DNA of 64,000 bases, taken from assembly GCA_903813345.2 (NCBI GenBank), contig CAIIXF020000012.1, positions 6,657,615 through 6,721,614 on the forward strand, given 5' to 3'. The translations under genes and the position numbers were made by a program. The notes beneath the pieces were generated by a model that was not told the DNA's origin, searched no databases, and saw nothing but the letters and a program-made list of their open reading frames with translations. Source of the DNA: Owenia fusiformis. Lineage: Eukaryota > Annelida > Polychaeta > Sabellida > Oweniidae. Of this stretch, positions 1 to 64,000 are shown in pieces. Each line of letters starts with the position of its first letter. Within the stretch, counting starts at the first letter, position 1.

Positions 1-214
1 TTCGTTCACAGCATGATGACTGAACCAGACTTCAATCGAAAGATATCATGGGGAAAAACTCGCATTTTGCTCATGCGCACTTTCACGAACTAGAACCAAA
101 CTGAATCAGTTGCAGATTGCAGATGTCCTTATTCCAGTCATAAATATTTTGACAAGCAAGTGGATGTTATGCAATAAATACAGAAGAGAAAGAGACTAAA
201 CATACTAAGTTATC

Positions 215-3200
215 ATGTCGCAGAATAGGGGTACGTTCACTATTACTTTTGTTGTAATCGAAAACTAAGTTGGTCCGAAAATGAGAATAAGAAAATATGG
301 ACATAAAATGGCAAAATTTTCACTGGTGTTTCATTTTCCCCTCATTTCATTCATTGATTCAGTCATTTTTTCTTTTGCATTTATAACTGTTTCTGTATTA
401 GAGCCAATGTCAGACCAGATATACTATTTTGAGCAGCTCTGTGAATCATCTGGGTTTACATGTCCAATATAGCCTCAAATGCGTCAAATGCACAAAGCAT
501 TTCCTGTTGCATTGTGGACTCCAATTTGTGAAAAGGGTGATTTCAGTTTTTGGCAATTTTTTACCTCTGCTAATGACAGGCATAATTCAGCCTTTAAGCC
601 TTTATGTTAATATTAGGTCAAATATCGCTGCGCTATAGTGTGCTACCAGCTTCTTTATTAGACGTCCTAGAGATTTTATACCGTGGGCATAAAGTCAAAT
701 GTATAATTGTTCACCAAATACTGGTAGGTACATGTAACTTAATATAGTGTATTTATTGCATCAATATTCGTAACATTAATATCTTCGGTTTTTACCCCAC
801 GGAGTAAGTTAAACCGAACATAAACAAAACCAGTTACAACAAATGGTACCTACTATCCCACATATAATTGACTGTCTTACACAACAAATATGTAAGATGC
901 TTCAAAAGTGTATTCGACCCGATCAAATATAAATTTGATAAGTATTTTAGATATGTGCGATGCCAAGTACCATTCGTATTGGGTAAACATATTCATTTGT
1001 GCTAAACATATTCATTTGTGGGGTAAGTCACGTGACTTACCGAATGATTTTATATAAACCATTGTTCACTGTTTTGATATGGGGTAAGTCACGTGACTTT
1101 GACCATGTGACTTGCGCCATCTATATATTCAAAGAGCTCTGGTGTGATTCTCCAATCGCGAAAACGTATCTTCTATTAAGAAAGGGTCGCTTATGTAGCC
1201 TCATGCCTGTTGTAATGATCTAATGACTTCTCAATTTCCTCTCTGAATTGTGAATATGAATCATATTCAAATTATTTTTCCTCGCTTGTTTCATCCATTT
1301 TGAAATGTCTACGTCACTGGTCACGTGATTTACCGAATGGTTTTATGCTACATGCAGCATGTGTCATTTATGTGGGGTAAGTCACGTGACTTACCCCACA
1401 TAATTTTATGCGAAACATGTCATTAATTTTGTGGGGTAAGTCACTATATGTCCGTGCTATTTTGTACTCTATGATTGTTCGGTAAATGAACATTGTTTGG
1501 TTCTAAAGTGTATTTGTATTTGATGCGTGTTCTAAATATATGTGTCAACTGTCTTTGTTCGTGTGTGTACATGGACTTAAATATGTGATATTTTACCAAA
1601 CACTGAATAACATAAACCGCATATACAAGTGCATTTACCGCATATATAGGTACATAAATCAAATATAAATGTGTAAAAACAAACAAATTTATTACGTGTT
1701 TCGAATCATTTTAATAGAGTGGAATATCGAATAGTTGTAATCAAATACAAAAGTGTGAAAATCGAATAAAGATGCAGAAAAAATTCATTTTCATAATCTT
1801 ATATTTGATTTCATCGACGAAGAGAAAAGGTGAAACGGACTTTACGTCTCCAGGAGGGCATCCATTTTAAGCCTTTTAGATGCACATCATAACAACAAGG
1901 TTTGTCCATACGTCTAAATCAAAAAATACAATTTTTCTATGAGCTTTGAAACCCGGATGGATGCCGATATAATTTTCTGGTTCAAAATAGGGTATGAAAA
2001 CATGGGTGTTTCCCTTCCCTTTTTTCAAAAAAAATATCATTGTTCTCCTATGTGATTTTAGAGAGATTTCGCACATAAGTGAAAGTACAACTTATACGTA
2101 TACGTATACTTTAAAGGGTCATGTCGAACTATTATATTTACTAAAATCAATTTCAAAGTGTACTTAATGGAACATAACTATTCCCGATATAGAAAAGTTC
2201 CATCAACTAGAGACTGTGAATGCACTGTCATCTGCACGTGTAGATTATGCACATTATAATTAAATGCTTGCTTCCGTGTCCTAGTAGTTGTAGTGTATTA
2301 TAAACACGATCCTTTAAAGTTAGTCACGATCCTTTAAAGTGAGTCATTACATAAACAAGTTGATTATTTCAAAGTTTTCATGATCAGTATAAGTTCAATG
2401 AACTTACAAAACGGTATATATACGATATGATAAACGTATACAGTTGGATCTCCGTATAAAGCTTTACCTGCATGTGTGTGGAACAATTGACCGCAAGCAT
2501 TTTTTTAAAATAATTGGCTGGGTAGGAACAGTATCCAATCAAACACTTTAACTATCAATTTGAAACACCAATCAAACCAGTAGGTTCCAGCAATTCCTGG
2601 AAACGACCCATTCAGTAGCTCAACAAATGACATACAGGGTGTTTCATAACGAGCATCTCAAAAAGTCAATTTGAGAAGAGATAGGTCTATAACATACGTA
2701 CTATATATGAGCCTAATTTATTCTAGACAAACACATTTGGATCAACTAAACATGCTTCAATTTAAGAAAGAACAAATGGCATCCATTTGACCTTTATTTA
2801 TTACAGTCCGAGAAGATCTTTCCTGACGAAAAGCCCACATTATGAAACACCTTGTACGTTTGCTTATAAGTATAAGTATACGTTATAAGTTGTACTTTCA
2901 CTAGGTGCGAAATCTCTCTAATATGTTCTGAAATAAACTTATTTCCCGATGAATGCCTCCAATGACTGTACCTTTATATCCCTGTTTCAGGAAGAAGAGA
3001 GAGAATTAGGAGAGATAAAAATGAAAATGACAAAGAAACGAGAGAGTTGGTCTTCAAAAAAGAAGGACAAGGTTTGTCATATTGTGTTTCTGATATTTGA
3101 CTTCTGGATTGTATTTGTGATGTGGAATCGAGATTCATATTTTATAGTTTTTCGTTTTACTATTGTAACTTTTATTATCAGATCAATGTCAAAGTAAAGG

Positions 3201-6097
3201 TCAGAGAAGATTTTGATTCAAAACTATAAATTTTTGAATTTTCTTAAAACGAATGATATCATATCACTGAATTAATTTTATCTGAATTTTTCTTGAAGAG
3301 TATGCGCAAGTCGTTAAAATGCTAGGAAATGGGAGAGTAGAAACAAACTGTTTTGATGGAACCAGTAGATTAGCTTATATCAGAGAAGAACAAAGAAAGA
3401 AGGTAAGCATTTAAGATGAATAAACTAATTGATGAATCAGTGTCACGAGGGTCCAAATTCTCGGGGCGTATGCAAACCATGCCCCGCAAAACAGTTAATT
3501 TGAATTTCAAACCAGCCAGTTATCTCGGTGGTATATTGGGATGGGTTGGGTACCTGCAATTTTCGTTTTTACATAATTAGTTACAAGTTTTCCATGATAT
3601 CCAGTTAAATCGAACAAGGCAATTTTAAAGTGGAATTCCCCCATATTGATCAATTGTTAATTATATGTGACTGTGTTTTCAAAACTGCTGCGTCTAACGC
3701 CAAAATGTATGGTGGTTCGTAATGGGCGTCCATATGGAAATTATTGGCAAGCATGAGTAGAAGCTTGTCGAGATAACCATCCTTATAGTTGAAATCCCCG
3801 TGTTATTAAGAAATATAGACCGAAAAACGGGGGTTATATCGTCGAATACACCCTGCAGGGCTAGGCACAAACGTTTTCTGTACACAGAACGACCGAAGGG
3901 AGTGAGGGGTTCGAAAGCTTTTGTGCCTAGCCCCAAGGGGTGTATTCGACGATATTACCCCTGCTCTGAGGTCTATATATTACGATTCGAACATGAAAAC
4001 TCACCAAATTGTTTCGAATATTCATCATGGTCCGCCATTACTACGACCCACCGTTATGACGTCACACATTACACGTATTAACTGGGTTATTGATCTCGAA
4101 TATAACCCAGCTGAAGCATTGACTTTGTTTACAGTTTATAGAAGGCGGGAATACAGTCATGTTCGAATGTTCGATATATTTAAATTTCCCCAAATTTTTC
4201 AAAAAAATATTGATAAATTGATATAGATTGATAAATATTTTTTAATCATCATATATTCTACCATACATTTCAAAAAAGATCATCTTTTTAACACCTATGC
4301 AAAGATTATATAAAGGACGCGTTATTTCAATGACTTTTCTAAGTATGCTACACTTCCAAATAACGCAGATGCGAGTAGGTAGTTACCAGTTTCACCACCA
4401 GGTGGCTCGTTCGGGTCAGATAGCATGGCGGATATAGTAGAAAGTTCCCTTTAACTTAAATTGTATCTAACAGTTATGCAAATCAAAATATGTCCAGTAA
4501 ATGAAAATGTTATCTGACCAATACATGAAAGATATTTCACTTTTTTGTGATTTTGTAACATGGGCTCTATGGAGAATCAACCCGAACTAGAAGTCACACT
4601 TTCAAAAATAATTAAATCTTCAAACTTGATAAACAATTTTCTAAACCATATTTCTAGATGTACTTTTACATGTAGATTTCAAATATAACATCGCTTTGAC
4701 TGAATTTTGAATATTTAATGGCGTAAATCAAGATTTTTTCTACTCGCATCTAGTCTATTAAATGAATGCTGATTGTCTAACCAGGTTAAAGGAAGAATAT
4801 ATTATGTAGTACATATTAATGTACCATTGGTTTCTATGAGAACTAAAATTTTGAAATGCATTTTTCTCTGAACCATTTTCATGGATTGATGAGTTCATTT
4901 CTCGCTTATTTATGAACTGATTTTCTTAATTTTTTCGGCAAAAAAACATGTGAGGATGAATGCTGTGCACTGATATGAATTATCGCTTATTAAAAGAGAT
5001 GTGTGATCTCTAAAAGTTAATTTTAAAGATATTCACGATTTTTCGAACAAAAAGTCCACCAAAAACCACTTTTTGAAATTAAAATAAAAAGTTTCACATA
5101 TCAGACATTGGGTAAGACTACAATATAAGCCAAAGTGGTTTAAACTTTATATGGGGACTTTAATTTTCAAACGGCTGGTAGGTTTAAAATTCGAAACAAA
5201 GGTTTTCCGGGATGTAATGGTTTCGATACGTCCTGAGCATTTACACCCGCTTTAGTGGCTTATTTGAAAATGTGATTATAACTGGCTGACAAAACAAACT
5301 GTAAATAATTTTTAATTTGTTTTCCTATCAAGATTTTATTTCATTTTTTTACATTATTACACTGAAGGCCCAAATACAATAGCCTAGATAAAGTAAAAAT
5401 TAATCAGCTACATGCATTTATATGGTAAAAATGATGGGAAAATATAGATATAAATTCTGTGTTCTCATTTTAGGCTAATGTTGGAGATATTTTATTATTA
5501 CAATTAAGGGACTATCGAGATGCAAAGGCAGATGTTATATTCGTATACACCCTTGAAGAGGCCATCAACCTAAAAGCATATGGAGAATTAACAGAAACTG
5601 GTGGGTGAAATAAATACATGATATAAGAAATACATGTCGCTATGGGATTCAAATCAGTACTTATATCTAACGATCATTGTAACACCTGTTGATGGCATAC
5701 GTGCGCTTATTCATTTAGGAATTCACTAGTTAACTTTTTCTTGCAAAAATAAATCTTCAAGATTTGTTCAATTTTCTAGCCAGAATCGGCCACTCTTAGC
5801 CCCCCCCCCACTCCGTTAATTTTCCGATCGCCGGGCGTGGTAATCAGGAGTACTATTGCAGAATGATTTGTTTCTTTCATCCATAATAACAAATAATGTT
5901 CTTATGAATGTTTTCAGCCAAGATCAATGTGAACGTTAACACTCCTAAAGCTGAAGATGATAACATCACTTACGATAATTGTCATAGTGATGAAGGAGAG
6001 GGTATTGATGATGTAAGTACGTTCTCCTTCAATGATCTCCCTAGCAATCAAAGAAGACTTTATCCCATAATGCAATCTCGATATTTTTCAGCAATGA
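215..6097 (+). CDS. Divergent eIF1A-like translation initiation factor, six exons
   Basis: Exons: 215-230, 2991-3071, 3299-3402, 5474-5600, 5918-6012, 6092-6097; phases agree at every junction and give 142 codons plus stop (human eIF1A has 144). Family role: OB-fold factor binding the 40S A site and helping scanning. Recognisable blocks are [39 protein letters not shown] and LKAYGEL, followed by AKIN and an acidic tail ending GEGIDD. The N-terminus is basic, as in the family. The first exon (ATG TCG CAG AAT AGG G, then GTACGT) is the least certain: it was chosen because the frame, phase and basic residues fit. The usual VWINTSD block is shortened to ANVGD, losing its tryptophan and two residues, so this is probably a diverged paralogue. 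If the last intron is retained, the ORF runs to a TGA at 6106-6108. Exons 2-5 are secure; exons 1 and 6 are inferred. Confidence 0.82.
1017..1445. repeat. Cluster of GGGGTAAGTCACGTGACTTA palindromes
   Basis: At least five complete or partial copies occur at about 1019, 1080, 1314, 1372 and 1431. The copy at 1368-1403 is a perfect 36-bp palindrome centred on CACGTG. The half-site GGGGTAAGTCAC recurs, separated by AT-rich DNA. It may be the residue of a foldback element or a binding-site cluster; only the repeats themselves are certain. Confidence 0.75.
2061..2918. mobile_element. TA-flanked MITE with about 45-bp inverted ends
   Basis: The left end starts GAGAGATTTCGCAC and the right end is its complement; the match continues with few differences through AAGTGAAAGTACAACTTATA. 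Both sides carry TA (2059-2060 and 2919-2920), as expected for Tc1/mariner-type target duplications. There is no transposase ORF. A second TA-flanked element lies inside it at 2635-2854. Confidence 0.72.
2635..2854. mobile_element. Nested mariner-like MITE (CAGGGTGTTTCATAA ends)
   Basis: The ends CAGGGTGTTTCATAA and TTATGAAACACCTTG are inverted and flanked by TA (2633-2634, 2855-2856). At 220 bp it is non-autonomous. Its position within 2061-2918 makes it the younger insertion. Confidence 0.68.
3403..5473 (+). other. Intron 3 of the eIF1A-like gene
   Basis: Apart from the hairpin at 3810-3980 this is AT-rich non-coding DNA. No further exon or element boundary could be defended. Confidence 0.45.
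3810..3980. repeat. Foldback hairpin with GA-rich loop
   Basis: Arms of about 60 bases (around 3814-3873 and 3917-3977) are complementary, including TCGTCGAATACACC and its partner GGTGTATTCGACGA. The loop reads ACGACCGAAGGGAGTGAGGG. Hairpins at 13176 and 58720 have different arms but a related loop. It lies in eIF1A intron 3. Confidence 0.7.
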
Positions 6098-6449
6098 ATC
6101 CGAACTGACTTCAAATGCATGATCAAAAAGATTTGAATTAATATCCTGATGACTTCTTGTGTGTTTTGAAATCTTATGAAATTTTCAGAAATTAGACAGG
6201 AACTCACAATTTAAATTCTGAAGTGAAAAATGGTGGCCAGCTGAATTTTTTAATCACGTCCTCCTCCAAGTTTGGATTCAAAAATAGCAATACATCAACT
6301 GGTGCTGCGCCCATTAAAAATTCCCAAAGAGGTTTCACAAAAATTTACAAAAGCAGTAAGAGACAAACTAACAAAGACATGTACATTTAGTTCATATTTT
6401 GTTTTAATTTGATGATATAAAATATAGTCTATAAATGCAATTTGATTCT

Positions 6450-6605
6450 TGACGCCGTTTCGGTGCAAAATTTCGGTGCCGTTTCGGCACCAAATGGACT
6501 GACAAGTCCGGTGGCAAATTTTGGTGTCGAAAGGTTTCGGTGCCGAAACGGTGCCAGAATGGTGCCAAATTTTTTCGATGCCGAAACAGCGCCGAATTAT
6601 ATTGG
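6450..6605. repeat. Cluster of CGGTGCCGTTTCGGCACC-like palindromes
   Basis: Variants of TTTCGGTGCC and GGTGCCGAAAC alternate on both strands at least six times. GGTGCCG-TTT-CGGCACC (about 6477-6493) is a perfect stem, and GTTTCGGTGCCGAAAC is a 16-bp inverted repeat. The cluster lies between the eIF1A stop and a polyadenylation motif, so it may be in the 3' UTR. Confidence 0.7.
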
Positions 6606-6642
6606 CTTAAGTTGTAATTTGTGTGAAAAGCTACTCTGTTTA

Positions 6643-6648
6643 AATAAA
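6643..6648 (+). terminator. Candidate polyadenylation signal of the eIF1A-like gene
   Basis: AATAAA about 550 bases after the predicted stop codon; a second AATAAA follows a few bases later. Assignment is by position only. Confidence 0.35.
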
Positions 6649-7498
6649 GGCAAATAAATAATGATAATCTGACCAGAAAGTGCTATCTTAAATAGCTATT
6701 CTTTATCATTTTTTTCTTTTCAGATATAAAAGGGACGCTCTATCAAAACCATTTCCGATGTGCACCAGAAAAATAAATAGGTCTTAGCATATTTAAATAT
6801 TTAAAATCCAGGATAAGGGGGATTCAATAAAACACTTCAAGATCATTAAGGTATAAAGAGGTGATGATTGTAGTTGAAAATAATAACAAAACAATGAAAT
6901 AGAGAAATGAATAATAGACTATCGAATCTTATGTTAACTGGAACAATCGGAGGAGATATACTGCTATCTTATACCTCTGCCCATTTTGGATAAACCTCTG
7001 TGACAGTATGACCCTCTGGCAATTTATGGAATTCCGGAAAAGTTTGGGAATCTTATTTCAAAAATATTTTCATCCCTATGATATATTTTCCAAATTGTCA
7101 GAAGACATACTATTGTAAATTGGAACTCCTTGTGTTGAACTATAACCTTCACCTGATCGATTTATGCAATATGTGCATGTTTATCAAAAGAAAATGCAGA
7201 GCTTCATCAGAATTATCTGTCGTCTTGTATATTTTTATTGCATTTCATAGATTTTTTTAATTGCTTAGAATTTGTCTCTACTGGAGCATTTTAGCTGCAA
7301 GCAGCGTCTGTAAGTTCTGAAAGCTTGAGATATAAGTCGACGCATAAACATTTAGGCATATGTATTTAGAATATAGCCTGTATGGAGTATGTACAGTATA
7401 TATCATATTGATATAATAAAACGTATTCTGTTTTATTAGTATGAATGAAGTATAAAAGAAATCACCTTTTGAGGCCTTGTTACAAACATACATTATTA

Positions 7499-8320
7499 CT
7501 TTACTAACCCCCCTATCACACCAAACTAGTTCTTACCCGTTCTTGCCAGTCCTACGAAAAAGTCGTAAAACGGGCTCAATCTGGCTGTGGTCGGGAAATA
7601 TGTCTAAAATAATTGGCTACTTCGTTCATAAACAGTCTCCAATACGTCCATCTCATTCGCAGTTCGTTCAGGTCGCACCACGTCGGTGTGCAACGTCGTG
7701 TAACGCGTCCCTTAGTCTAGAAGGTCATCATGACCTGATTACAGAACGGTATGGTCGCCGTCGAATTTAGAATCGATTCAAAATTCTAAAATCACCTTCC
7801 AGTCTGAGAACGTTCATGAAGTTCGTAAAGAGACCTTAGAAAGTTGCTGCTACGTTCATTCCATTCGCACACAGTTTAAAACCAGTTTTGAAGAACGCAG
7901 TGACAACTTGTTTGGTGTGATAGCTATATTTTTGCTAACTCGTTCATAAGCAGTCTTTAATACGTTCTTAGTCAGTTTAAACCCGTTTGCAATTAGTTCT
8001 ACCTCGTTCTCAATACGTCCTCAGACAGTACAACTCGTTGTAAAAACGTCTCTAGTAGAATTGAAGTACGACGGTTCCGTTAGTAGTACGTCCAGCTCGT
8101 CGTTAGTACGTTGTCACTCCTTATTGTAGAACTTGACGACCACGAGAACATTTTGAGCATGTTCTAAGTTCTAGAGGACCTACCCGTTCGGGTACGTTCG
8201 ATGAAGTTTGTAAATAGACCCCAAACGGTTCTAAGTACGTCCAGTCCGTTCGTACACAGTTGAATCCCGTTTTCAAGAACGTAGTGAGAACTTGTTTGGT
8301 TTGATAGCAGGGTAACAAGT
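7499..8320. mobile_element. Repeat element with CTATCACACCAAAC inverted ends
   Basis: The left end CTATCACACCAAACTAGTTC is matched in inverted form twice, at about 7885-7922 and 8275-8312, so this is either two abutting copies or one element with a duplicated end. The body is studded with CGTTC/CGTCC-plus-CAGT motifs about every 15-25 bases, like subterminal repeats. There is no transposase ORF. The rest of the 6.1-9.1 kb interval has no gene I can support. Confidence 0.55.
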
Positions 8321-9176
8321 TGGAAATAATCGAAGAACATGATGAATTATTTGTAATTTGATTTTTGTCCAAAATATCATCATTAAAGCTGTTTTTAGAT
8401 CAATAAGCAATCTATATATATCGCATGGTCATGATAACCAGTTGTATTGACATCGAAATAGCACACATTATATGTTGAAATTAACACACATTGTACAGGC
8501 CTTGGAGGAATAACGTAATTTGAATGTATCAATTATCGTAAATGCCCATGCGATATTAAGCATGCTTATTGATGCTTTGAGTTAGGACGTTTATACAAAG
8601 AAATAAGATGAATAGCCAACATATATAAATAAAACCACTATGAACATCTTGCAAAACACCTAGTACCGAATACACCACTAGCTATTTATTCTTACCTGAT
8701 GATTTCGGAGGATCCAACCTAAGACCCCCTTCCAATCCACGCGAGCGGGCGGACAAGCCATATTTATCAGTATTCAGTAAAAAAAAGAAAACAAACAGTC
8801 TCGGACTTGCTAGGACGAAATTCTGAAGTCAGGATGCGGATCATATGCGTGGTAATCGAATAATCTATGCAAAGCATATCGGTGGCAACAGAAGATGCGG
8901 TCCAGACGCACTTGTCTATTGAAAACGAGACTGCAATGCGGTCCAGTCATAAATTTTTATTATGTCTACATAAAAATCAACATATTATACACATATGTGA
9001 CCTCATTTTAAAAAAAGATTCCTTCCTGGTAGACATGCGTTAGTATCTGGATCGCATGATAATGTACAGCCATCCATCTCGATTTCTCAAGTAAATCTCA
9101 TTAACCTCAAATAATTTAATATTCTTCATCTTAAAATGCCACTATGCCACAATAAGTATATTTTCCCTTTTTTCAG

Positions 9177-10840
9177 GGGAGCATTGGTGTTTAGTGCTTA
9201 CGGTATGCAGCTCAACATTGGAAAAATAATTCCCGGGGATTTTTATTTGAACACATTTATTCTGATAGGCGTCAGTGAAATTGTAGCGCTACCCTTGGCC
9301 TACTTCACGTTCAATAAACTTGGAAGAAAGATAGCTTTGTCAGCATATTTGATCGCAAATGGCTGCTGCGTTCTCATAATGGTTCCTCTACTTTCAAGGG
9401 GTAGGTAGGCCTGATAAAACATATTTCAAATGTGATTGGGGAAAATATATGCTCCCATAATAAGTAGAGGTCGTGATTAAGTTCATCAATCTATAGATTT
9501 TTCACAGATAGACACAGGCGTATATTTAGGTATGGTCGGCTGTCTTATGGGCGATAATCCCGTACGAGTAACGATGGTACCTGCTCGAATGCAACATGAA
9601 CTAAATCAACTAGTAATCTATAAATATTGTTTAGGTGTTCCTGGTGTAATAAGCGCGCTTGCATTTATTGGAAGCGTACTAATTAACAATCTGTGGCCTC
9701 TCACATACAGTTTCACCGCTGAACTTAACCCAACCGAGGCAAGAAACATAGCAGTTGGCAGCGGGTCTAGCTTTGGTAGGATGTGTGGGCTGGTCGCACC
9801 CTATATGCCTCTTTTGGTATGTTCCTTCATTTTGATATGAAGCTTTTATTTGATCGAAGCGGCAATTCGAAGCATACTCTATACATTCCGTTATACATGT
9901 ATTTCTCATTTGGTGTTTAACGTCATTTTAATATGAAACCTAAACGATGACATCTTTACTAAAAGCTTTTTTCCATAGTTTAGTAGAATATGCATACAAC
10001 AACTTCTGATGATTAAAGCTTAGCTCATCTAAGTGTTCATACTGGAGGGGGATGTTAGACATTGTTCCTTTTCACGTTAGATCATGGTTTTGGGATATAT
10101 AGGGTCTACTTTTCTTATGACAGATTTACACTTACAGTTTGCTTTTCTTGTTGGGTTTCCTTAAAGTTTTAAGTCACCCTTCCTTTTTGGCATTTGTGCT
10201 TATACATTCTCCATATATCTTTGATAATATTACAGTAAGACGACCAATAACCGTTAAATGATTATCATGTTTCAGTCCGTATATTGGTATGGTTTACCTT
10301 ATCTCGTCTTGGGCAGTGTACCTGTTATCGTAGGTCTGTTATGCTTTTTGCTCCCCGAGACAAAAGGGAGGAGACTTCCCGATACGCTTAAAGATGCTGA
10401 GCTATTCGGAACGTGAGTTTGAACCAATAGCCTGAGAAAGGGTTGGCGTTTTCAATATGTAGCCCCTAATTTTGTCTTTGTTGTCATGTTATCGCATTTC
10501 TGTCTTTGAAAATGAATATCAAGATTTGTATTTTATCCAAATTAAGCGTGAATTTGTTCTTGATTTTTATTTCTGTTATAAATACGTTTTGATAATTTTT
10601 TGCATCCATTTTCAAAAGAGTATTACTGAGCATAAGTATAATGTAACTTATTCTAACATCAGAATGATGTAGGAATGCACATGTTCTACCCCAAATTGTG
10701 TTACAAGTGTGCCCTTCATATTTAAGTTTTCTTATTAAAATTGTATGTTTTCTAGTGAGCAATATGACAACATGTACCAAGCGACTACAAATGATGAATT
10801 CAAGGTCTTAACCACAAACAATACCAGCCTTGAAGAATGA
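9177..10840 (+). CDS. C-terminal half of an SLC22-type organic ion transporter
   Basis: Exons: 9177-9400, 9635-9816, 10276-10412, 10756-10840 (stop TGA 10838-10840); phases agree. Family role: plasma-membrane major-facilitator transport of organic cations, anions or carnitine. Exon 1 gives two hydrophobic helices with the loop NKLGRK (family D-x-x-GRR/K). Exon 2 gives a helix followed by YSFTAELNPTEARN, the family YTAELYPTxxRN signature, then SSFGRMCGLVAPY. Exon 3 gives the last helices and LLPETKGRRLPDTLKDAE, the SLC22 hallmark. Exon 4 is a short hydrophilic tail. Together these cover about TM7-12. No exon for TM1-6 was found in the 3 kb upstream, so the gene is truncated or its 5' half lies beyond a long intron. 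Substrate cannot be predicted. Confidence 0.85.
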
Positions 10841-11112
10841 CCAACAACTAAAATACAATCGATATCTCTTGGAACCTTACATATTATGTATCATTATTAT
10901 GTGTGTTTTATTATTATGTGTATTTAATTCATTTCATCAGTCAGTGTATGTATCTGTTACAACCCAGAGGTGTAAAAATGCTATTTCAAGGCCGGAGAAG
11001 AAAAATTTAAAAGGCAAAAGTTGTACAAAGGGATTAAACGTATCACATCTTTTTATACTCAAGGGCTTTCAACTATCTAATTTGAAAGCCCATGTTATAC
11101 TATAGTATAAAG

Positions 11113-12795
11113 ACTATGATATAAGTCCGCGTGAATGGCACCCTTTCAAAATGGTCTTCAAATAATATTAACAATCAAAATGAACCTAATGAGCAGTCTG
11201 TGAACTATACCATCAATGCTGGAGTGCCACAAGGGTCTGTCCTTGGACCGTTACTATTTCTAATTTATATAAATGATTTGCCAGATGAATTACTATCAAA
11301 ATCGTTCATTTTTGCCGATGATACTTCCATTTATTGCCCATATGACAAAAATACAGTGTTTTTCAATATTCATCAACCAATTCAAAGTGATTTGGACAAG
11401 CTTGCTCTCTGGGCTGCCACCTGGAAGATGCAATTCAAAGCTCAAAAAAGCGCCGACATCATTTTCTCTAGAAGAAATATTCCTTTTGACCCACCACCAT
11501 TGAGATTAGGTGCAGATGTTATTCCCAGTTGTGAGAATCACAAACATCTAGGGCTTAATCTTGACAAACACCTTAACTTTAATTACCATATTGATCAGAT
11601 TATAAAAAGAGTTACCTCACTCCTAAGACCAATGAAAAAATTGAGCAAACTTTTAAATAGTATGCACTTAGAGATAATATATAATACGTATATCATGCCA
11701 CATTTTGATTATTGCGATGTAATTTACAATAAGGCTTCAAATTTGAAACTACAAGCTCTTGACAGACTCCACTACCGAGCAGCCTGTTTGGTATCTGGTT
11801 CTATTCATGGATCCAATACTATTAAAGTCTTAAATTCTTTGAATTGAAAAATCCTTATCCGTTAGAAGAATCGAGCACCTAAAAATGTTTGTTTTTAAAT
11901 GCAGATATAATATCAACCCCCCGTTTATTTGTGATTTACTTCGTAAATATGAGCATATACCTGCCCGTAATTTAAGAGATCAAAGAGATTATTCTCTTCC
12001 AACTCGACTGAGCATGTCTTCTAAAAGAAGTACCATATTTCAGGCTATAACATTGTGGAATGATTTGCCACCTGATACTAGAAGGGGTCAACCTATTTCT
12101 AGTTTTAAAAGATTAGTGCGAGAGTACAAGAGCCCTGTCTCTTTAATCCCAACTACTAAATTAAATGTGACCTTACCCAGACATCTCGAAATAAAACTTA
12201 ATAGACTAAGATCTGGCCTCTTATTAAAATCACACCTTTATGCTCACAACTTCAAAGACATTACTGATCCTTTGTGCCATTGTGGTGTACCAATGACAAC
12301 CATGCATTTTCTTTTAAAATGCCCACTGCTACAGAATGAAAGAAACAACCTCATTGCAGGCCTTCGTACTTACAATTTAAGTGACTTGTTCAATAACTAC
12401 AACTTGAATGACAAATTACAATTTTTACTGTTTGGAAGCACTAACCTGGATGCTACTATGAATGAAGCTTTAATTCATATTGTTAGCTATTATATACATA
12501 CAAGCCTTGTTTTATTATCTATCTAGTAGTAATTTGACAAGTCCTTTTTTCTGCAATGACCGAATTATTTTTCAAGTTCCGTTAACATCCTGGCCCATGG
12601 GATAACCTTCAGGTATTTTGAAATAACCTTAACAAATTTATCTTATTTCATTATCTAATATCTACATGTATATATAATATATATATTAAATTGCCGCTAA
12701 TGTTGCAAACCTTGGCAATTAGAATTTGTAATTGAATGTAAATGTTTATATTAGAAATAAATTGATAACATGAAAAAAAAACTATGATATAAGTC
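11113..12795 (+). mobile_element. 5'-truncated non-LTR retrotransposon with 15-bp target site duplication
   Basis: ACTATGATATAAGTC occurs at 11113-11127 and again at 12781-12795. Between them lies a reverse-transcriptase fragment ending in an A-rich tail (about 12771-12780). This is the expected structure of a 5'-truncated LINE insertion, here in the SLC22 3' UTR in the same orientation. An AATAAA at 12903-12908 beyond it could end the host transcript. Confidence 0.93.
11131..12526 (+). pseudogene. LINE reverse transcriptase C-terminal part, one frameshift
   Basis: Frame one (11131-11847) carries GVPQGSVLGPLLFLIYINDL and the catalytic FADD box, i.e. palm and thumb of a LINE reverse transcriptase. 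Frame two (11885-12526) carries the C-terminal region with a cysteine/histidine cluster (CHCG, then HFLLKC). A +1 shift and stops near 11845-11885 separate them. The endonuclease and the first catalytic aspartate are absent because of 5' truncation. It resembles the Jockey/CR1 side of the LINE tree; I do not assign a clade. Confidence 0.88.
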
Positions 12796-13175
12796 AACGT
12801 TGTTTAAACGCCCCGAGAGTTCTTTAAGATTACATCTGTAATGTAAATATGGGACAAGAGTAGTCTGTATCTTCCAATTATGAATTATGTGATATAATGG
12901 AAAATAAATAAAAAATCTTATTTAATCCATTCTTTTTCTTGTTTTTTTAATTCCTTATTTCTCATCTATATTTTTCTGAATAAATGTTTCTGATTGGATT
13001 AACATAAAGCAAGGCTGCCATGCAAAATCGAAAGAAAATTTCAGATAATTTGAAAAAAGACCAGGGTCAAAATGGCATATTTTTAAAATGTAAATATAGG
13101 ACTTCGCGACTTCTAACTCAATAATGCAACATTTTGTATCATCTTTATTCTTCGCAATGACCCAAACTATCAGTT

Positions 13176-13313
13176 ATCACACGTTCAGCATGTGATACAG
13201 GAAATATTCCACGAAAGGTAATATTGTATCATCCACGAAAGCGAAGCTTGAGTGGTGATACATTGTTACCCGAGTGGAATATTTCCTGTATCACATAAGC
13301 TGAAACGTGTGAT
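13176..13313. repeat. Foldback hairpin with GCGAAGC loop
   Basis: ATCACACGTTCAGC and GGAAATATTCCAC on the left are complemented by GTGGAATATTTCC and GCTGAAACGTGTGAT on the right. The central part reads CACGAAAGCGAAGCTTGAG. A second CACACGG hairpin lies just downstream (13566-13602). The surrounding intergenic DNA from 12796 to 14349 otherwise shows nothing gene-like. Confidence 0.78.
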
Positions 13314-14349
13314 GACGATTTTATCACATGTCTAGGAATTTTGAAGCATTTTGATTTGGTCAGTTATGATTGTGTTCAGAACCCCGTGTACTTCTGGTAA
13401 CTATTATAATTTTTGATTTCGCTTTGAAACAATATGACGTCATACCGTTGTATTCGTACTTGTTTGTGAAATAGTATGACGTCATATTGTTTTCCTTAGC
13501 TAGAAGTGATATAATCAGTGACGTCACATCGTTGCTATCGATCATCACTGGTTGCCTCTAGTAACGTGTGAGACGGCCGTGTGAGACGGGAAAACTCACA
13601 CGGTAATCAACCAATCAGATTACTGGAATTTTACAGAGCATGTGATAAAGTATAATGTTTTACATTCTCAATATCTTTGAAAAACCTCCTTAGAACAATA
13701 CAAAAGCCAGTTCTTCGTTTGGACGCTCTACGTCACATTGCTACGGAGAGTTCAATAAAAACAGGGAGTTTCTAATTCCATTTCATTGCTGTGCCCTAAA
13801 AGAAATAAGAAATCTTTGTATCTGAAGAAACCAATTAGAATTGTAAAAACAATCATCGAACACCATGAATTTGATTTCATCGCATAAATAGATCGTTCAA
13901 TATACAATTATTAAGAAATGAACATATACTTAAGGATTTAAAATGTAGTAGCCTTTAATCCAGCTTAACGATATAGTTATAATATATTAATACAACAATG
14001 ATAAGTGAATCAAATGGGATTATTAACCTTGAATGCAGCCAGATGTGAACAATGACTAATCTTATAAAAATAGTAATGCAATCAATATTGCCCCCTGTGT
14101 CACGCATTGTACATCATAAATGTATTTGTGTGTATCGAACCTGTAACCAAGATCTACGCGGAGGTAAATGAATAGCAGGGGGTACGTTCAACTGGACAAC
14201 ACAAATGTAAATTATACATGATATGTTTTCAATTTGAATCAAACGTATTCTAGAGATCAAGAAAGAAACACAATCTGGATTTAGATATCAGTTATTATTT
14301 ACAAATTAGGTTCAGCATAGCCGCATTTGTGAATGTAATTTGAAGGAAT

Positions 14350-14712
14350 ATGCCGGGTAAAAGTGAAACATACCAGTTTTTCTACGATACCCCACAAAGC
14401 ATCTGGTTTCGACAGTACACACAAAGAACATACACGAGAAAGGAACTCCCTGCGTTGACACCATCCAGGTTTACCGTAAACGCATGGGACGCTAGAAAAT
14501 ATCTTCATAGTTACTACAGGGAGAATCCTGACGTCACAAATCAATCATCTCTTGGTCATGCCCCAGGGTTAAACACCACTGAGCGACCTGGATATTTCAA
14601 CAAAGCATATCTGGAGGAAATAAAAGCTGAGACAACCCCCCTCTCTAAGTATTGCAAATCAAATAAAAAGACAACTGGTATTAAACGTGAAAAACTTGTG
14701 AAAAGTTGTTAA
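14350..14712 (+). CDS. Unrecognised 120-codon single-exon ORF
   Basis: A complete ORF from ATG to TAA. The protein is hydrophilic and aromatic-rich (FFYD, WFRQY, YLHSYY), with a basic C-terminus (KSNKKTTGIKREK) and no signal peptide or membrane helix. Its even composition and lack of low complexity look more like a real protein than a chance ORF. It ends 88 bases before the ATG of the CXorf65-like gene on the same strand. It could be a small gene of its own, the first cistron of a shared transcript, or an upstream exon. I do not recognise a family. Confidence 0.5.
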   Translation: MPGKSETYQFFYDTPQSIWFRQYTQRTYTRKELPALTPSRFTVNAWDARKYLHSYYRENPDVTNQSSLGHAPGLNTTERPGYFNKAYLEEIKAETTPLSKYCKSNKKTTGIKREKLVKSC

Positions 14713-14800
14713 AATCTAAATCGCTGACGAAAGTGACGTTGATAAAGTAAACAAAGAGTGCAGGACACAAATAAACTGTACATGCACAAGTTACTGGACC

Positions 14801-17800
14801 ATGGAAGGAAAAATCTTAACAAGGACTGCTTCAAGCATTGCTATGGATGATTACCTGACAAGACCCAAAACGCCGCAATTCATTACTGTCAAATATGGAG
14901 GTAGGATTATGCTTTTGATTTAATTTTGAATCGTACATAAGGCGTACAAGGGACTTGTTTTGAATTTCAAATGTTGCCAACGGTGGCGTTAGGCAGGATT
15001 GATAAATTTCGAAGCCGAATATCTCTGGCAAAGTAATTTTGAAATTGACACCTCCGTTTGAAAAATACTGCCTAGTTAATAGATTTTTATATCGACTTCA
15101 AACTTTGTACACACGATATGAAAAGTTCTGGCATATTTACAGGCATATTTACATATCCAGTATTGTAGATAAGATGTTTATCGTTGTAGATAACAAAAAA
15201 CTGGTGCTGAATCCCTGGTGCCGATGCAAGGTTCTCCTGGAGCATCTACACACAGCAGCAGAATGTGCCGACGGAGGTAAGCATAATATTAAGGAAAGTG
15301 GTGGTGTTGGAATCAGATATTCTCGTTTGAGAGAACAAATAAGATGAGAATTAATGGAGAAGCCAATTTCAAATAGGTTATGTGCCTGTTCACACCCCCC
15401 TCTGATAGAGCCCATGTTCACACCAATGACCGTTATCTTGTTTTTATGTTTTACAGTAATTGTTGATCTCGTGGACCCTGATGGACGAGTGAAGCACCTG
15501 TCGTCAAAACCAAACGAATACGCCAGTGAACAAGTTAGGAGTAGAGGGACGTTCATTCTGATCAGAGTCGAGAGTGAGTATAGCGATAGCCAGTATTTTG
15601 CTCAATAGCTATATTTTGCTCAACTACCCATTGATAATGGCATTTGATGGCCCTTTTTGGATTTGAGCCCATGCATCCTTAGTTCACAGAATCATGGGTA
15701 TGTGTCTCATCTCAATACTGTTGTCATACTGAAATAAAATACCCAAGTTTGAGTATTGATAAAGCGCCAGTTGAGGATAATTAGACTTCGGAAGATAGAA
15801 GAGGGTGATTATGGTCACTGTGTTCATCACTTGTATATGATTAGCGCACATAAAATCTAAATGTCTGGTTTATCTGTGTTATATTTCCGAGAATGTTCTG
15901 TACATACATGCAGATTCACAGCTGAAGAAGAATGGGTAATCCGTCTTTCATTTTCACTGAAGTACACTGTATCAAAAGCTATTATAGGTTTACATGTAGG
16001 GAGCATATATTATGTTATTATCACAACTTGCACCTAGATATATTATAAGTTATTGAATGATTTGAAGTGCAATACATGATATATTCTGCTCGAGAAATTC
16101 CGTATTGGAACGAGACGAAGTACGAGAATGTCCCCTCCGTATCAATATTTTCTGTATTGCGACGGATTTGATCAATGGGGACAATCTCAGTAGCAATACA
16201 GATTGGTTCAGCACAAGAACTGACCAATCAGAAGGCTTCATTTTACAGATTATACGATAATATACCATATTTGGAGCTGTCAACCTGACCATGTACCCAT
16301 TTTTTCCATTTGTCAACAAATTATAACGGAATTAACGCTACCAAATACTATTGTATTAAGTTCATGAGATGATACCATTAGGATGAATCTATTGGAACAT
16401 TAGAAACCGGAGTAAATTACATATCAGGACACTAGAGCCTCAGTGTAAATCGAACTTCTACATCAGTACCTGGCGATCCGTGCACTTATTGCAGACAATT
16501 TCTGTATCTGGTGATATACGTATTTGATTATTGGTGAGTCAGGGCAAGAAGGTCGTATCACTGGGAAAATAACATACTTTCGGCAGATGGAGTGTCATAT
16601 AATTATATCATAATTTACTGAAAGTCGAAATTATTGGACAAATCAGGTGGTAAAACATTGTACGAGGAATGAGGAAAATGTTGACCTTGGCCCTGCTTAG
16701 TGCAAAAGAGACCTCTTCCAATCAATATAAAAGCCTATAACGTAATGGAATGTGTCACGTAGCCCAGGAATCTTTTCGTTCAGTGTAAATATATCCCGGG
16801 AGATTTACATAAGTAAAAATTCGCAACTGTGGTAAATATAACCGGTGAACATGAAACCAAGGAACTCTAGAGGTAATCGCCGCAAGGCAAAACAAAAGCT
16901 GAATAGTCCCTCCAGTCCAACATATCCGCGTGTATTGGATGATGACATAAACATTATCAATAACAATCTATAAGATGAGCTTCCTATATCACCTGACCTA
17001 TTTTCAACGGACCCCTCGTCGTCGTCGGACCCCTCGTCGAACTCGCAAGCTGAAGAATTCATGAAAACACTAAAATCCTTTAAAAAGGAAGTTTTTGACG
17101 CTATAAGACCTACGTTAACAAAATATGAAGGAATAATCAAAAGAGAATTTGTAACTGTAAAGGAGGGCTGTCTTGTGTTTGAACACAAAGTTGAAAAAGA
17201 GCTCAAGAGCTTAGAGAATAGATTAGACGACATAGAACGTAAATATAAAGAGCAAATAAGCCAAATGGAATGTAAAATACAAAAATTGGAAGCTACCGTA
17301 AAGGGTAATGAGAGAAAGCAAAATTCTCCCAATAATGTTCATGAAAAGCCATCTCGGATGGCTGAATATCCATTTGAAAAGGAGACGACAATAATTGTAC
17401 TAAATGTTCCACAAAAGGAAAATGAGAATATATCCGAAAAAATAAAGGTATTGATGAGGGATGGCCTGAATATGTCACCTGACATCATTTCAAATGTTGC
17501 AAGGTGTCGACAGCGATATAGACACAAGCCTGGTGTTGTAAAAATGCAGGTCAGAAACCCGGAAGCCAAAATAGAAATTCTAAAAAAGAAGCAAATGTTG
17601 AAGAATGACGATCGCTTCAAAAACGTGTACCTCCTACCGTCAAAATCGCATGAGGAGAGATTGATTGAGATCAATTGTAAGGAACTACTGAATAATATAC
17701 CCGGATTTGAAAACAAAGCGTACTCTTTTACCAATAGTGGGAGGCTGCAAATAGAAAGAGGCTCTACACGTGACAACTACAGACAACAGCAAAATAACCC

Positions 17801-20800
17801 GAATAGAGGGCGTTACCGTGGCAACGAAGATTTCGAAGATCCCAATGGTGGCAATAATGACGCTTATCATAGAGATCGTCACTTCGAGAGCCGCGACTCT
17901 GGACGTCGTTATTTCAACAATAGTGACAGGAATCGTTATCCTGCTTATGATCGTTACTATGATAATAAGCATCCTGGTTACGGAGGTCGTTTCAACAATG
18001 ATGATCATAAAGGAGGCTATTACGGAGCTAACAACAACTTCAGAGGCCGCTATTATGATGATGAATATGATGTCAGGGAGATGAGAAATGATACTAGTGA
18101 TTGGTAGGACAGGAGCCAGTCTCCAAGTGATCATGATGGACGTTTAACGATAGCAGAATGGAATATAGGTGGTTGGTATGAATCGAACGTTAGTTCAGTG
18201 ACATTCAGAAGAGATGTCATTAAAGCAACAAGCTATGATATTATTGCCCTTTGTGAAACTCACCTAAAGCAAGATGAAAGTATTAACATAGATGGGTATA
18301 CGTGGTATGGTAACAACAGGTCACACGATATAAATCCAAGATGTCCCCGGGGGTCTGGTGGCGTTGGAATACTTGTTAAGGACTCTATTTTGAATATGTA
18401 TAATCTGACGGAATTGTATAAAGCATGTGATGACATTTATCTTGTGCAATTTTCAGATAAAAATGATGATACCAATAGCTTTAAAGTATGTGTATGCTAC
18501 TTATCCCCCGAAGGATCTAGTAGAGGTGACAATGCTCAACATTTTTATGACACACTTTTATATACTACTCACATATTTGATGATGATTTTCCTACATTCT
18601 ATTGTGGTGATGTGAATGGTAGAATAGGAAATTTAAATGATATTGCATATGATTCATTACCTGTACATATTCCAGAAAGATCGGTTATTGACGATGTTAA
18701 AAATAAGTATGGTAAATATTTTATAGAATTTTTGCATGATAGCGATATGTGTGTAGTTAATGGTAGATTTAAGGGTTTAGATAATTGTACGTATTTGTCG
18801 AAAATAGGTAAATCTGTAGTTGATTATTTTTTCACACATTTACTGTACTTTGATTTATTTACATCGTTCGATGTTTTATTGGTTAGTGAGTTGGCTGAAC
18901 GATTTAACTTAATGTTACCATTAAAAAATAAGCCAGATCATTCATTGTTATGCTGTACCATTAATATATCGCCGAGTGTACATTACAGTAAACCCATTGA
19001 TCACAAGGACGATAAACAATGGCGAAGCGCTAACATGCCGTGTACAGAGAATAATAAAATCCCGAAAAAAAGGTACTTTATGAATGATATGAAAAAAGAC
19101 ATTCTGGATAACGAAAACTTCAGATCAGGAATCTCAAGTATGATTACAAAATTAGACGATTATGATTCAATGAACAGTTCTATAAATGAAATTGTTGGTG
19201 AAATTTTAGATATAATTCATTCTGAAATGGATGAAAGCTTACCATTCAAAGAAGTTAAACCCAAATCAAAGAAACGTTTAATAAAAAGAAATAAACCATG
19301 GTGGGATGCTGAACTATCTGAGATGAGAAAAAAACTTGTCAATGTTGAAAGACTGTATTCAAAGACTAGAAAGCATGAAGATAAGCAAAACCTTAGAATG
19401 CGTTATATACAAATCAGAAAAGATTTTGATAAGCTATTACGACAAAAGGAGCGGCAGCATTATTCTAATATACGTAACAATTTGTCTAATTTTAGACACG
19501 ATGGATCGTCATTTTGGAAATATTTAAATGAGACTTTTCCAAAAAAGAAATCGATGAATACTTTTGCATCTGTGTTACTGGAAAATAATGAAGTTTCAAC
19601 AGATAAGAATGTTATATTGGAAAAGTGGAAACAAGATTTTGAAACAGTTTACAAGAAAGATGTTAATGATAAAATTGAAGTAGATAATATTAACGCGTTG
19701 TTTGAGCTTGACGAAAATAAGCATATAGCAAAAGAGAATATTCAAGAAGACGAGTTGTTAAACAGTACCATTACTCTAGAAGAGGTTGGGTATGCCATAT
19801 CGAAATTGAAAAATAAGAAAAGTACTGGTATGGATAATATTCCAAATGAGATACTGAAACTACCATCGCTGAAAATGTTATTGTATAAACTTTTTAATGT
19901 TTGTTTTACAAACAACATTATTCCAGATGTTTGGTTATATTCTATCATTCATCCTATATTAAAAAAAGGAAAGGACAGTAAAGTTCCATTAAATTATAGA
20001 GCAATATGCTTATTATCAACTGTTGCTAAAGCATTTACATCTATTTTAAATAGCCGAATAGTGAGGTTTCTTAATGAGCACAAGATACTTTGTATAGAGC
20101 AAAATGGATTCAGAAAGTTTCGTTCATGCATAGAACATATTTTTACATTAACGACTGTGGCTAGAATACGAAAATATTTTAATATGGATACTTATTTCTG
20201 TTTCGTCGACTTCAAATGTGCATTTGATTCTGTAAATAGGGATCTATTGTTTCATAAAATGAAGATGAAAGGTATAAACGGAAAAATGTTAGATATTATA
20301 ATGACCCTGTATTCAAATGTAAAAGGTTGCATTAAACTAAATGACATAGAAACTGATTGGTTTGAGATGGAAAAGGGTATAAGACAAGGTGATAGCGTTT
20401 CATCGACCCTATTTTCTATCTATATCGATGATTTAAGTGAAAGTATTAACAACCTAAAATGTGGTGTACACATGGGTAATGAAGGCATGTTAAGCTTGTT
20501 AATGTATGCAGATGATGTTGTTTTGATATCGAGTAGTAAAGATGGTTTGCAAAAACAGATAGATACATTATATCGTTGGTCAAATACTTGGAAGTTGAAA
20601 ATTAATACTGATAAAACCAAGGTGATGGTGGTATCAAAAAAGAAATATGAAAACTTTGAAAGTTTAGAGTTCAAATATGGTAAATCTTCACTTGATGTAA
20701 CAGATAAATATCACTATCTTGGTATAGATATTACATATAACTTAGATTTTTCCTTAACTGCTGAAAAAGTAAGTTATTCTGGAAGTAAAGCGCTTGGAGC

Positions 20801-23800
20801 TATGAGGTCAAAGTACCTACAATTGAAGGGTTTACACTTTGATATTTACACAAAATTATATCACAGCACAGTCGCATCGGTAATGGATTATGCATCTGGA
20901 ATCTGGGGTCTGCATAGAAAAACTCATAGTTTTACCAATAAAGAACAATTTAATGCCATAAGGACCTTCTTGGGTGTCGGTAAAAAATGCCCTATCAGCT
21001 TTTTAGAAGGCTAGTGTGGATGGACCCCAAATTATATAAGACATTATATAGAAGGTATTCGATTATTGTATAGATTAGTTGTTAATTGTGAAGAAGCCAA
21101 TATGGCAAAGAAAGCATTTAGATGGGATTTAAGCTTAGCCAAATTGAAATGTGATTTTACCTGGAACGAAGAAATCCAGAGCATATGTAAAAGTGTTGAC
21201 ATGCTGAATATGTATGATGATATTAAAAAATGTAAAGATTTAAAAAAATTTGTGAATCAAATGAAAGGAAAATTAATGAAATTACATGAAACTCAATGGT
21301 TGGAGACAATTAGGGAAAAAAGAAAATTGACTTTTTATAAGAGCTTTAAATTATCTTTTCAAAGGTCTGAATATTTATTTTGTAATTTTTTGAATAGAAA
21401 ACAAAGATCTGTTTTAGCTAAATTTCGATCTGGCACTTTACCTTTAGAGATTGAAACGGGTAGGTGGCAGAATATACCAAGTCAAGAGAGATATTGTAGG
21501 CAATGTAAGAATGAAATAGGTGATGAGTTTCATTTTTTATTCAAGTGTAAAGTTAATCATAAATTAAGAGAGGAAATGTTTTGTAAAGTAAAAGGTATAT
21601 ATGATCTATTTGAGTCTTGTGATAATGAAAAGAAAACAATGTACTTATTAATTCTAAATCACTCTGTAAATATGTTTCAAATTTTTTGCTTTTGTCTTTG
21701 GAGGCTAAAAATAGATTAAAGTAAGTGTTAATTCTGACTTATCTGCTTATAATATGATTGTAATTGTGTCTCATAAGCCTTTGGAGGCTGGCCGTATAAT
21801 TACGGGTGACACTGTAATAAATAAATAAATAAATAAATAAATATATATTGTTAACTGCACTATAGGTATGATTGAAATCGGTTTTAAATGTAAGCACATA
21901 TTATAAGACTGTTTCAATTCCTATATTCCAGAGCAAGAAGGAGAAGCATTACCCGACAAATACCATCCGCTATTATCAAGAACAATATTAGACGAGCAGT
22001 ATCCGGATTTAAGAGGTACATGTGCTTCCCATTCTAGAAATATGTACCAGATTTAAAATATATGTATTCAGATTTTATATGTATTTTCCATTTAACTAGT
22101 CCATAATATGTGTCCGTGTTTTAGAAATATGTGTTCAGATTTAAACTGTATTTTCTTTTAGGAATTCTTGTATCCGCATTCATTTATCAGGAATGTACTT
22201 GTATCCGCATTCATTTATCAGAAATAAGTATTCAGATTACACCGTTTCTCATTTAGAGCACTAGGCTGTATATAATATGTATCTGTCTTTTAGAAATATG
22301 TATTCTTTAAACTGTATTTTCCATTTGAGAAATAGGCTGTGAATCCATCTTTTAACAAGGAATTTAATGGATTGAAACATTGAATAAACCTCGAGTTCAC
22401 CCATTGCATTTACATTTATTCACGAATCTCCTTGCAATTTTCAGGACAGTTAGCTAACCTCTCACGCTCACAAACGCCACTAAGCAGCTCCATGTCAAAG
22501 CGACTACGCCGCATGGGGACAGTATCTAAAATCAAAGTAATGAGCAAAGAAGTCGGGAAGGAGAAACGGTCTAAAAAGGCTAGATGAATATTAAAGTTGA
22601 TGTTTGGACTGAAATTAAGACAACGGGTGCTGCCCCTAGATTGCCAAGAATCGGGACTTGAATGGGGACTAGATTGCCAAGAATTGGGACAGGGACTGAT
22701 AGAGACTTTGACAGAGAATAACAGTGTGTGATTAAACATGTAATGAAATATGGATCTGTGTCATGTGTGTCAGATTTAAGTTCAGTTTCGCTATTTCTCA
22801 GCGATTTTGTTAAAAGTTTAATGTGAATATTGAAACAACAGAAACGTCTTTGGATTTGGATCAAATTACGGCAGGAATACAAATAAACGAATAAAAGCAT
22901 TCGCATCGTATGGCGTCATTGTGAGTGACACTGTTCTTAAGAAATGAAATAAATAAGTAGGAAAAGAAATTGAATACCCCTGGGTTGTGTGGAATTGTCC
23001 CGGTCCCATCCTATGCGAAGTGATCGGAGGTTGGCAATATGGAAACGGTAAAGGACGAGAAAGGGCGACAAAAATCAAATAAGAATTGCACTGAGCTATC
23101 CCCATGGCCATTTTCTCATTAAATCGTGATTCATTGCGGGAGCTTTAAAGAGTATCTTTAAACGACTCCTCCGTCACAGCTACGCGTTTTGTTACCGTGA
23201 AAACACATGACATGCATACTTTATTATTATTCACCTTATTTAGATACTGAAATCTTATTGGTTCTAAGTTGCTAGTAACTTGGCCATATCTGACCTTTTT
23301 CAAAAACTGACCAATATTTTTTAATGTGTTCCGATAGATCACCTGACCGCAAATTGGCCTTGTGCTGGGCTCCGCCAGCGTAGGAAGAAGGGAAAGTGTT
23401 TTATTTGCCAAAAATCGCAGCCACATCATCGTTTTGCTAAACATTGTTTTTTGTTACTAGGGTGGTATTCATAATACCTGACGTCATACATTATGTTTTC
23501 ATGGAATCTGCGATATGACGTCACAATAACAATGGCGTCAAATATCACCATTGGTAACAATATGGCGGATGAGGATGTGTGAGAAAAATGTGATTTTTTA
23601 GATAAAAAACGTTTAAGATTGATCTTTAAAAACAGCAGAATGGGGAATATAATAAGCTTTCCCGTGGTGAATCCCCCCATAACGTTTGAGATGGACACCG
23701 ATTTTGCTCCAACAGGTAAACCGTTTAGTAGTGAATACAGTGCAGCAAAAGTTGCTGGTTTGTGGTAAAGCTTAGGCGAGCCTGCTAAACTCTGTAAAAG

Positions 23801-26800
23801 AAGGCTAGAATCATGGTATGGTTGGTCATTGCTAGGATGCCATCCGACTTTTTGTGATTATGAGCCATAGAAAGCATTCCGAGATTTCAAATTGACGCCA
23901 TCTTTAATCTATGGCACCATTCTAATACAGGGTGAGCCAAAATAGTCTTAACTCTCTCATGACTGAAATTTTTTGGGAAAAGGGGAAGAAATGAAAAACT
24001 AAAATGTAAATGAATCTAGAAGCAAGAAAAGGAAGCAAGGCCCAAGAAGTTATATATCATTTTGAAGGGCTATAGCCATACTTTTTGTTTTTTGAAATGT
24101 GAATATGCAAATGAGATGGTGTCATTGTGACGTCATAATTCTAGATGGCGCAGTTGTATTTTTTCAAAATGGAATTATTTTAGCATTTGATTTTTTATAG
24201 AGACTTCAATTTAAAAATCTGAAAACCAGAATTTTTCAGTCTCGAGGCTCCAAAAAAATTATTTGTAGGAGTTATGTGGTACAAATACCACTGGAATCAG
24301 CATAAAAAGATCTATAATTCTGCGTTTTCAGATTTTTAAATTGAAGTCTCAATAAAAAATTAATTGCTTAAATAATTCCATTTTGAAAAAAATCCAACTG
24401 CGCCATCTTGAATTATGACGTCACAATGACACTATCTCATTTGCATATTCTCATATTTTTTCAAAAAACATAAAGTATGGGTCCAGCACTTCAAAATGAT
24501 TATAACTTTTTGCAGTGTTGCTTCTTTTAATGCTTTTAGATTCATTTTCATTTCAGCTTTTCATTTTTCTCCATTTTTCCGAACCTTGTCCAATGTTCTT
24601 TTATTCTATCAAGTTTCATTTCAAGTTTTTATCCCCAATGATCACAGTTTTATGGCTATTTTACAAAACATGCTCCAAATGCCAAAACATACCAAAATCA
24701 CCCAATATGAAAAACGCTTGAATTTTATCTTTGGAACAATTTCAAAGATCATGTATTACGTTATATAATGATTGATGCTGTATAGCGTGTTTATACTCAA
24801 GTGAGTATATGATATATTCACGAGTGACCGGAGGGAATGAACATAGGGGTTGTGAAATAAATTAGAATACGGTTTCAAAATCATGCACAGCGCATGAATA
24901 ATGCCAGGGTCACATTTACACCGTGCGCCGGCCGATAGTAGTAATCGGCAGATTTCTCAATCGACCGGACGCTTGTGACTTTTCTCCGATGTCTTGATTT
25001 TCGCCTTTGAAATGAATGTAAAGTTTCGCGAATCGATTGAACATTGTTGAAACGATTGAAATGCTCGAAATGACGCAAGCATTGAGACGTAGGAAATTGC
25101 ACAAGCATGGGAACGATTGAACTTGTTGAAACGATTGAAACAATTAAACGATTGAAAATTTATTTATAGTGTATACAGGGCTTTAGTATGGTCACATTAG
25201 GTAATGTCGAGGTCACATTTGCTCCGATTCGTACTATGAGTTTGGTTGAGAAAAATCGGCACTGAAAACATCGGAAACCTTTATTTACGCGATAAAACTC
25301 TCCCGGCGCCAGTACTACGTCTTCAAATAGGCCGTTGTTGACATCGTCCGGCGCGTACGTTACTCGGGCTTGCCGGCCGATTTTGAACAAAATAGTCCTA
25401 CTCATTGGTCGGGCGCCCTAGTGAAAATCGGAATGTCATCGAGGCATCACTATAAAATGCAGATGTGTACTTTTTAATTGCCAAAAAGCTTGAGTGACAA
25501 CATGACCTTCCTAATAGTTTAATGAAGTCCATGATGGTAAGCCTAACTTTTCGATAACTGTTGTTCTAAACTGTCAAATATTCCATTTTTCTAGGGGAAC
25601 GTATTGTAGAGAAAAAAAGACGAACGAACAGATTCGAAAGAATCACGGAAGATTTCTTTCAATATCTTTTAGAGGAAAGGGCGGAAATCATCAAAGCAAA
25701 GCAGAAGTTTCTAGGTGCGTTTAAAAATATTAAATGCATAGAGCCTATACAGGCCTACGGTTATTAATGTTTAGCCTAGTTCCATAAAAAACTCATCTCA
25801 CCAGATTTGATTCGACCTTTAACATACAATCGCACTGGAATCAGCCAGTACTCAAATACTCTAACGACTTTTGTCAAAATGACCTGAAAGAACAAGGGGC
25901 AACATTTGTAATAAGCACACAAAGAAATACAATGCCCGATAAATGATTCCCATTGTATTATTTTAGACCTCAACACAAGTGCGATCGTCAAGCGATATCC
26001 AAATTGGAATTATGAAGATATTTTAGACATGAGAGCGTCTTTCCAGATTATAGACAAACAGGGCGATGGGATAATTGATTTTAATGAGATGTAAGTTACT
26101 CTTTTATGTGCGTGTTGGGTTTATGTGCGTGTTGGTTTTTACTTTCTTAAGTTTTATGATGTTTGATCAGTGGGTTCACTACATTTCTAAAAGACTCTTC
26201 CACTATGGTCTTTACTTTCAAAAGAATCTTCTACTACGGTCTATATATGAGAAAGAGTCTTCCACTATGGTCTTTATTTTCAAAAGAATCTTCTACTACG
26301 GTCTATATATGAGAAAGAGTCTTCCACTATGGTCTTTATTTTCAAAAGAATCTTCTACTACGGTCTATATATGAGAAAGAGTCTTCCACTATGGTCTTTA
26401 TTTTCAAAAGAATCTTCCACTACGGTCTATATATGAGAAAGAGTCTTCCACTATGGCCTACATTTGAGAGATTCTTCAATAAGATGTAGGTCAATTTATT
26501 TGTACGTTGAACTTCACGTTACATCCTCTAAAATAAGCTAGGAATATAAATCAATTAAGAATTGACTCGATCAGCATCTCAAAATCGAATGGTTAACGTT
26601 TTAGGCAGCAGAGATCATGATGTCCTCTTCAATACATTCGAAGTTAGATGATGTTCAATACGACCATCATATATTTTGACTGGGCTGAAATACGGCTTAT
26701 GAAATTGTTGCCCCTTGGGTTTTCTGAATGTAGGGTCTAAATTATTAAAATATGATGGTAGATGTGAAGATATGAAGGTCGGGGTACATTTTGGAAATCT

Positions 26801-29626
26801 GAAGGTCATCAAAGCATAAATTGGGTATGAATCTCTCATCGAAGTTATCCGACAGGATGTGTATTGAATTGAGAAAACATCTGGTTCAATTTTCAAACTA
26901 CTTAAGGGGGCTGTGAGTGTCATCCCTCAATGAAGCTAACTTAATATTTTACCACCAACATTGAAAATGAAGAATTATCCAAATATGAACATGAAGATAT
27001 AATGCGTTTCAGAGGTGGATATGGAGGCCATCCTCGCAAGGTATCCCCGGTGGACCGCAGATGACATTCAGGACTATAAAACACAATTTCAGACGTTCGA
27101 CCCTAACCTTGATGGCCTCATTGATTTCAATGAATTGTGAGTCGATGTTATTCAGAGTTCTTTGGGAAATCAGTGGGTTTAGTTAAAGGATATTGAGGGA
27201 AATACGCCACCATGGTGTTCACTCCATTGTGCTGATTTTTGCTCTACCAAAATCATTAATTCGAAGTTAATTTAATTTTGGAACTTGTAGTACTGCATAC
27301 TAGGTTAGGATTTTTCAAGCTTTAAAACTTTGAGAAAAGAAGGTTTTTTGTCCAAGTCTTTATATGTTTATTTATCATACATAGTTATATATATGATCGT
27401 GTAAGATACGTATCTTTAAGAACTGAAAACATTTTAGGGTTATCATAAAAATGAGAATACGCCTTTAAATCCTTAAAATTGTTGTTTCTCTAAGAACTGT
27501 TCGTCTCTCTGGGTCCACTGCGGAAATTACTCGGTTCGACGTTTACCAGTTGAATACTAAAACTCTGCCTCGGGGTGCTTTTAGAAAAACTCGTCTATGT
27601 GTAAAAGCTACCATATGGGAAATAGTGGACCACAATTTCAATAAACTAGTAATTGATTAGCAATTGATAAGACTTCCACTTTCTGAAGAGCAATATATGC
27701 CTATTATAAAATGTAGTGGACCCAAAGATCGCTTTAAACTAGTTTATTTCGCTTTACTAAAAATATAACAATGACTCTCGGGTAGTATTCAAAATACTAA
27801 TGCCCCCGCTTTACTAATCATACATTGATGTACACCCCTTTTGTACCAGAATTTGAGACTTCAAAAACATGGTATTATTATGGGAAATTGATTAATCCCT
27901 TGGATACTACCATGTATCTCATACTTAAGTGGGTTTGGGGTAGATATCACCCGGGAATATATATCATATATGAGGAGCGGGCAGGATATATTGTATATAT
28001 CCCGTTCCAAGCCAAATGCGGGCAGATATAATATATCTATCCCGCTCCCGGGGATTTTTCAAAAGTTTAAAAATCAAAAAATTTTAAGTTTTAAATTTAA
28101 AGTTTAAATTTTTTAAAGTTTAAATGTTACAATTTCACTGTAAAAGAATATTACGAAAATGTTAAATATAAATTTTGCTTTTACTATAGGCCGCCTATCT
28201 TGTCATTTGAAAAAGGTGGAATCCCAACTCACTAACTAACTACTAACCCACTCAAGTATGAGATACACCAGTTATGTACGGTCGGTTTTGGATATAGGGT
28301 ATATCCCTCGGGAAATATTTATATCTCCCCGAGGGACCGAAGGGACCAAGGGGAGATATAAATATTTCCCGAGGGATATATAGGGGTTATGCACTGGGAG
28401 GTTTTGGATACAGGGAATATCCCGAGGGATATACAATATATCTCCCCGAGGGACCGAAGGGACCGAGGGAAGATGTATTGTATATCCCAAGGGATATTCC
28501 ATGTATCCAAACCGACCGTGCATAACCGGTGTATCTCATACTTGAGTGGGTTTAGGGTAGATATAACCTTTTCCACCTTTTTCAGATGACAAGATATTTA
28601 TATTGAACATTTTCGTAATATTATTTTTGTTCAATACAATGAAATTGTAACATTTAAACTTAAAAAATCTTAATCTTAAAATTAAAAAATTAAAACTTTT
28701 GATATTTAAACTTTTTTAATTTTTTTAAAAATTCCCGGGAGCGGGATGGATATATTATATCTGCCCGCATTTGGCCTGGAGCGGGACATATAAAATATAT
28801 CCTGCCCGCTCCTCAGATACGATATATATTCCCGGGTGATATCTACCCCAAACCCACTCAAGTATGAGATACAAATAAATATATACCTCAGAATATACCC
28901 TATATCCAAAACCTCCCAGTACATAACCCTTATGCATGTGCCTTGGATACTACCATAGTCCCTGGGCAGTGCTAATATTTGCCAATGTCGACACTTGGAG
29001 TAATTAACAGACTAACATTTTCCCGGGGCAGTGCTAGTCTTTATCATATTTTCCAATGTCGACATCGGGCGTTCAATTGACTAACAGTCTGATAGTTTAC
29101 CTTCAAGGTGTTCTGTCCTTGACGAGCTGGGGGATAAAACAACAACAGCGACAAGAAGGAAATACTTCGACCAAGTAGACGTAGATCGATCAAATGGAAT
29201 CGATTTCGAGGAGTTTCTAGAGGTAATGACATGAACTGCGAACTACAGGACATATCAGTCTAAAATCGTTCACTATTTTAAGAGTTTTTTTTCATAAATC
29301 GCACGTAAAAGTCTAAACCGATTCTAAGTCTTTATAATTTCAAATGATTGGATAAATTTTTAGAGAAAGTTTCGATAGTTTCTTTAAAATTGAATGCTTT
29401 TTCATCTATGACTAAGATGTAGGGTAATAACTAACGTGCTCTGTTCCGCTTTAAGTTAATCTGGGTTGTCTCCAAACCAAAAGATCCCGAACTGGACAGT
29501 GACGAGGAGGCAGAAAATGAAGAAGCCGGAAACCAGCTCGGCGAATTGTGCCTGAAAGGTGGAGAGACCGCGCAGAGAGTAAGGAGACTCAGCGTTGTCC
29601 AACAAATGCAACAAGGACTGTTCTAG
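14801..29626 (+). CDS. CXorf65-like domain plus EF-hand protein, with alternative EF-hand exons
   Basis: Exons: 14801-14900, 15190-15276, 15457-15573, 21932-22015, 25595-25714, then either 25967-26090 or 27013-27136, then 29108-29222, 29456-29626. With one of the two alternative exons the length is 918 nt, 305 codons plus stop. The ATG has a strong context (GACCATGG). Residues about 25-130 resemble the CXorf65 family: FITVKYGDNKKLVLNPWC, VDLVDPDGRVKHLSSKPNEY, then TFILIRVE. A basic helical segment (KKRRTNRFERI) follows, then EF-hand loops: D-K-Q-G-D-G-I-I-D-F-N-E or D-P-N-L-D-G-L-I-D-F-N-E from the alternative exons, and D-V-D-R-S-N-G-I-D-F-E-E from 29108-29222. The C-terminus is acidic (DSDEEAENEEAG). 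Likely an intracellular calcium-binding protein of unknown role. AATAAA at 29749-29754 is a plausible polyadenylation signal. Confidence 0.85.
16851..18107 (+). pseudogene. LINE ORF1 (coiled-coil, RGG/Tyr-rich RNA-binding type), one internal stop
   Basis: The ATG at 16851 opens a basic N-terminus (PRNSRGNRRKAKQK). An in-frame TAA at 16971-16973 interrupts it; the frame continues open through 17061 to a TAG at 18105-18107. Residues encoded by about 17150-17310 form a charged, heptad-like coiled coil. The middle (17370-17720) has an RRM-like pattern (TTIIVLNVP, then VVKMQVRN). The last 110 codons are rich in Arg, Gly, Asn and Tyr (FRGRYYDDEYD). The role by analogy is RNA binding and RNP formation. 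One nonsense change makes this copy defective unless the stop is read through. Confidence 0.8.
18108..21719 (+). pseudogene. LINE ORF2: AP endonuclease plus reverse transcriptase, one internal stop
   Basis: The frame is open from just after the ORF1 TAG. AEWNIGGW opens the endonuclease, followed by ALCETHL, GSGGVGILVK, YCGDVNGRIG, VVDYFFTH and PDHSLL (to about 18970). Reverse-transcriptase motifs follow: NYRAICLLST, VDFKCAFD (first Asp), GIRQGDSVSSTLF and MYADDVV (catalytic pair). The C-terminal cysteine/histidine cluster is CRQC then HFLFKC (21490-21550). The frame is broken once, by TAG at 21012-21014, after which it continues unshifted to 21719. With only one nonsense codon in about 1,200, the copy is probably young. 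Confidence 0.9.
22030..22340. repeat. Short direct repeats of TTTAGAAATATGTATTCAGA
   Basis: Four or five imperfect copies of a TAGAAATATGTNTTCAGATTT unit followed by ACTGTATTTTCC, plus a perfect local duplication of TTGTATCCGCATTCATTTAT. It lies in intron 4 of the CXorf65-like gene. Confidence 0.5.
23836..25505. mobile_element. Repeat element related to 52000-52515, carrying a nested foldback
   Basis: The left end (GACTTTTTGTGATTATGAG) and right end (TTTTTAATTGCCAAAAAG) both match the shorter element at 52000-52515, as does an internal block around 24847-24893 (GTGAAATAA through TTTCAAAAT). The extra length is partly the inverted repeat at 23970-24590. It lies in intron 4 of the CXorf65-like gene. 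Confidence 0.5.
23970..24590. repeat. About 620-bp foldback element
   Basis: The arms are complementary over roughly 300 bases each: ATGCAAATGAGATGGTGTCA on the left against its complement near 24430, AATGAATCTAGAAGC on the left against GCTTTTAGATTCATT on the right, centred near 24270-24290. There is no ORF. Confidence 0.78.
25967..26090 (+). CDS. Alternative EF-hand exon A
   Basis: 124 nt, entering in phase 1 and leaving in phase 2, bounded by TTTTAG and GTAAGT. It encodes AIVKRYPNWNYEDI and the loop D-K-Q-G-D-G-I-I-D-F-N-E, where loop position 3 is Gln rather than Asp/Asn/Ser. It is the same length and phase as the exon at 27013-27136, with about 19 of 42 residues identical. Confidence 0.88.
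26186..26470. repeat. 62-bp tandem repeat between the alternative EF-hand exons
   Basis: About four and a half copies of a 62-bp unit, itself built of two related 31-bp halves (TCTTCCACTATGGTCT and TCTTCTACTACGGTCT). Copies are nearly identical. It occupies the 922-bp intron separating exons A and B. Confidence 0.88.
27013..27136 (+). CDS. Alternative EF-hand exon B
   Basis: 124 nt, phase 1 to phase 2, bounded by TTTCAG and GTGAGT. It encodes AILARYPRWTADDI and a fully canonical loop, D-P-N-L-D-G-L-I-D-F-N-E. Joining exons A and B breaks the frame, as does skipping both, so productive mRNAs should contain exactly one. Confidence 0.88.
27899..28956. mobile_element. 1.03-kb nested foldback element with 15-bp flanking direct repeat
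   Basis: CTTGGATACTACCAT occurs at 27899-27913 and 28942-28956, a likely target duplication. Inside, GTATCTCATACTTAAGTGGG and the GGGAATATA/GAGCGGGCAGGATAT stretch (27914-28060) are mirrored at 28730-28870. A second pair (around 28245-28275 and 28520-28560) and two small hairpins with GAGGGACCGAAGGGACC loops (28330, 28450) sit within. There is no coding capacity; it lies in the intron before 29108. Confidence 0.82.
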
Positions 29627-30667
29627 ATTGATTAACATTGGCCTTAATATCTTGACAACAAGAGATGTTATTGTCCACAAATTACGTTACATAATTCAGA
29701 AATTAGAAGTACTACACTGTACATATTTATGATGATATTATTAATGTGAATAAATTGACACTATTGTACGTAATGTGAAACATATCTTTATTCTTTGATA
29801 GTATCCAAAATGAAATATGGCGTTACGGTGACCTCACTAAACTTTTGAGAAAGTGTACATGTAAAAAAAATACTCCGTTTTGAATGATACTGACTTGACA
29901 TGATACTAGATAGGAATTCATTATTGATTAAACAAACGTAATGAAGATTTGCAATATGTTCGTCCCGTACGATTATCAACCCCCGTTTGACACAGTTTCA
30001 CCACTTCGAAAATGTAATCTAAGTTATCCTAGTGCATGTATGTCAAAATGGTCACGCCCTTTTCAAACTGGTTTATGAACTCACAAAATTTCACAAGTCT
30101 TTTTGGATAATTTGTACAGGACATCAAACTAAATGACAAAAAGTTGTATAAGGTATTACGTAATGTCAATATTTTTTCATCTTCGTCATACAATCATACA
30201 TGTATATATATTAGTATTATAAACGTATAAAATATATAACATTCCTTCATAAAATACATAATTTTTAAGATCAGTTTAATTAACCATGTGTATGTCACAA
30301 ATGCTCCTCCTTAATAGGCAATTGCATTGGCCCACTGAATAGCGTGTCAAAACTGGTAAAGCCGAGGAAATAAATTTTATTCTTCAGTTATGAGAGCCTT
30401 GCATCAATAAACAACTCGAAAATTTCATTTAGGGGGAGTCTTTTATAGTTAAATCTTAATGCATTTTCTCATTTTCGCCATTTTTTGATTCTAGCTCAAG
30501 TCGTGAAAGATGTGATCAGAATTTTCTTGTGTGTCTACAACTTAATTGTTTGTAAGCACAATATTAGTTCAATATCAAGTGTGATGAATACTATGCAAAG
30601 AATTTCGTAATCAATTAGCCTGTCATGTTCTTATTTCGACTGATCATACCTCGGCTCTATAGTATCA

Positions 30668-30833
30668 TATACATTAGAACCTGTCTAAGTCGAACACCCG
30701 TGTGACCTCATAAAGTGTTCCACTTGCGAGGTGTTCTATTTAGAGCTCGATTAACATGGAGTCAAAGGCTAGCGAAACTTTGAAAACCCCGTTCCACTTG
30801 TAAGGTGTTCCACTTTCCACAGTTTCTACTGTA
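30668..30833. mobile_element. Degraded copy of the CAGTAAAACC MITE
   Basis: It starts AGAACCTGTCTAAGTCGAACA and ends with CACAGTTTCTACTGTA, resembling the ends of the copies at 49814 and 60678, with internal GTGTTCCACTT repeats typical of the family. Confidence 0.5.
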
Positions 30834-31024
30834 CTTGATATATCTTATACATTTATTTTATAGGTATAATATTTATGAAAATGCGAGCTGAGTCTACTTT
30901 ATGAAAATATGATTTTTGTTTTCTTTTAAAATATAATATATTTTGGTAATATACAAGTACCTTTGTAGGCAGTAACAACTATAAATTCTTCATTTATATA
31001 CCAATCGTCCTGTCTTCCATGCTA

Positions 31025-31400
31025 TAGTATATAGGAAGGCCTACAATCCATTTCATTGTTTTGATAAAACCTAATGAAAAATAAGGAATCAAAAGACCAC
31101 TGTGTTGTAATATATGGAGAAACATATTCATATTGTACACGAATGACATCTGTATATTTCAGATTGATTAGTTTTATGTACAATAATAAACCTCTGGCCT
31201 CTGGTAATTTAAGCAGTTTCAGCCGTTTTAATTTTTTGAATCCAGCATGGCAGAGAATAATGATATGAATATATGTTTTCATATATTACAGCACTGTGGT
31301 CTTTAGATTCGCTATTTGTTATTTGACGAATATAAAACACTGAAATGGATTCTAGTAGGGCACGGCCATGAATCAATATTTTTTGGTAAAACGTCCAGAG
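31025..31400. repeat. Inverted repeat, about 375 bp
   Basis: AAAAGACCACTGTGTTGTAA (left) is complemented by TTACAGCACTGTGGTCTTTA (right), and CCATTTCATTG by a partner near 31340. MITE-like; no ORF. Confidence 0.6.
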
Positions 31401-31495
31401 GCAATTCCTCGACTTTCTCATGACTGGGTACATCCTTGTCTATGTAGTTCTCTATAGATATTAACAATATAATGCTGGACACTTGTATATTTGTA

Positions 31496-31621
31496 TCAAG
31501 AAGTATCCAGTCGTATCATGCGTAGTTTATGCTGGTCAGCTAATACACAGGCAGCCTCGTTGGAGCCACCACAGTAATGGGATGATGAAAACACTGTCAA
31601 TAGTTTACCTCTCTGTTGGAC
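31496..31621 (-). CDS. Terminal exon of the Nudix-EF-PPP gene
   Basis: It enters in phase 0 after a TTGCAG acceptor and encodes [20 protein letters not shown] then [15 protein letters not shown] before TGA. This supplies the C-terminal PPP motif that normally reads SAPNYC. It is separated from exon 18 by the minisatellite and is easy to miss because no long ORF marks it. Confidence 0.9.
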   Translation of the reverse strand, partial: VQQRGKLLTVFSSSHYCGGSNEAACVLADQHKLRMIRLDTS

Positions 31622-34600
31622 CTGCAAGTAAATGTGAATATGAATGCGCATGCGGGAAAGTACATGAAATTGTTACAAAACACAGAAAGAAAAAGAAAAC
31701 ATCTAAGAGTGCACCAGTCACAAGGAAAACAAACCCCAACTATCCAAAATCATAATCCAATGTGAAAAGAAACAGTGTCTTATACCCCCTCCCACATCAT
31801 TCAAGTAAGACATTTGAGAAGAGGGATTTTGGTGTTGAAAAATCAGAGTGGAGTTCAATGTGGTGGTATTCAGGGTGGGCTGATGTGGGGGATATTCAGG
31901 GTGGGTCAATGTTGGGAACATTCAGGGTGGGTCAATGTTGGGAACATTCAGGGTTGGTCAATGTTGGAGATATTCAGGTTGATTCAATGTGGGAGATATT
32001 CAGGTTGATCCAATGTGGGGATATTCAGGGTTTGTCAATGATGGAGATGTTCAGGGTGAGTCAATGTTGGGGATATTCAGTTTGATTCAATTTGCGAGAT
32101 ATTCAGGTTGATTCAATGTGGGGATATTCAGGGTGGGTCAATGTTGGGAACATTCAGGGTGGGTCAATGTTGGGAACATTCAGGGTTGGCCAATGTTGGG
32201 GATATTCAGGGTGGGTCAATGTGGGGGATATTCAGGGTGGGTCAATGTTGGGGATATTCAGGGTGGGTCAATGTTGGGAACATTCAGGGTGGGTCAATGT
32301 TGGGAACATTCAGGGTTGGTCAATGTTGGGGATATTCAGGGTGGGTCAATGTGGGGATATTCAAGTTGATTCAATGTGGGAGATATTCAGGGTTTGTCAA
32401 TGATGGAGATATTCAGAGTTTGTCAATGTGGGGATATTCAGGTTGATTCAATTTGGGAGATATTCAGGGTTTGTTAATGTGGGGGATATTCAGGGTGAGT
32501 CAATGTTGGGGATATTCAGGCTGATTCAATTTGGGAGATATTCAGGGTTTGTCAATGTGGGGATATTCAGGGTTTGTCAATGTGGGGATATTCAGGTTGA
32601 TTCAATTTGGGAGATATTCAGGGTTTGTCAATGTGGGGGATATTCAGGGTGGGTCAATCTTGGGGATATTCAGGATGGGTCAATGTGGGGGATATTCAAG
32701 GTGGGTTAATGTTGGGGATATTCAGGTTGATTCAATGTGGGGGATATTCAGGGTGAGTCAATGTGGTGGATATTCAGGGTTTGTCAATGTGGTGGATATT
32801 CAGGGTGGGTCAATGTTGGGGATATTCAGGGTGGGTCAATGTGGGGATATTTAGGATGGGTCAATGTTGGGAATATCCAGCGTGGGTCGATGTTGGGGAT
32901 ATTCACAGCAGTTAAGTGTGGGGGATATTCAGGGTGGCCTCTTAACAATAAAGCATCTCATATATTGATGGACATAAAGTTACCATATATACCTGAAATC
33001 CTACTTGCTGGACCTCATGGGCACGTATAACATGAGACAAATTGTTGCGCTCCAAGAATGACATAAGAGCAGCTGTACTAAAGAAATATGCAGTCCCACG
33101 ACGTGTGTTGTGAATAAAACCTTCATTTTCCTCCAAATCTGCTGCGACTTCTTTTGTCATTAAGTCGGAACTAAAAATAAAAATAAAAAAATGATATACC
33201 AGTATACACAAGTGTAGTAATACACTACACTTAACCCTAGCAATTATAATTACTACGCTCTATTTTTGATATAGACATGATGCTCAAATGTCCCTAAAAG
33301 TAGCTGTAATGCTTGAGTATGTAGCTCTAGATTGCCAAGAGCATTGTTTGTTACCCATCTTATAAACCCTACTACTCTTTGATACATCAATAAACTATGA
33401 TATATTGATAGTTTAACTTGTTGCTTATTTTGAATAAATGCAATCTCTGACATCATCAAGCTAGGAAATTTATCATAGTTTCTTTGTGACAGAGTCTATT
33501 GGAAAGGTCTATTAAAGGAACAAAATGCTTAAATGAAGTCACACTTATGATCTTCATAGTATTTCCAATGGATTAATTAAGTACCTGATCTTTCATTTGA
33601 CACCAAAAACAGCTCAAACAGATCACATTAGAGTTGAAAATAGATCATGAAAAAATATTTTCGATGTATCAATTTATATATTTCAAGTTTTTAGCAATGC
33701 CATTGAAGATGGCATTGTTGTTTGCATTAATTATCCACTCAAATTTGATAGGATTTTCAACCATACGCCATCTTTTAATCCAAGAGTTATTTAAAACATA
33801 CACTTTGTGAAAAGGGGTAATTCACTTCTTTTGATCTCTGAACTTCAAATGCTGTTTTCTATGCAAGTGATTTTTTCACTTCAGTATTGACACAAATTAA
33901 AGTCTTTATCATATTTGATTGAGTGTGAAAGTAATAGGTCTCAAATAATATTTTGTCCCTTTTCCTTCAAAAATAGGCGCATTGCCTGTTTAATCCAATG
34001 AAACCTGTATATCTGCACACTTAACTAATTTGAACACCCTTAACATAAAAGTTTTGAAAGACAAATTTTTATAACGTACCATAAACTTCTATGTTAAAAA
34101 CCTCGAAATATGTAAACCTGACAATCTGAACACTTGGGAATTCCCTGTAGTGTTCAGATTACACAGAGCCAAAGCAAGGCCAACATATCTCTTACCCTAC
34201 AGGGTCGCTCCACATAATCTCCCAGGCTAATTGTGACTCTTCTTCTGGGTCTTTTAAGGGTACAGGTATTTTATTTATTGCCTCTATTTTGCCCCCTAGC
34301 TCATGTATGGAGGGAATACCACCATGAACACAGAATATCTGAAAATAAATCGTAATACTCATAATTACTTTACAATTCATTGAATTTTTTCAAAAGGAAA
34401 AACTTCTTATAGCGCAGTCAGATGTCCCTTTGGTAGTTCGACTTTTTCAGGAAAGCAACAAACTTGGCACAGTTGTAGAAACATATGATCTGAATGAAAA
34501 ATGATTTCGGGGCAATTGATTCGGGGTGGTCTTCATGGATTTTAAGCCTCTGACCCCCACCCCTATCAGGCGGGGAGGGGGTACATTATAATAAAATAAA

Positions 34601-37600
34601 TAAAAATAGTTGTAAAGTATATTTCTTTAAATGACTTCATTTGGTCATTGCTTTGAGCCTTGAAATTGAGAAAAACCTATTTTAGAAGTGGTGTTTAGGA
34701 AGGAAAATACATTTTAACCCAATTATCTAGCGTGAATTCATCTTTCAAAGGGTCAAATATAGGACATCAAGTACTGTATTTCAAGAATGTGATGTCTGAT
34801 CATCCTGAAAAAATTCATACTAATAGAGATATTGTTGTTAATCACTCATATGATATATGGCTTGTGTTAGTCATGTATTTTTTGAGAAATAAATTATCGA
34901 AATTTGGATATTTAAGCCCTTGCGGCCTAGGGGTGACCTTATTTTACCGTAATAATTTTTAAGATACGCGATGTTTGGGCCTCATATGAATTCTAAATGT
35001 TGCATTAAGTATTGTTTTGTCATATTATTCCTAATTAGATGTAAAAAAATTATTGAAAATAAAAAAAAAATCAAATTTTCATTTTCGGTTCTAAAGGGCC
35101 AGGGGTAACCATATTTTACCCTAATAATTTCCCAGATATATAATATATGCATCTCAAATTAGCTCAAGATGTTGCATATAGTTCTGTTTTATCATACTTC
35201 TTCCAATAAGATGTAGAAAATGATCGGATATATCTAAAAAATCAAAATTTTCACTTAAGCTCTTGATGGCCCTGGGGTAACCTTATTTTACCTTAATAAT
35301 TTTCTAAATATGAGACATAGTCACCTCAAATGAGCTTAAGATGGTATATTTAGTCCTGTTTTATCATATCATTCCCAAGGAGCGAAAAAATGATTGGAAA
35401 TTATAAGAAAATTACATTTTCATATTACACCCCCAATCCGCAACATCTTCTTGCAGTGCTGTAAACAGTACTGAACAGTGCAGTCAGAGTACTGCACTAT
35501 ATAGCAATGTACAATGCTATTCTAACACCATCAGTTTTGGACAGCGTAGTACAGTACTGTTTTTACAGCTCAGTACTGTTTTAGAAAACAGCTGTGTACA
35601 GTACTGTTTTTACAGCACTATTTATGAAACTATGCTGTTTGATGCAATTTGAGATTGGTAGTGTAGTTTATGATAGGTCAGGAATGACCTAATTTTACCT
35701 TAAAAATTTAAACAAAGATATATCATATTGTCTACTCAAATGAGCTCAAAATAGTGAATATAGTCTAGTTTTGTCATATTATTCCTACTGAGATATACAA
35801 TTATGATTAACAGTTATAAAAATTGAACCTCAACAGCCATTTATTCCTTTCTAGTACCAATGGCAATACTATCTAGTTTTATAGAACATTTTCTAAGATG
35901 TGAAAATGTTTGATAAGTCCAGTTCATACTAGCACGAGTAGTAGCATTGTTAAGATTCTGTATATTATCATTTGAGTATATAATCCAAATCTATAAAACC
36001 TAATCAAAGGAGTCACAATTTATGGATTCTGACAGTCTCCCCTACAGCTACATAGCTCAGAGCAAATCAGATCTGCTTTCAAACATTTGCATCTGTTCTC
36101 TTGACACAGGTATCTACCCCATGACCTACATTTTATGTTGTGGCCTCAGTATCAGCAGTGGGAGTAGGCCAGCCACATTCATGTGGTGATAGAAACTGTG
36201 GTTAAGAATGCATCAGAATGAATAAGGACTCTAGTCTTCTAATTTTAGGGTATCAAAAAAGATTTAAAGCTTTAGAACACTTGCGTAACCTCTGGGTACA
36301 CCTTCTATTCCTGCAAATCAGTTGACTAAGAGTAGTAGCAGAATGCATCTAGAGATTGTATGAAAAATGGTAAGGGCTAAACTTCGTTCATGGCCAAGTG
36401 GCCTTGAAATATCAAAGACAGGTCGTACATTCTAGAGGAATTTCCCCTCACCATAGGCCATATGCAATCCAAATTGACATTTTCAGCACAAGTTACTGCC
36501 AGTTTAAACCACACCAAAATCAACTGTATTGACTATGATTCTTATTAGGTCATGACAGAAGCAGTCTTTGGCATGCTTCTTCATACGAGCGAATGGTGAT
36601 GGCAGATACTTCACTATCGGGCTAAGATATTGCATTACCTCATTGTGAGGTCACAATCTTCTTGCCATCTTCCTCCAGGGTTTCAGTTTTAATGCCTGGA
36701 AGGAAAACAGCTCCCTCTTGTTCCAACTATCTTAGGAAATCTTGCCAATTCCACAGAAGAAAATTAGTAGGATATACTTTCCTCACTGTTCCAGTTTTGT
36801 GCTGTTTGTATTTATGCTCATTAACATCAAGGTTGAATGACTAAGCTACATAGTAGATGCCAAAATAATAGACAGGGCATGTATAGTTAAACATGCTAAC
36901 AGTGATATATAAAGAAAATTGGGTGATTATGCAAATATGATATTACCCAGTAAAAGTCTGCAAATAGTTCATTGCCTTGATGTCAGCTGGAATGTTTACC
37001 AGGACACTAGCTTAAAGGGGCAACAAGGTCTGTAGAAGATTCAATTTTTTTACTTTTTCTGAGCTATCAGGGTAATATTTGGCTCAACATCTTCTTTGAC
37101 ATACCTATTTTCTTAAAATGTATGGATAAACTATCAATTTTAGCATTAAGAAGTGTAAATTCAGTTCAAAGCTTCTATAAAGGGAGGCCCACTTATAGAT
37201 TTTTAAGATCCAAAACATTTCAAGAGGAATCAGTTGAAATAATGTTCATCCAGGGGGTTTCTTTGGAAAAAAATAAACATATATGTTAGTCTTGATGAAA
37301 TATCCAAACTTGAATATATTTTGACACTGGTCCATGATCGTTGAATGGCCCCTTTGCACTAATTGTTGCACCTTTAAAACAGCACTAGAGAGACTTGTGG
37401 AACTGGAACAAGGATAGTCTAAGGAGGAAACTGAAACCCTTGAAATGGATGGAAAGAAGATAGTGACCACATAAATTAAGGAGGCAATGCAATGTTTTAG
37501 CCCAACAGTGAGGTTCTGCCCTTGCTCTTAAGAAGAAGCAGCTTCAAGGATATTTCTCAATATTTTCAGTAAGACTGCTTCAATCATGGCCTTCAAGAGA

Positions 37601-40600
37601 AAGAATAATACTCCTTACATTTAATTCTGATGTGGTTATCCTGGCATATATGTGATGTTAAAAAATGAAAAAGTCAATTTGGATAGCATATGGTAAGGGA
37701 GAAATCCTATCAATATCTACCTGCCCATGGCCAAAGTTTAACCCTCCCCATTTTTCATACAATCATTGGATGTGATGTTACATCTGTATTCTACTGCTAT
37801 GGAAAAATGGAATGAATGGATTGAGATTTAAATGTGTCACTGAGTTTTCTAATTGTTGTTAATCATTATCTCAGTAGGAATAAAGTGAAAAACAGACTAT
37901 TTTCCCCATTTTGAGATCATTTTATCTTGAAAATTAATAACATTTGGCATTCTTGTGCCCAATCATTGACTGTCAATATTCACTGACAGAATCCTTGACA
38001 GAAGCAGCTCACCTTAACCCCCCCCCCCCCCCATCAGGCTAAGGTGACTGGACTTACTACCCTTTGCATTCATTCGACTTTCCTTCTCAAAAGAGAGCTT
38101 CGTCTTCACTCTATCAGTTTTCAATAAATCTCTGAACTCACTGCGCTAATCAGAGTTTGTTGTCGAAATAAGGACGACTTTCTATATGGTCATTTTCTCT
38201 GACGAAATCGCATCATTAATGTACACGCATTTAGCACTTGTTCATTTAAGCTGGCTGATTGGTTGAGAATAGGTCAGCATGGTTTATTGCAGCTTGGGTC
38301 ATAAATGCTTTAAGACCCAAGCTGCCAATGGCATTGGTCATGGGGACGGGGCTGCTAAACTCACTCCATCCTTTGCTTCTATATAATGGTAATATACGAT
38401 AAAATCACCTCTGACCTGTCAAAAGCTAAAGATGTCATTTTTCAAATTTCCATTATTTTTTACATCTCCTAAGGAATAATATGACAAAACAAGAGTATAT
38501 GACACAATTTTAAGCTCATTTGAGATGCATACGTCTCATAATTAAGAAAAGTTCAAGATTAAATAAGCCCCCCCCCCCCCAGGCCATCATAAGCTAAAAT
38601 GAAAATTTCAAATTTTAAGAAATGTCCAATCATTTTCTAAATCTTATTGGAGGTATTATGATTAAACAGAACTATATGCACCATCTTGAGCTTATTTGAG
38701 ATACATATATTACAAACCTTGAAAGTTATCAAGGTAAAATATGGTTACCCCTGGCCCTTCAGAAGCGATAATGAAATTTTTTTTTTTTTGAAAAGTTCCA
38801 ATCATTTTTCAATCCAATTAGGAATAATATGATAAAACAAGACTCAATGCACCATTTTGAGCTCATATGAGACTCATACATTGCATATCTTAAAAATTAT
38901 TAAGGTAGAATAAGGTTACCCCTAGGCCGCAAGGGCTTAAAAATTCAATTTTCGATAATTTTTATCTCAAAAAATATGTGAGCTACCCAAGCCATATTCT
39001 ATATTTGTGATGAACACCTATACGCCTATTAGTATGATTTTTTCCAACATGATCAGACATCACATTCTTGAAATACAGTACTTGATGTCCCATATTTGAC
39101 CCTTTAAAATATGAATTCACGCTAGATAATTGGGTCAAAATGTATTTTCCTCACTAAACACCACTTCTACAATCGGTTTGTCTCAATTTCAAGGCTCAGA
39201 GCAATCACCAAATGAAGTCATTTAAAAAAATTTACTTCAAAACCATTTTTATTTATTTTTTATAATGTACCCCCTCCCCGCCTGATAGGGGTTGGGGTCA
39301 GAGACTAAAAAATCCATGAAGACCACTCCAGATCACTTGCCCCGAAATCATTTTCCACTCAGATCAAGTGTTTCTACAACTGTGCCAAGTTTGTTGCTTT
39401 CCTGAAAAAGTCGAACTATAAAGGGCTCATTTCTGGACATCTGACTGCGCTATTAATAAGTAGAGCTATTTAGTTTGAATAATTTGCCTCATTTACAGGA
39501 ACATGTAGCTCATTGGTTCAAAACATTATTACACTAACCCAATCTTATTATTAGCGAGATCAATAGTGCAAAAATAGTTCATTCAGGGAACGAAGCGTGA
39601 AACTTTCCACATATCATCAGAATACCATTCCCTTTGATTTAAGAGCCAGAGCCATTTTTGTGGTCTACTAGAATGATCAAAAAATAGTAAGAACCCCCTC
39701 CCACCAAATCCCATGGGGGTGGGGAGATATCGAAATATTTTTTTCATAAAAAAATTCTTTGAATATGGTCATACTACAGTTTTAGAGTGCTATTTTCATG
39801 GTAAAGAAATTTTGCAAACATAACAAGATGATTTATCATCGATTTTCATCATTGTTAAAGACTAATCATGGGCGACGCCCACTTTTCATACCTTGAACAT
39901 TTAGGTTATTAAATCTCTATCATGGGTTGAACAAATGAATGAAATTCAGTTTTCTGGATAACACCAGATACCTTTTTGATGTAAGGTGCTATAATTAATC
40001 GTAGCATTTGACTTCTTAAAGGCTTAGACCATATCACACCCCTGTTTAGAAGAAGAAAGCAAGCAACAAATGTCCCAGATCTACAACATGTATCCAATAT
40101 TCTATGTACATGTATGAGTCTCTATTTTCTCCTGAAGAGAACCTATGCTACAGATACAACTGTCCAGAACTTAGATGATAATGTGCTTAAACAGTTTGAT
40201 GAATGGTGTGCTGACCAAGTGCCTAAACAGTTTGATGAATGCCGTGCTGACCAACAGAATGTACCAGTCTTCAAGCTTTGGTTTCTGCTTATTCAAATTG
40301 AAATACTGTGCCTTGACTATGTGAGGGCTATAGGACAGGAGAATTTTCCTCTTTATTTCCAGATGGTTTCTCTTTGATTTTCATAGTTGTTAAAGACTAG
40401 TCATGGGCGACGCCCACTTTTCATATGCTGAACATTTAGGCTATTAAACCTCTTTCATGGTTTGAACCGGAACCAGAAGGGCCCCCACAGTCACAGCCTG
40501 CAGTCTCTTAATTCTCAAGAGAGCCTATACTACATATACAGCTGTCCAGAATCTAGATAATGAAGTGATAAACAGTTTGATGAAAGGTGTGCTGACCAAC

Positions 40601-43600
40601 AGAATGTACCAGTCTTTAAGTTTTGGTTTCAGATTATTTGAATCGAAATACTGTGCCTTAACTAAGTGTAGGCTATTGGAGAGGGAAATTTCCCTCTTTA
40701 TCTCCAGTCAATTAGCAAGCTTGTCACCTGGTTTTTCGTTTTTTGACCTTATCAATATGCTTGCTGAGTACCAGTTCAGTATATCATCAGAACTCAAAGT
40801 TCAAAAATGGATAGCTTTTGGAAAAAAATTAGAAATATCTCACTTCCCATGAAATTGCAGCTGCCCTTTGACATGGTAGGACTATGTTCTCCCCTTATCT
40901 CATGCTCCCACAGGTTCAGACACTACACCAGCAAAGGCTGGGAAAATGATTTGGGTGCCAGAGTAGAAAACATTGCCCCAAGCTTCAGATGCAAGCCAAA
41001 TGCTAGTAAAATGCAGGGATTGTAATGGACATGACACATAGCTTAGTGATAATGATAATTGATGATATTTGAACTGCAGTTAAGATACCTAATAAGGTAA
41101 CTTGTATCAATTAGTCAAAGTGCTCTCATTAAAAGCCAAAATAATGTATCATTAATTATGAATTATATATTATTATATCTTTATATCTAAAAGGGATGTG
41201 GCCTTTTAATTGACTTACTTAAAGAATTCATCATCTTAACATAAATAACTGACTTAATCTTATCAATTTTATTATTAGGTAATTTTCCTATTCATAATAG
41301 AAGACTCATTAACTTGTATATTAACATGTTGATAAAGTGGGCGTCGCCTTTGGTCAGGCTTTAATAATGAATATCCATGAGAAATACGGATGCAATCTTG
41401 AAAATTATTTTTATACACTGAAAATAACATACTAAAAATGAATATAGATCATATTCAAAAAAAATCAGCAAAAAAATACTCTCCTCCTCATTTGCAATTT
41501 TTCAGATATCATCAGGGGGTCATTAACAGAACTTTCGCAAAGTTACGATTTCGCAAGTCAATTGTTAATTTTACAAATTTGGTAAATGTGCATTAACAGA
41601 ACTTTCGTAAAGTTACGAACGATTCGCAAAGTTACGAAAAAATGACATCACATGTGCTTTCGTTCGTAACTTTAATAGCACCTCAGACCCTTTCATAACT
41701 TTGCGAATGGCATATTTCTCATCCAGTTCTTATGTAAGGGATACAGGTTGGCAAAAAGAAATTGTTCTTTATATGCATGCTAAGTTTCAAGCTAAAATAT
41801 CCACCTATTCTCACATGATAAGCAAATATGTTCCTGAGCTGGGAATCTTTGAAATCGCCGAGTCAGGTTTAATCACAGCGCGCAATGATATCAAATGACA
41901 TCATATTTTTATTTGTGCTAAATAATGATATAAGATGACGTAACAATTTGAAATTCGCTTACGAACGATAAAACTTATGAATGACTTACGAAAGTGTTCT
42001 GTTAATGGCCGATTCGTAACTTTACGAATTCGTAAGTCATTCGTAACTTTTTAAATAATTACGAATTTCATAAAGTTGCGAATTACGAATTCGTAACTTT
42101 GCGAAAGTTCTGTTAATGACCCCCTGGACACCATTCCCTTCGATTTAAGAGCCAGAGCCATTTTTGTGGTTCACTAGAATGACAAAAAAGCACTTGCATC
42201 TTTTTGTTGAACACTGTTGTTTGCAGCTGCATTTTACTAGCATTTGGCATGCATCTGGAGCTTGGGCAATGTTTTCCACACTGGCACCCAAATTATTTTC
42301 CCAGCCTTTGTAGTAATGGATTCCCAACTCAATTGTGAGGGTGAAGCGAGGACTGACATAGGTATAATTGTCTGGAACCAACTTATGCAACTAATGGTGG
42401 GATGATGGTGACACATAGTCCTTCCTACCATGTCAAAGGGCAGCTGCAATTTCATGGGAAGTGAGATATCTCTAATTTTTTACTTTTCCAAAAGCTATCC
42501 ATTTTTGAACTTTGAGTTCTGATGATATACTGAACTGGTACTCAGCAAACATATTGTCAAGGTCAAAAAACAAAAAACCAGGTGATAAGATTGCTCATTG
42601 ACTGGAGATAAAGAGGGAAATTTCCCTCTCTGATAGCCCACACTTAGTTATGGCACAGTATTTCAATTCAAATAATCTGAAACCAAAACTTAAAGACTGG
42701 TACATTCTGTTGGTCAGCACACCATTCATCAAACTGTTTCTCACTTCATTATCTAGATTCTGGACAGCTGTGTATGTAGTATAGGCTCTCTTGAGAATTT
42801 AGAGACTGCAGGCTGTGACTGTGGCGGCCCTTCTGGTTCCGGTTCAAACCATGAAAGAGGTTAAATAGCTTAAATGTTCACTGGTACTGGTACATTCTGT
42901 TGGTCAGCACACCATTCATCAAACTGTTTAGGCACTGGGTCAGCACACCATTCATCAAACTGTTTAAGCACATCATCATCTAAATTCTGGAAATTTGTAT
43001 CTGTAGCATAGGTTCTCTTCAGGAGAAAATAGAGACTCGACATACATGTACATAGAATAGTGGATACATGTTGTAGATCTGGGACATTTGTTGCTTGCTT
43101 TCTTCTTCTAAACAGGGTTGTGATATGGTGTAAGCCTTTAACAAATGCTACAATTAATTATAGCACCTAACATCAAAAAGGTATCTGGTGTTATCCAGAA
43201 AACTGAATTACATTCATTTGTTCAACCCATGATAGAGATTTAATAACCTAAATGTTCAAGGTACGAAAAGTGGGCGTCGCCCATGATTAGTCTTTAACAA
43301 TGATGGAAATCAATGATAAATCATCTTGTTATGTTTGCAAAATTTCTTTACCATGAAAATAGCACACTAAAACTGTAGTATGACCATATTCAAAGAAATT
43401 TTTTATGAAAAAAATATTCCTACATCTCCCCACCCCCCATGGGATTTGGTGGGAGGGGGTTCTTACTATTTTTTGACCATTCTAGTGGACCACAAAAATG
43501 GCTCTGGCTCTTAAATCAAAGGGAATGGTATTCTGATGATATGTGGAAAGTTTCATGCTTCGTTCCATGAATGAACTGTTTGCCTGTTTTCTTGCACTAT

Positions 43601-46600
43601 TGATCTCGCTATATGCCCAATTATTGAAAAAAAACTAGAAAACACCAACTCCACAGCATAGCAAATCCCACCAAACCAAACCAAACCAAACCAAAGTCTT
43701 TGTTCAGTGGGATAGTAATTTGAGCAGAGATTATTCATGGTTCAAAATGTTTCAAAAATATTACAATACCATACCTTATAATCTACAGTAGCGGCTAGTG
43801 GCATGACATCGAAGCAATCATTTATAGCTTCCCATATCTGAGATCCTATGTTGTCTCCAAACTTCTCGAGACATTCACTGCAATAAGAGCAACTAAGAGA
43901 TATTACTAATTACATAAGGGATTTGACATTCAAAATACTGCATATTTACTTTTGAAAGTATGTTACATAGCTGTTCGTTTTTGGTACAATCGTAATCTAC
44001 AATACTGAGAAAACTATTGTCTATTTTTTGATGAACAATGACTTGCGACCAAATTGTAAGTAAAGACAGTTCCAAACACCGACCCCTGGAGATTTACCAA
44101 GATATGATACACAAAGATTTTGTATGTTTTCATATTGATTTCTATTTCAAATTTGAATTCCATTTCACTTGAATTATTACAAAGACCCAAGTACTTATTG
44201 TAATTACCACTGTCTATACGTTTACATTTATATGAATCTTTCTTTTAAATGAGTGAAATCAAACTACTTACGTTTCAAATGAAAACATCTTTTGGACGGC
44301 TCTTAGTTCATGGTTACCCCTGAGGAGGAAAAACTTTTTCGGGGCAAGAATCTTCTGAGCAAACAAATAGGCAACAACCTGAAATAGTTAAACATAAGAC
44401 TTAAATAATGTTGCATCAATACAATAACATAGCCCAATTCCAAAATAGGAGGCAAATTTAAAAAGAAGAGGCAAAACTTAAGTGGCGAGAACAATCATTA
44501 TACTTTTATAAAAAAAAATAATGTTCACAGTCTATGTAAAACACATAAAAAAATTCTGTAACATTGAATGTTTTAGAACATAACATTTATTCTTACAGTC
44601 TGAAAGGTTGAAATATTTGGATTGTACATAAATCTAAAGACTGACACTTACCTCTATACCACTCTCTCCTCGGTCTACATAGTCACCCAGAAAGAGGAAA
44701 TTGGCTGGAGTAATGAGGGGACCCATACGCCAAAGAGACTTCTCAAAGCATACAAGATCTCTATAGTTCCCATGGATGTCACCTGTAATTAATCATGCGC
44801 ATAATTTCAAATCCAACAATCTGATAGGTTAAAAGCTAATATACCCTTTTATTTTTATTTTGCATTATTTTTCAGTCTTTCTGAGTGCCTTATCATGATA
44901 GGTTGTAATTTTTTAAAAAAGAAATGTATCCATAAGTCTAACCTGAAACACTTACCTAGAATATAAGTAGGAGACTTTAGTCTTAAAAGCCTAGATTCCG
45001 ATGAAAGGATCTCTTTAACCTCCCTACATAGAGCAAGCAGACATTTGGCTAATGCTGCTTTATCAACCTGGCCCCAGTCAAATGGCTCCTATCAAAAATA
45101 TGAAGGGCATATTAAAACAACTGCATGTTTACTGGATTGTTCAGGTTATCCACTTGTTTAGTAATTAACTCATTAAAGCGGTTATTATGAATTTTGCGAG
45201 TGATTTAATAAAAAACTAACATTATATACAACCGTTGCCCCCTCTAGCTCCCCTATGCAAGATAAAAAGCAAGAGACTCGGAACAATAAGAATAACATAC
45301 AAACTGTATAACATACCTTTGTTAATGTACCATTGGCCCCTTTGATAGGTCTTTCAAAGTATCGCAGCCCTGTCAACATCTCATTGGGATGGGACCGCTG
45401 CGAACACAAAACATAAACTAAGATACACAGTATAGATTTATAGAACATTTTTACATAGGAGACTGAACAATTCTATTTCAATCTGTACATAGTAATTAAA
45501 AATGTAAAGTAGACATGACAAGTTATTGAAAAATGCAATATTGGAATAATTTAAAAATAATTCTTAAAAAATTAAACATGTCAAATGACTTTCTAAAATG
45601 ATATGATAGGGTCAATTATTATTAATTTACAGATGCATTAAATAACAATGAGTTCAATTTCTGGCTAAATTAACTGTAGCTTTACATCCACCATAGAGAG
45701 GGTGGAATCAAACAACTGTAAACAAAGTGAATGCCTTTGAAGTGGAATGCTTTTGAAGTAGTTTTCCACTTGGGAAGATGTTCATCATAGAGATATTCAT
45801 TTCAAAAGTGTTGATGAGAAACGTGACTTTGGAAAAGTTTTCACTTATAAAGGTGTTCCGTTCCAATCATATTACATACTTAACTAGGTGTTCCACATAC
45901 TCAGAGGTGTTTCACAAATGTGTTTTATTGTTCATGTGTACCTGATTAAAGGAGTCGACTGAGGGCATTCGCTGAAACCTTGTCTTATCTCCCTCCAGAT
46001 CTAGAGGACCTACTCCTCCAGCACTTACAGCAGCTGTACCTAAAAGAGAGAGTGATACGTAACACTTAACTACAGGTTAGATTACAAACAAGATTATGGA
46101 CAAAGGCCTGCATATAATTGATAACACAATATCAACCTGTTCGTTTCTTTTAACTTATATGAAAATAATTTTTACATACTAAAATATCAGACAAGGCATT
46201 AATAAGCAAAATGTCACCACCTAACTATTTGTTACATTTATTACACCTGCCAAAGCGGCTGTGGATTAACTATGTCACCAATATATTTTGAAAAACTCTA
46301 CCCCCTAAGATTTCTTACCTTTGGAGGTCCCATATTCTTACCTTGGAGGTCCCATATTGCCATGACATCAGACAATGTGCCTGTTCGCCTGACTTTCACC
46401 GTATGTGTTGCTAGCTCATATTTTTCAAATGATATCCGATGTGAGGATGCAGAGGGGGAGGGGGAAGGCTCTGGTGACTTGAAGATAAAGTCCTCAAAGG
46501 CATCCTCTAAAATGTGAAACAATATTACATATGTGGTAAAATGTGAAACATGTTAAAATGTGAAACAATATGGCTAAAATGTCAAAATGAAAGCAATATG

Positions 46601-49600
46601 GCTTACATGTAAATAAATGTGAAACAATATTGCATACATGCAAAAATGTCAAACAATAGGCCTATGATAATTGGCTTGGATGTTAAAATATGAAAGATGG
46701 TATTTTATGTTTAATGTGAAAAATATATGCATCCTGAAGCAGCAATTTGACAGAAAGGGTCACACCTTAACATACCAGTAGATGTACACTCTTGACAGCC
46801 AACAATTTGACTGACTAGATCCCACCTTAACTTACCTGTTGTATTGAACTGTGAGATGTCAATGTCCAAGGGGGATGTCTTGAATCGTTTAGCAGGTCTA
46901 TGAGGGGGTGAACTTGTGGGTGAGCTATTGGGAGAAGAATTGGGAGAGCCATTCTGAGGTGAAGCTGGTTTCTTAGAAGATCTGAAAAACACAAGCATGA
47001 TTGAATAGGGGGATGTCTTGAATCGTTTAGCAGGTCTATGAGGGGGTGAACTTGTGGGTGAGCTATTGGGAGAGCCATTCTGAGGTGAAGCTGGTTTCTT
47101 AGAAGATCTGAAAAACACAAGCATGATTGAATAGGGGGATGTCTTGAATCGTTTAGCAGGTCTATGAGGGGGTGAACTTGTGGGTGAGCTATTGGGAGAA
47201 GAATTGGGAGAGCCATTCTGAGGTGAAGCTGGTTTCTTAGAAGATCTGAAAAACACAAGCATGATTGAATAGGGGGATGTCTTGAATCGTTTAGCAGGTC
47301 TATGAGGGGGTGAACTTGTGGGTGAGCTATTGGGAGAAGAAATGGGAGAGCCATTCTGAGGTGAAGCAGGTTTCTTAAAAGATCCGAAAATATATACCAA
47401 CCCTATGTAACTACAGTATGTTTGTGAACAAATAGTTCAGAAGACAGTAGAATTGTCGATTTAACCTCACTTTGGTTAACCAGTGTAATCAAGTTGAGTA
47501 CCAGTGCTTTTAATTTACAAAATGGACCCTACTCTATCTAACACAGCATATTTTTTAATACTTACACATGGTCAGATCTGACACAAGAATGAGGTAGTCT
47601 GAAGAGTAGAGATGTTCCCCTAAACTTTAACTGGCCCACTGCAGCAAGGAAGTCTGCCAGGGGAAGGTTATCTTTTGCTTCAACAGCAAACACTCTGCAA
47701 AATAACATGCAGAATGAAAATAAGTGGAAATTAACACATGACGAGTAATAACACATGTGGAAAATAACTTATGGATTGGAAAAGAACATGTTGAATAAAA
47801 ATATGGGGAAACTAATTATTGGAAACTGTGAAAAATTTTCCAATTATTACTTTGGAATTATTACATACAGTTCAATAACAAATGTTGAAAATGAGCCAAT
47901 CAATCTTAATAAAATAGATGTTGTCATTACTTGGCACTTGCAACGGCATCTTTATCAACTGATTCCTCATCAATGGGAAGGTTTTTCAGCCTTCTAATAT
48001 CTCTAACCAATTGTCTGAAAATGAAGCCAAAATATTTTTGAAATTTTATTGAGATAATTGAGAATTTTCTGAAAATGCCACCGAGATATGTGGTGGTAGG
48101 TCTAATTTAGTTATACATGTGTCCAAAAACTTAAGTTCAAAATAATTCAATTATCATAAGCAGTTTATAAGCAGCTAAATTTATAGTATGAATGCCATGG
48201 TTGCATTGTGTAACTTACTTGAATTCTGTAAATTGCAGGATGCCATCTTTATTGTTGTCATAGTAACGGAAAATATATCTACATCTTATTTCAGCTGGGG
48301 TTCCTCCATGTTGAGTTGCAGGTTCCATACAACCCAAACCTTGTAAAATGTCATGGAAACTGAGTAGTTTACGATCATGGCGATCAAATGCCCTGGAAAT
48401 AAGTTTAAGAGTGAAGATCAATATGGGTATACATTCCATGCGTTAAATGTGCATTTTTCAGAAAATGGACAAAAATTATGATTTCATGCACTTAAGTTAA
48501 ATGAAATCTGTCTTTTCATTTCAAAGCAATTGAGATTAATTCCAGATTAAGTAAAGGAAGAGTGCTTTATGCTGGACACATATATGAAATCATCAAGTTC
48601 TTAGACTATTGAAAACATATCCATTTTGTCTCCTTTGGAACTCATTAGAGCTCAAACTGACTTTTACAACACAAACTGACACTAAAAGAAATAGAAACTA
48701 AAAGTAAAAAGGAAATACCTAAAAGCAGACTTCAGACTATCATTATCTCCTTTAAACCCCTTTTTCACAATGTATTTATTGAAGGAAGTTTCATTCATCA
48801 TTGAACTTGGGTAGCAGGCGTCTGTGTACTGACTGTATATCTTTTCTTGTTCTGAAATGTAAGTTCAACAACATGAGCATGGCTATATCAGGTATCAGGT
48901 ATATCAGGTGTCTTCATCATGTTAGTCATTAATTGTGTTTAAATTACTCCTCAATACATATGTACACTGCTATTCCAAGGACATTTTTCAGGGCATCCGG
49001 GGATTCTGACTCTATGATGGTAAATGGGCTCAGAATCTGTCTGATATTTTATTGTACCATTGCATATAATTTCACTATTAGGCTTGAGTACAACCTCCGA
49101 TCACAGGGCTTCAAAATCCAGAATATATTCTTTCTTTTTACCTCCTGCGATAAGCAGTTAGCATTTCCCTGATTAAGAACTCGCAATCTGATTGGCTGTC
49201 GCAACACTGCGACAGAAATCATGTGTAAGTCACTGCGCATAGTTAGATCACGTGATTCAGTTAAAACGGGCGCCCCAAATTGGTTATAGCAGGGGGAAGA
49301 AGGAGGTACAGATTCTGGATACCTGCTTAGGAGGATGGCTTGAGTACTATTTCTACCATTATTTTGCTTTTGTACATAAAAATTTAGAACTTGTGTAGAA
49401 CCATCCAGTTCTTGATTTACAGTGTCAGAGCACTGGCGGATTCCGGGCCCCCCCCCCCCCCTCGGGTGGGCCCAGAAAAAAAAATTGGGCCCAGAAAAAA
49501 AATTGGGCCAAAAAAGGCCTTGAGGCCCCAAAAAGTGGGCCTTTTTGGTCATTACTGGGCCTTTTAAGGCCTTATTTTTTAATTTCAGGCCAAATTTGGA

Positions 49601-52600
49601 AGAAAATGGGCCTCAAAATTTCAAATATTGGGCCCACTTTGGGGTTTTAGGGGCCCAAATTTTTTTTGTTGATTCCCAGATCCGCCCCTGCAGAGTGTAA
49701 TTTTGCGTCTGACCCCTAGAGACAATAGTATAACTAGGCACATGATGAACAATATCGCGAAAAAATCAAAAATGCCTGCCATAAAAATTTACCCAGCATG
49801 CCTAAAACAAATACAGTAAAACCTGTGTATATTGAACATTTTTTGCCAAGAAAAAAAGTTCAGTGTTGGTAGGTGTTCCCTATGGAGAGGGTAATTTATA
49901 CAGAAGTCAGTTGAGTATGTCGGAGGAAGGGTGTCTACTAGAGACAGGTGTTCATTAATGAGAGGTAGTCACTAAGACAGGTTTTACTGTAGACTTGATT
50001 TTCATACCACCAAATGTCCCTGGAAGTAAAAATATCAGACTATCACCTTTTTTCCCTAGTTTTGCAGCCCGTAGCAGTAGTTCTTGCATGGAACTCTGGG
50101 AAGAATCTACCTGCTTTGTGTCAATTAAATCAGGGATTTGATCATGTAACATGTTCAGTGGATGCACTTCATCTAAAATTAAAGCAAATCAGCTGGCATA
50201 TTATATACATTTTTAATTTTTCACATTTAACCTGAGTTTGAAATAGGTTACTAGTACTGACATTTACAGGGTGAGCCAAAAATGATTCTACTGTTAAACC
50301 TTTAGTTTTCACAATTCAATTCTATGTCGTACTCTCCCATTAATTCTGATTTGACAATATCTTACATTATATTAAGGATGGTTCAGAAATACTCTAAATA
50401 AACTTTCCTTTAATTCGAAGCTGAAAATATTAAAACATTCTCACTATTCTTGGCTTGTTCTGCGAGTTCATAAGGTTCAGGACCAAGTATGTGCTCATCC
50501 AAGACTGTAATTAGTTTCAGTTCTTCTATTGTGAACCACCTGAATGCCTCTAGATCCTGCAACACAAAATAAACCACACATTGTCATTGCCGCTGCCACC
50601 AATGTTTTTAAACTTTGGCAGTCTTTGTATGTGTATTTTGTATGTACTAAAATTGATAAAGAAGAATAAAAAATAAATAAAAAATAGAAATAAATTTGTC
50701 ATTTATAAGTAAGACATAATATGACAAATTGTCACCACCTTGTTGCTCTTAATATTATGTGTTGAATTCTAAGTCAGATTTGATCTTCTGAGAACTTGTA
50801 GATGATTTTGAAAAAATGGTCAATTTGCCAAAACGCTGTCACAAAAGAATTGAGAATACAACAATATGTCACCATATTGCATAAAAAATTATAAAATTTG
50901 AAAATTTTCTTTTTAAAAGATAGCAAAATTATCCACCCAGAAAATCCTGGGGAGAGCACAGAGTAGTTCTTGTGGATTTACAAGGAAGATGCAAAAATCT
51001 TTTATAACATAAGAAATGAGATCTATGTAAGTCTGACTTTTTCAGAATTTTGCCACATTGTCTTTTAATTAATAGTTTATCTGGAAATAAAGTTGAAACT
51101 GAAATTTAAAAGAAAATAGGCATGACATTGGTTCTAACCTCCTTGCCTTCCAGTCCTTTTCAGTTATAAAAAGATCCTAATGTTTAGCCTTTTGTACCAT
51201 GGGCTTTGTCAATATCGAAGAAGAAATGCATTTCTTACCTTTATTGTCTCTGATGCAACAGGTTCAGTCATAAAGAAGATCTGTGTTTGATTGCAATCGC
51301 CTCCCATTTGTTTATCTAACCGCAAGATTCCCTTTAATTGACAGGTTGCTCCAGTAACCTGTTGAAACAAAAATGAGAACATGCATACTCAGTTCAAAGG
51401 TATTTTTAATATTGTAGTGAATGGGCGTCAGAAAATGTGGTAGGAACACATTCCAAAGTCTGTCAGCTAAAAGATTTGTTAATATTTAATATATAATTTG
51501 TGGGGGAATGTTTAGTCTCATTTTTGACATGTAAGCAGATACAGTAATCATGTTCTTATTTTTTGGTTATTTCTTAATATCATACATGAAAAGCACAAAA
51601 CAAGATTTTCTTTGGAATGTGTACAGGAAGCATTTCTTTGAAAACCTTCCTCCAAATTAATTAATTTTGAAAACCCAAGACAATGCTTATGTATGAAGTA
51701 TGAGGAGTTGCCATTGTTCAGACCCCTCCCACTCTTTCCTCGAGTCCCCTCCCCATTGGTTTTAAACAACAGGCTGTCCAACTGTCCCGCAATTTGCGTA
51801 TTTGTCACTTATTTGCTGAAGAAAATGAAGTCATGCCAGCATTTTTAGTGTGACAGAATATGTCACGCAAATACGCATTTAAACCTGATAATTGTTGAGC
51901 AAAAATATTTCTGTAGAAGAACATGAAAAAATGAACGCTGATACATCAAAAAGTGAATGCCAATACATCAAAAAAATGAACGCCGAAGAAAAACTAAGAA
52001 ATTCTCCATCTAAAATGTCACTCGACTTTTTTGTGATTATGAGTCAAAGAAAGCATTCTTGAGTTTCAAATTGACTTCTGTGGTAACTTGAAACCATCTT
52101 CTAATTTATTCCACTTACCTTTTATTGTTTCTCCAAATATATTCTTTGAAAATCAGATTTTAAGGGTGTTAATCAGGGTGATTCTGTGCCATTTTATCAA
52201 AAATCTTGTTGCTATCTAGAAACGAGCAATTGTGATCTTGTTGTTACCTAGGAACGAGCAACTGTGATGTCACGTCACACTCATGTTAATTCTGGAATCA
52301 CATGGCAGCCATTTTGGAAATTTCAAAAAAGTTCCCAATTAAAAAGGCTAAATGCTGTTCACAAATTGGAAACTATGGCAGAATCAACAAAGGGTTTGTG
52401 AAATAATTAGGATATGCTTTCAAAATTATGCACATGACAATATATGACTACTAGCCTAAATGCAGGCAGAGACTTTTAATTGCCAAAAAGTCGAGGGACA
52501 TTTTAGATGGAGAATTTTTTAATGCACTTTGTTCAGAATTTTCATGGGAATTCCGTATTTGTCACGCATTTGCTTTGAAATTTGTGCATATGTCATGCAT

Positions 52601-53099
52601 TTGTTTTGAAATTATTTGCCCCTACCAAATTTTCAACTCGAGCGATAGGGAGCAGGAAAAATTGAGGTGTCCGATATTTTGACTAAGGTGTTCAGTTTTG
52701 GACCAAGGTGTCCACAATTTGAAGGAAGGTGTTCAATTTATAAGTCACCCATGTTAGGTGTTCCCAAGTTGACAGGCTTGGAACAAACACCCTGCCAGGA
52801 TAAATAGAACCCCCTTGGTTAATCCCGGCTAGTCTGATGCATTTACTTGGCCTGTGATTGAAATAAATAAATAAAATTCCAATTGAAAATAAATTCACCT
52901 TTTCTGCAAAATTATTTGCAGTGACTTTCAAAGTATGTGAAGTGTTGCATTTACAATGCGGCAACCACCAACCCCTGTCGTCCAGTTTGTTCATAAGGTA
53001 TCTGTCTCCATCTGTACTGGGTATAAGAATCCCGATCAGCTCTTTTGGTGATGCATTCTTATCAGTTTTGAAACCGAATTTTGAATCTTCGCACTCCAT
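31496..53099 (-). CDS. Nudix-like / EF-hand / PPP-type Ser/Thr phosphatase, 19 exons
   Basis: Exons in gene order: 52899-53099, 51239-51358, 50445-50556, 50047-50172, 48719-48851, 48219-48392, 47931-48014, 47566-47694, 46836-46981, 46342-46506, 45942-46039, 45317-45397, 44956-45088, 44652-44782, 44272-44378, 43775-43877, 34196-34338, 32993-33170, 31496-31621. All phases agree: 2490 nt, 829 codons plus stop. Residues about 18-150 are Nudix-like ([27 protein letters not shown]). Residues 232-289 form an EF-hand pair, one degenerate and one canonical ([12 protein letters not shown]). Residues 360-430 are a Ser/Pro-rich linker with RPAKRFK. Residues 525-829 are a PPP catalytic domain: GDIHGN (568), GDYVDRG (600), RGNHE (631), HGG (686), WSDP (724), RAHE (778), FSSSHYC (799), covering all metal-binding motifs. 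Expected action: metal-dependent dephosphorylation of Ser/Thr, possibly calcium-tuned. It is not standard PPEF, whose EF-hands are C-terminal. Confidence 0.93.
31849..32940 (+). repeat. 25-bp minisatellite, roughly forty copies
   Basis: The unit is close to GGGTGGGTCAATGTTGGGGATATTCA with variants GGTTGATTCAATTTGGGAGA and GGTTTGTCAATGTGGGG, plus blocks repeated at higher order. The + strand is rich in G and almost free of C. The array occupies the last intron of the phosphatase gene, ending about 50 bases from the exon 18 donor. Because 25 is not a multiple of three, all three forward frames stay open; those ORFs are not genes. Confidence 0.95.
34910..35830. repeat. About 180-bp tandem units inside the foldback 1 arms
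   Basis: Three to four diverged units begin with GGGGTAACCTTATTTTACC and contain CAAATGAGCTCAAGATG and TTTTATCATATTATTCC. The complementary array is at about 38410-38970 in the other arm. The duplication therefore predates or accompanied formation of the inverted repeat. Confidence 0.75.
35455..35622. mobile_element. Small MITE with AGTGCTGTAAACAGTACTG ends
   Basis: The ends AGTGCTGTAAACAGTACTG and CAGTACTGTTTTTACAGCAC are inverted, with repeated CAGTACTG in between. It is present in the left arm of foldback 1 only, so it inserted after the arms existed. Confidence 0.7.
39551..43613. mobile_element. Giant foldback 2 (about 4.1 kb inverted repeat)
   Basis: AGCGAGATCAATAGTGCA (39554) pairs with TGCACTATTGATCTCGCT (43595), and GAACGAAGCGTGAAAC, CCATGGGGGTGGGGAGAT, CATAACAAGATGATTTATCA and GGGCGACGCCCACTTTTCAT have complements in order on the right. 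The GGGCGACGCCC block occurs four times (about 39868, 40405, 41340, 43272). ORFs inside, such as 40114-40377, match no family I know. A separate element sits at its centre (41513-42126). Confidence 0.8.
41513..42126. mobile_element. 614-bp MITE with CAGGGGGTCATTAACAGAAC ends
   Basis: The perfect ends CAGGGGGTCATTAACAGAAC and GTTCTGTTAATGACCCCCTG are followed inward by TTTCGCAAAGTTACGA-type repeats on both sides. It interrupts the centre of foldback 2. No transposase ORF; the ORF at 41701-41898 is not recognisable. Confidence 0.85.
43671..43694 (+). repeat. (CCAAA)n microsatellite
   Basis: Five near-perfect CCAAA units just outside foldback 2, in intron 16. Confidence 0.85.
45705..45935. repeat. 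Diverged GTGTTCC-rich repeat, CAGTAAAACC-family-like
   Basis: Repeated TTCCACTTGGGAAGATGTTC, GGTGTTCCGTTCC and GGTGTTCCACATACTCAGAGG resemble the interior of the MITE copies at 49814 and 60678, but clear ends are missing. It lies in intron 11 of the phosphatase gene. Confidence 0.4.
46836..47395 (-). repeat. Tandem array duplicating exon 9 and its 3' splice site
   Basis: Four units (138, 126, 138 bp, then the terminal exon) each encode [13 protein letters not shown] then [18 protein letters not shown]. The first three are followed by TATTCAATCATGCTTGTGTTTTTCAG-like branch/acceptor sequence. Acceptors after + positions 46981, 47107 and 47245 are intact AG; the outermost copy (47383) has GG. 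Only the innermost unit has the true 3' part and donor at 46836. Unit lengths are multiples of three and no stop interrupts them. Confidence 0.9.
49433..49690. mobile_element. MITE with CACTGGCGGATTCCGGG ends
   Basis: The left end CACTGGCGGATTCCGGGCCC and right end GATCCGCCCCTG are imperfect inverted repeats, and CAGAG flanks both sides as a possible 5-bp duplication. The interior alternates GGGCCC-type and poly-A/C tracts (poly-C at about 49449-49461). It lies in intron 4 of the phosphatase gene. Confidence 0.6.
49814..49989. mobile_element. CAGTAAAACC MITE, best-preserved copy
   Basis: CAGTAAAACCTGTGTATATTGAAC at the left is matched by CTAAGACAGGTTTTACTG at the right, with TA on both sides (49812-49813, 49990-49991). 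The interior holds GTGTTC-type repeats. Confidence 0.78.
52000..52515. mobile_element. MITE with near-perfect 30-bp ends
   Basis: AATTCTCCATCTAAAATGTC followed by ACTCGACTTTTT (left) is complemented by AAAAAGTCGAGGGACATTTT then AGATGGAGAATT (right). It contains two AACGAGCAA(C/T)TGTGATxT copies. It lies in intron 1 of the phosphatase gene; a longer relative is at 23836-25505. Confidence 0.82.
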
Positions 53100-53605
53100 G
53101 TTTTGTTTACTAGAACTGGCACGGAGTGAATACTAAAAATCATTCGCATCGTTTAATATGAGTTTTAAGTATTAAACACCTGTTTTCATACTCGTAAATT
53201 AGCATTAAATTTGATTTTGATAAATCAATTATCATTTGGTTATTCTTATTTTCTTAATTGCTTTAAATCAGCTCCTAGATGTTTGATTAATTTGACCTAC
53301 TTTTGAGGAGGAACTATTTTGTACAGACGATGTTTTACTCCGCCAACATTTATCATACTGTTTCTATCTTTTTACAGTTGTATTTATCACAGATATGGTA
53401 TGGCAATATATTTCATCATTATATTGTCATATTCTCCCACTTTCGTGACTTTTAGAAGGACTATGCAATAGTATTAAATGAATAATTTTCTAACTCGCAT
53501 GTGGTTGAAAAAAGTGCTCTTTGGTCACTTCCGGGTTAAAAACATGTGAGATTCGTTTCGTGTAGTAATTGTGATAAATGTAGAAATACTCAATAAGATT
53601 ACACA
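53100..53605. promoter_or_regulatory. Candidate bidirectional promoter (Nudix-EF-PPP / ZNHIT3)
   Basis: The two ATGs point away from each other across 506 bp. ACTTCCGG at about 53527-53534 matches an ETS-type site, common in housekeeping head-to-head promoters; it lies some 75 bases from the ZNHIT3 ATG. No TATA box was placed. Function is inferred from geometry. Confidence 0.5.
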
Positions 53606-56600
53606 ATGACTCTAGGAAAAGAAACTTTGAAGTGCGAGGTTTGTAAAGATGTGGTATCCAAGTACAAATGTCCAACTTGCAGGCTGAAATAGTGAGTAGA
53701 GTTTTCAAAATAATTTTCACTTGTTTTTTGATTTTGAAAAATTGCTCGACATTTAATAGCCAAATCACAAGCAATCAAAGATAAACAAATGTTTTGGTTG
53801 TAAAATATGAATGTATAAGCAAAGTAAGTATTTTCTAAAAATCAAATATTTGTACATTACCATATTCTATGGCCACTGAGTGTGGCCATAGATTATAAAT
53901 ACGAAGTGTCTGGAGTACCTTAAAGATCTAATAGCAAAGGTTTTGCAAAAATAAATCAATGTATTATAAAACAAATGTATGTATTATGAAGAAATAAATA
54001 TATAATGAAAAAAATAGATATGTGTTTGTAATATTGGTATAAACTTAAGATTAAAAAGTGTCACTATCTCTTTCATTTTTCAACAAATATAGGCTCACGT
54101 GACATGTGACGCGGGGCAGTCAATTTTGATCTATCGTAGACCATATCAGTATCAAATTACTGATATTTCAACCTCGTCTTGCGAGGCCATTTTGATTTGA
54201 AACATCTTGAATTTGGTGTCAAAATGAAGCTGGTCACGCCCACTTTCAGAGTTATCAATGAATCATTTACTACGACTACTATATTCATTTAGGAGGCGTG
54301 TAAAGTTAACCAATCAGAAAGACAATTGTTCCATATATGGCAGTTCATTAACATATTCAGTGTTTACTACTGCTTTTCACGTCATGACAACACGAGTAGT
54401 AACCAATCAAGATGCCGTATTTTATCACGTGAGTTCAGAGTGACACGCACGCGACATGTTGTCTGGGGTGATCGCGATGTTGAACAATTTCTTCTCGGAA
54501 TTTGTCCAGAGAAATCAGCGATTCTAAATTAAGGTAGGATCTGCCATTTTTTCCTGTACAAGTTATAACTTATCTCTATCGAATCCTAAAGTTCTGGAAG
54601 AAGATATGAAGCTTAGGTTTAAAAACGAAGCGATTAATTTGACGATCTGATTTTGCAATTTGCAATGGCCAATTTACTGCAAGTCCAGTGCATGTATTTG
54701 ACAAGAGATAGCGCCAAGTCTGGTATCTAAATGCTTGTTAAGCCACTCAAAAACAAGATCCATATCTTCTAAATTTGATAACTTTGCAGAAAACCTGTTT
54801 TCATAATCTGTTTTCCGCGTCTATATTCAAACTGAGTATGATAATAGGATCGCTGGAATCTTCAGTCAATGGCAACGGGTCTTCATTCCAGAACTCACAT
54901 TTTTAGTTGATTCTCCGTCATAGTTCTTGTTTAAAGTCCCCATATCTGCTCTCTTACTGCCATACTTGCACACATTTCGCCGTCTTCATTCAAATTACAC
55001 CCTCTCGCCGATTTATATAGTCATTTTTCAGAACCCGGGAATCAGAATCGCTGATGTTTGCCATATTGAACATATTATATGTACTGTAATATCTGTACAT
55101 TGACTGCTACGCGCAATGGTCACGTGACTAGCGCGATACAGGAAAAATGGGGAATTTCGAAACAACAATTTTTGGGCACTTTTATTGCAAATTTCAGGTA
55201 TTTATAAAGTGTTTGTGGTATAAAATATAATCCACAGACATAAATGAACATCCAAACTACATATTTCATTAAGTTTTGGAGCCTTTTTTGCTCTTAAATC
55301 AACATCTTTAAAATTTAAGGCTCTTTAGCCAAAATGCTAAAGAGCCTTAAAATTTAAGGCTATTTAGCTGTGAACATAGTGTTTTGGCTAGAGAGCCTTT
55401 GTGTTTATAATCCGTGTTTATATTGTTTTTTATTGAAGTTTTCGTCATCTAAACAATAAAACAACACTCTCGAAAGTTTTTCAACCAAGAATGCCACTTA
55501 AAAATTTCACACATGTATATCACTATAGAGTTGCAAAAAATTTATCCCAATCATGGAAAAACACTTTGGTATAGTGGTTAGAGTGCTCGCTATCCACTTC
55601 TGCGGCGTGGGTTCGATTTCCGGACGGAGCACTTTTTATTTGAATAACAAGCCGGAAGTTTGTTCTCTGAGGTCCGGAAATTATGTACACAATTTTTCTA
55701 GAATTCTTGGGCTTGCTCCATCGCTCAATCATCAATGTTTAATGAAATCAATCACTTGTATTGGCTTTGCTATAGTCACGAGAATACAGGGAATCCCATT
55801 TTATGATAGCAAAAAGTATGATGAAGACCTGGGGATGAAAAAGGATCTTGTTTCTTCTAGATCAGCACATCTTGACGCAGTTTATCGTGAATGCAGGGAC
55901 ATCAGCCCAGGGACATCACAGAATTCACTTCCAAATCTATTGCACATTAGATTTCAATGCTGATTTTAGAATTTTTCACGTGACGAGATATTTTGGCATA
56001 ATATTTTCCTCACAAGTGAAAATTCAAGCACATCGATGAGAGAGCACAAAGAAAATCTGTCGAGGAAACACCGGGAGGAAACAGCGGCTTATGCAACACA
56101 ACAAAAACATTTTTATCCTAGCCTTCAATCAATCAATAAATGTCTATACATCAAAATCTTTACTAAACGGACGTTGCAATTTACATATGTATAGTAGAAA
56201 AAATGGTAAAAATAACATTTTTCTGGCTATATACGTGATTGCCTGCCTGGTCTTACACCTTCTCTGGTGAACCAGAGACATATATTTTCGATATATGCAT
56301 GAACGGTCCGTTCAAAATCGATGTTTGAACCTTTAAAAGCCAAATTTAGACTGGGGATTGAAAAGGTTCTTTTATTTCTCTCGGTAGACCGGAAGTAAAT
56401 TTATGAATCGAGTAAAAAGTAATAATGCTGATTTCAATGCTGTTTTTAAGATTTTCCATCTGATAAGATATTTTTTCAAAGCTTTTTGCAAAAACTTCCG
56501 CTCAAAAGTCTGTTATGTATCAACGATTTTAGGCTAGCATCAAAGTCATCAATAAATGTGACTCTCAGACATTTTTACGTGGTTGCCTGGTCTTTCACCT

Positions 56601-59600
56601 TCTCTGGTGAACCTATTTTCGATATATTTATAAAGGTCCATTCAAAGTCAACGTTTGAACCTTTAAAAAGCCAAATTTAGACTGAGGATTGACAAGGTTT
56701 TAGATCGTTTATTTTTCGCGGTAGACCGGAAGTAAATTTATGAGTCGAGTAAAAAGTGATAATGTTCTGTTTATGAAGTGGGGAAGTCAAAACAGTACTA
56801 ATAGAAGTCATAGTAAGCATTCAAAGATTATTCAAAACCATTTAAAATTAAATCGACGGCAAAATTGAATTTGACTGAAATCTTTATATGTTTTCTTCTT
56901 CATCTTCTTTGCGGACCTCAGAGAAGACACTTCCGGTTTAATAATCAGTGATTTTATCGATCAAAAAATATTTCTTTTTGAATTTGTCCGATATCTGCTA
57001 GTATGGTATGTATATTTGTGCTGATTTGTGAAATTACAAAATAGCTGGTTGGGTATAGAATATGTCAAAGTCGTTTGATCTTGTCCCAGAAGCAATATTT
57101 CGTCATTTCTGTCGCCTGGAATTCCTTTAAGGCTCTCTAGCAGAATTGGCTATCAAAATGCTAAAGAGCCTTAAAATTTAAGGCTCTTTAGCCGAAATGC
57201 TAAAGAACCTTAAAATTTAAGGCTCTTTAGCATTTTGGCTAGAGAGCCTTAAATTTTAAGGCTCTCCAGGCGCGGCCTTATAAATAAGACACTCTTTGTT
57301 GTTTTGAATTTGCCTTTACAATGTAATTGCCCAGCCGTCTTATTTTTATTGATGGAAACATAATAAACTCACCTTCATTGATCTTAACACGCAGTCCTAG
57401 TTCATACATTCGTCAACTTCGCAGGATATTTATTCACAAAAGAATTGGAATAAAACTGAAAGCAATATTTTACAACAAGCGGCTATCTTGACTAAATCGC
57501 TATAGCAGAAAAAAGGTATGCTTTCAAAATGGAGAACGAGACGACGTCTATTTTAAATGAAAACATTTAATATCTCATCAACAAGACTTACTTCGGTCCA
57601 AAGCCTTCTCTATATTCCGGCTTTGAGTAGAAGATTGAGCTGCCTTGGTACTATGAATATTGTAAACCATTGTGTTACACGCACAGTAAATATGGCATAA
57701 TAATATGAAATATACCTTTATGTATACGATTTGAAGAACACCAGCTCACATCCCGGTCTGAATCTATTGTTATATTTGATTTCTTTAAGCGAGAATAATT
57801 TCAAAGTTTCCTCCATTTTATTCACGTCCAGAACCGGAAGCCATTTTTAGCTACAGCGAGAAAATGTCACCATGTGTCAAACTCCGAAATGAAATTTTGA
57901 AATATCTAAATCCAGACAAGCAACGCTTCATCCTAAATATAATTAATATTCTTAAAAATATTTATAAAATTTATAAAAAATGAGTACTAGGTGCATGTAG
58001 GTGCGTGTAGCACCTTTTCTAGAGTTCATACGAAATCAATGAAGTTACGTCTAGCTGTAAGCTAGAGACTCGAGTAAAACAAGACAAGCCTTTACCATTT
58101 CAATTCATGAAATATTAACAGAACGATTTTAAGAATATTACATAAATTTATTGAACGACGGCTGAAAATTTTACAATAGTTCACTGTGTACCAGATGGAA
58201 TCACTTCTAGCCAAGAATTGGCTAGAGACTCGAGTAATTTGTACATGTCCCAAGGTACAGCTGTACATTTACGTTGTATCATCTTACTCGATTCTATAGA
58301 TGTAACCTCATTGATTTTGAATGCAATATAGAAAAAGTGCTATATGCACCAAGAACTTCTTTTTCAGCTCACTTTTTCTGCTCACTCAGTAGAAAAATGG
58401 ATTCCATTTTGAAATGAATTTCCACTTAGCTAAATTAAAATATATATAACAATCCATTAGAATGGTGATATGAGCTGATATTCTGCAAATGTATATGCAT
58501 AAAGGTTTTGTTTACCAAAGTCTATAAGTTATCAGTCGCTTCTGTATCTATCGGGAATTGTCTCTATACCTCAGTTGACATATTATCTTGTGAGATATCA
58601 AAATGGAGGGTTTGAGGGAAATTTATAAAGTAGCATTTGAAAAGCCATCTCAATTACATGTACATAGCAGAATGTACAGTGTGGCTAGTAAAAACATGTA
58701 CAGTTTGATATTTATAGGATATCCTATGATTTTGAGGAATATCATTTTTATCTACGAGGTGATATTGATATCTGCACGAGAGAGCAAAGCGAACGAGTGC
58801 ATATATCAATATCACCTAGTAGATTAAAATGATATTCTGAAAAAAATCATAGGATGTTCTTATAATCCTACACTTACAAGAAGTGTAATAAATGTATAAT
58901 ATCATTGCAAAATGAATTTCATGCCAAATAGAATCAATTTGGCGGGAAATCAACAAGCGGAGTATATCGTCACAATATCCTCCGCATATTGGGTTTTCCG
59001 GAGTATATCATCACGATATCCTCCGCCCAGAGTATATCGTTACGATATCCTCCGGATATTTATTTTGCCAATAAATATCAAATTTATTTTGTGATGTTAT
59101 TATACATTTAGTACACTAAGTGTAGGATAAACAGTTGTAATAGCCTACATTGTATGTGTTCTTGAGTTATTGTTTTTTGTCCAACAAATTTTTTCATAAT
59201 TTTCTTTTTTCAGTTGCTCTGTTGGCTGTTTCAAGGACCATAAAAAAGGTATACTATTTATTTATATGTAACTTAGATATGCACATTTACTGTAAATATA
59301 ATGGAGTATTGATTTTTCATTCATTTTAATGTTTTTCGTCTTAAGAACGTACATGTATTGAAAGTTGGGAGAGTCTGATGCAAATATACATCCAGGATTT
59401 TGTAACATGGCATCTACAGGGTGATCCAGAAGTTATATCCAAGGTGTTGCCATTTCAATACGACTGGACCATAACATTAAAACTTTGTGCAGATGTTCCT
59501 CAATCATCAATATCCAATTAATATCAGGCCATTATTTTTACCATGAACCAATCTAAAAGAAGAAGCTTTATTCTTGAGGTATAAATCAATGTTTTGGAGC

Positions 59601-62144
59601 ACATCTGTACCAAGAGCAAAAATATTGGTCCAGTAGTAATTAGTATTGAAATTTGGCAACATATTCGACTCAATTTCTGGATCACCCTGTACACAGTAGA
59701 AAAGTTTGTAAAACAATCAGGCTTAAAATAGATATTACACTGTCATATTTTAATGATGTGACCAATTATAAGTCGATGAGAGGGTGGGAAAAGTTTCTGT
59801 GCCTTAACTTTAACATGATTTTTTTCATTTCAGGAGATACATGTGTTCCAGATGAAGAAACCTCCAACACCCAATGTGACGTCTCACAGAAAAGTCCAAA
59901 TAAGCACAAAGCAATGAGTGATGGTGAGTGTGGTCTCATTTTTATTCCTTTAGATGCTGGACCCTTGAACTGCTGTCTTTCAGTCTGAGTGACACTTTAT
60001 AAACAATACAAGTCCTTAAGGGATCTCTCAAATTACAGCACTTTAATGTACTTTTAGTTGTTCTCTACATAATCTACCTTTCTTGCTTAGTATGTTGTCA
60101 CTGGGTCATTCACATTTTGTTCCCTTTTCACGCACCATCAGTTCTATTGTGACAATTCAATGTTCACAATTCTTATGTACCATCAGTTCTATTGTGACAA
60201 TTCAATATTCACAATTCTCATGTACCATCAGTTCTATTGTCCACATGTACTCAGTATTCTTTCATTTTTATTCCTTTATTCCACATGCACTCAGTATTCT
60301 CACAAGAGATCAGTACACAGAAGCATTTAGCTTACGAACATTTCAGAGCACAATGAAATCGAGGAAATCTATGGTGAATTTAGGTTAATTGGAAAATATT
60401 CCATATACTAGTATATGAGCAAGGTTTATCAGTCTATTTTTCAGGATGTTTCAAGTCAATGCAAGTAGATTCTCACATGGGTTCAAGTCTGTAAATAAAA
60501 TCTCACTTTTTCTAATGCTAGGGAGATCAATACACAGATAAAACTGTGTGTAATGCGAATTGAGCTTATTGTATTGCTCTCTGTGATCTTACCTGAATTT
60601 AATTGCAGCACCATGCTAAAAATTAGAGTCCTTTTTAAGGTCTTCGCATGCTGTAAAACGGATGATATATTGAGATACAGTAAAACCTGTCTTAGTGAAC
60701 ACCACTTAGGTGAAGGCTCTCGTAGAAGTGCCGAGGTGGGAAGCTGTCCCTCTTGGGCAGTGGCACCACCGGCCTGTCTTGTAGATGGGGAGGAGCAAGA
60801 GCAAAGATACATCTTACGATTTAACTCATAATCCCTTGTGTAGTGAACACTTACCTACAGTGAACACTTTTTTGGCTCCCTAGGTGTTCACTAATATACA
60901 GGTTTTACTTAATAGATAAAAATAAGATTAAGCACCATATTTGGAAAACACCTAAGGAGCAGAAGTTGTATATTCTTACTGTAGTGTCTCTATATTCAGA
61001 AAATTTAAAAATTCTTAAAATAATTAGCTCTGATAAGGATTAAAATGTGAAGAAGATAAAGCATAACTTTCCATAGCAAAGAAATTGTTTTCACATACCT
61101 GCAATACTCACTTCAATTTTAAAAGTAGGTAGATGTTTACCAAAATACACAATTAGCAATGTTTTGTATCATTATCAATATATTAAGATAATCTAGCTAA
61201 TAGGCTACTATACTGTAGTTGGATGTACACACATACTATGATGTACAGGGAAATGGATAATTTGATAGACTATATACTTGTTTTGTTCCCTTTTCAAGGT
61301 GAACTGTCTGAGAGTTCAGAAAATGACATGGAGACAGAAGACAAAGTATCCAAGGAGTGCCTAGAGAGACTTGGTAAGAAATGCTATCCAAATGTTGACA
61401 ATTCTGGAAAAATTAATTGATCGATGTTGAATAATTGATTCCACTCCTCCCTCACCCCCATTACAATTGACTTTGAAAACAATTGTTGAATTGTTGTTCA
61501 TTTATATGAATAATATGTCAAAATTACATTTTCACTTATCCTCATTTACTCTTCCCCTTATAAATCGACTTATTTTTCCTCAACACATGACCTGTTGACA
61601 ATTGTACACTACCCCCCCCCCCCTCTCCTCTTCCATAGCTGCATTAAAAATTAACATTACATGTATTTATATCTTGTATTTTCATATAATTTATTATTGA
61701 ATGAGTGGAGTGTAGATTCTGTTCTTTTTTACTTTTACAACATCTCACTCTAATTCACTATTTTGAAAAGTTATTCTGAATTGCATTTTACTGTACAGAA
61801 ACTAGACCTTATTAGTGCAAGGCATTATTTGATCCTACATTGTCCACTTAATCCTGCATATACATGTTGAATGTTCAGAACGAAAGCCCTACCTGACAGC
61901 CCTTATAATATATGAGTATACCTCAAAAAATTTATTTTATTTTCCAGTGGGATCTAAAGAAATAAAAGACCTACTTAAGAACCCACATCTGCAAGATATG
62001 CTTGTTTACTTGGACTCTAGTGAAAACCCAACAAAAGATCTAGAGAATGCTATGCAAGAACCAATATTTACAGAATTTGCAAATACATGTTTGAATATTG
62101 TGGAACCACCTGATGGTATGAATAAAACAAATGTGATTGACTGA
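53606..62144 (+). CDS. ZNHIT3: ZNHIT3, zinc finger HIT-domain protein
   Basis: Exons: 53606-53691, 59214-59248, 59834-59923, 61299-61373, 61948-62144; phases agree and give 160 codons plus stop (human about 155). Residues 9-40 form the zf-HIT finger: LKCEVCKDVVSKYKCPTCRL then YCSVGCFKDHKK, with the spaced Cys and final His ligands. The middle is acidic and variable. The C-terminus (KDLLKNPHLQDMLVYLD, then MQEPIFTEFANTCLNIVEPP) matches the ZNHIT3 C-terminal domain that binds NUFIP1 in box C/D snoRNP assembly. The start is the first ATG, seven codons before the finger. The first intron, 5.5 kb, is full of repeats. It is divergently paired with the phosphatase gene. Confidence 0.94.
55308..55400. 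repeat. AAGGCTCTTTAGC palindromic repeats, first cluster
   Basis: TTAAGGCTCTTTAGCC, AATGCTAAAGAGCCTTAA and AATTTAAGGCTATTTAGC alternate in inverted orientation. The same unit returns at 57120-57275. It lies in ZNHIT3 intron 1. Confidence 0.75.
55556..55632 (+). ncRNA. tRNA-derived SINE head or tRNA fossil
   Basis: TATAGTGGTTAGAGTGCTCGC has the form of a pol III A box and GGTTCGATTTCCGG that of a B box with one extra T, 45 bases apart, as in tRNAs. The acceptor ends do not pair and there is no clean cloverleaf, so it is not a functional tRNA gene. The downstream body could not be delimited. Confidence 0.6.
56228..56770 (+). repeat. Direct duplication of a ~200-bp segment
   Basis: CACCTTCTCTGGTGAACC, TTTTCGATATAT, TTTGAACCTTTAAAA, GCCAAATTTAGACTG and GGTAGACCGGAAGTAAATTT occur in the same order at 56253-56415 and 56598-56745, about 340 bases apart. 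It lies in ZNHIT3 intron 1. Confidence 0.75.
57120..57275. repeat. AAGGCTCTTTAGC palindromic repeats, second cluster
   Basis: Five alternating copies of AAGGCTCTTTAGC and GCTAAAGAGCCTT joined by AAAATTT, able to fold as one long hairpin or several short ones. It matches the cluster at 55308. Confidence 0.82.
58000..58350. mobile_element. 351-bp MITE-like inverted repeat
   Basis: GGTGCGTGTAGCACCTTTTC is complemented by GAAAAAGTGCTATATGCACC, and AATCAATGAAGTTACGTCTA by TAGATGTAACCTCATTGATT. The interior repeats GCTAGAGACTCGAGTAA twice. Confidence 0.7.
58720..58856. repeat. Foldback hairpin with GAGCAAAGCGAAC loop
   Basis: ATCCTATGATTTTGAGG, AATATCAT and GGTGATATTGATAT pair with ATATCAATATCACC, ATGATATT and AAATCATAGGAT. 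The loop GAGAGAGCAAAGCGAACGAG resembles those at 3810 and 13176. Confidence 0.82.
58867..59127. mobile_element. 261-bp MITE with TCCTACACTTA ends, carrying GGAGTATATCGT repeats
   Basis: TCCTACACTTACAAGAAGTG and the right end CACTAAGTGTAGGA are inverted, as are AATGTATAATATCA and its partner. In the middle (58961-59060) three near-identical palindromes of the form GGAGTATATCGTxACGATAT-CCTCC stand in tandem. Confidence 0.7.
59417..59689. mobile_element. 273-bp mariner-type MITE
   Basis: CAGGGTGATCCAGAAGTTAT and ATTTCTGGATCACCCTG are inverted ends, with similarity continuing for about 40 bases, and TA flanks both sides (59415-59416, 59690-59691). It lies in ZNHIT3 intron 2. Confidence 0.88.
60678..60910. 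mobile_element. CAGTAAAACC MITE, second clear copy
   Basis: CAGTAAAACCTGTCTTAGTGAAC and the right end TACAGGTTTTACTT match the element at 49814-49989. It lies in ZNHIT3 intron 3. Confidence 0.72.
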
Positions 62145-62194
62145 GATTCTTATTAAGTTTGATGTGTTAGTGTACTTGTGTCAGGGATGTAGTT

Positions 62195-62325
62195 AGGATC
62201 TTTGATGTGAGACAAATTTTTATCAACGAAGCAATATGTGAGGCAGATTTATATCAGTGAGGCAATGTGTGGGGCAAATTTATATCCGTGAGGCAAACTG
62301 AAATCAATGAGGCAAAATTTAAACT
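62195..62325 (+). repeat. GTGAGGCAAATTTATATC short tandem repeat
   Basis: Four imperfect units of about 30-35 bases around the words TGAGGCAA and TTTATATC, just after the ZNHIT3 stop and probably in its 3' UTR. Confidence 0.6.
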
Positions 62326-62459
62326 ATAGGTTTTTATGTCACCACCATCAAAAAGTGATGACATATTGTTATGGTCTCAGTTTGTTTGTTTTTTTGACGG
62401 GGGATGGTGATCGGCGGTTGGCGATCAGCGATCGCCAGTTGGCGATTGGCGTCTGTAAC

Positions 62460-63490
62460 AAATTCTTACAACTTCCAATAACTTAACAAATACTGTTTAG
62501 ACTGACTTAAATTTTTTTCAAAATCATCTACATGTTTCCAGAAGTTCAAATCTGACTTTATACTTAAGATTTGACCTTTAATGACCTTTTCATGGTCAAG
62601 AAAGGTCAAAAAGGTCTTTTTCAACTTGCTTCAAATTGACCCAATTCCTTTTTTCAAAATCATCTACAAGTTATCAGAAGGTCAAATCTGACTTTAGATT
62701 GAGATTTGACCTTCAATGACCTTCTCAAGGTAAAAAAAAGGTCAAAAAGGTCTTTTTCACCTTGTTTCAAATTGACCAATTTTTCTTTAAATCATCCACA
62801 AGTTATCAGAAGTTCAAGTTTGACTAATATTTGACCTTCAATGACCTTCTCAAGGTCAAAAAAGGTCCCTTTTCAACTTGTTTCAAATTGACCCAATTCC
62901 TTTTTTCAAAATCATCTACAAGTTATCAGAAGGTCAAATCTGACTTTAGATTGAGAATTGACCTTCTCAAGGTAAAAAAAAGGTCAAAAAGGTATTTTTC
63001 ACATTGCTTTAAATTGACCCAATTTTTTTCAAAATCATCTTCAAGTAATCAGAAATTCAAAGTTGACTTTAGATATGAGATTTGACATTCAATGACCTTC
63101 TCAAGGTCAAAAAGGTTTTTTTTCAACTTGCTTCAAGTTGTCTGATCTTTTTTTCAAAATCATCTACAAGTTCTCAACAGTTCAAATCTGACTAGACTAT
63201 AGATTTGACCTTCAATGACATTCTCAAGGTCAAAAAAAATTGACCTTCAATGACATTCTCAAGGTCAAAAAGGTCTTTTTTCATCTTGCTTTAAATTGAC
63301 AAATTCTATTTCAAAAGCATCTCCAAGTTCTCAGAAGTTGGAGATGACAGTTACCCTGTATTGAATTTCAAATCTGACTTTAGATTTGAGATTCCACCTT
63401 CAATGGCCTTGTCAGGGTCAAAAAGGTCTTTTTACAACTTGTTTCAAATTTTTTCAAAATCATCTAAAAGTTCTAAGAAATCCAAATCTG
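62460..63490 (+). repeat. About 130-bp tandem repeat, roughly eight copies
   Basis: Each unit contains TTGACCTTCAATGACCTTC, CAAGGTCAAAAAGGTC, CTTGCTTCAAATTGACCC and AAAATCATCTACAAGTT then CAGAAGTTCAAATCTGACTT. A MITE-like TATGTCACCACCATC/GTGATGACATA hairpin lies just upstream (62336-62368). From 63490 to 64000 nothing else could be supported. Confidence 0.85.
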
Positions 63491-64000
63491 ACTAAGATTG
63501 AACTCATAATATTGTGAGCAAAAAAGTGTGTAAAAGTGTCGATTTCGATATTTTTCGTTTTTAATGAATTAAACTACTTTTACAGATGATGAGATAACTG
63601 ATACGCGGTGATGCGGAAACATAATGAGAGTTTATAATAGAGTTACCCTGTATTGAAAACTTACACGACCGTTACCGTATCATATATTTCCAGTTACAGT
63701 ACCGTTGAACTGTGACGCCCACGCACAATATATAAACGAACTTTCATACTCTAGAGTTCCCATGTCATATAATTCTGATTTGGTTCAAATATCAAAGCAT
63801 GACATAAACTGGTTGTATTGTATTTTGTTTACCACCAATGAATGTGAGCAATATCTCTTGGGTATATCCCGTATATATATACTGTCGTAATTTACGTGAT
63901 TAACCTGGAAGATAGACCCAGAAACCCCTCCTTGAAGGAGCCCTGTGTTCTTTTATGTGCACGTATACATAGATACATGTATACAAGTACACACCACAGC

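Follow-up and report, generated by a model that had tools for sequence, protein, structure and literature searches.

A predicted phosphatase gene of 19 exons extends on the minus strand from position 53099 to 31496 of the window, the whole 64,000-nt stretch of Owenia fusiformis DNA. Its 18 introns all have GT-AG borders, and the joined exons give a single reading frame of 2490 nt with one stop codon, corresponding to a protein of 829 amino acids. The start codon is the ATG within AAAACATGG, and an in-frame stop is located upstream of it. The features of the locus are the following (positions in the window):

52899..53099, minus strand: exon 1, start codon and first half of the Nudix-like region with a degenerate Nudix box
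51239..51358, minus strand: exon 2, Nudix-like region; GT-AG, phase 0
50445..50556, minus strand: exon 3, end of the Nudix-like region
50047..50172, minus strand: exon 4, linker to the EF module
48719..48851, minus strand: exon 5, the first of the EF-like segments, degenerate (NCS-like ACYPSS)
48219..48392, minus strand: exon 6, canonical Ca2+ loop at 276-287, preceded by a degenerate EF loop at 234-245
47931..48014, minus strand: exon 7
47566..47694, minus strand: exon 8, donor placed at 47566 (gtaagt)
46939..47390, minus strand: tandem 126/138-nt repeats, three copies with an intact acceptor
46836..46981, minus strand: exon 9 in the 829-aa form, Ser/Pro-rich linker
46342..46506, minus strand: exon 10, linker
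45942..46039, minus strand: exon 11, linker
45317..45397, minus strand: exon 12
44956..45088, minus strand: exon 13, beginning of the PPP domain
44652..44782, minus strand: exon 14, GDIHG (split over exons 13 and 14) and GDYVDRG
44272..44378, minus strand: exon 15, RGNHE
43775..43877, minus strand: exon 16, stretch with an insert that BSU1 has as well
34339..43774, minus strand: intron 16 (9.4 kb), many inverted repeats
34196..34338, minus strand: exon 17, CVHGGI
32993..33170, minus strand: exon 18, NTRRG and RAH
31496..31621, minus strand: exon 19, SSSHYCGG, C-terminus and stop codon

Exon 9 is ambiguous, with three in-frame acceptors that lead to proteins of 829, 871 or 917 aa (alternative exon starts at 47107 and 47245). 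An open reading frame at about 49100 was considered as an additional exon and dropped because it does not fit the phase.

A Pfam search of the spliced translation returned two of the three domains named in the preliminary description, the phosphatase and the EF-hands. At the C-terminal end, Metallophos matches residues 564-783 (E 2.4e-29), and the PPP motifs are complete, with GDxHG at 568, GDxVDRG at 600, GNHE at 631-635, HGG at 686 and RAH at 778. Assigned by motif, the metal-site residues are D569, H571, D601, N633, H686 and H780. On these sequence matches the presence of a C-terminal PPP phosphatase domain can be regarded as secure, as had been claimed. The EF-hand_7 family matches residues 225-292 (E 4.8e-7), and an alignment to KChIP4 (E 4.4e-10) covers several EF-hands over residues ~153-295, resembling KChIP/NCS proteins. 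Read by eye, the second loop (276-287) is canonical and the first (234-245) lacks some of the ligands. The claim of an EF-hand pair was supported for the module but not for a working pair; what the residues securely indicate is better named a KChIP/NCS-like module with one canonical loop. A Ser/Pro-rich linker of ~140 residues lies between this module and the catalytic domain.

The N-terminal region had been described as a Nudix fold, and here the evidence is divided. Neither Pfam nor NCBIfam gave a family for it at E ≤ 10, and within the Nudix box (GX5EX7REUXEEXGU) six of the seven signature residues are lost compared to MutT (G→C, E→H, R→N, E→F, E→K and E→V), and the final G alone remains. 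A working Nudix hydrolase was rejected on the state of this box. Nevertheless, the 25-residue box aligns with MutT without a gap, and hhalign placed the head against a Nudix profile end to end and collinearly over 102 columns (P 0.0033, probability 9.7%), with a score that two sets of 200 shuffles attained once and not at all, respectively (1 of 400 together), and that none of 27 further windows from this protein attained. The score against a local Nudix profile made from 33 sequences, 4.9 bits, was not reached by any of 1000 full or 1000 local shuffles, whereas that against a seed profile of seven E. coli proteins was reached by 9 of 1000 full and 3 of 1000 local shuffles. A scan with MutT for Nudix loci yielded 247, the best 80 of which were all enterobacterial by title, and none was put into the profile; the viral scan with MutT gave no match. 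In a PDB search with the head, the ribosomal protein eL21 came first (E 0.04, compared to 1.5 for Nudix, both weak), and in a second search eL21 was again first and Nudix absent.

The proposed Nudix fold is thereby weakly supported, by a match that beats nearly all shuffles and has a destroyed box, and residues ~16-140 may represent a degenerate Nudix fold devoid of catalysis. If the head is a Nudix domain, it is, judged by these residues, a dead enzyme. The alternative that the first 145 residues constitute a lineage-specific or other domain, leaving simply an EF-hand PPP protein, draws on the missing family, the lost signature, the eL21 ranking, the low hhalign probability and the 12 of 2000 shuffles that reached the seed-profile score. 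Set against the collinear match, the ungapped box and the 0 of 2000 shuffles for the larger profile, we regard it as possible but rather unlikely. A comparable case is the NUDT9-H domain of human TRPM2, a Nudix-type domain that is described as catalytically inactive and as having a regulatory role through the binding of ADP-ribose. That domain sits in an ion channel, however, while here it concerns a putative head with six of seven box residues lost.

The continuity of the gene is a separate matter. Two adjoining genes might have been joined in the model, with exons 1-8 encoding a short Nudix-like/EF-hand protein and the exons from about 10 onward a separate PPP phosphatase. Linker exons 9-12 had no homology support in this analysis, and the codon score of exon 9 was below the null median (−0.239 vs. 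−0.125). Codon bias was weak overall: the model frame was the best of the three sense frames in 14 of the 19 exons, and in six of the 19 it exceeded the 95% null. Yet phase is kept at all 18 junctions, as stated in the preliminary description, and the first stop occurs at the end of exon 19, so that its single polypeptide, including the putative junction of exons 1-4 with the rest, is supported at the level of the gene model. All eight genome matches to the N-terminal half were the gene's own exons, with no second place in the genome. None of the 27 matches listed in a six-frame Metallophos search fell inside the window, presumably because the exons of this gene are short. EF-hands fused to a non-PPEF PPP domain are also described from protists (PMC8249667), and the existence of two genes appears improbable.

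With regard to the catalytic lineage, a tree of 12 rows was computed, in which Bsu1 was represented by one sequence, several rows including PPEF were partial, and the query branch was long (1.22). PP5 and PPEF were separated from the other ten rows with support of 100/98. The grouping of the query with PPEF, one of four clades examined and based on a partial PPEF row, was disfavoured (p-AU 0.016). The best tree placed the query with calcineurin at weak support (64/80); joining it to the single BSU1 sequence cost 1.58 log units (p-AU 0.40), and PP1 was not rejected as its partner (p 0.18). The query shares 12 exclusive residues with calcineurin and 10 with BSU1. In the PDB, BSU1 gave the best single-stretch match to the catalytic domain (188.7 bits vs. 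179.0 for calcineurin), while ranking by summed score put a calcineurin construct with two matches on top. The stretch encoded by exon 16 contains an insert of 3-4 residues common to the query and BSU1 and absent in nine rows, the PPEF row being without data at this point. Taken from these comparisons, the catalytic domain falls outside the PP5/PPEF group, on the PP1/PP2A/calcineurin/Bsu1 side, where calcineurin, BSU1 and PP1 are all candidate neighbours. Among confirmed PPP loci from a motif-based scan (best 80 of 94), the match with the top E-value showed 34% identity over residues 20-292, and shorter segments reached up to 42%. Neither the N-terminal half nor the catalytic domain picked up a relative in scans of viral contigs, and no orthologue was seen, the collections for such scans being of bacteria, archaea and viruses.

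Calcineurin A continues after its catalytic domain with a calcineurin-B-binding helix, a calmodulin site and an autoinhibitory segment. These C-terminal parts are missing here, the chain ending at residue 829, four residues past the calcineurin-aligned region (825), and membership in calcineurin A was rejected. The query is linked to the Bsu1/PPKL phosphatases with Kelch repeats by its best single-stretch PDB score and the common insert, but it has no Kelch family (Pfam, E ≤ 1). PPEF/RdgC, like Plasmodium PP7, resembles the query in that EF-hands and a PPP phosphatase are joined in a single chain, but its EF-hands are described as C-terminal and its IQ motif as N-terminal (PMC1885993, PMC11559042). 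A divergent PPEF/RdgC phosphatase with its EF-hands moved to the front, although compatible with the single chain, is scarcely credible in view of the tree, the position of the EF-hands ahead of the catalytic domain and a separate PPEF-like gene elsewhere in the genome (L011), besides PP1-, PP2A-, PP4-, PP6-, PP5- and calcineurin-like genes (names assigned here). The difference from PPEF noted in the preliminary description was confirmed for the layout and extends to the catalytic lineage.

The animal nature of the genome is based on 42 matches to exons of Wnt, which is specific to animals, with 0 of 14 among prokaryote controls. As markers of an annelid or mollusc, hemerythrin and mollusc haemocyanin families gave no match in exon-wise searches, which can miss genes, the haemocyanin search being one with no positive control. 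Choanoflagellates are the nearest relatives of animals. EF-hand Bsu1 phosphatases lacking Kelch repeats have been described by Kerk et al. (2021) from choanoflagellates and further protists as well as from one fungus and one alga; no animal is among the examples named there, in a list introduced by "including", and the word Nudix does not occur in the main text of that article (PMC8249667). Compared by this published description, these proteins and the query both carry EF-hands together with a non-PPEF PPP domain. By lineage and layout, the query is a likely candidate for an animal counterpart of the protist EF-hand Bsu1 phosphatases. A protein combining Nudix, EF-hand and PPP domains was not found described in the searchable literature, outside of which most subscription journals lie. 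Of the novelty claimed previously, the combination of EF-hands with a non-PPEF PPP domain has been known since 2021; as far as the searchable literature goes, the animal example and the putative Nudix-like head appear to be new.

We consider it fairly probable that this animal gene encodes a Ser/Thr phosphatase carrying a calcium sensor in cis, with putative calcium gating and a putative Nudix-like head. Binding of Ca2+ at loop 276-287 may alter how the EF module contacts the catalytic domain and thereby switch activity, a change that the Ser/Pro-rich linker would permit and that the length variants of exon 9 may tune. Such a switch would be akin to calcineurin B acting in trans on calcineurin A. 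Calcineurin is likewise a calcium-gated PPP and provides the nearest, weakly supported rows in the best tree, but its calcium sensor is a separate subunit. With less support, the degenerate head could serve as a scaffold or binding site like NUDT9-H of TRPM2.

Lists of the calcium-gated PPP phosphatases of animals usually name calcineurin and PPEF. A third one with its sensor in cis, in a layout otherwise described from choanoflagellates and other protists (PMC8249667), would imply that animals inherited more calcium-phosphatase wiring than these lists give, and it would offer a one-chain system for the study of calcium gating. That this third kind is an ancient EF-hand phosphatase of Bsu1 ancestry which well-studied model animals have lost, and that a dead Nudix domain in it recognises a ligand of the nucleotide or diphosphoinositol type for a combined response to calcium and a metabolite, is a speculative and doubtful extension. 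If the head binds a ligand, it would constitute an unusual direct link from a metabolite to a Ser/Thr phosphatase.

The gene, rebuilt on the minus strand from 53099 to 31496, consists of 19 exons separated by 18 introns, all 18 with GT-AG borders. Its single spliced reading frame of 2490 nt encodes 829 aa followed by a stop codon, bearing out the exon chain of the preliminary description. Codon bias weakly backs this model: in 14 of 19 exons, including all of exons 1–4, the model frame outscored the other two sense frames, and it exceeded the 95% null in only six of 19, this null having been drawn from the open frames of window 1–30000, transposon ORFs included. All eight genomic matches to the N-terminal 360 residues were the gene's own exons. 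The assembly around the window carries 42 Wnt exon matches, against zero in 14 prokaryote controls, and on this ground is treated as that of an animal. Judged from these sequence data, the gene model is real and the predicted protein is unusual in architecture.

The start of exon 9 offers three candidate splice acceptors, all in frame, which lie in the following feature of the minus-strand gene:

Window 46939–47390: in-frame tandem repeat at exon 9, units of 126–138 nt, with acceptor and exon start in three copies.

The outermost copy reads TTTTCGG instead of TTTTTCAG. Use of these acceptors could yield protein isoforms of 829, 871 and 917 aa. A similar arrangement was observed in a PP5-like gene in a separately fetched genomic stretch (L007, 2106–2560), where a 90-nt unit occurs 5.1 times with an acceptor, a GNHE exon start and the donor-like GGTCAGGTGAC. 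Both repeats duplicate an acceptor plus exon start, and such duplications may be frequent in this genome. Intron 16 (9.4 kb) holds, within window 34422–43581, 15 inverted-repeat pairs of 60–455 nt, 77–96% complementary and many of them nested, so its pre-mRNA could fold into large hairpins. The 26-bp tandem array of 42 copies in intron 18 (window 31855–32937), in which several plus-strand frames are open, is probably a minisatellite. Elsewhere in the window, a LINE-type element (16974–21719) has a long ORF in which RVT_1 marks a reverse transcriptase (E 5e-32) and a second match, endonuclease-like, falls short of its curated cut-off; a further reverse-transcriptase fragment lies at 11125–11847. 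Beyond the start of the phosphatase gene, the C-terminal exon of a ZNHIT3-like gene is situated on the plus strand at 61833–62144 (ZNHIT3_C, E 1.3e-17).

The phosphatase part agreed with the preliminary description, with Metallophos (Pfam) over residues 564–783 (E 2.4e-29) and the PPP motifs GDIHG, GDYVDRG, RGNHE, HGG and RAH. In a six-frame Metallophos search of the 498-Mb assembly, the window was absent among the 27 matches listed. The 37 matches listed for the C-terminal half comprised exons of this gene and, over the catalytic domain, further PPP genes. Among 13 genomic stretches, three PP1-type genes, PP2A, PP4, PP6, PP5, calcineurin and PPEF were recognised, the names resting on sequence reading, not on database labels.

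In a tree of 12 PPP rows, several of them partial and with long branches for the query and BSU1, PP5 and PPEF stood apart from the other ten rows at 100/98. Four clades with the query were considered. That with PPEF was disfavoured (p-AU 0.016, some rows being partial), and that with PP1 was not rejected (p 0.18). The clade with BSU1 lay 1.58 log units below the best tree (p 0.40), and that with calcineurin was present in it (support 64/80, not starred). Exclusive residues were shared with calcineurin in 12 of 242 columns, with BSU1 in 10 of 239, and with each of the other four groups in 1 to 4. A short insert of 3–4 residues in exon 16 is common to the query and BSU1 and missing in nine rows, the PPEF row being without data there. 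Clades, exclusive residues and insert together place the predicted catalytic domain on the PP1/PP2A/calcineurin/Bsu1 side, the placement going no finer than that side.

Upstream, the proposed EF-hand pair was recovered as EF-hand_7 (Pfam; residues 225–292, E 4.8e-7), but by reading only loop 276–287 is canonical, loop 234–245 having histidine and arginine at expected ligand positions. The closest PDB entry was KChIP4 (E 4.4e-10), in an alignment that starts well upstream of the pair and takes in a segment with an NCS-like ACYPSS. We infer an EF-hand module with one predicted calcium site.

The N-terminal head (residues ~16–140) had been described as a Nudix fold, which was too confident. The suggested domain search of the spliced translation, successful for Metallophos and EF-hand_7, gave no family for the head in Pfam or NCBIfam up to E 10. 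Against PDB, the Nudix protein 3id9 matched collinearly over 21–125 at E 1.5, behind ribosomal eL21 (E 0.04), and a trimmed search gave no Nudix match. A 33-sequence Nudix profile gave 4.9 bits, a score that none of 2000 shuffles reached. Of 134 other segments, 129 scored lower, and the remaining five, which scored higher, came from E. coli loci holding Nudix genes used in that profile. The HMMER local alignment covered residues 96–125 only. With a seed profile of seven E. coli proteins, the score was equalled or exceeded by 9/1000 and 3/1000 shuffles. By hhalign, head and Nudix aligned end to end over 102 columns (P 0.0033, probability only 9.7%), a score met by 1/200 full shuffles, 0/200 local shuffles and 0/27 other windows of the protein. 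The Nudix box aligned ungapped with MutT over 25 residues, with six of the seven signature residues changed, and a standard Nudix hydrolase was rejected on this ground. These matches make a degenerate Nudix fold the probable reading of the head.

In PPEF/RdgC, according to two sources, the EF-hands are C-terminal and the IQ motif is N-terminal (PMC1885993, PMC11559042), whereas in the query the EF-hands precede Metallophos, a difference and a domain order that had been correctly anticipated. The claimed novelty stood in part. No description of a Nudix, EF-hand and PPP protein was found in the open-licence papers searched, judged by titles and abstract starts, but protists provide a precedent for part of the layout. 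In Kerk et al. 2021 (PMC8249667), Bsu1 proteins that have EF-hands and lack Kelch repeats are listed as 'including' Thecamonas, Monosiga, Salpingoeca, Basidiobolus and Nannochloropsis, no animals being named in that list, and the split is termed very early; 'Nudix' is nowhere mentioned in the main text. By main-text description, these proteins combine EF-hands and PPP as the predicted query protein does.

For the head, human TRPM2 is reported to have a NUDT9-H domain that has lost catalysis and binds ADP-ribose; this analogy would offer a precedent for loss of catalysis and implies no ligand for the present head. The PPP metal-site motifs, the single canonical calcium loop and the long Ser/Pro-rich linker are seen in the sequence itself; in the proposed mechanism, calcium would act in cis upon the catalytic domain.
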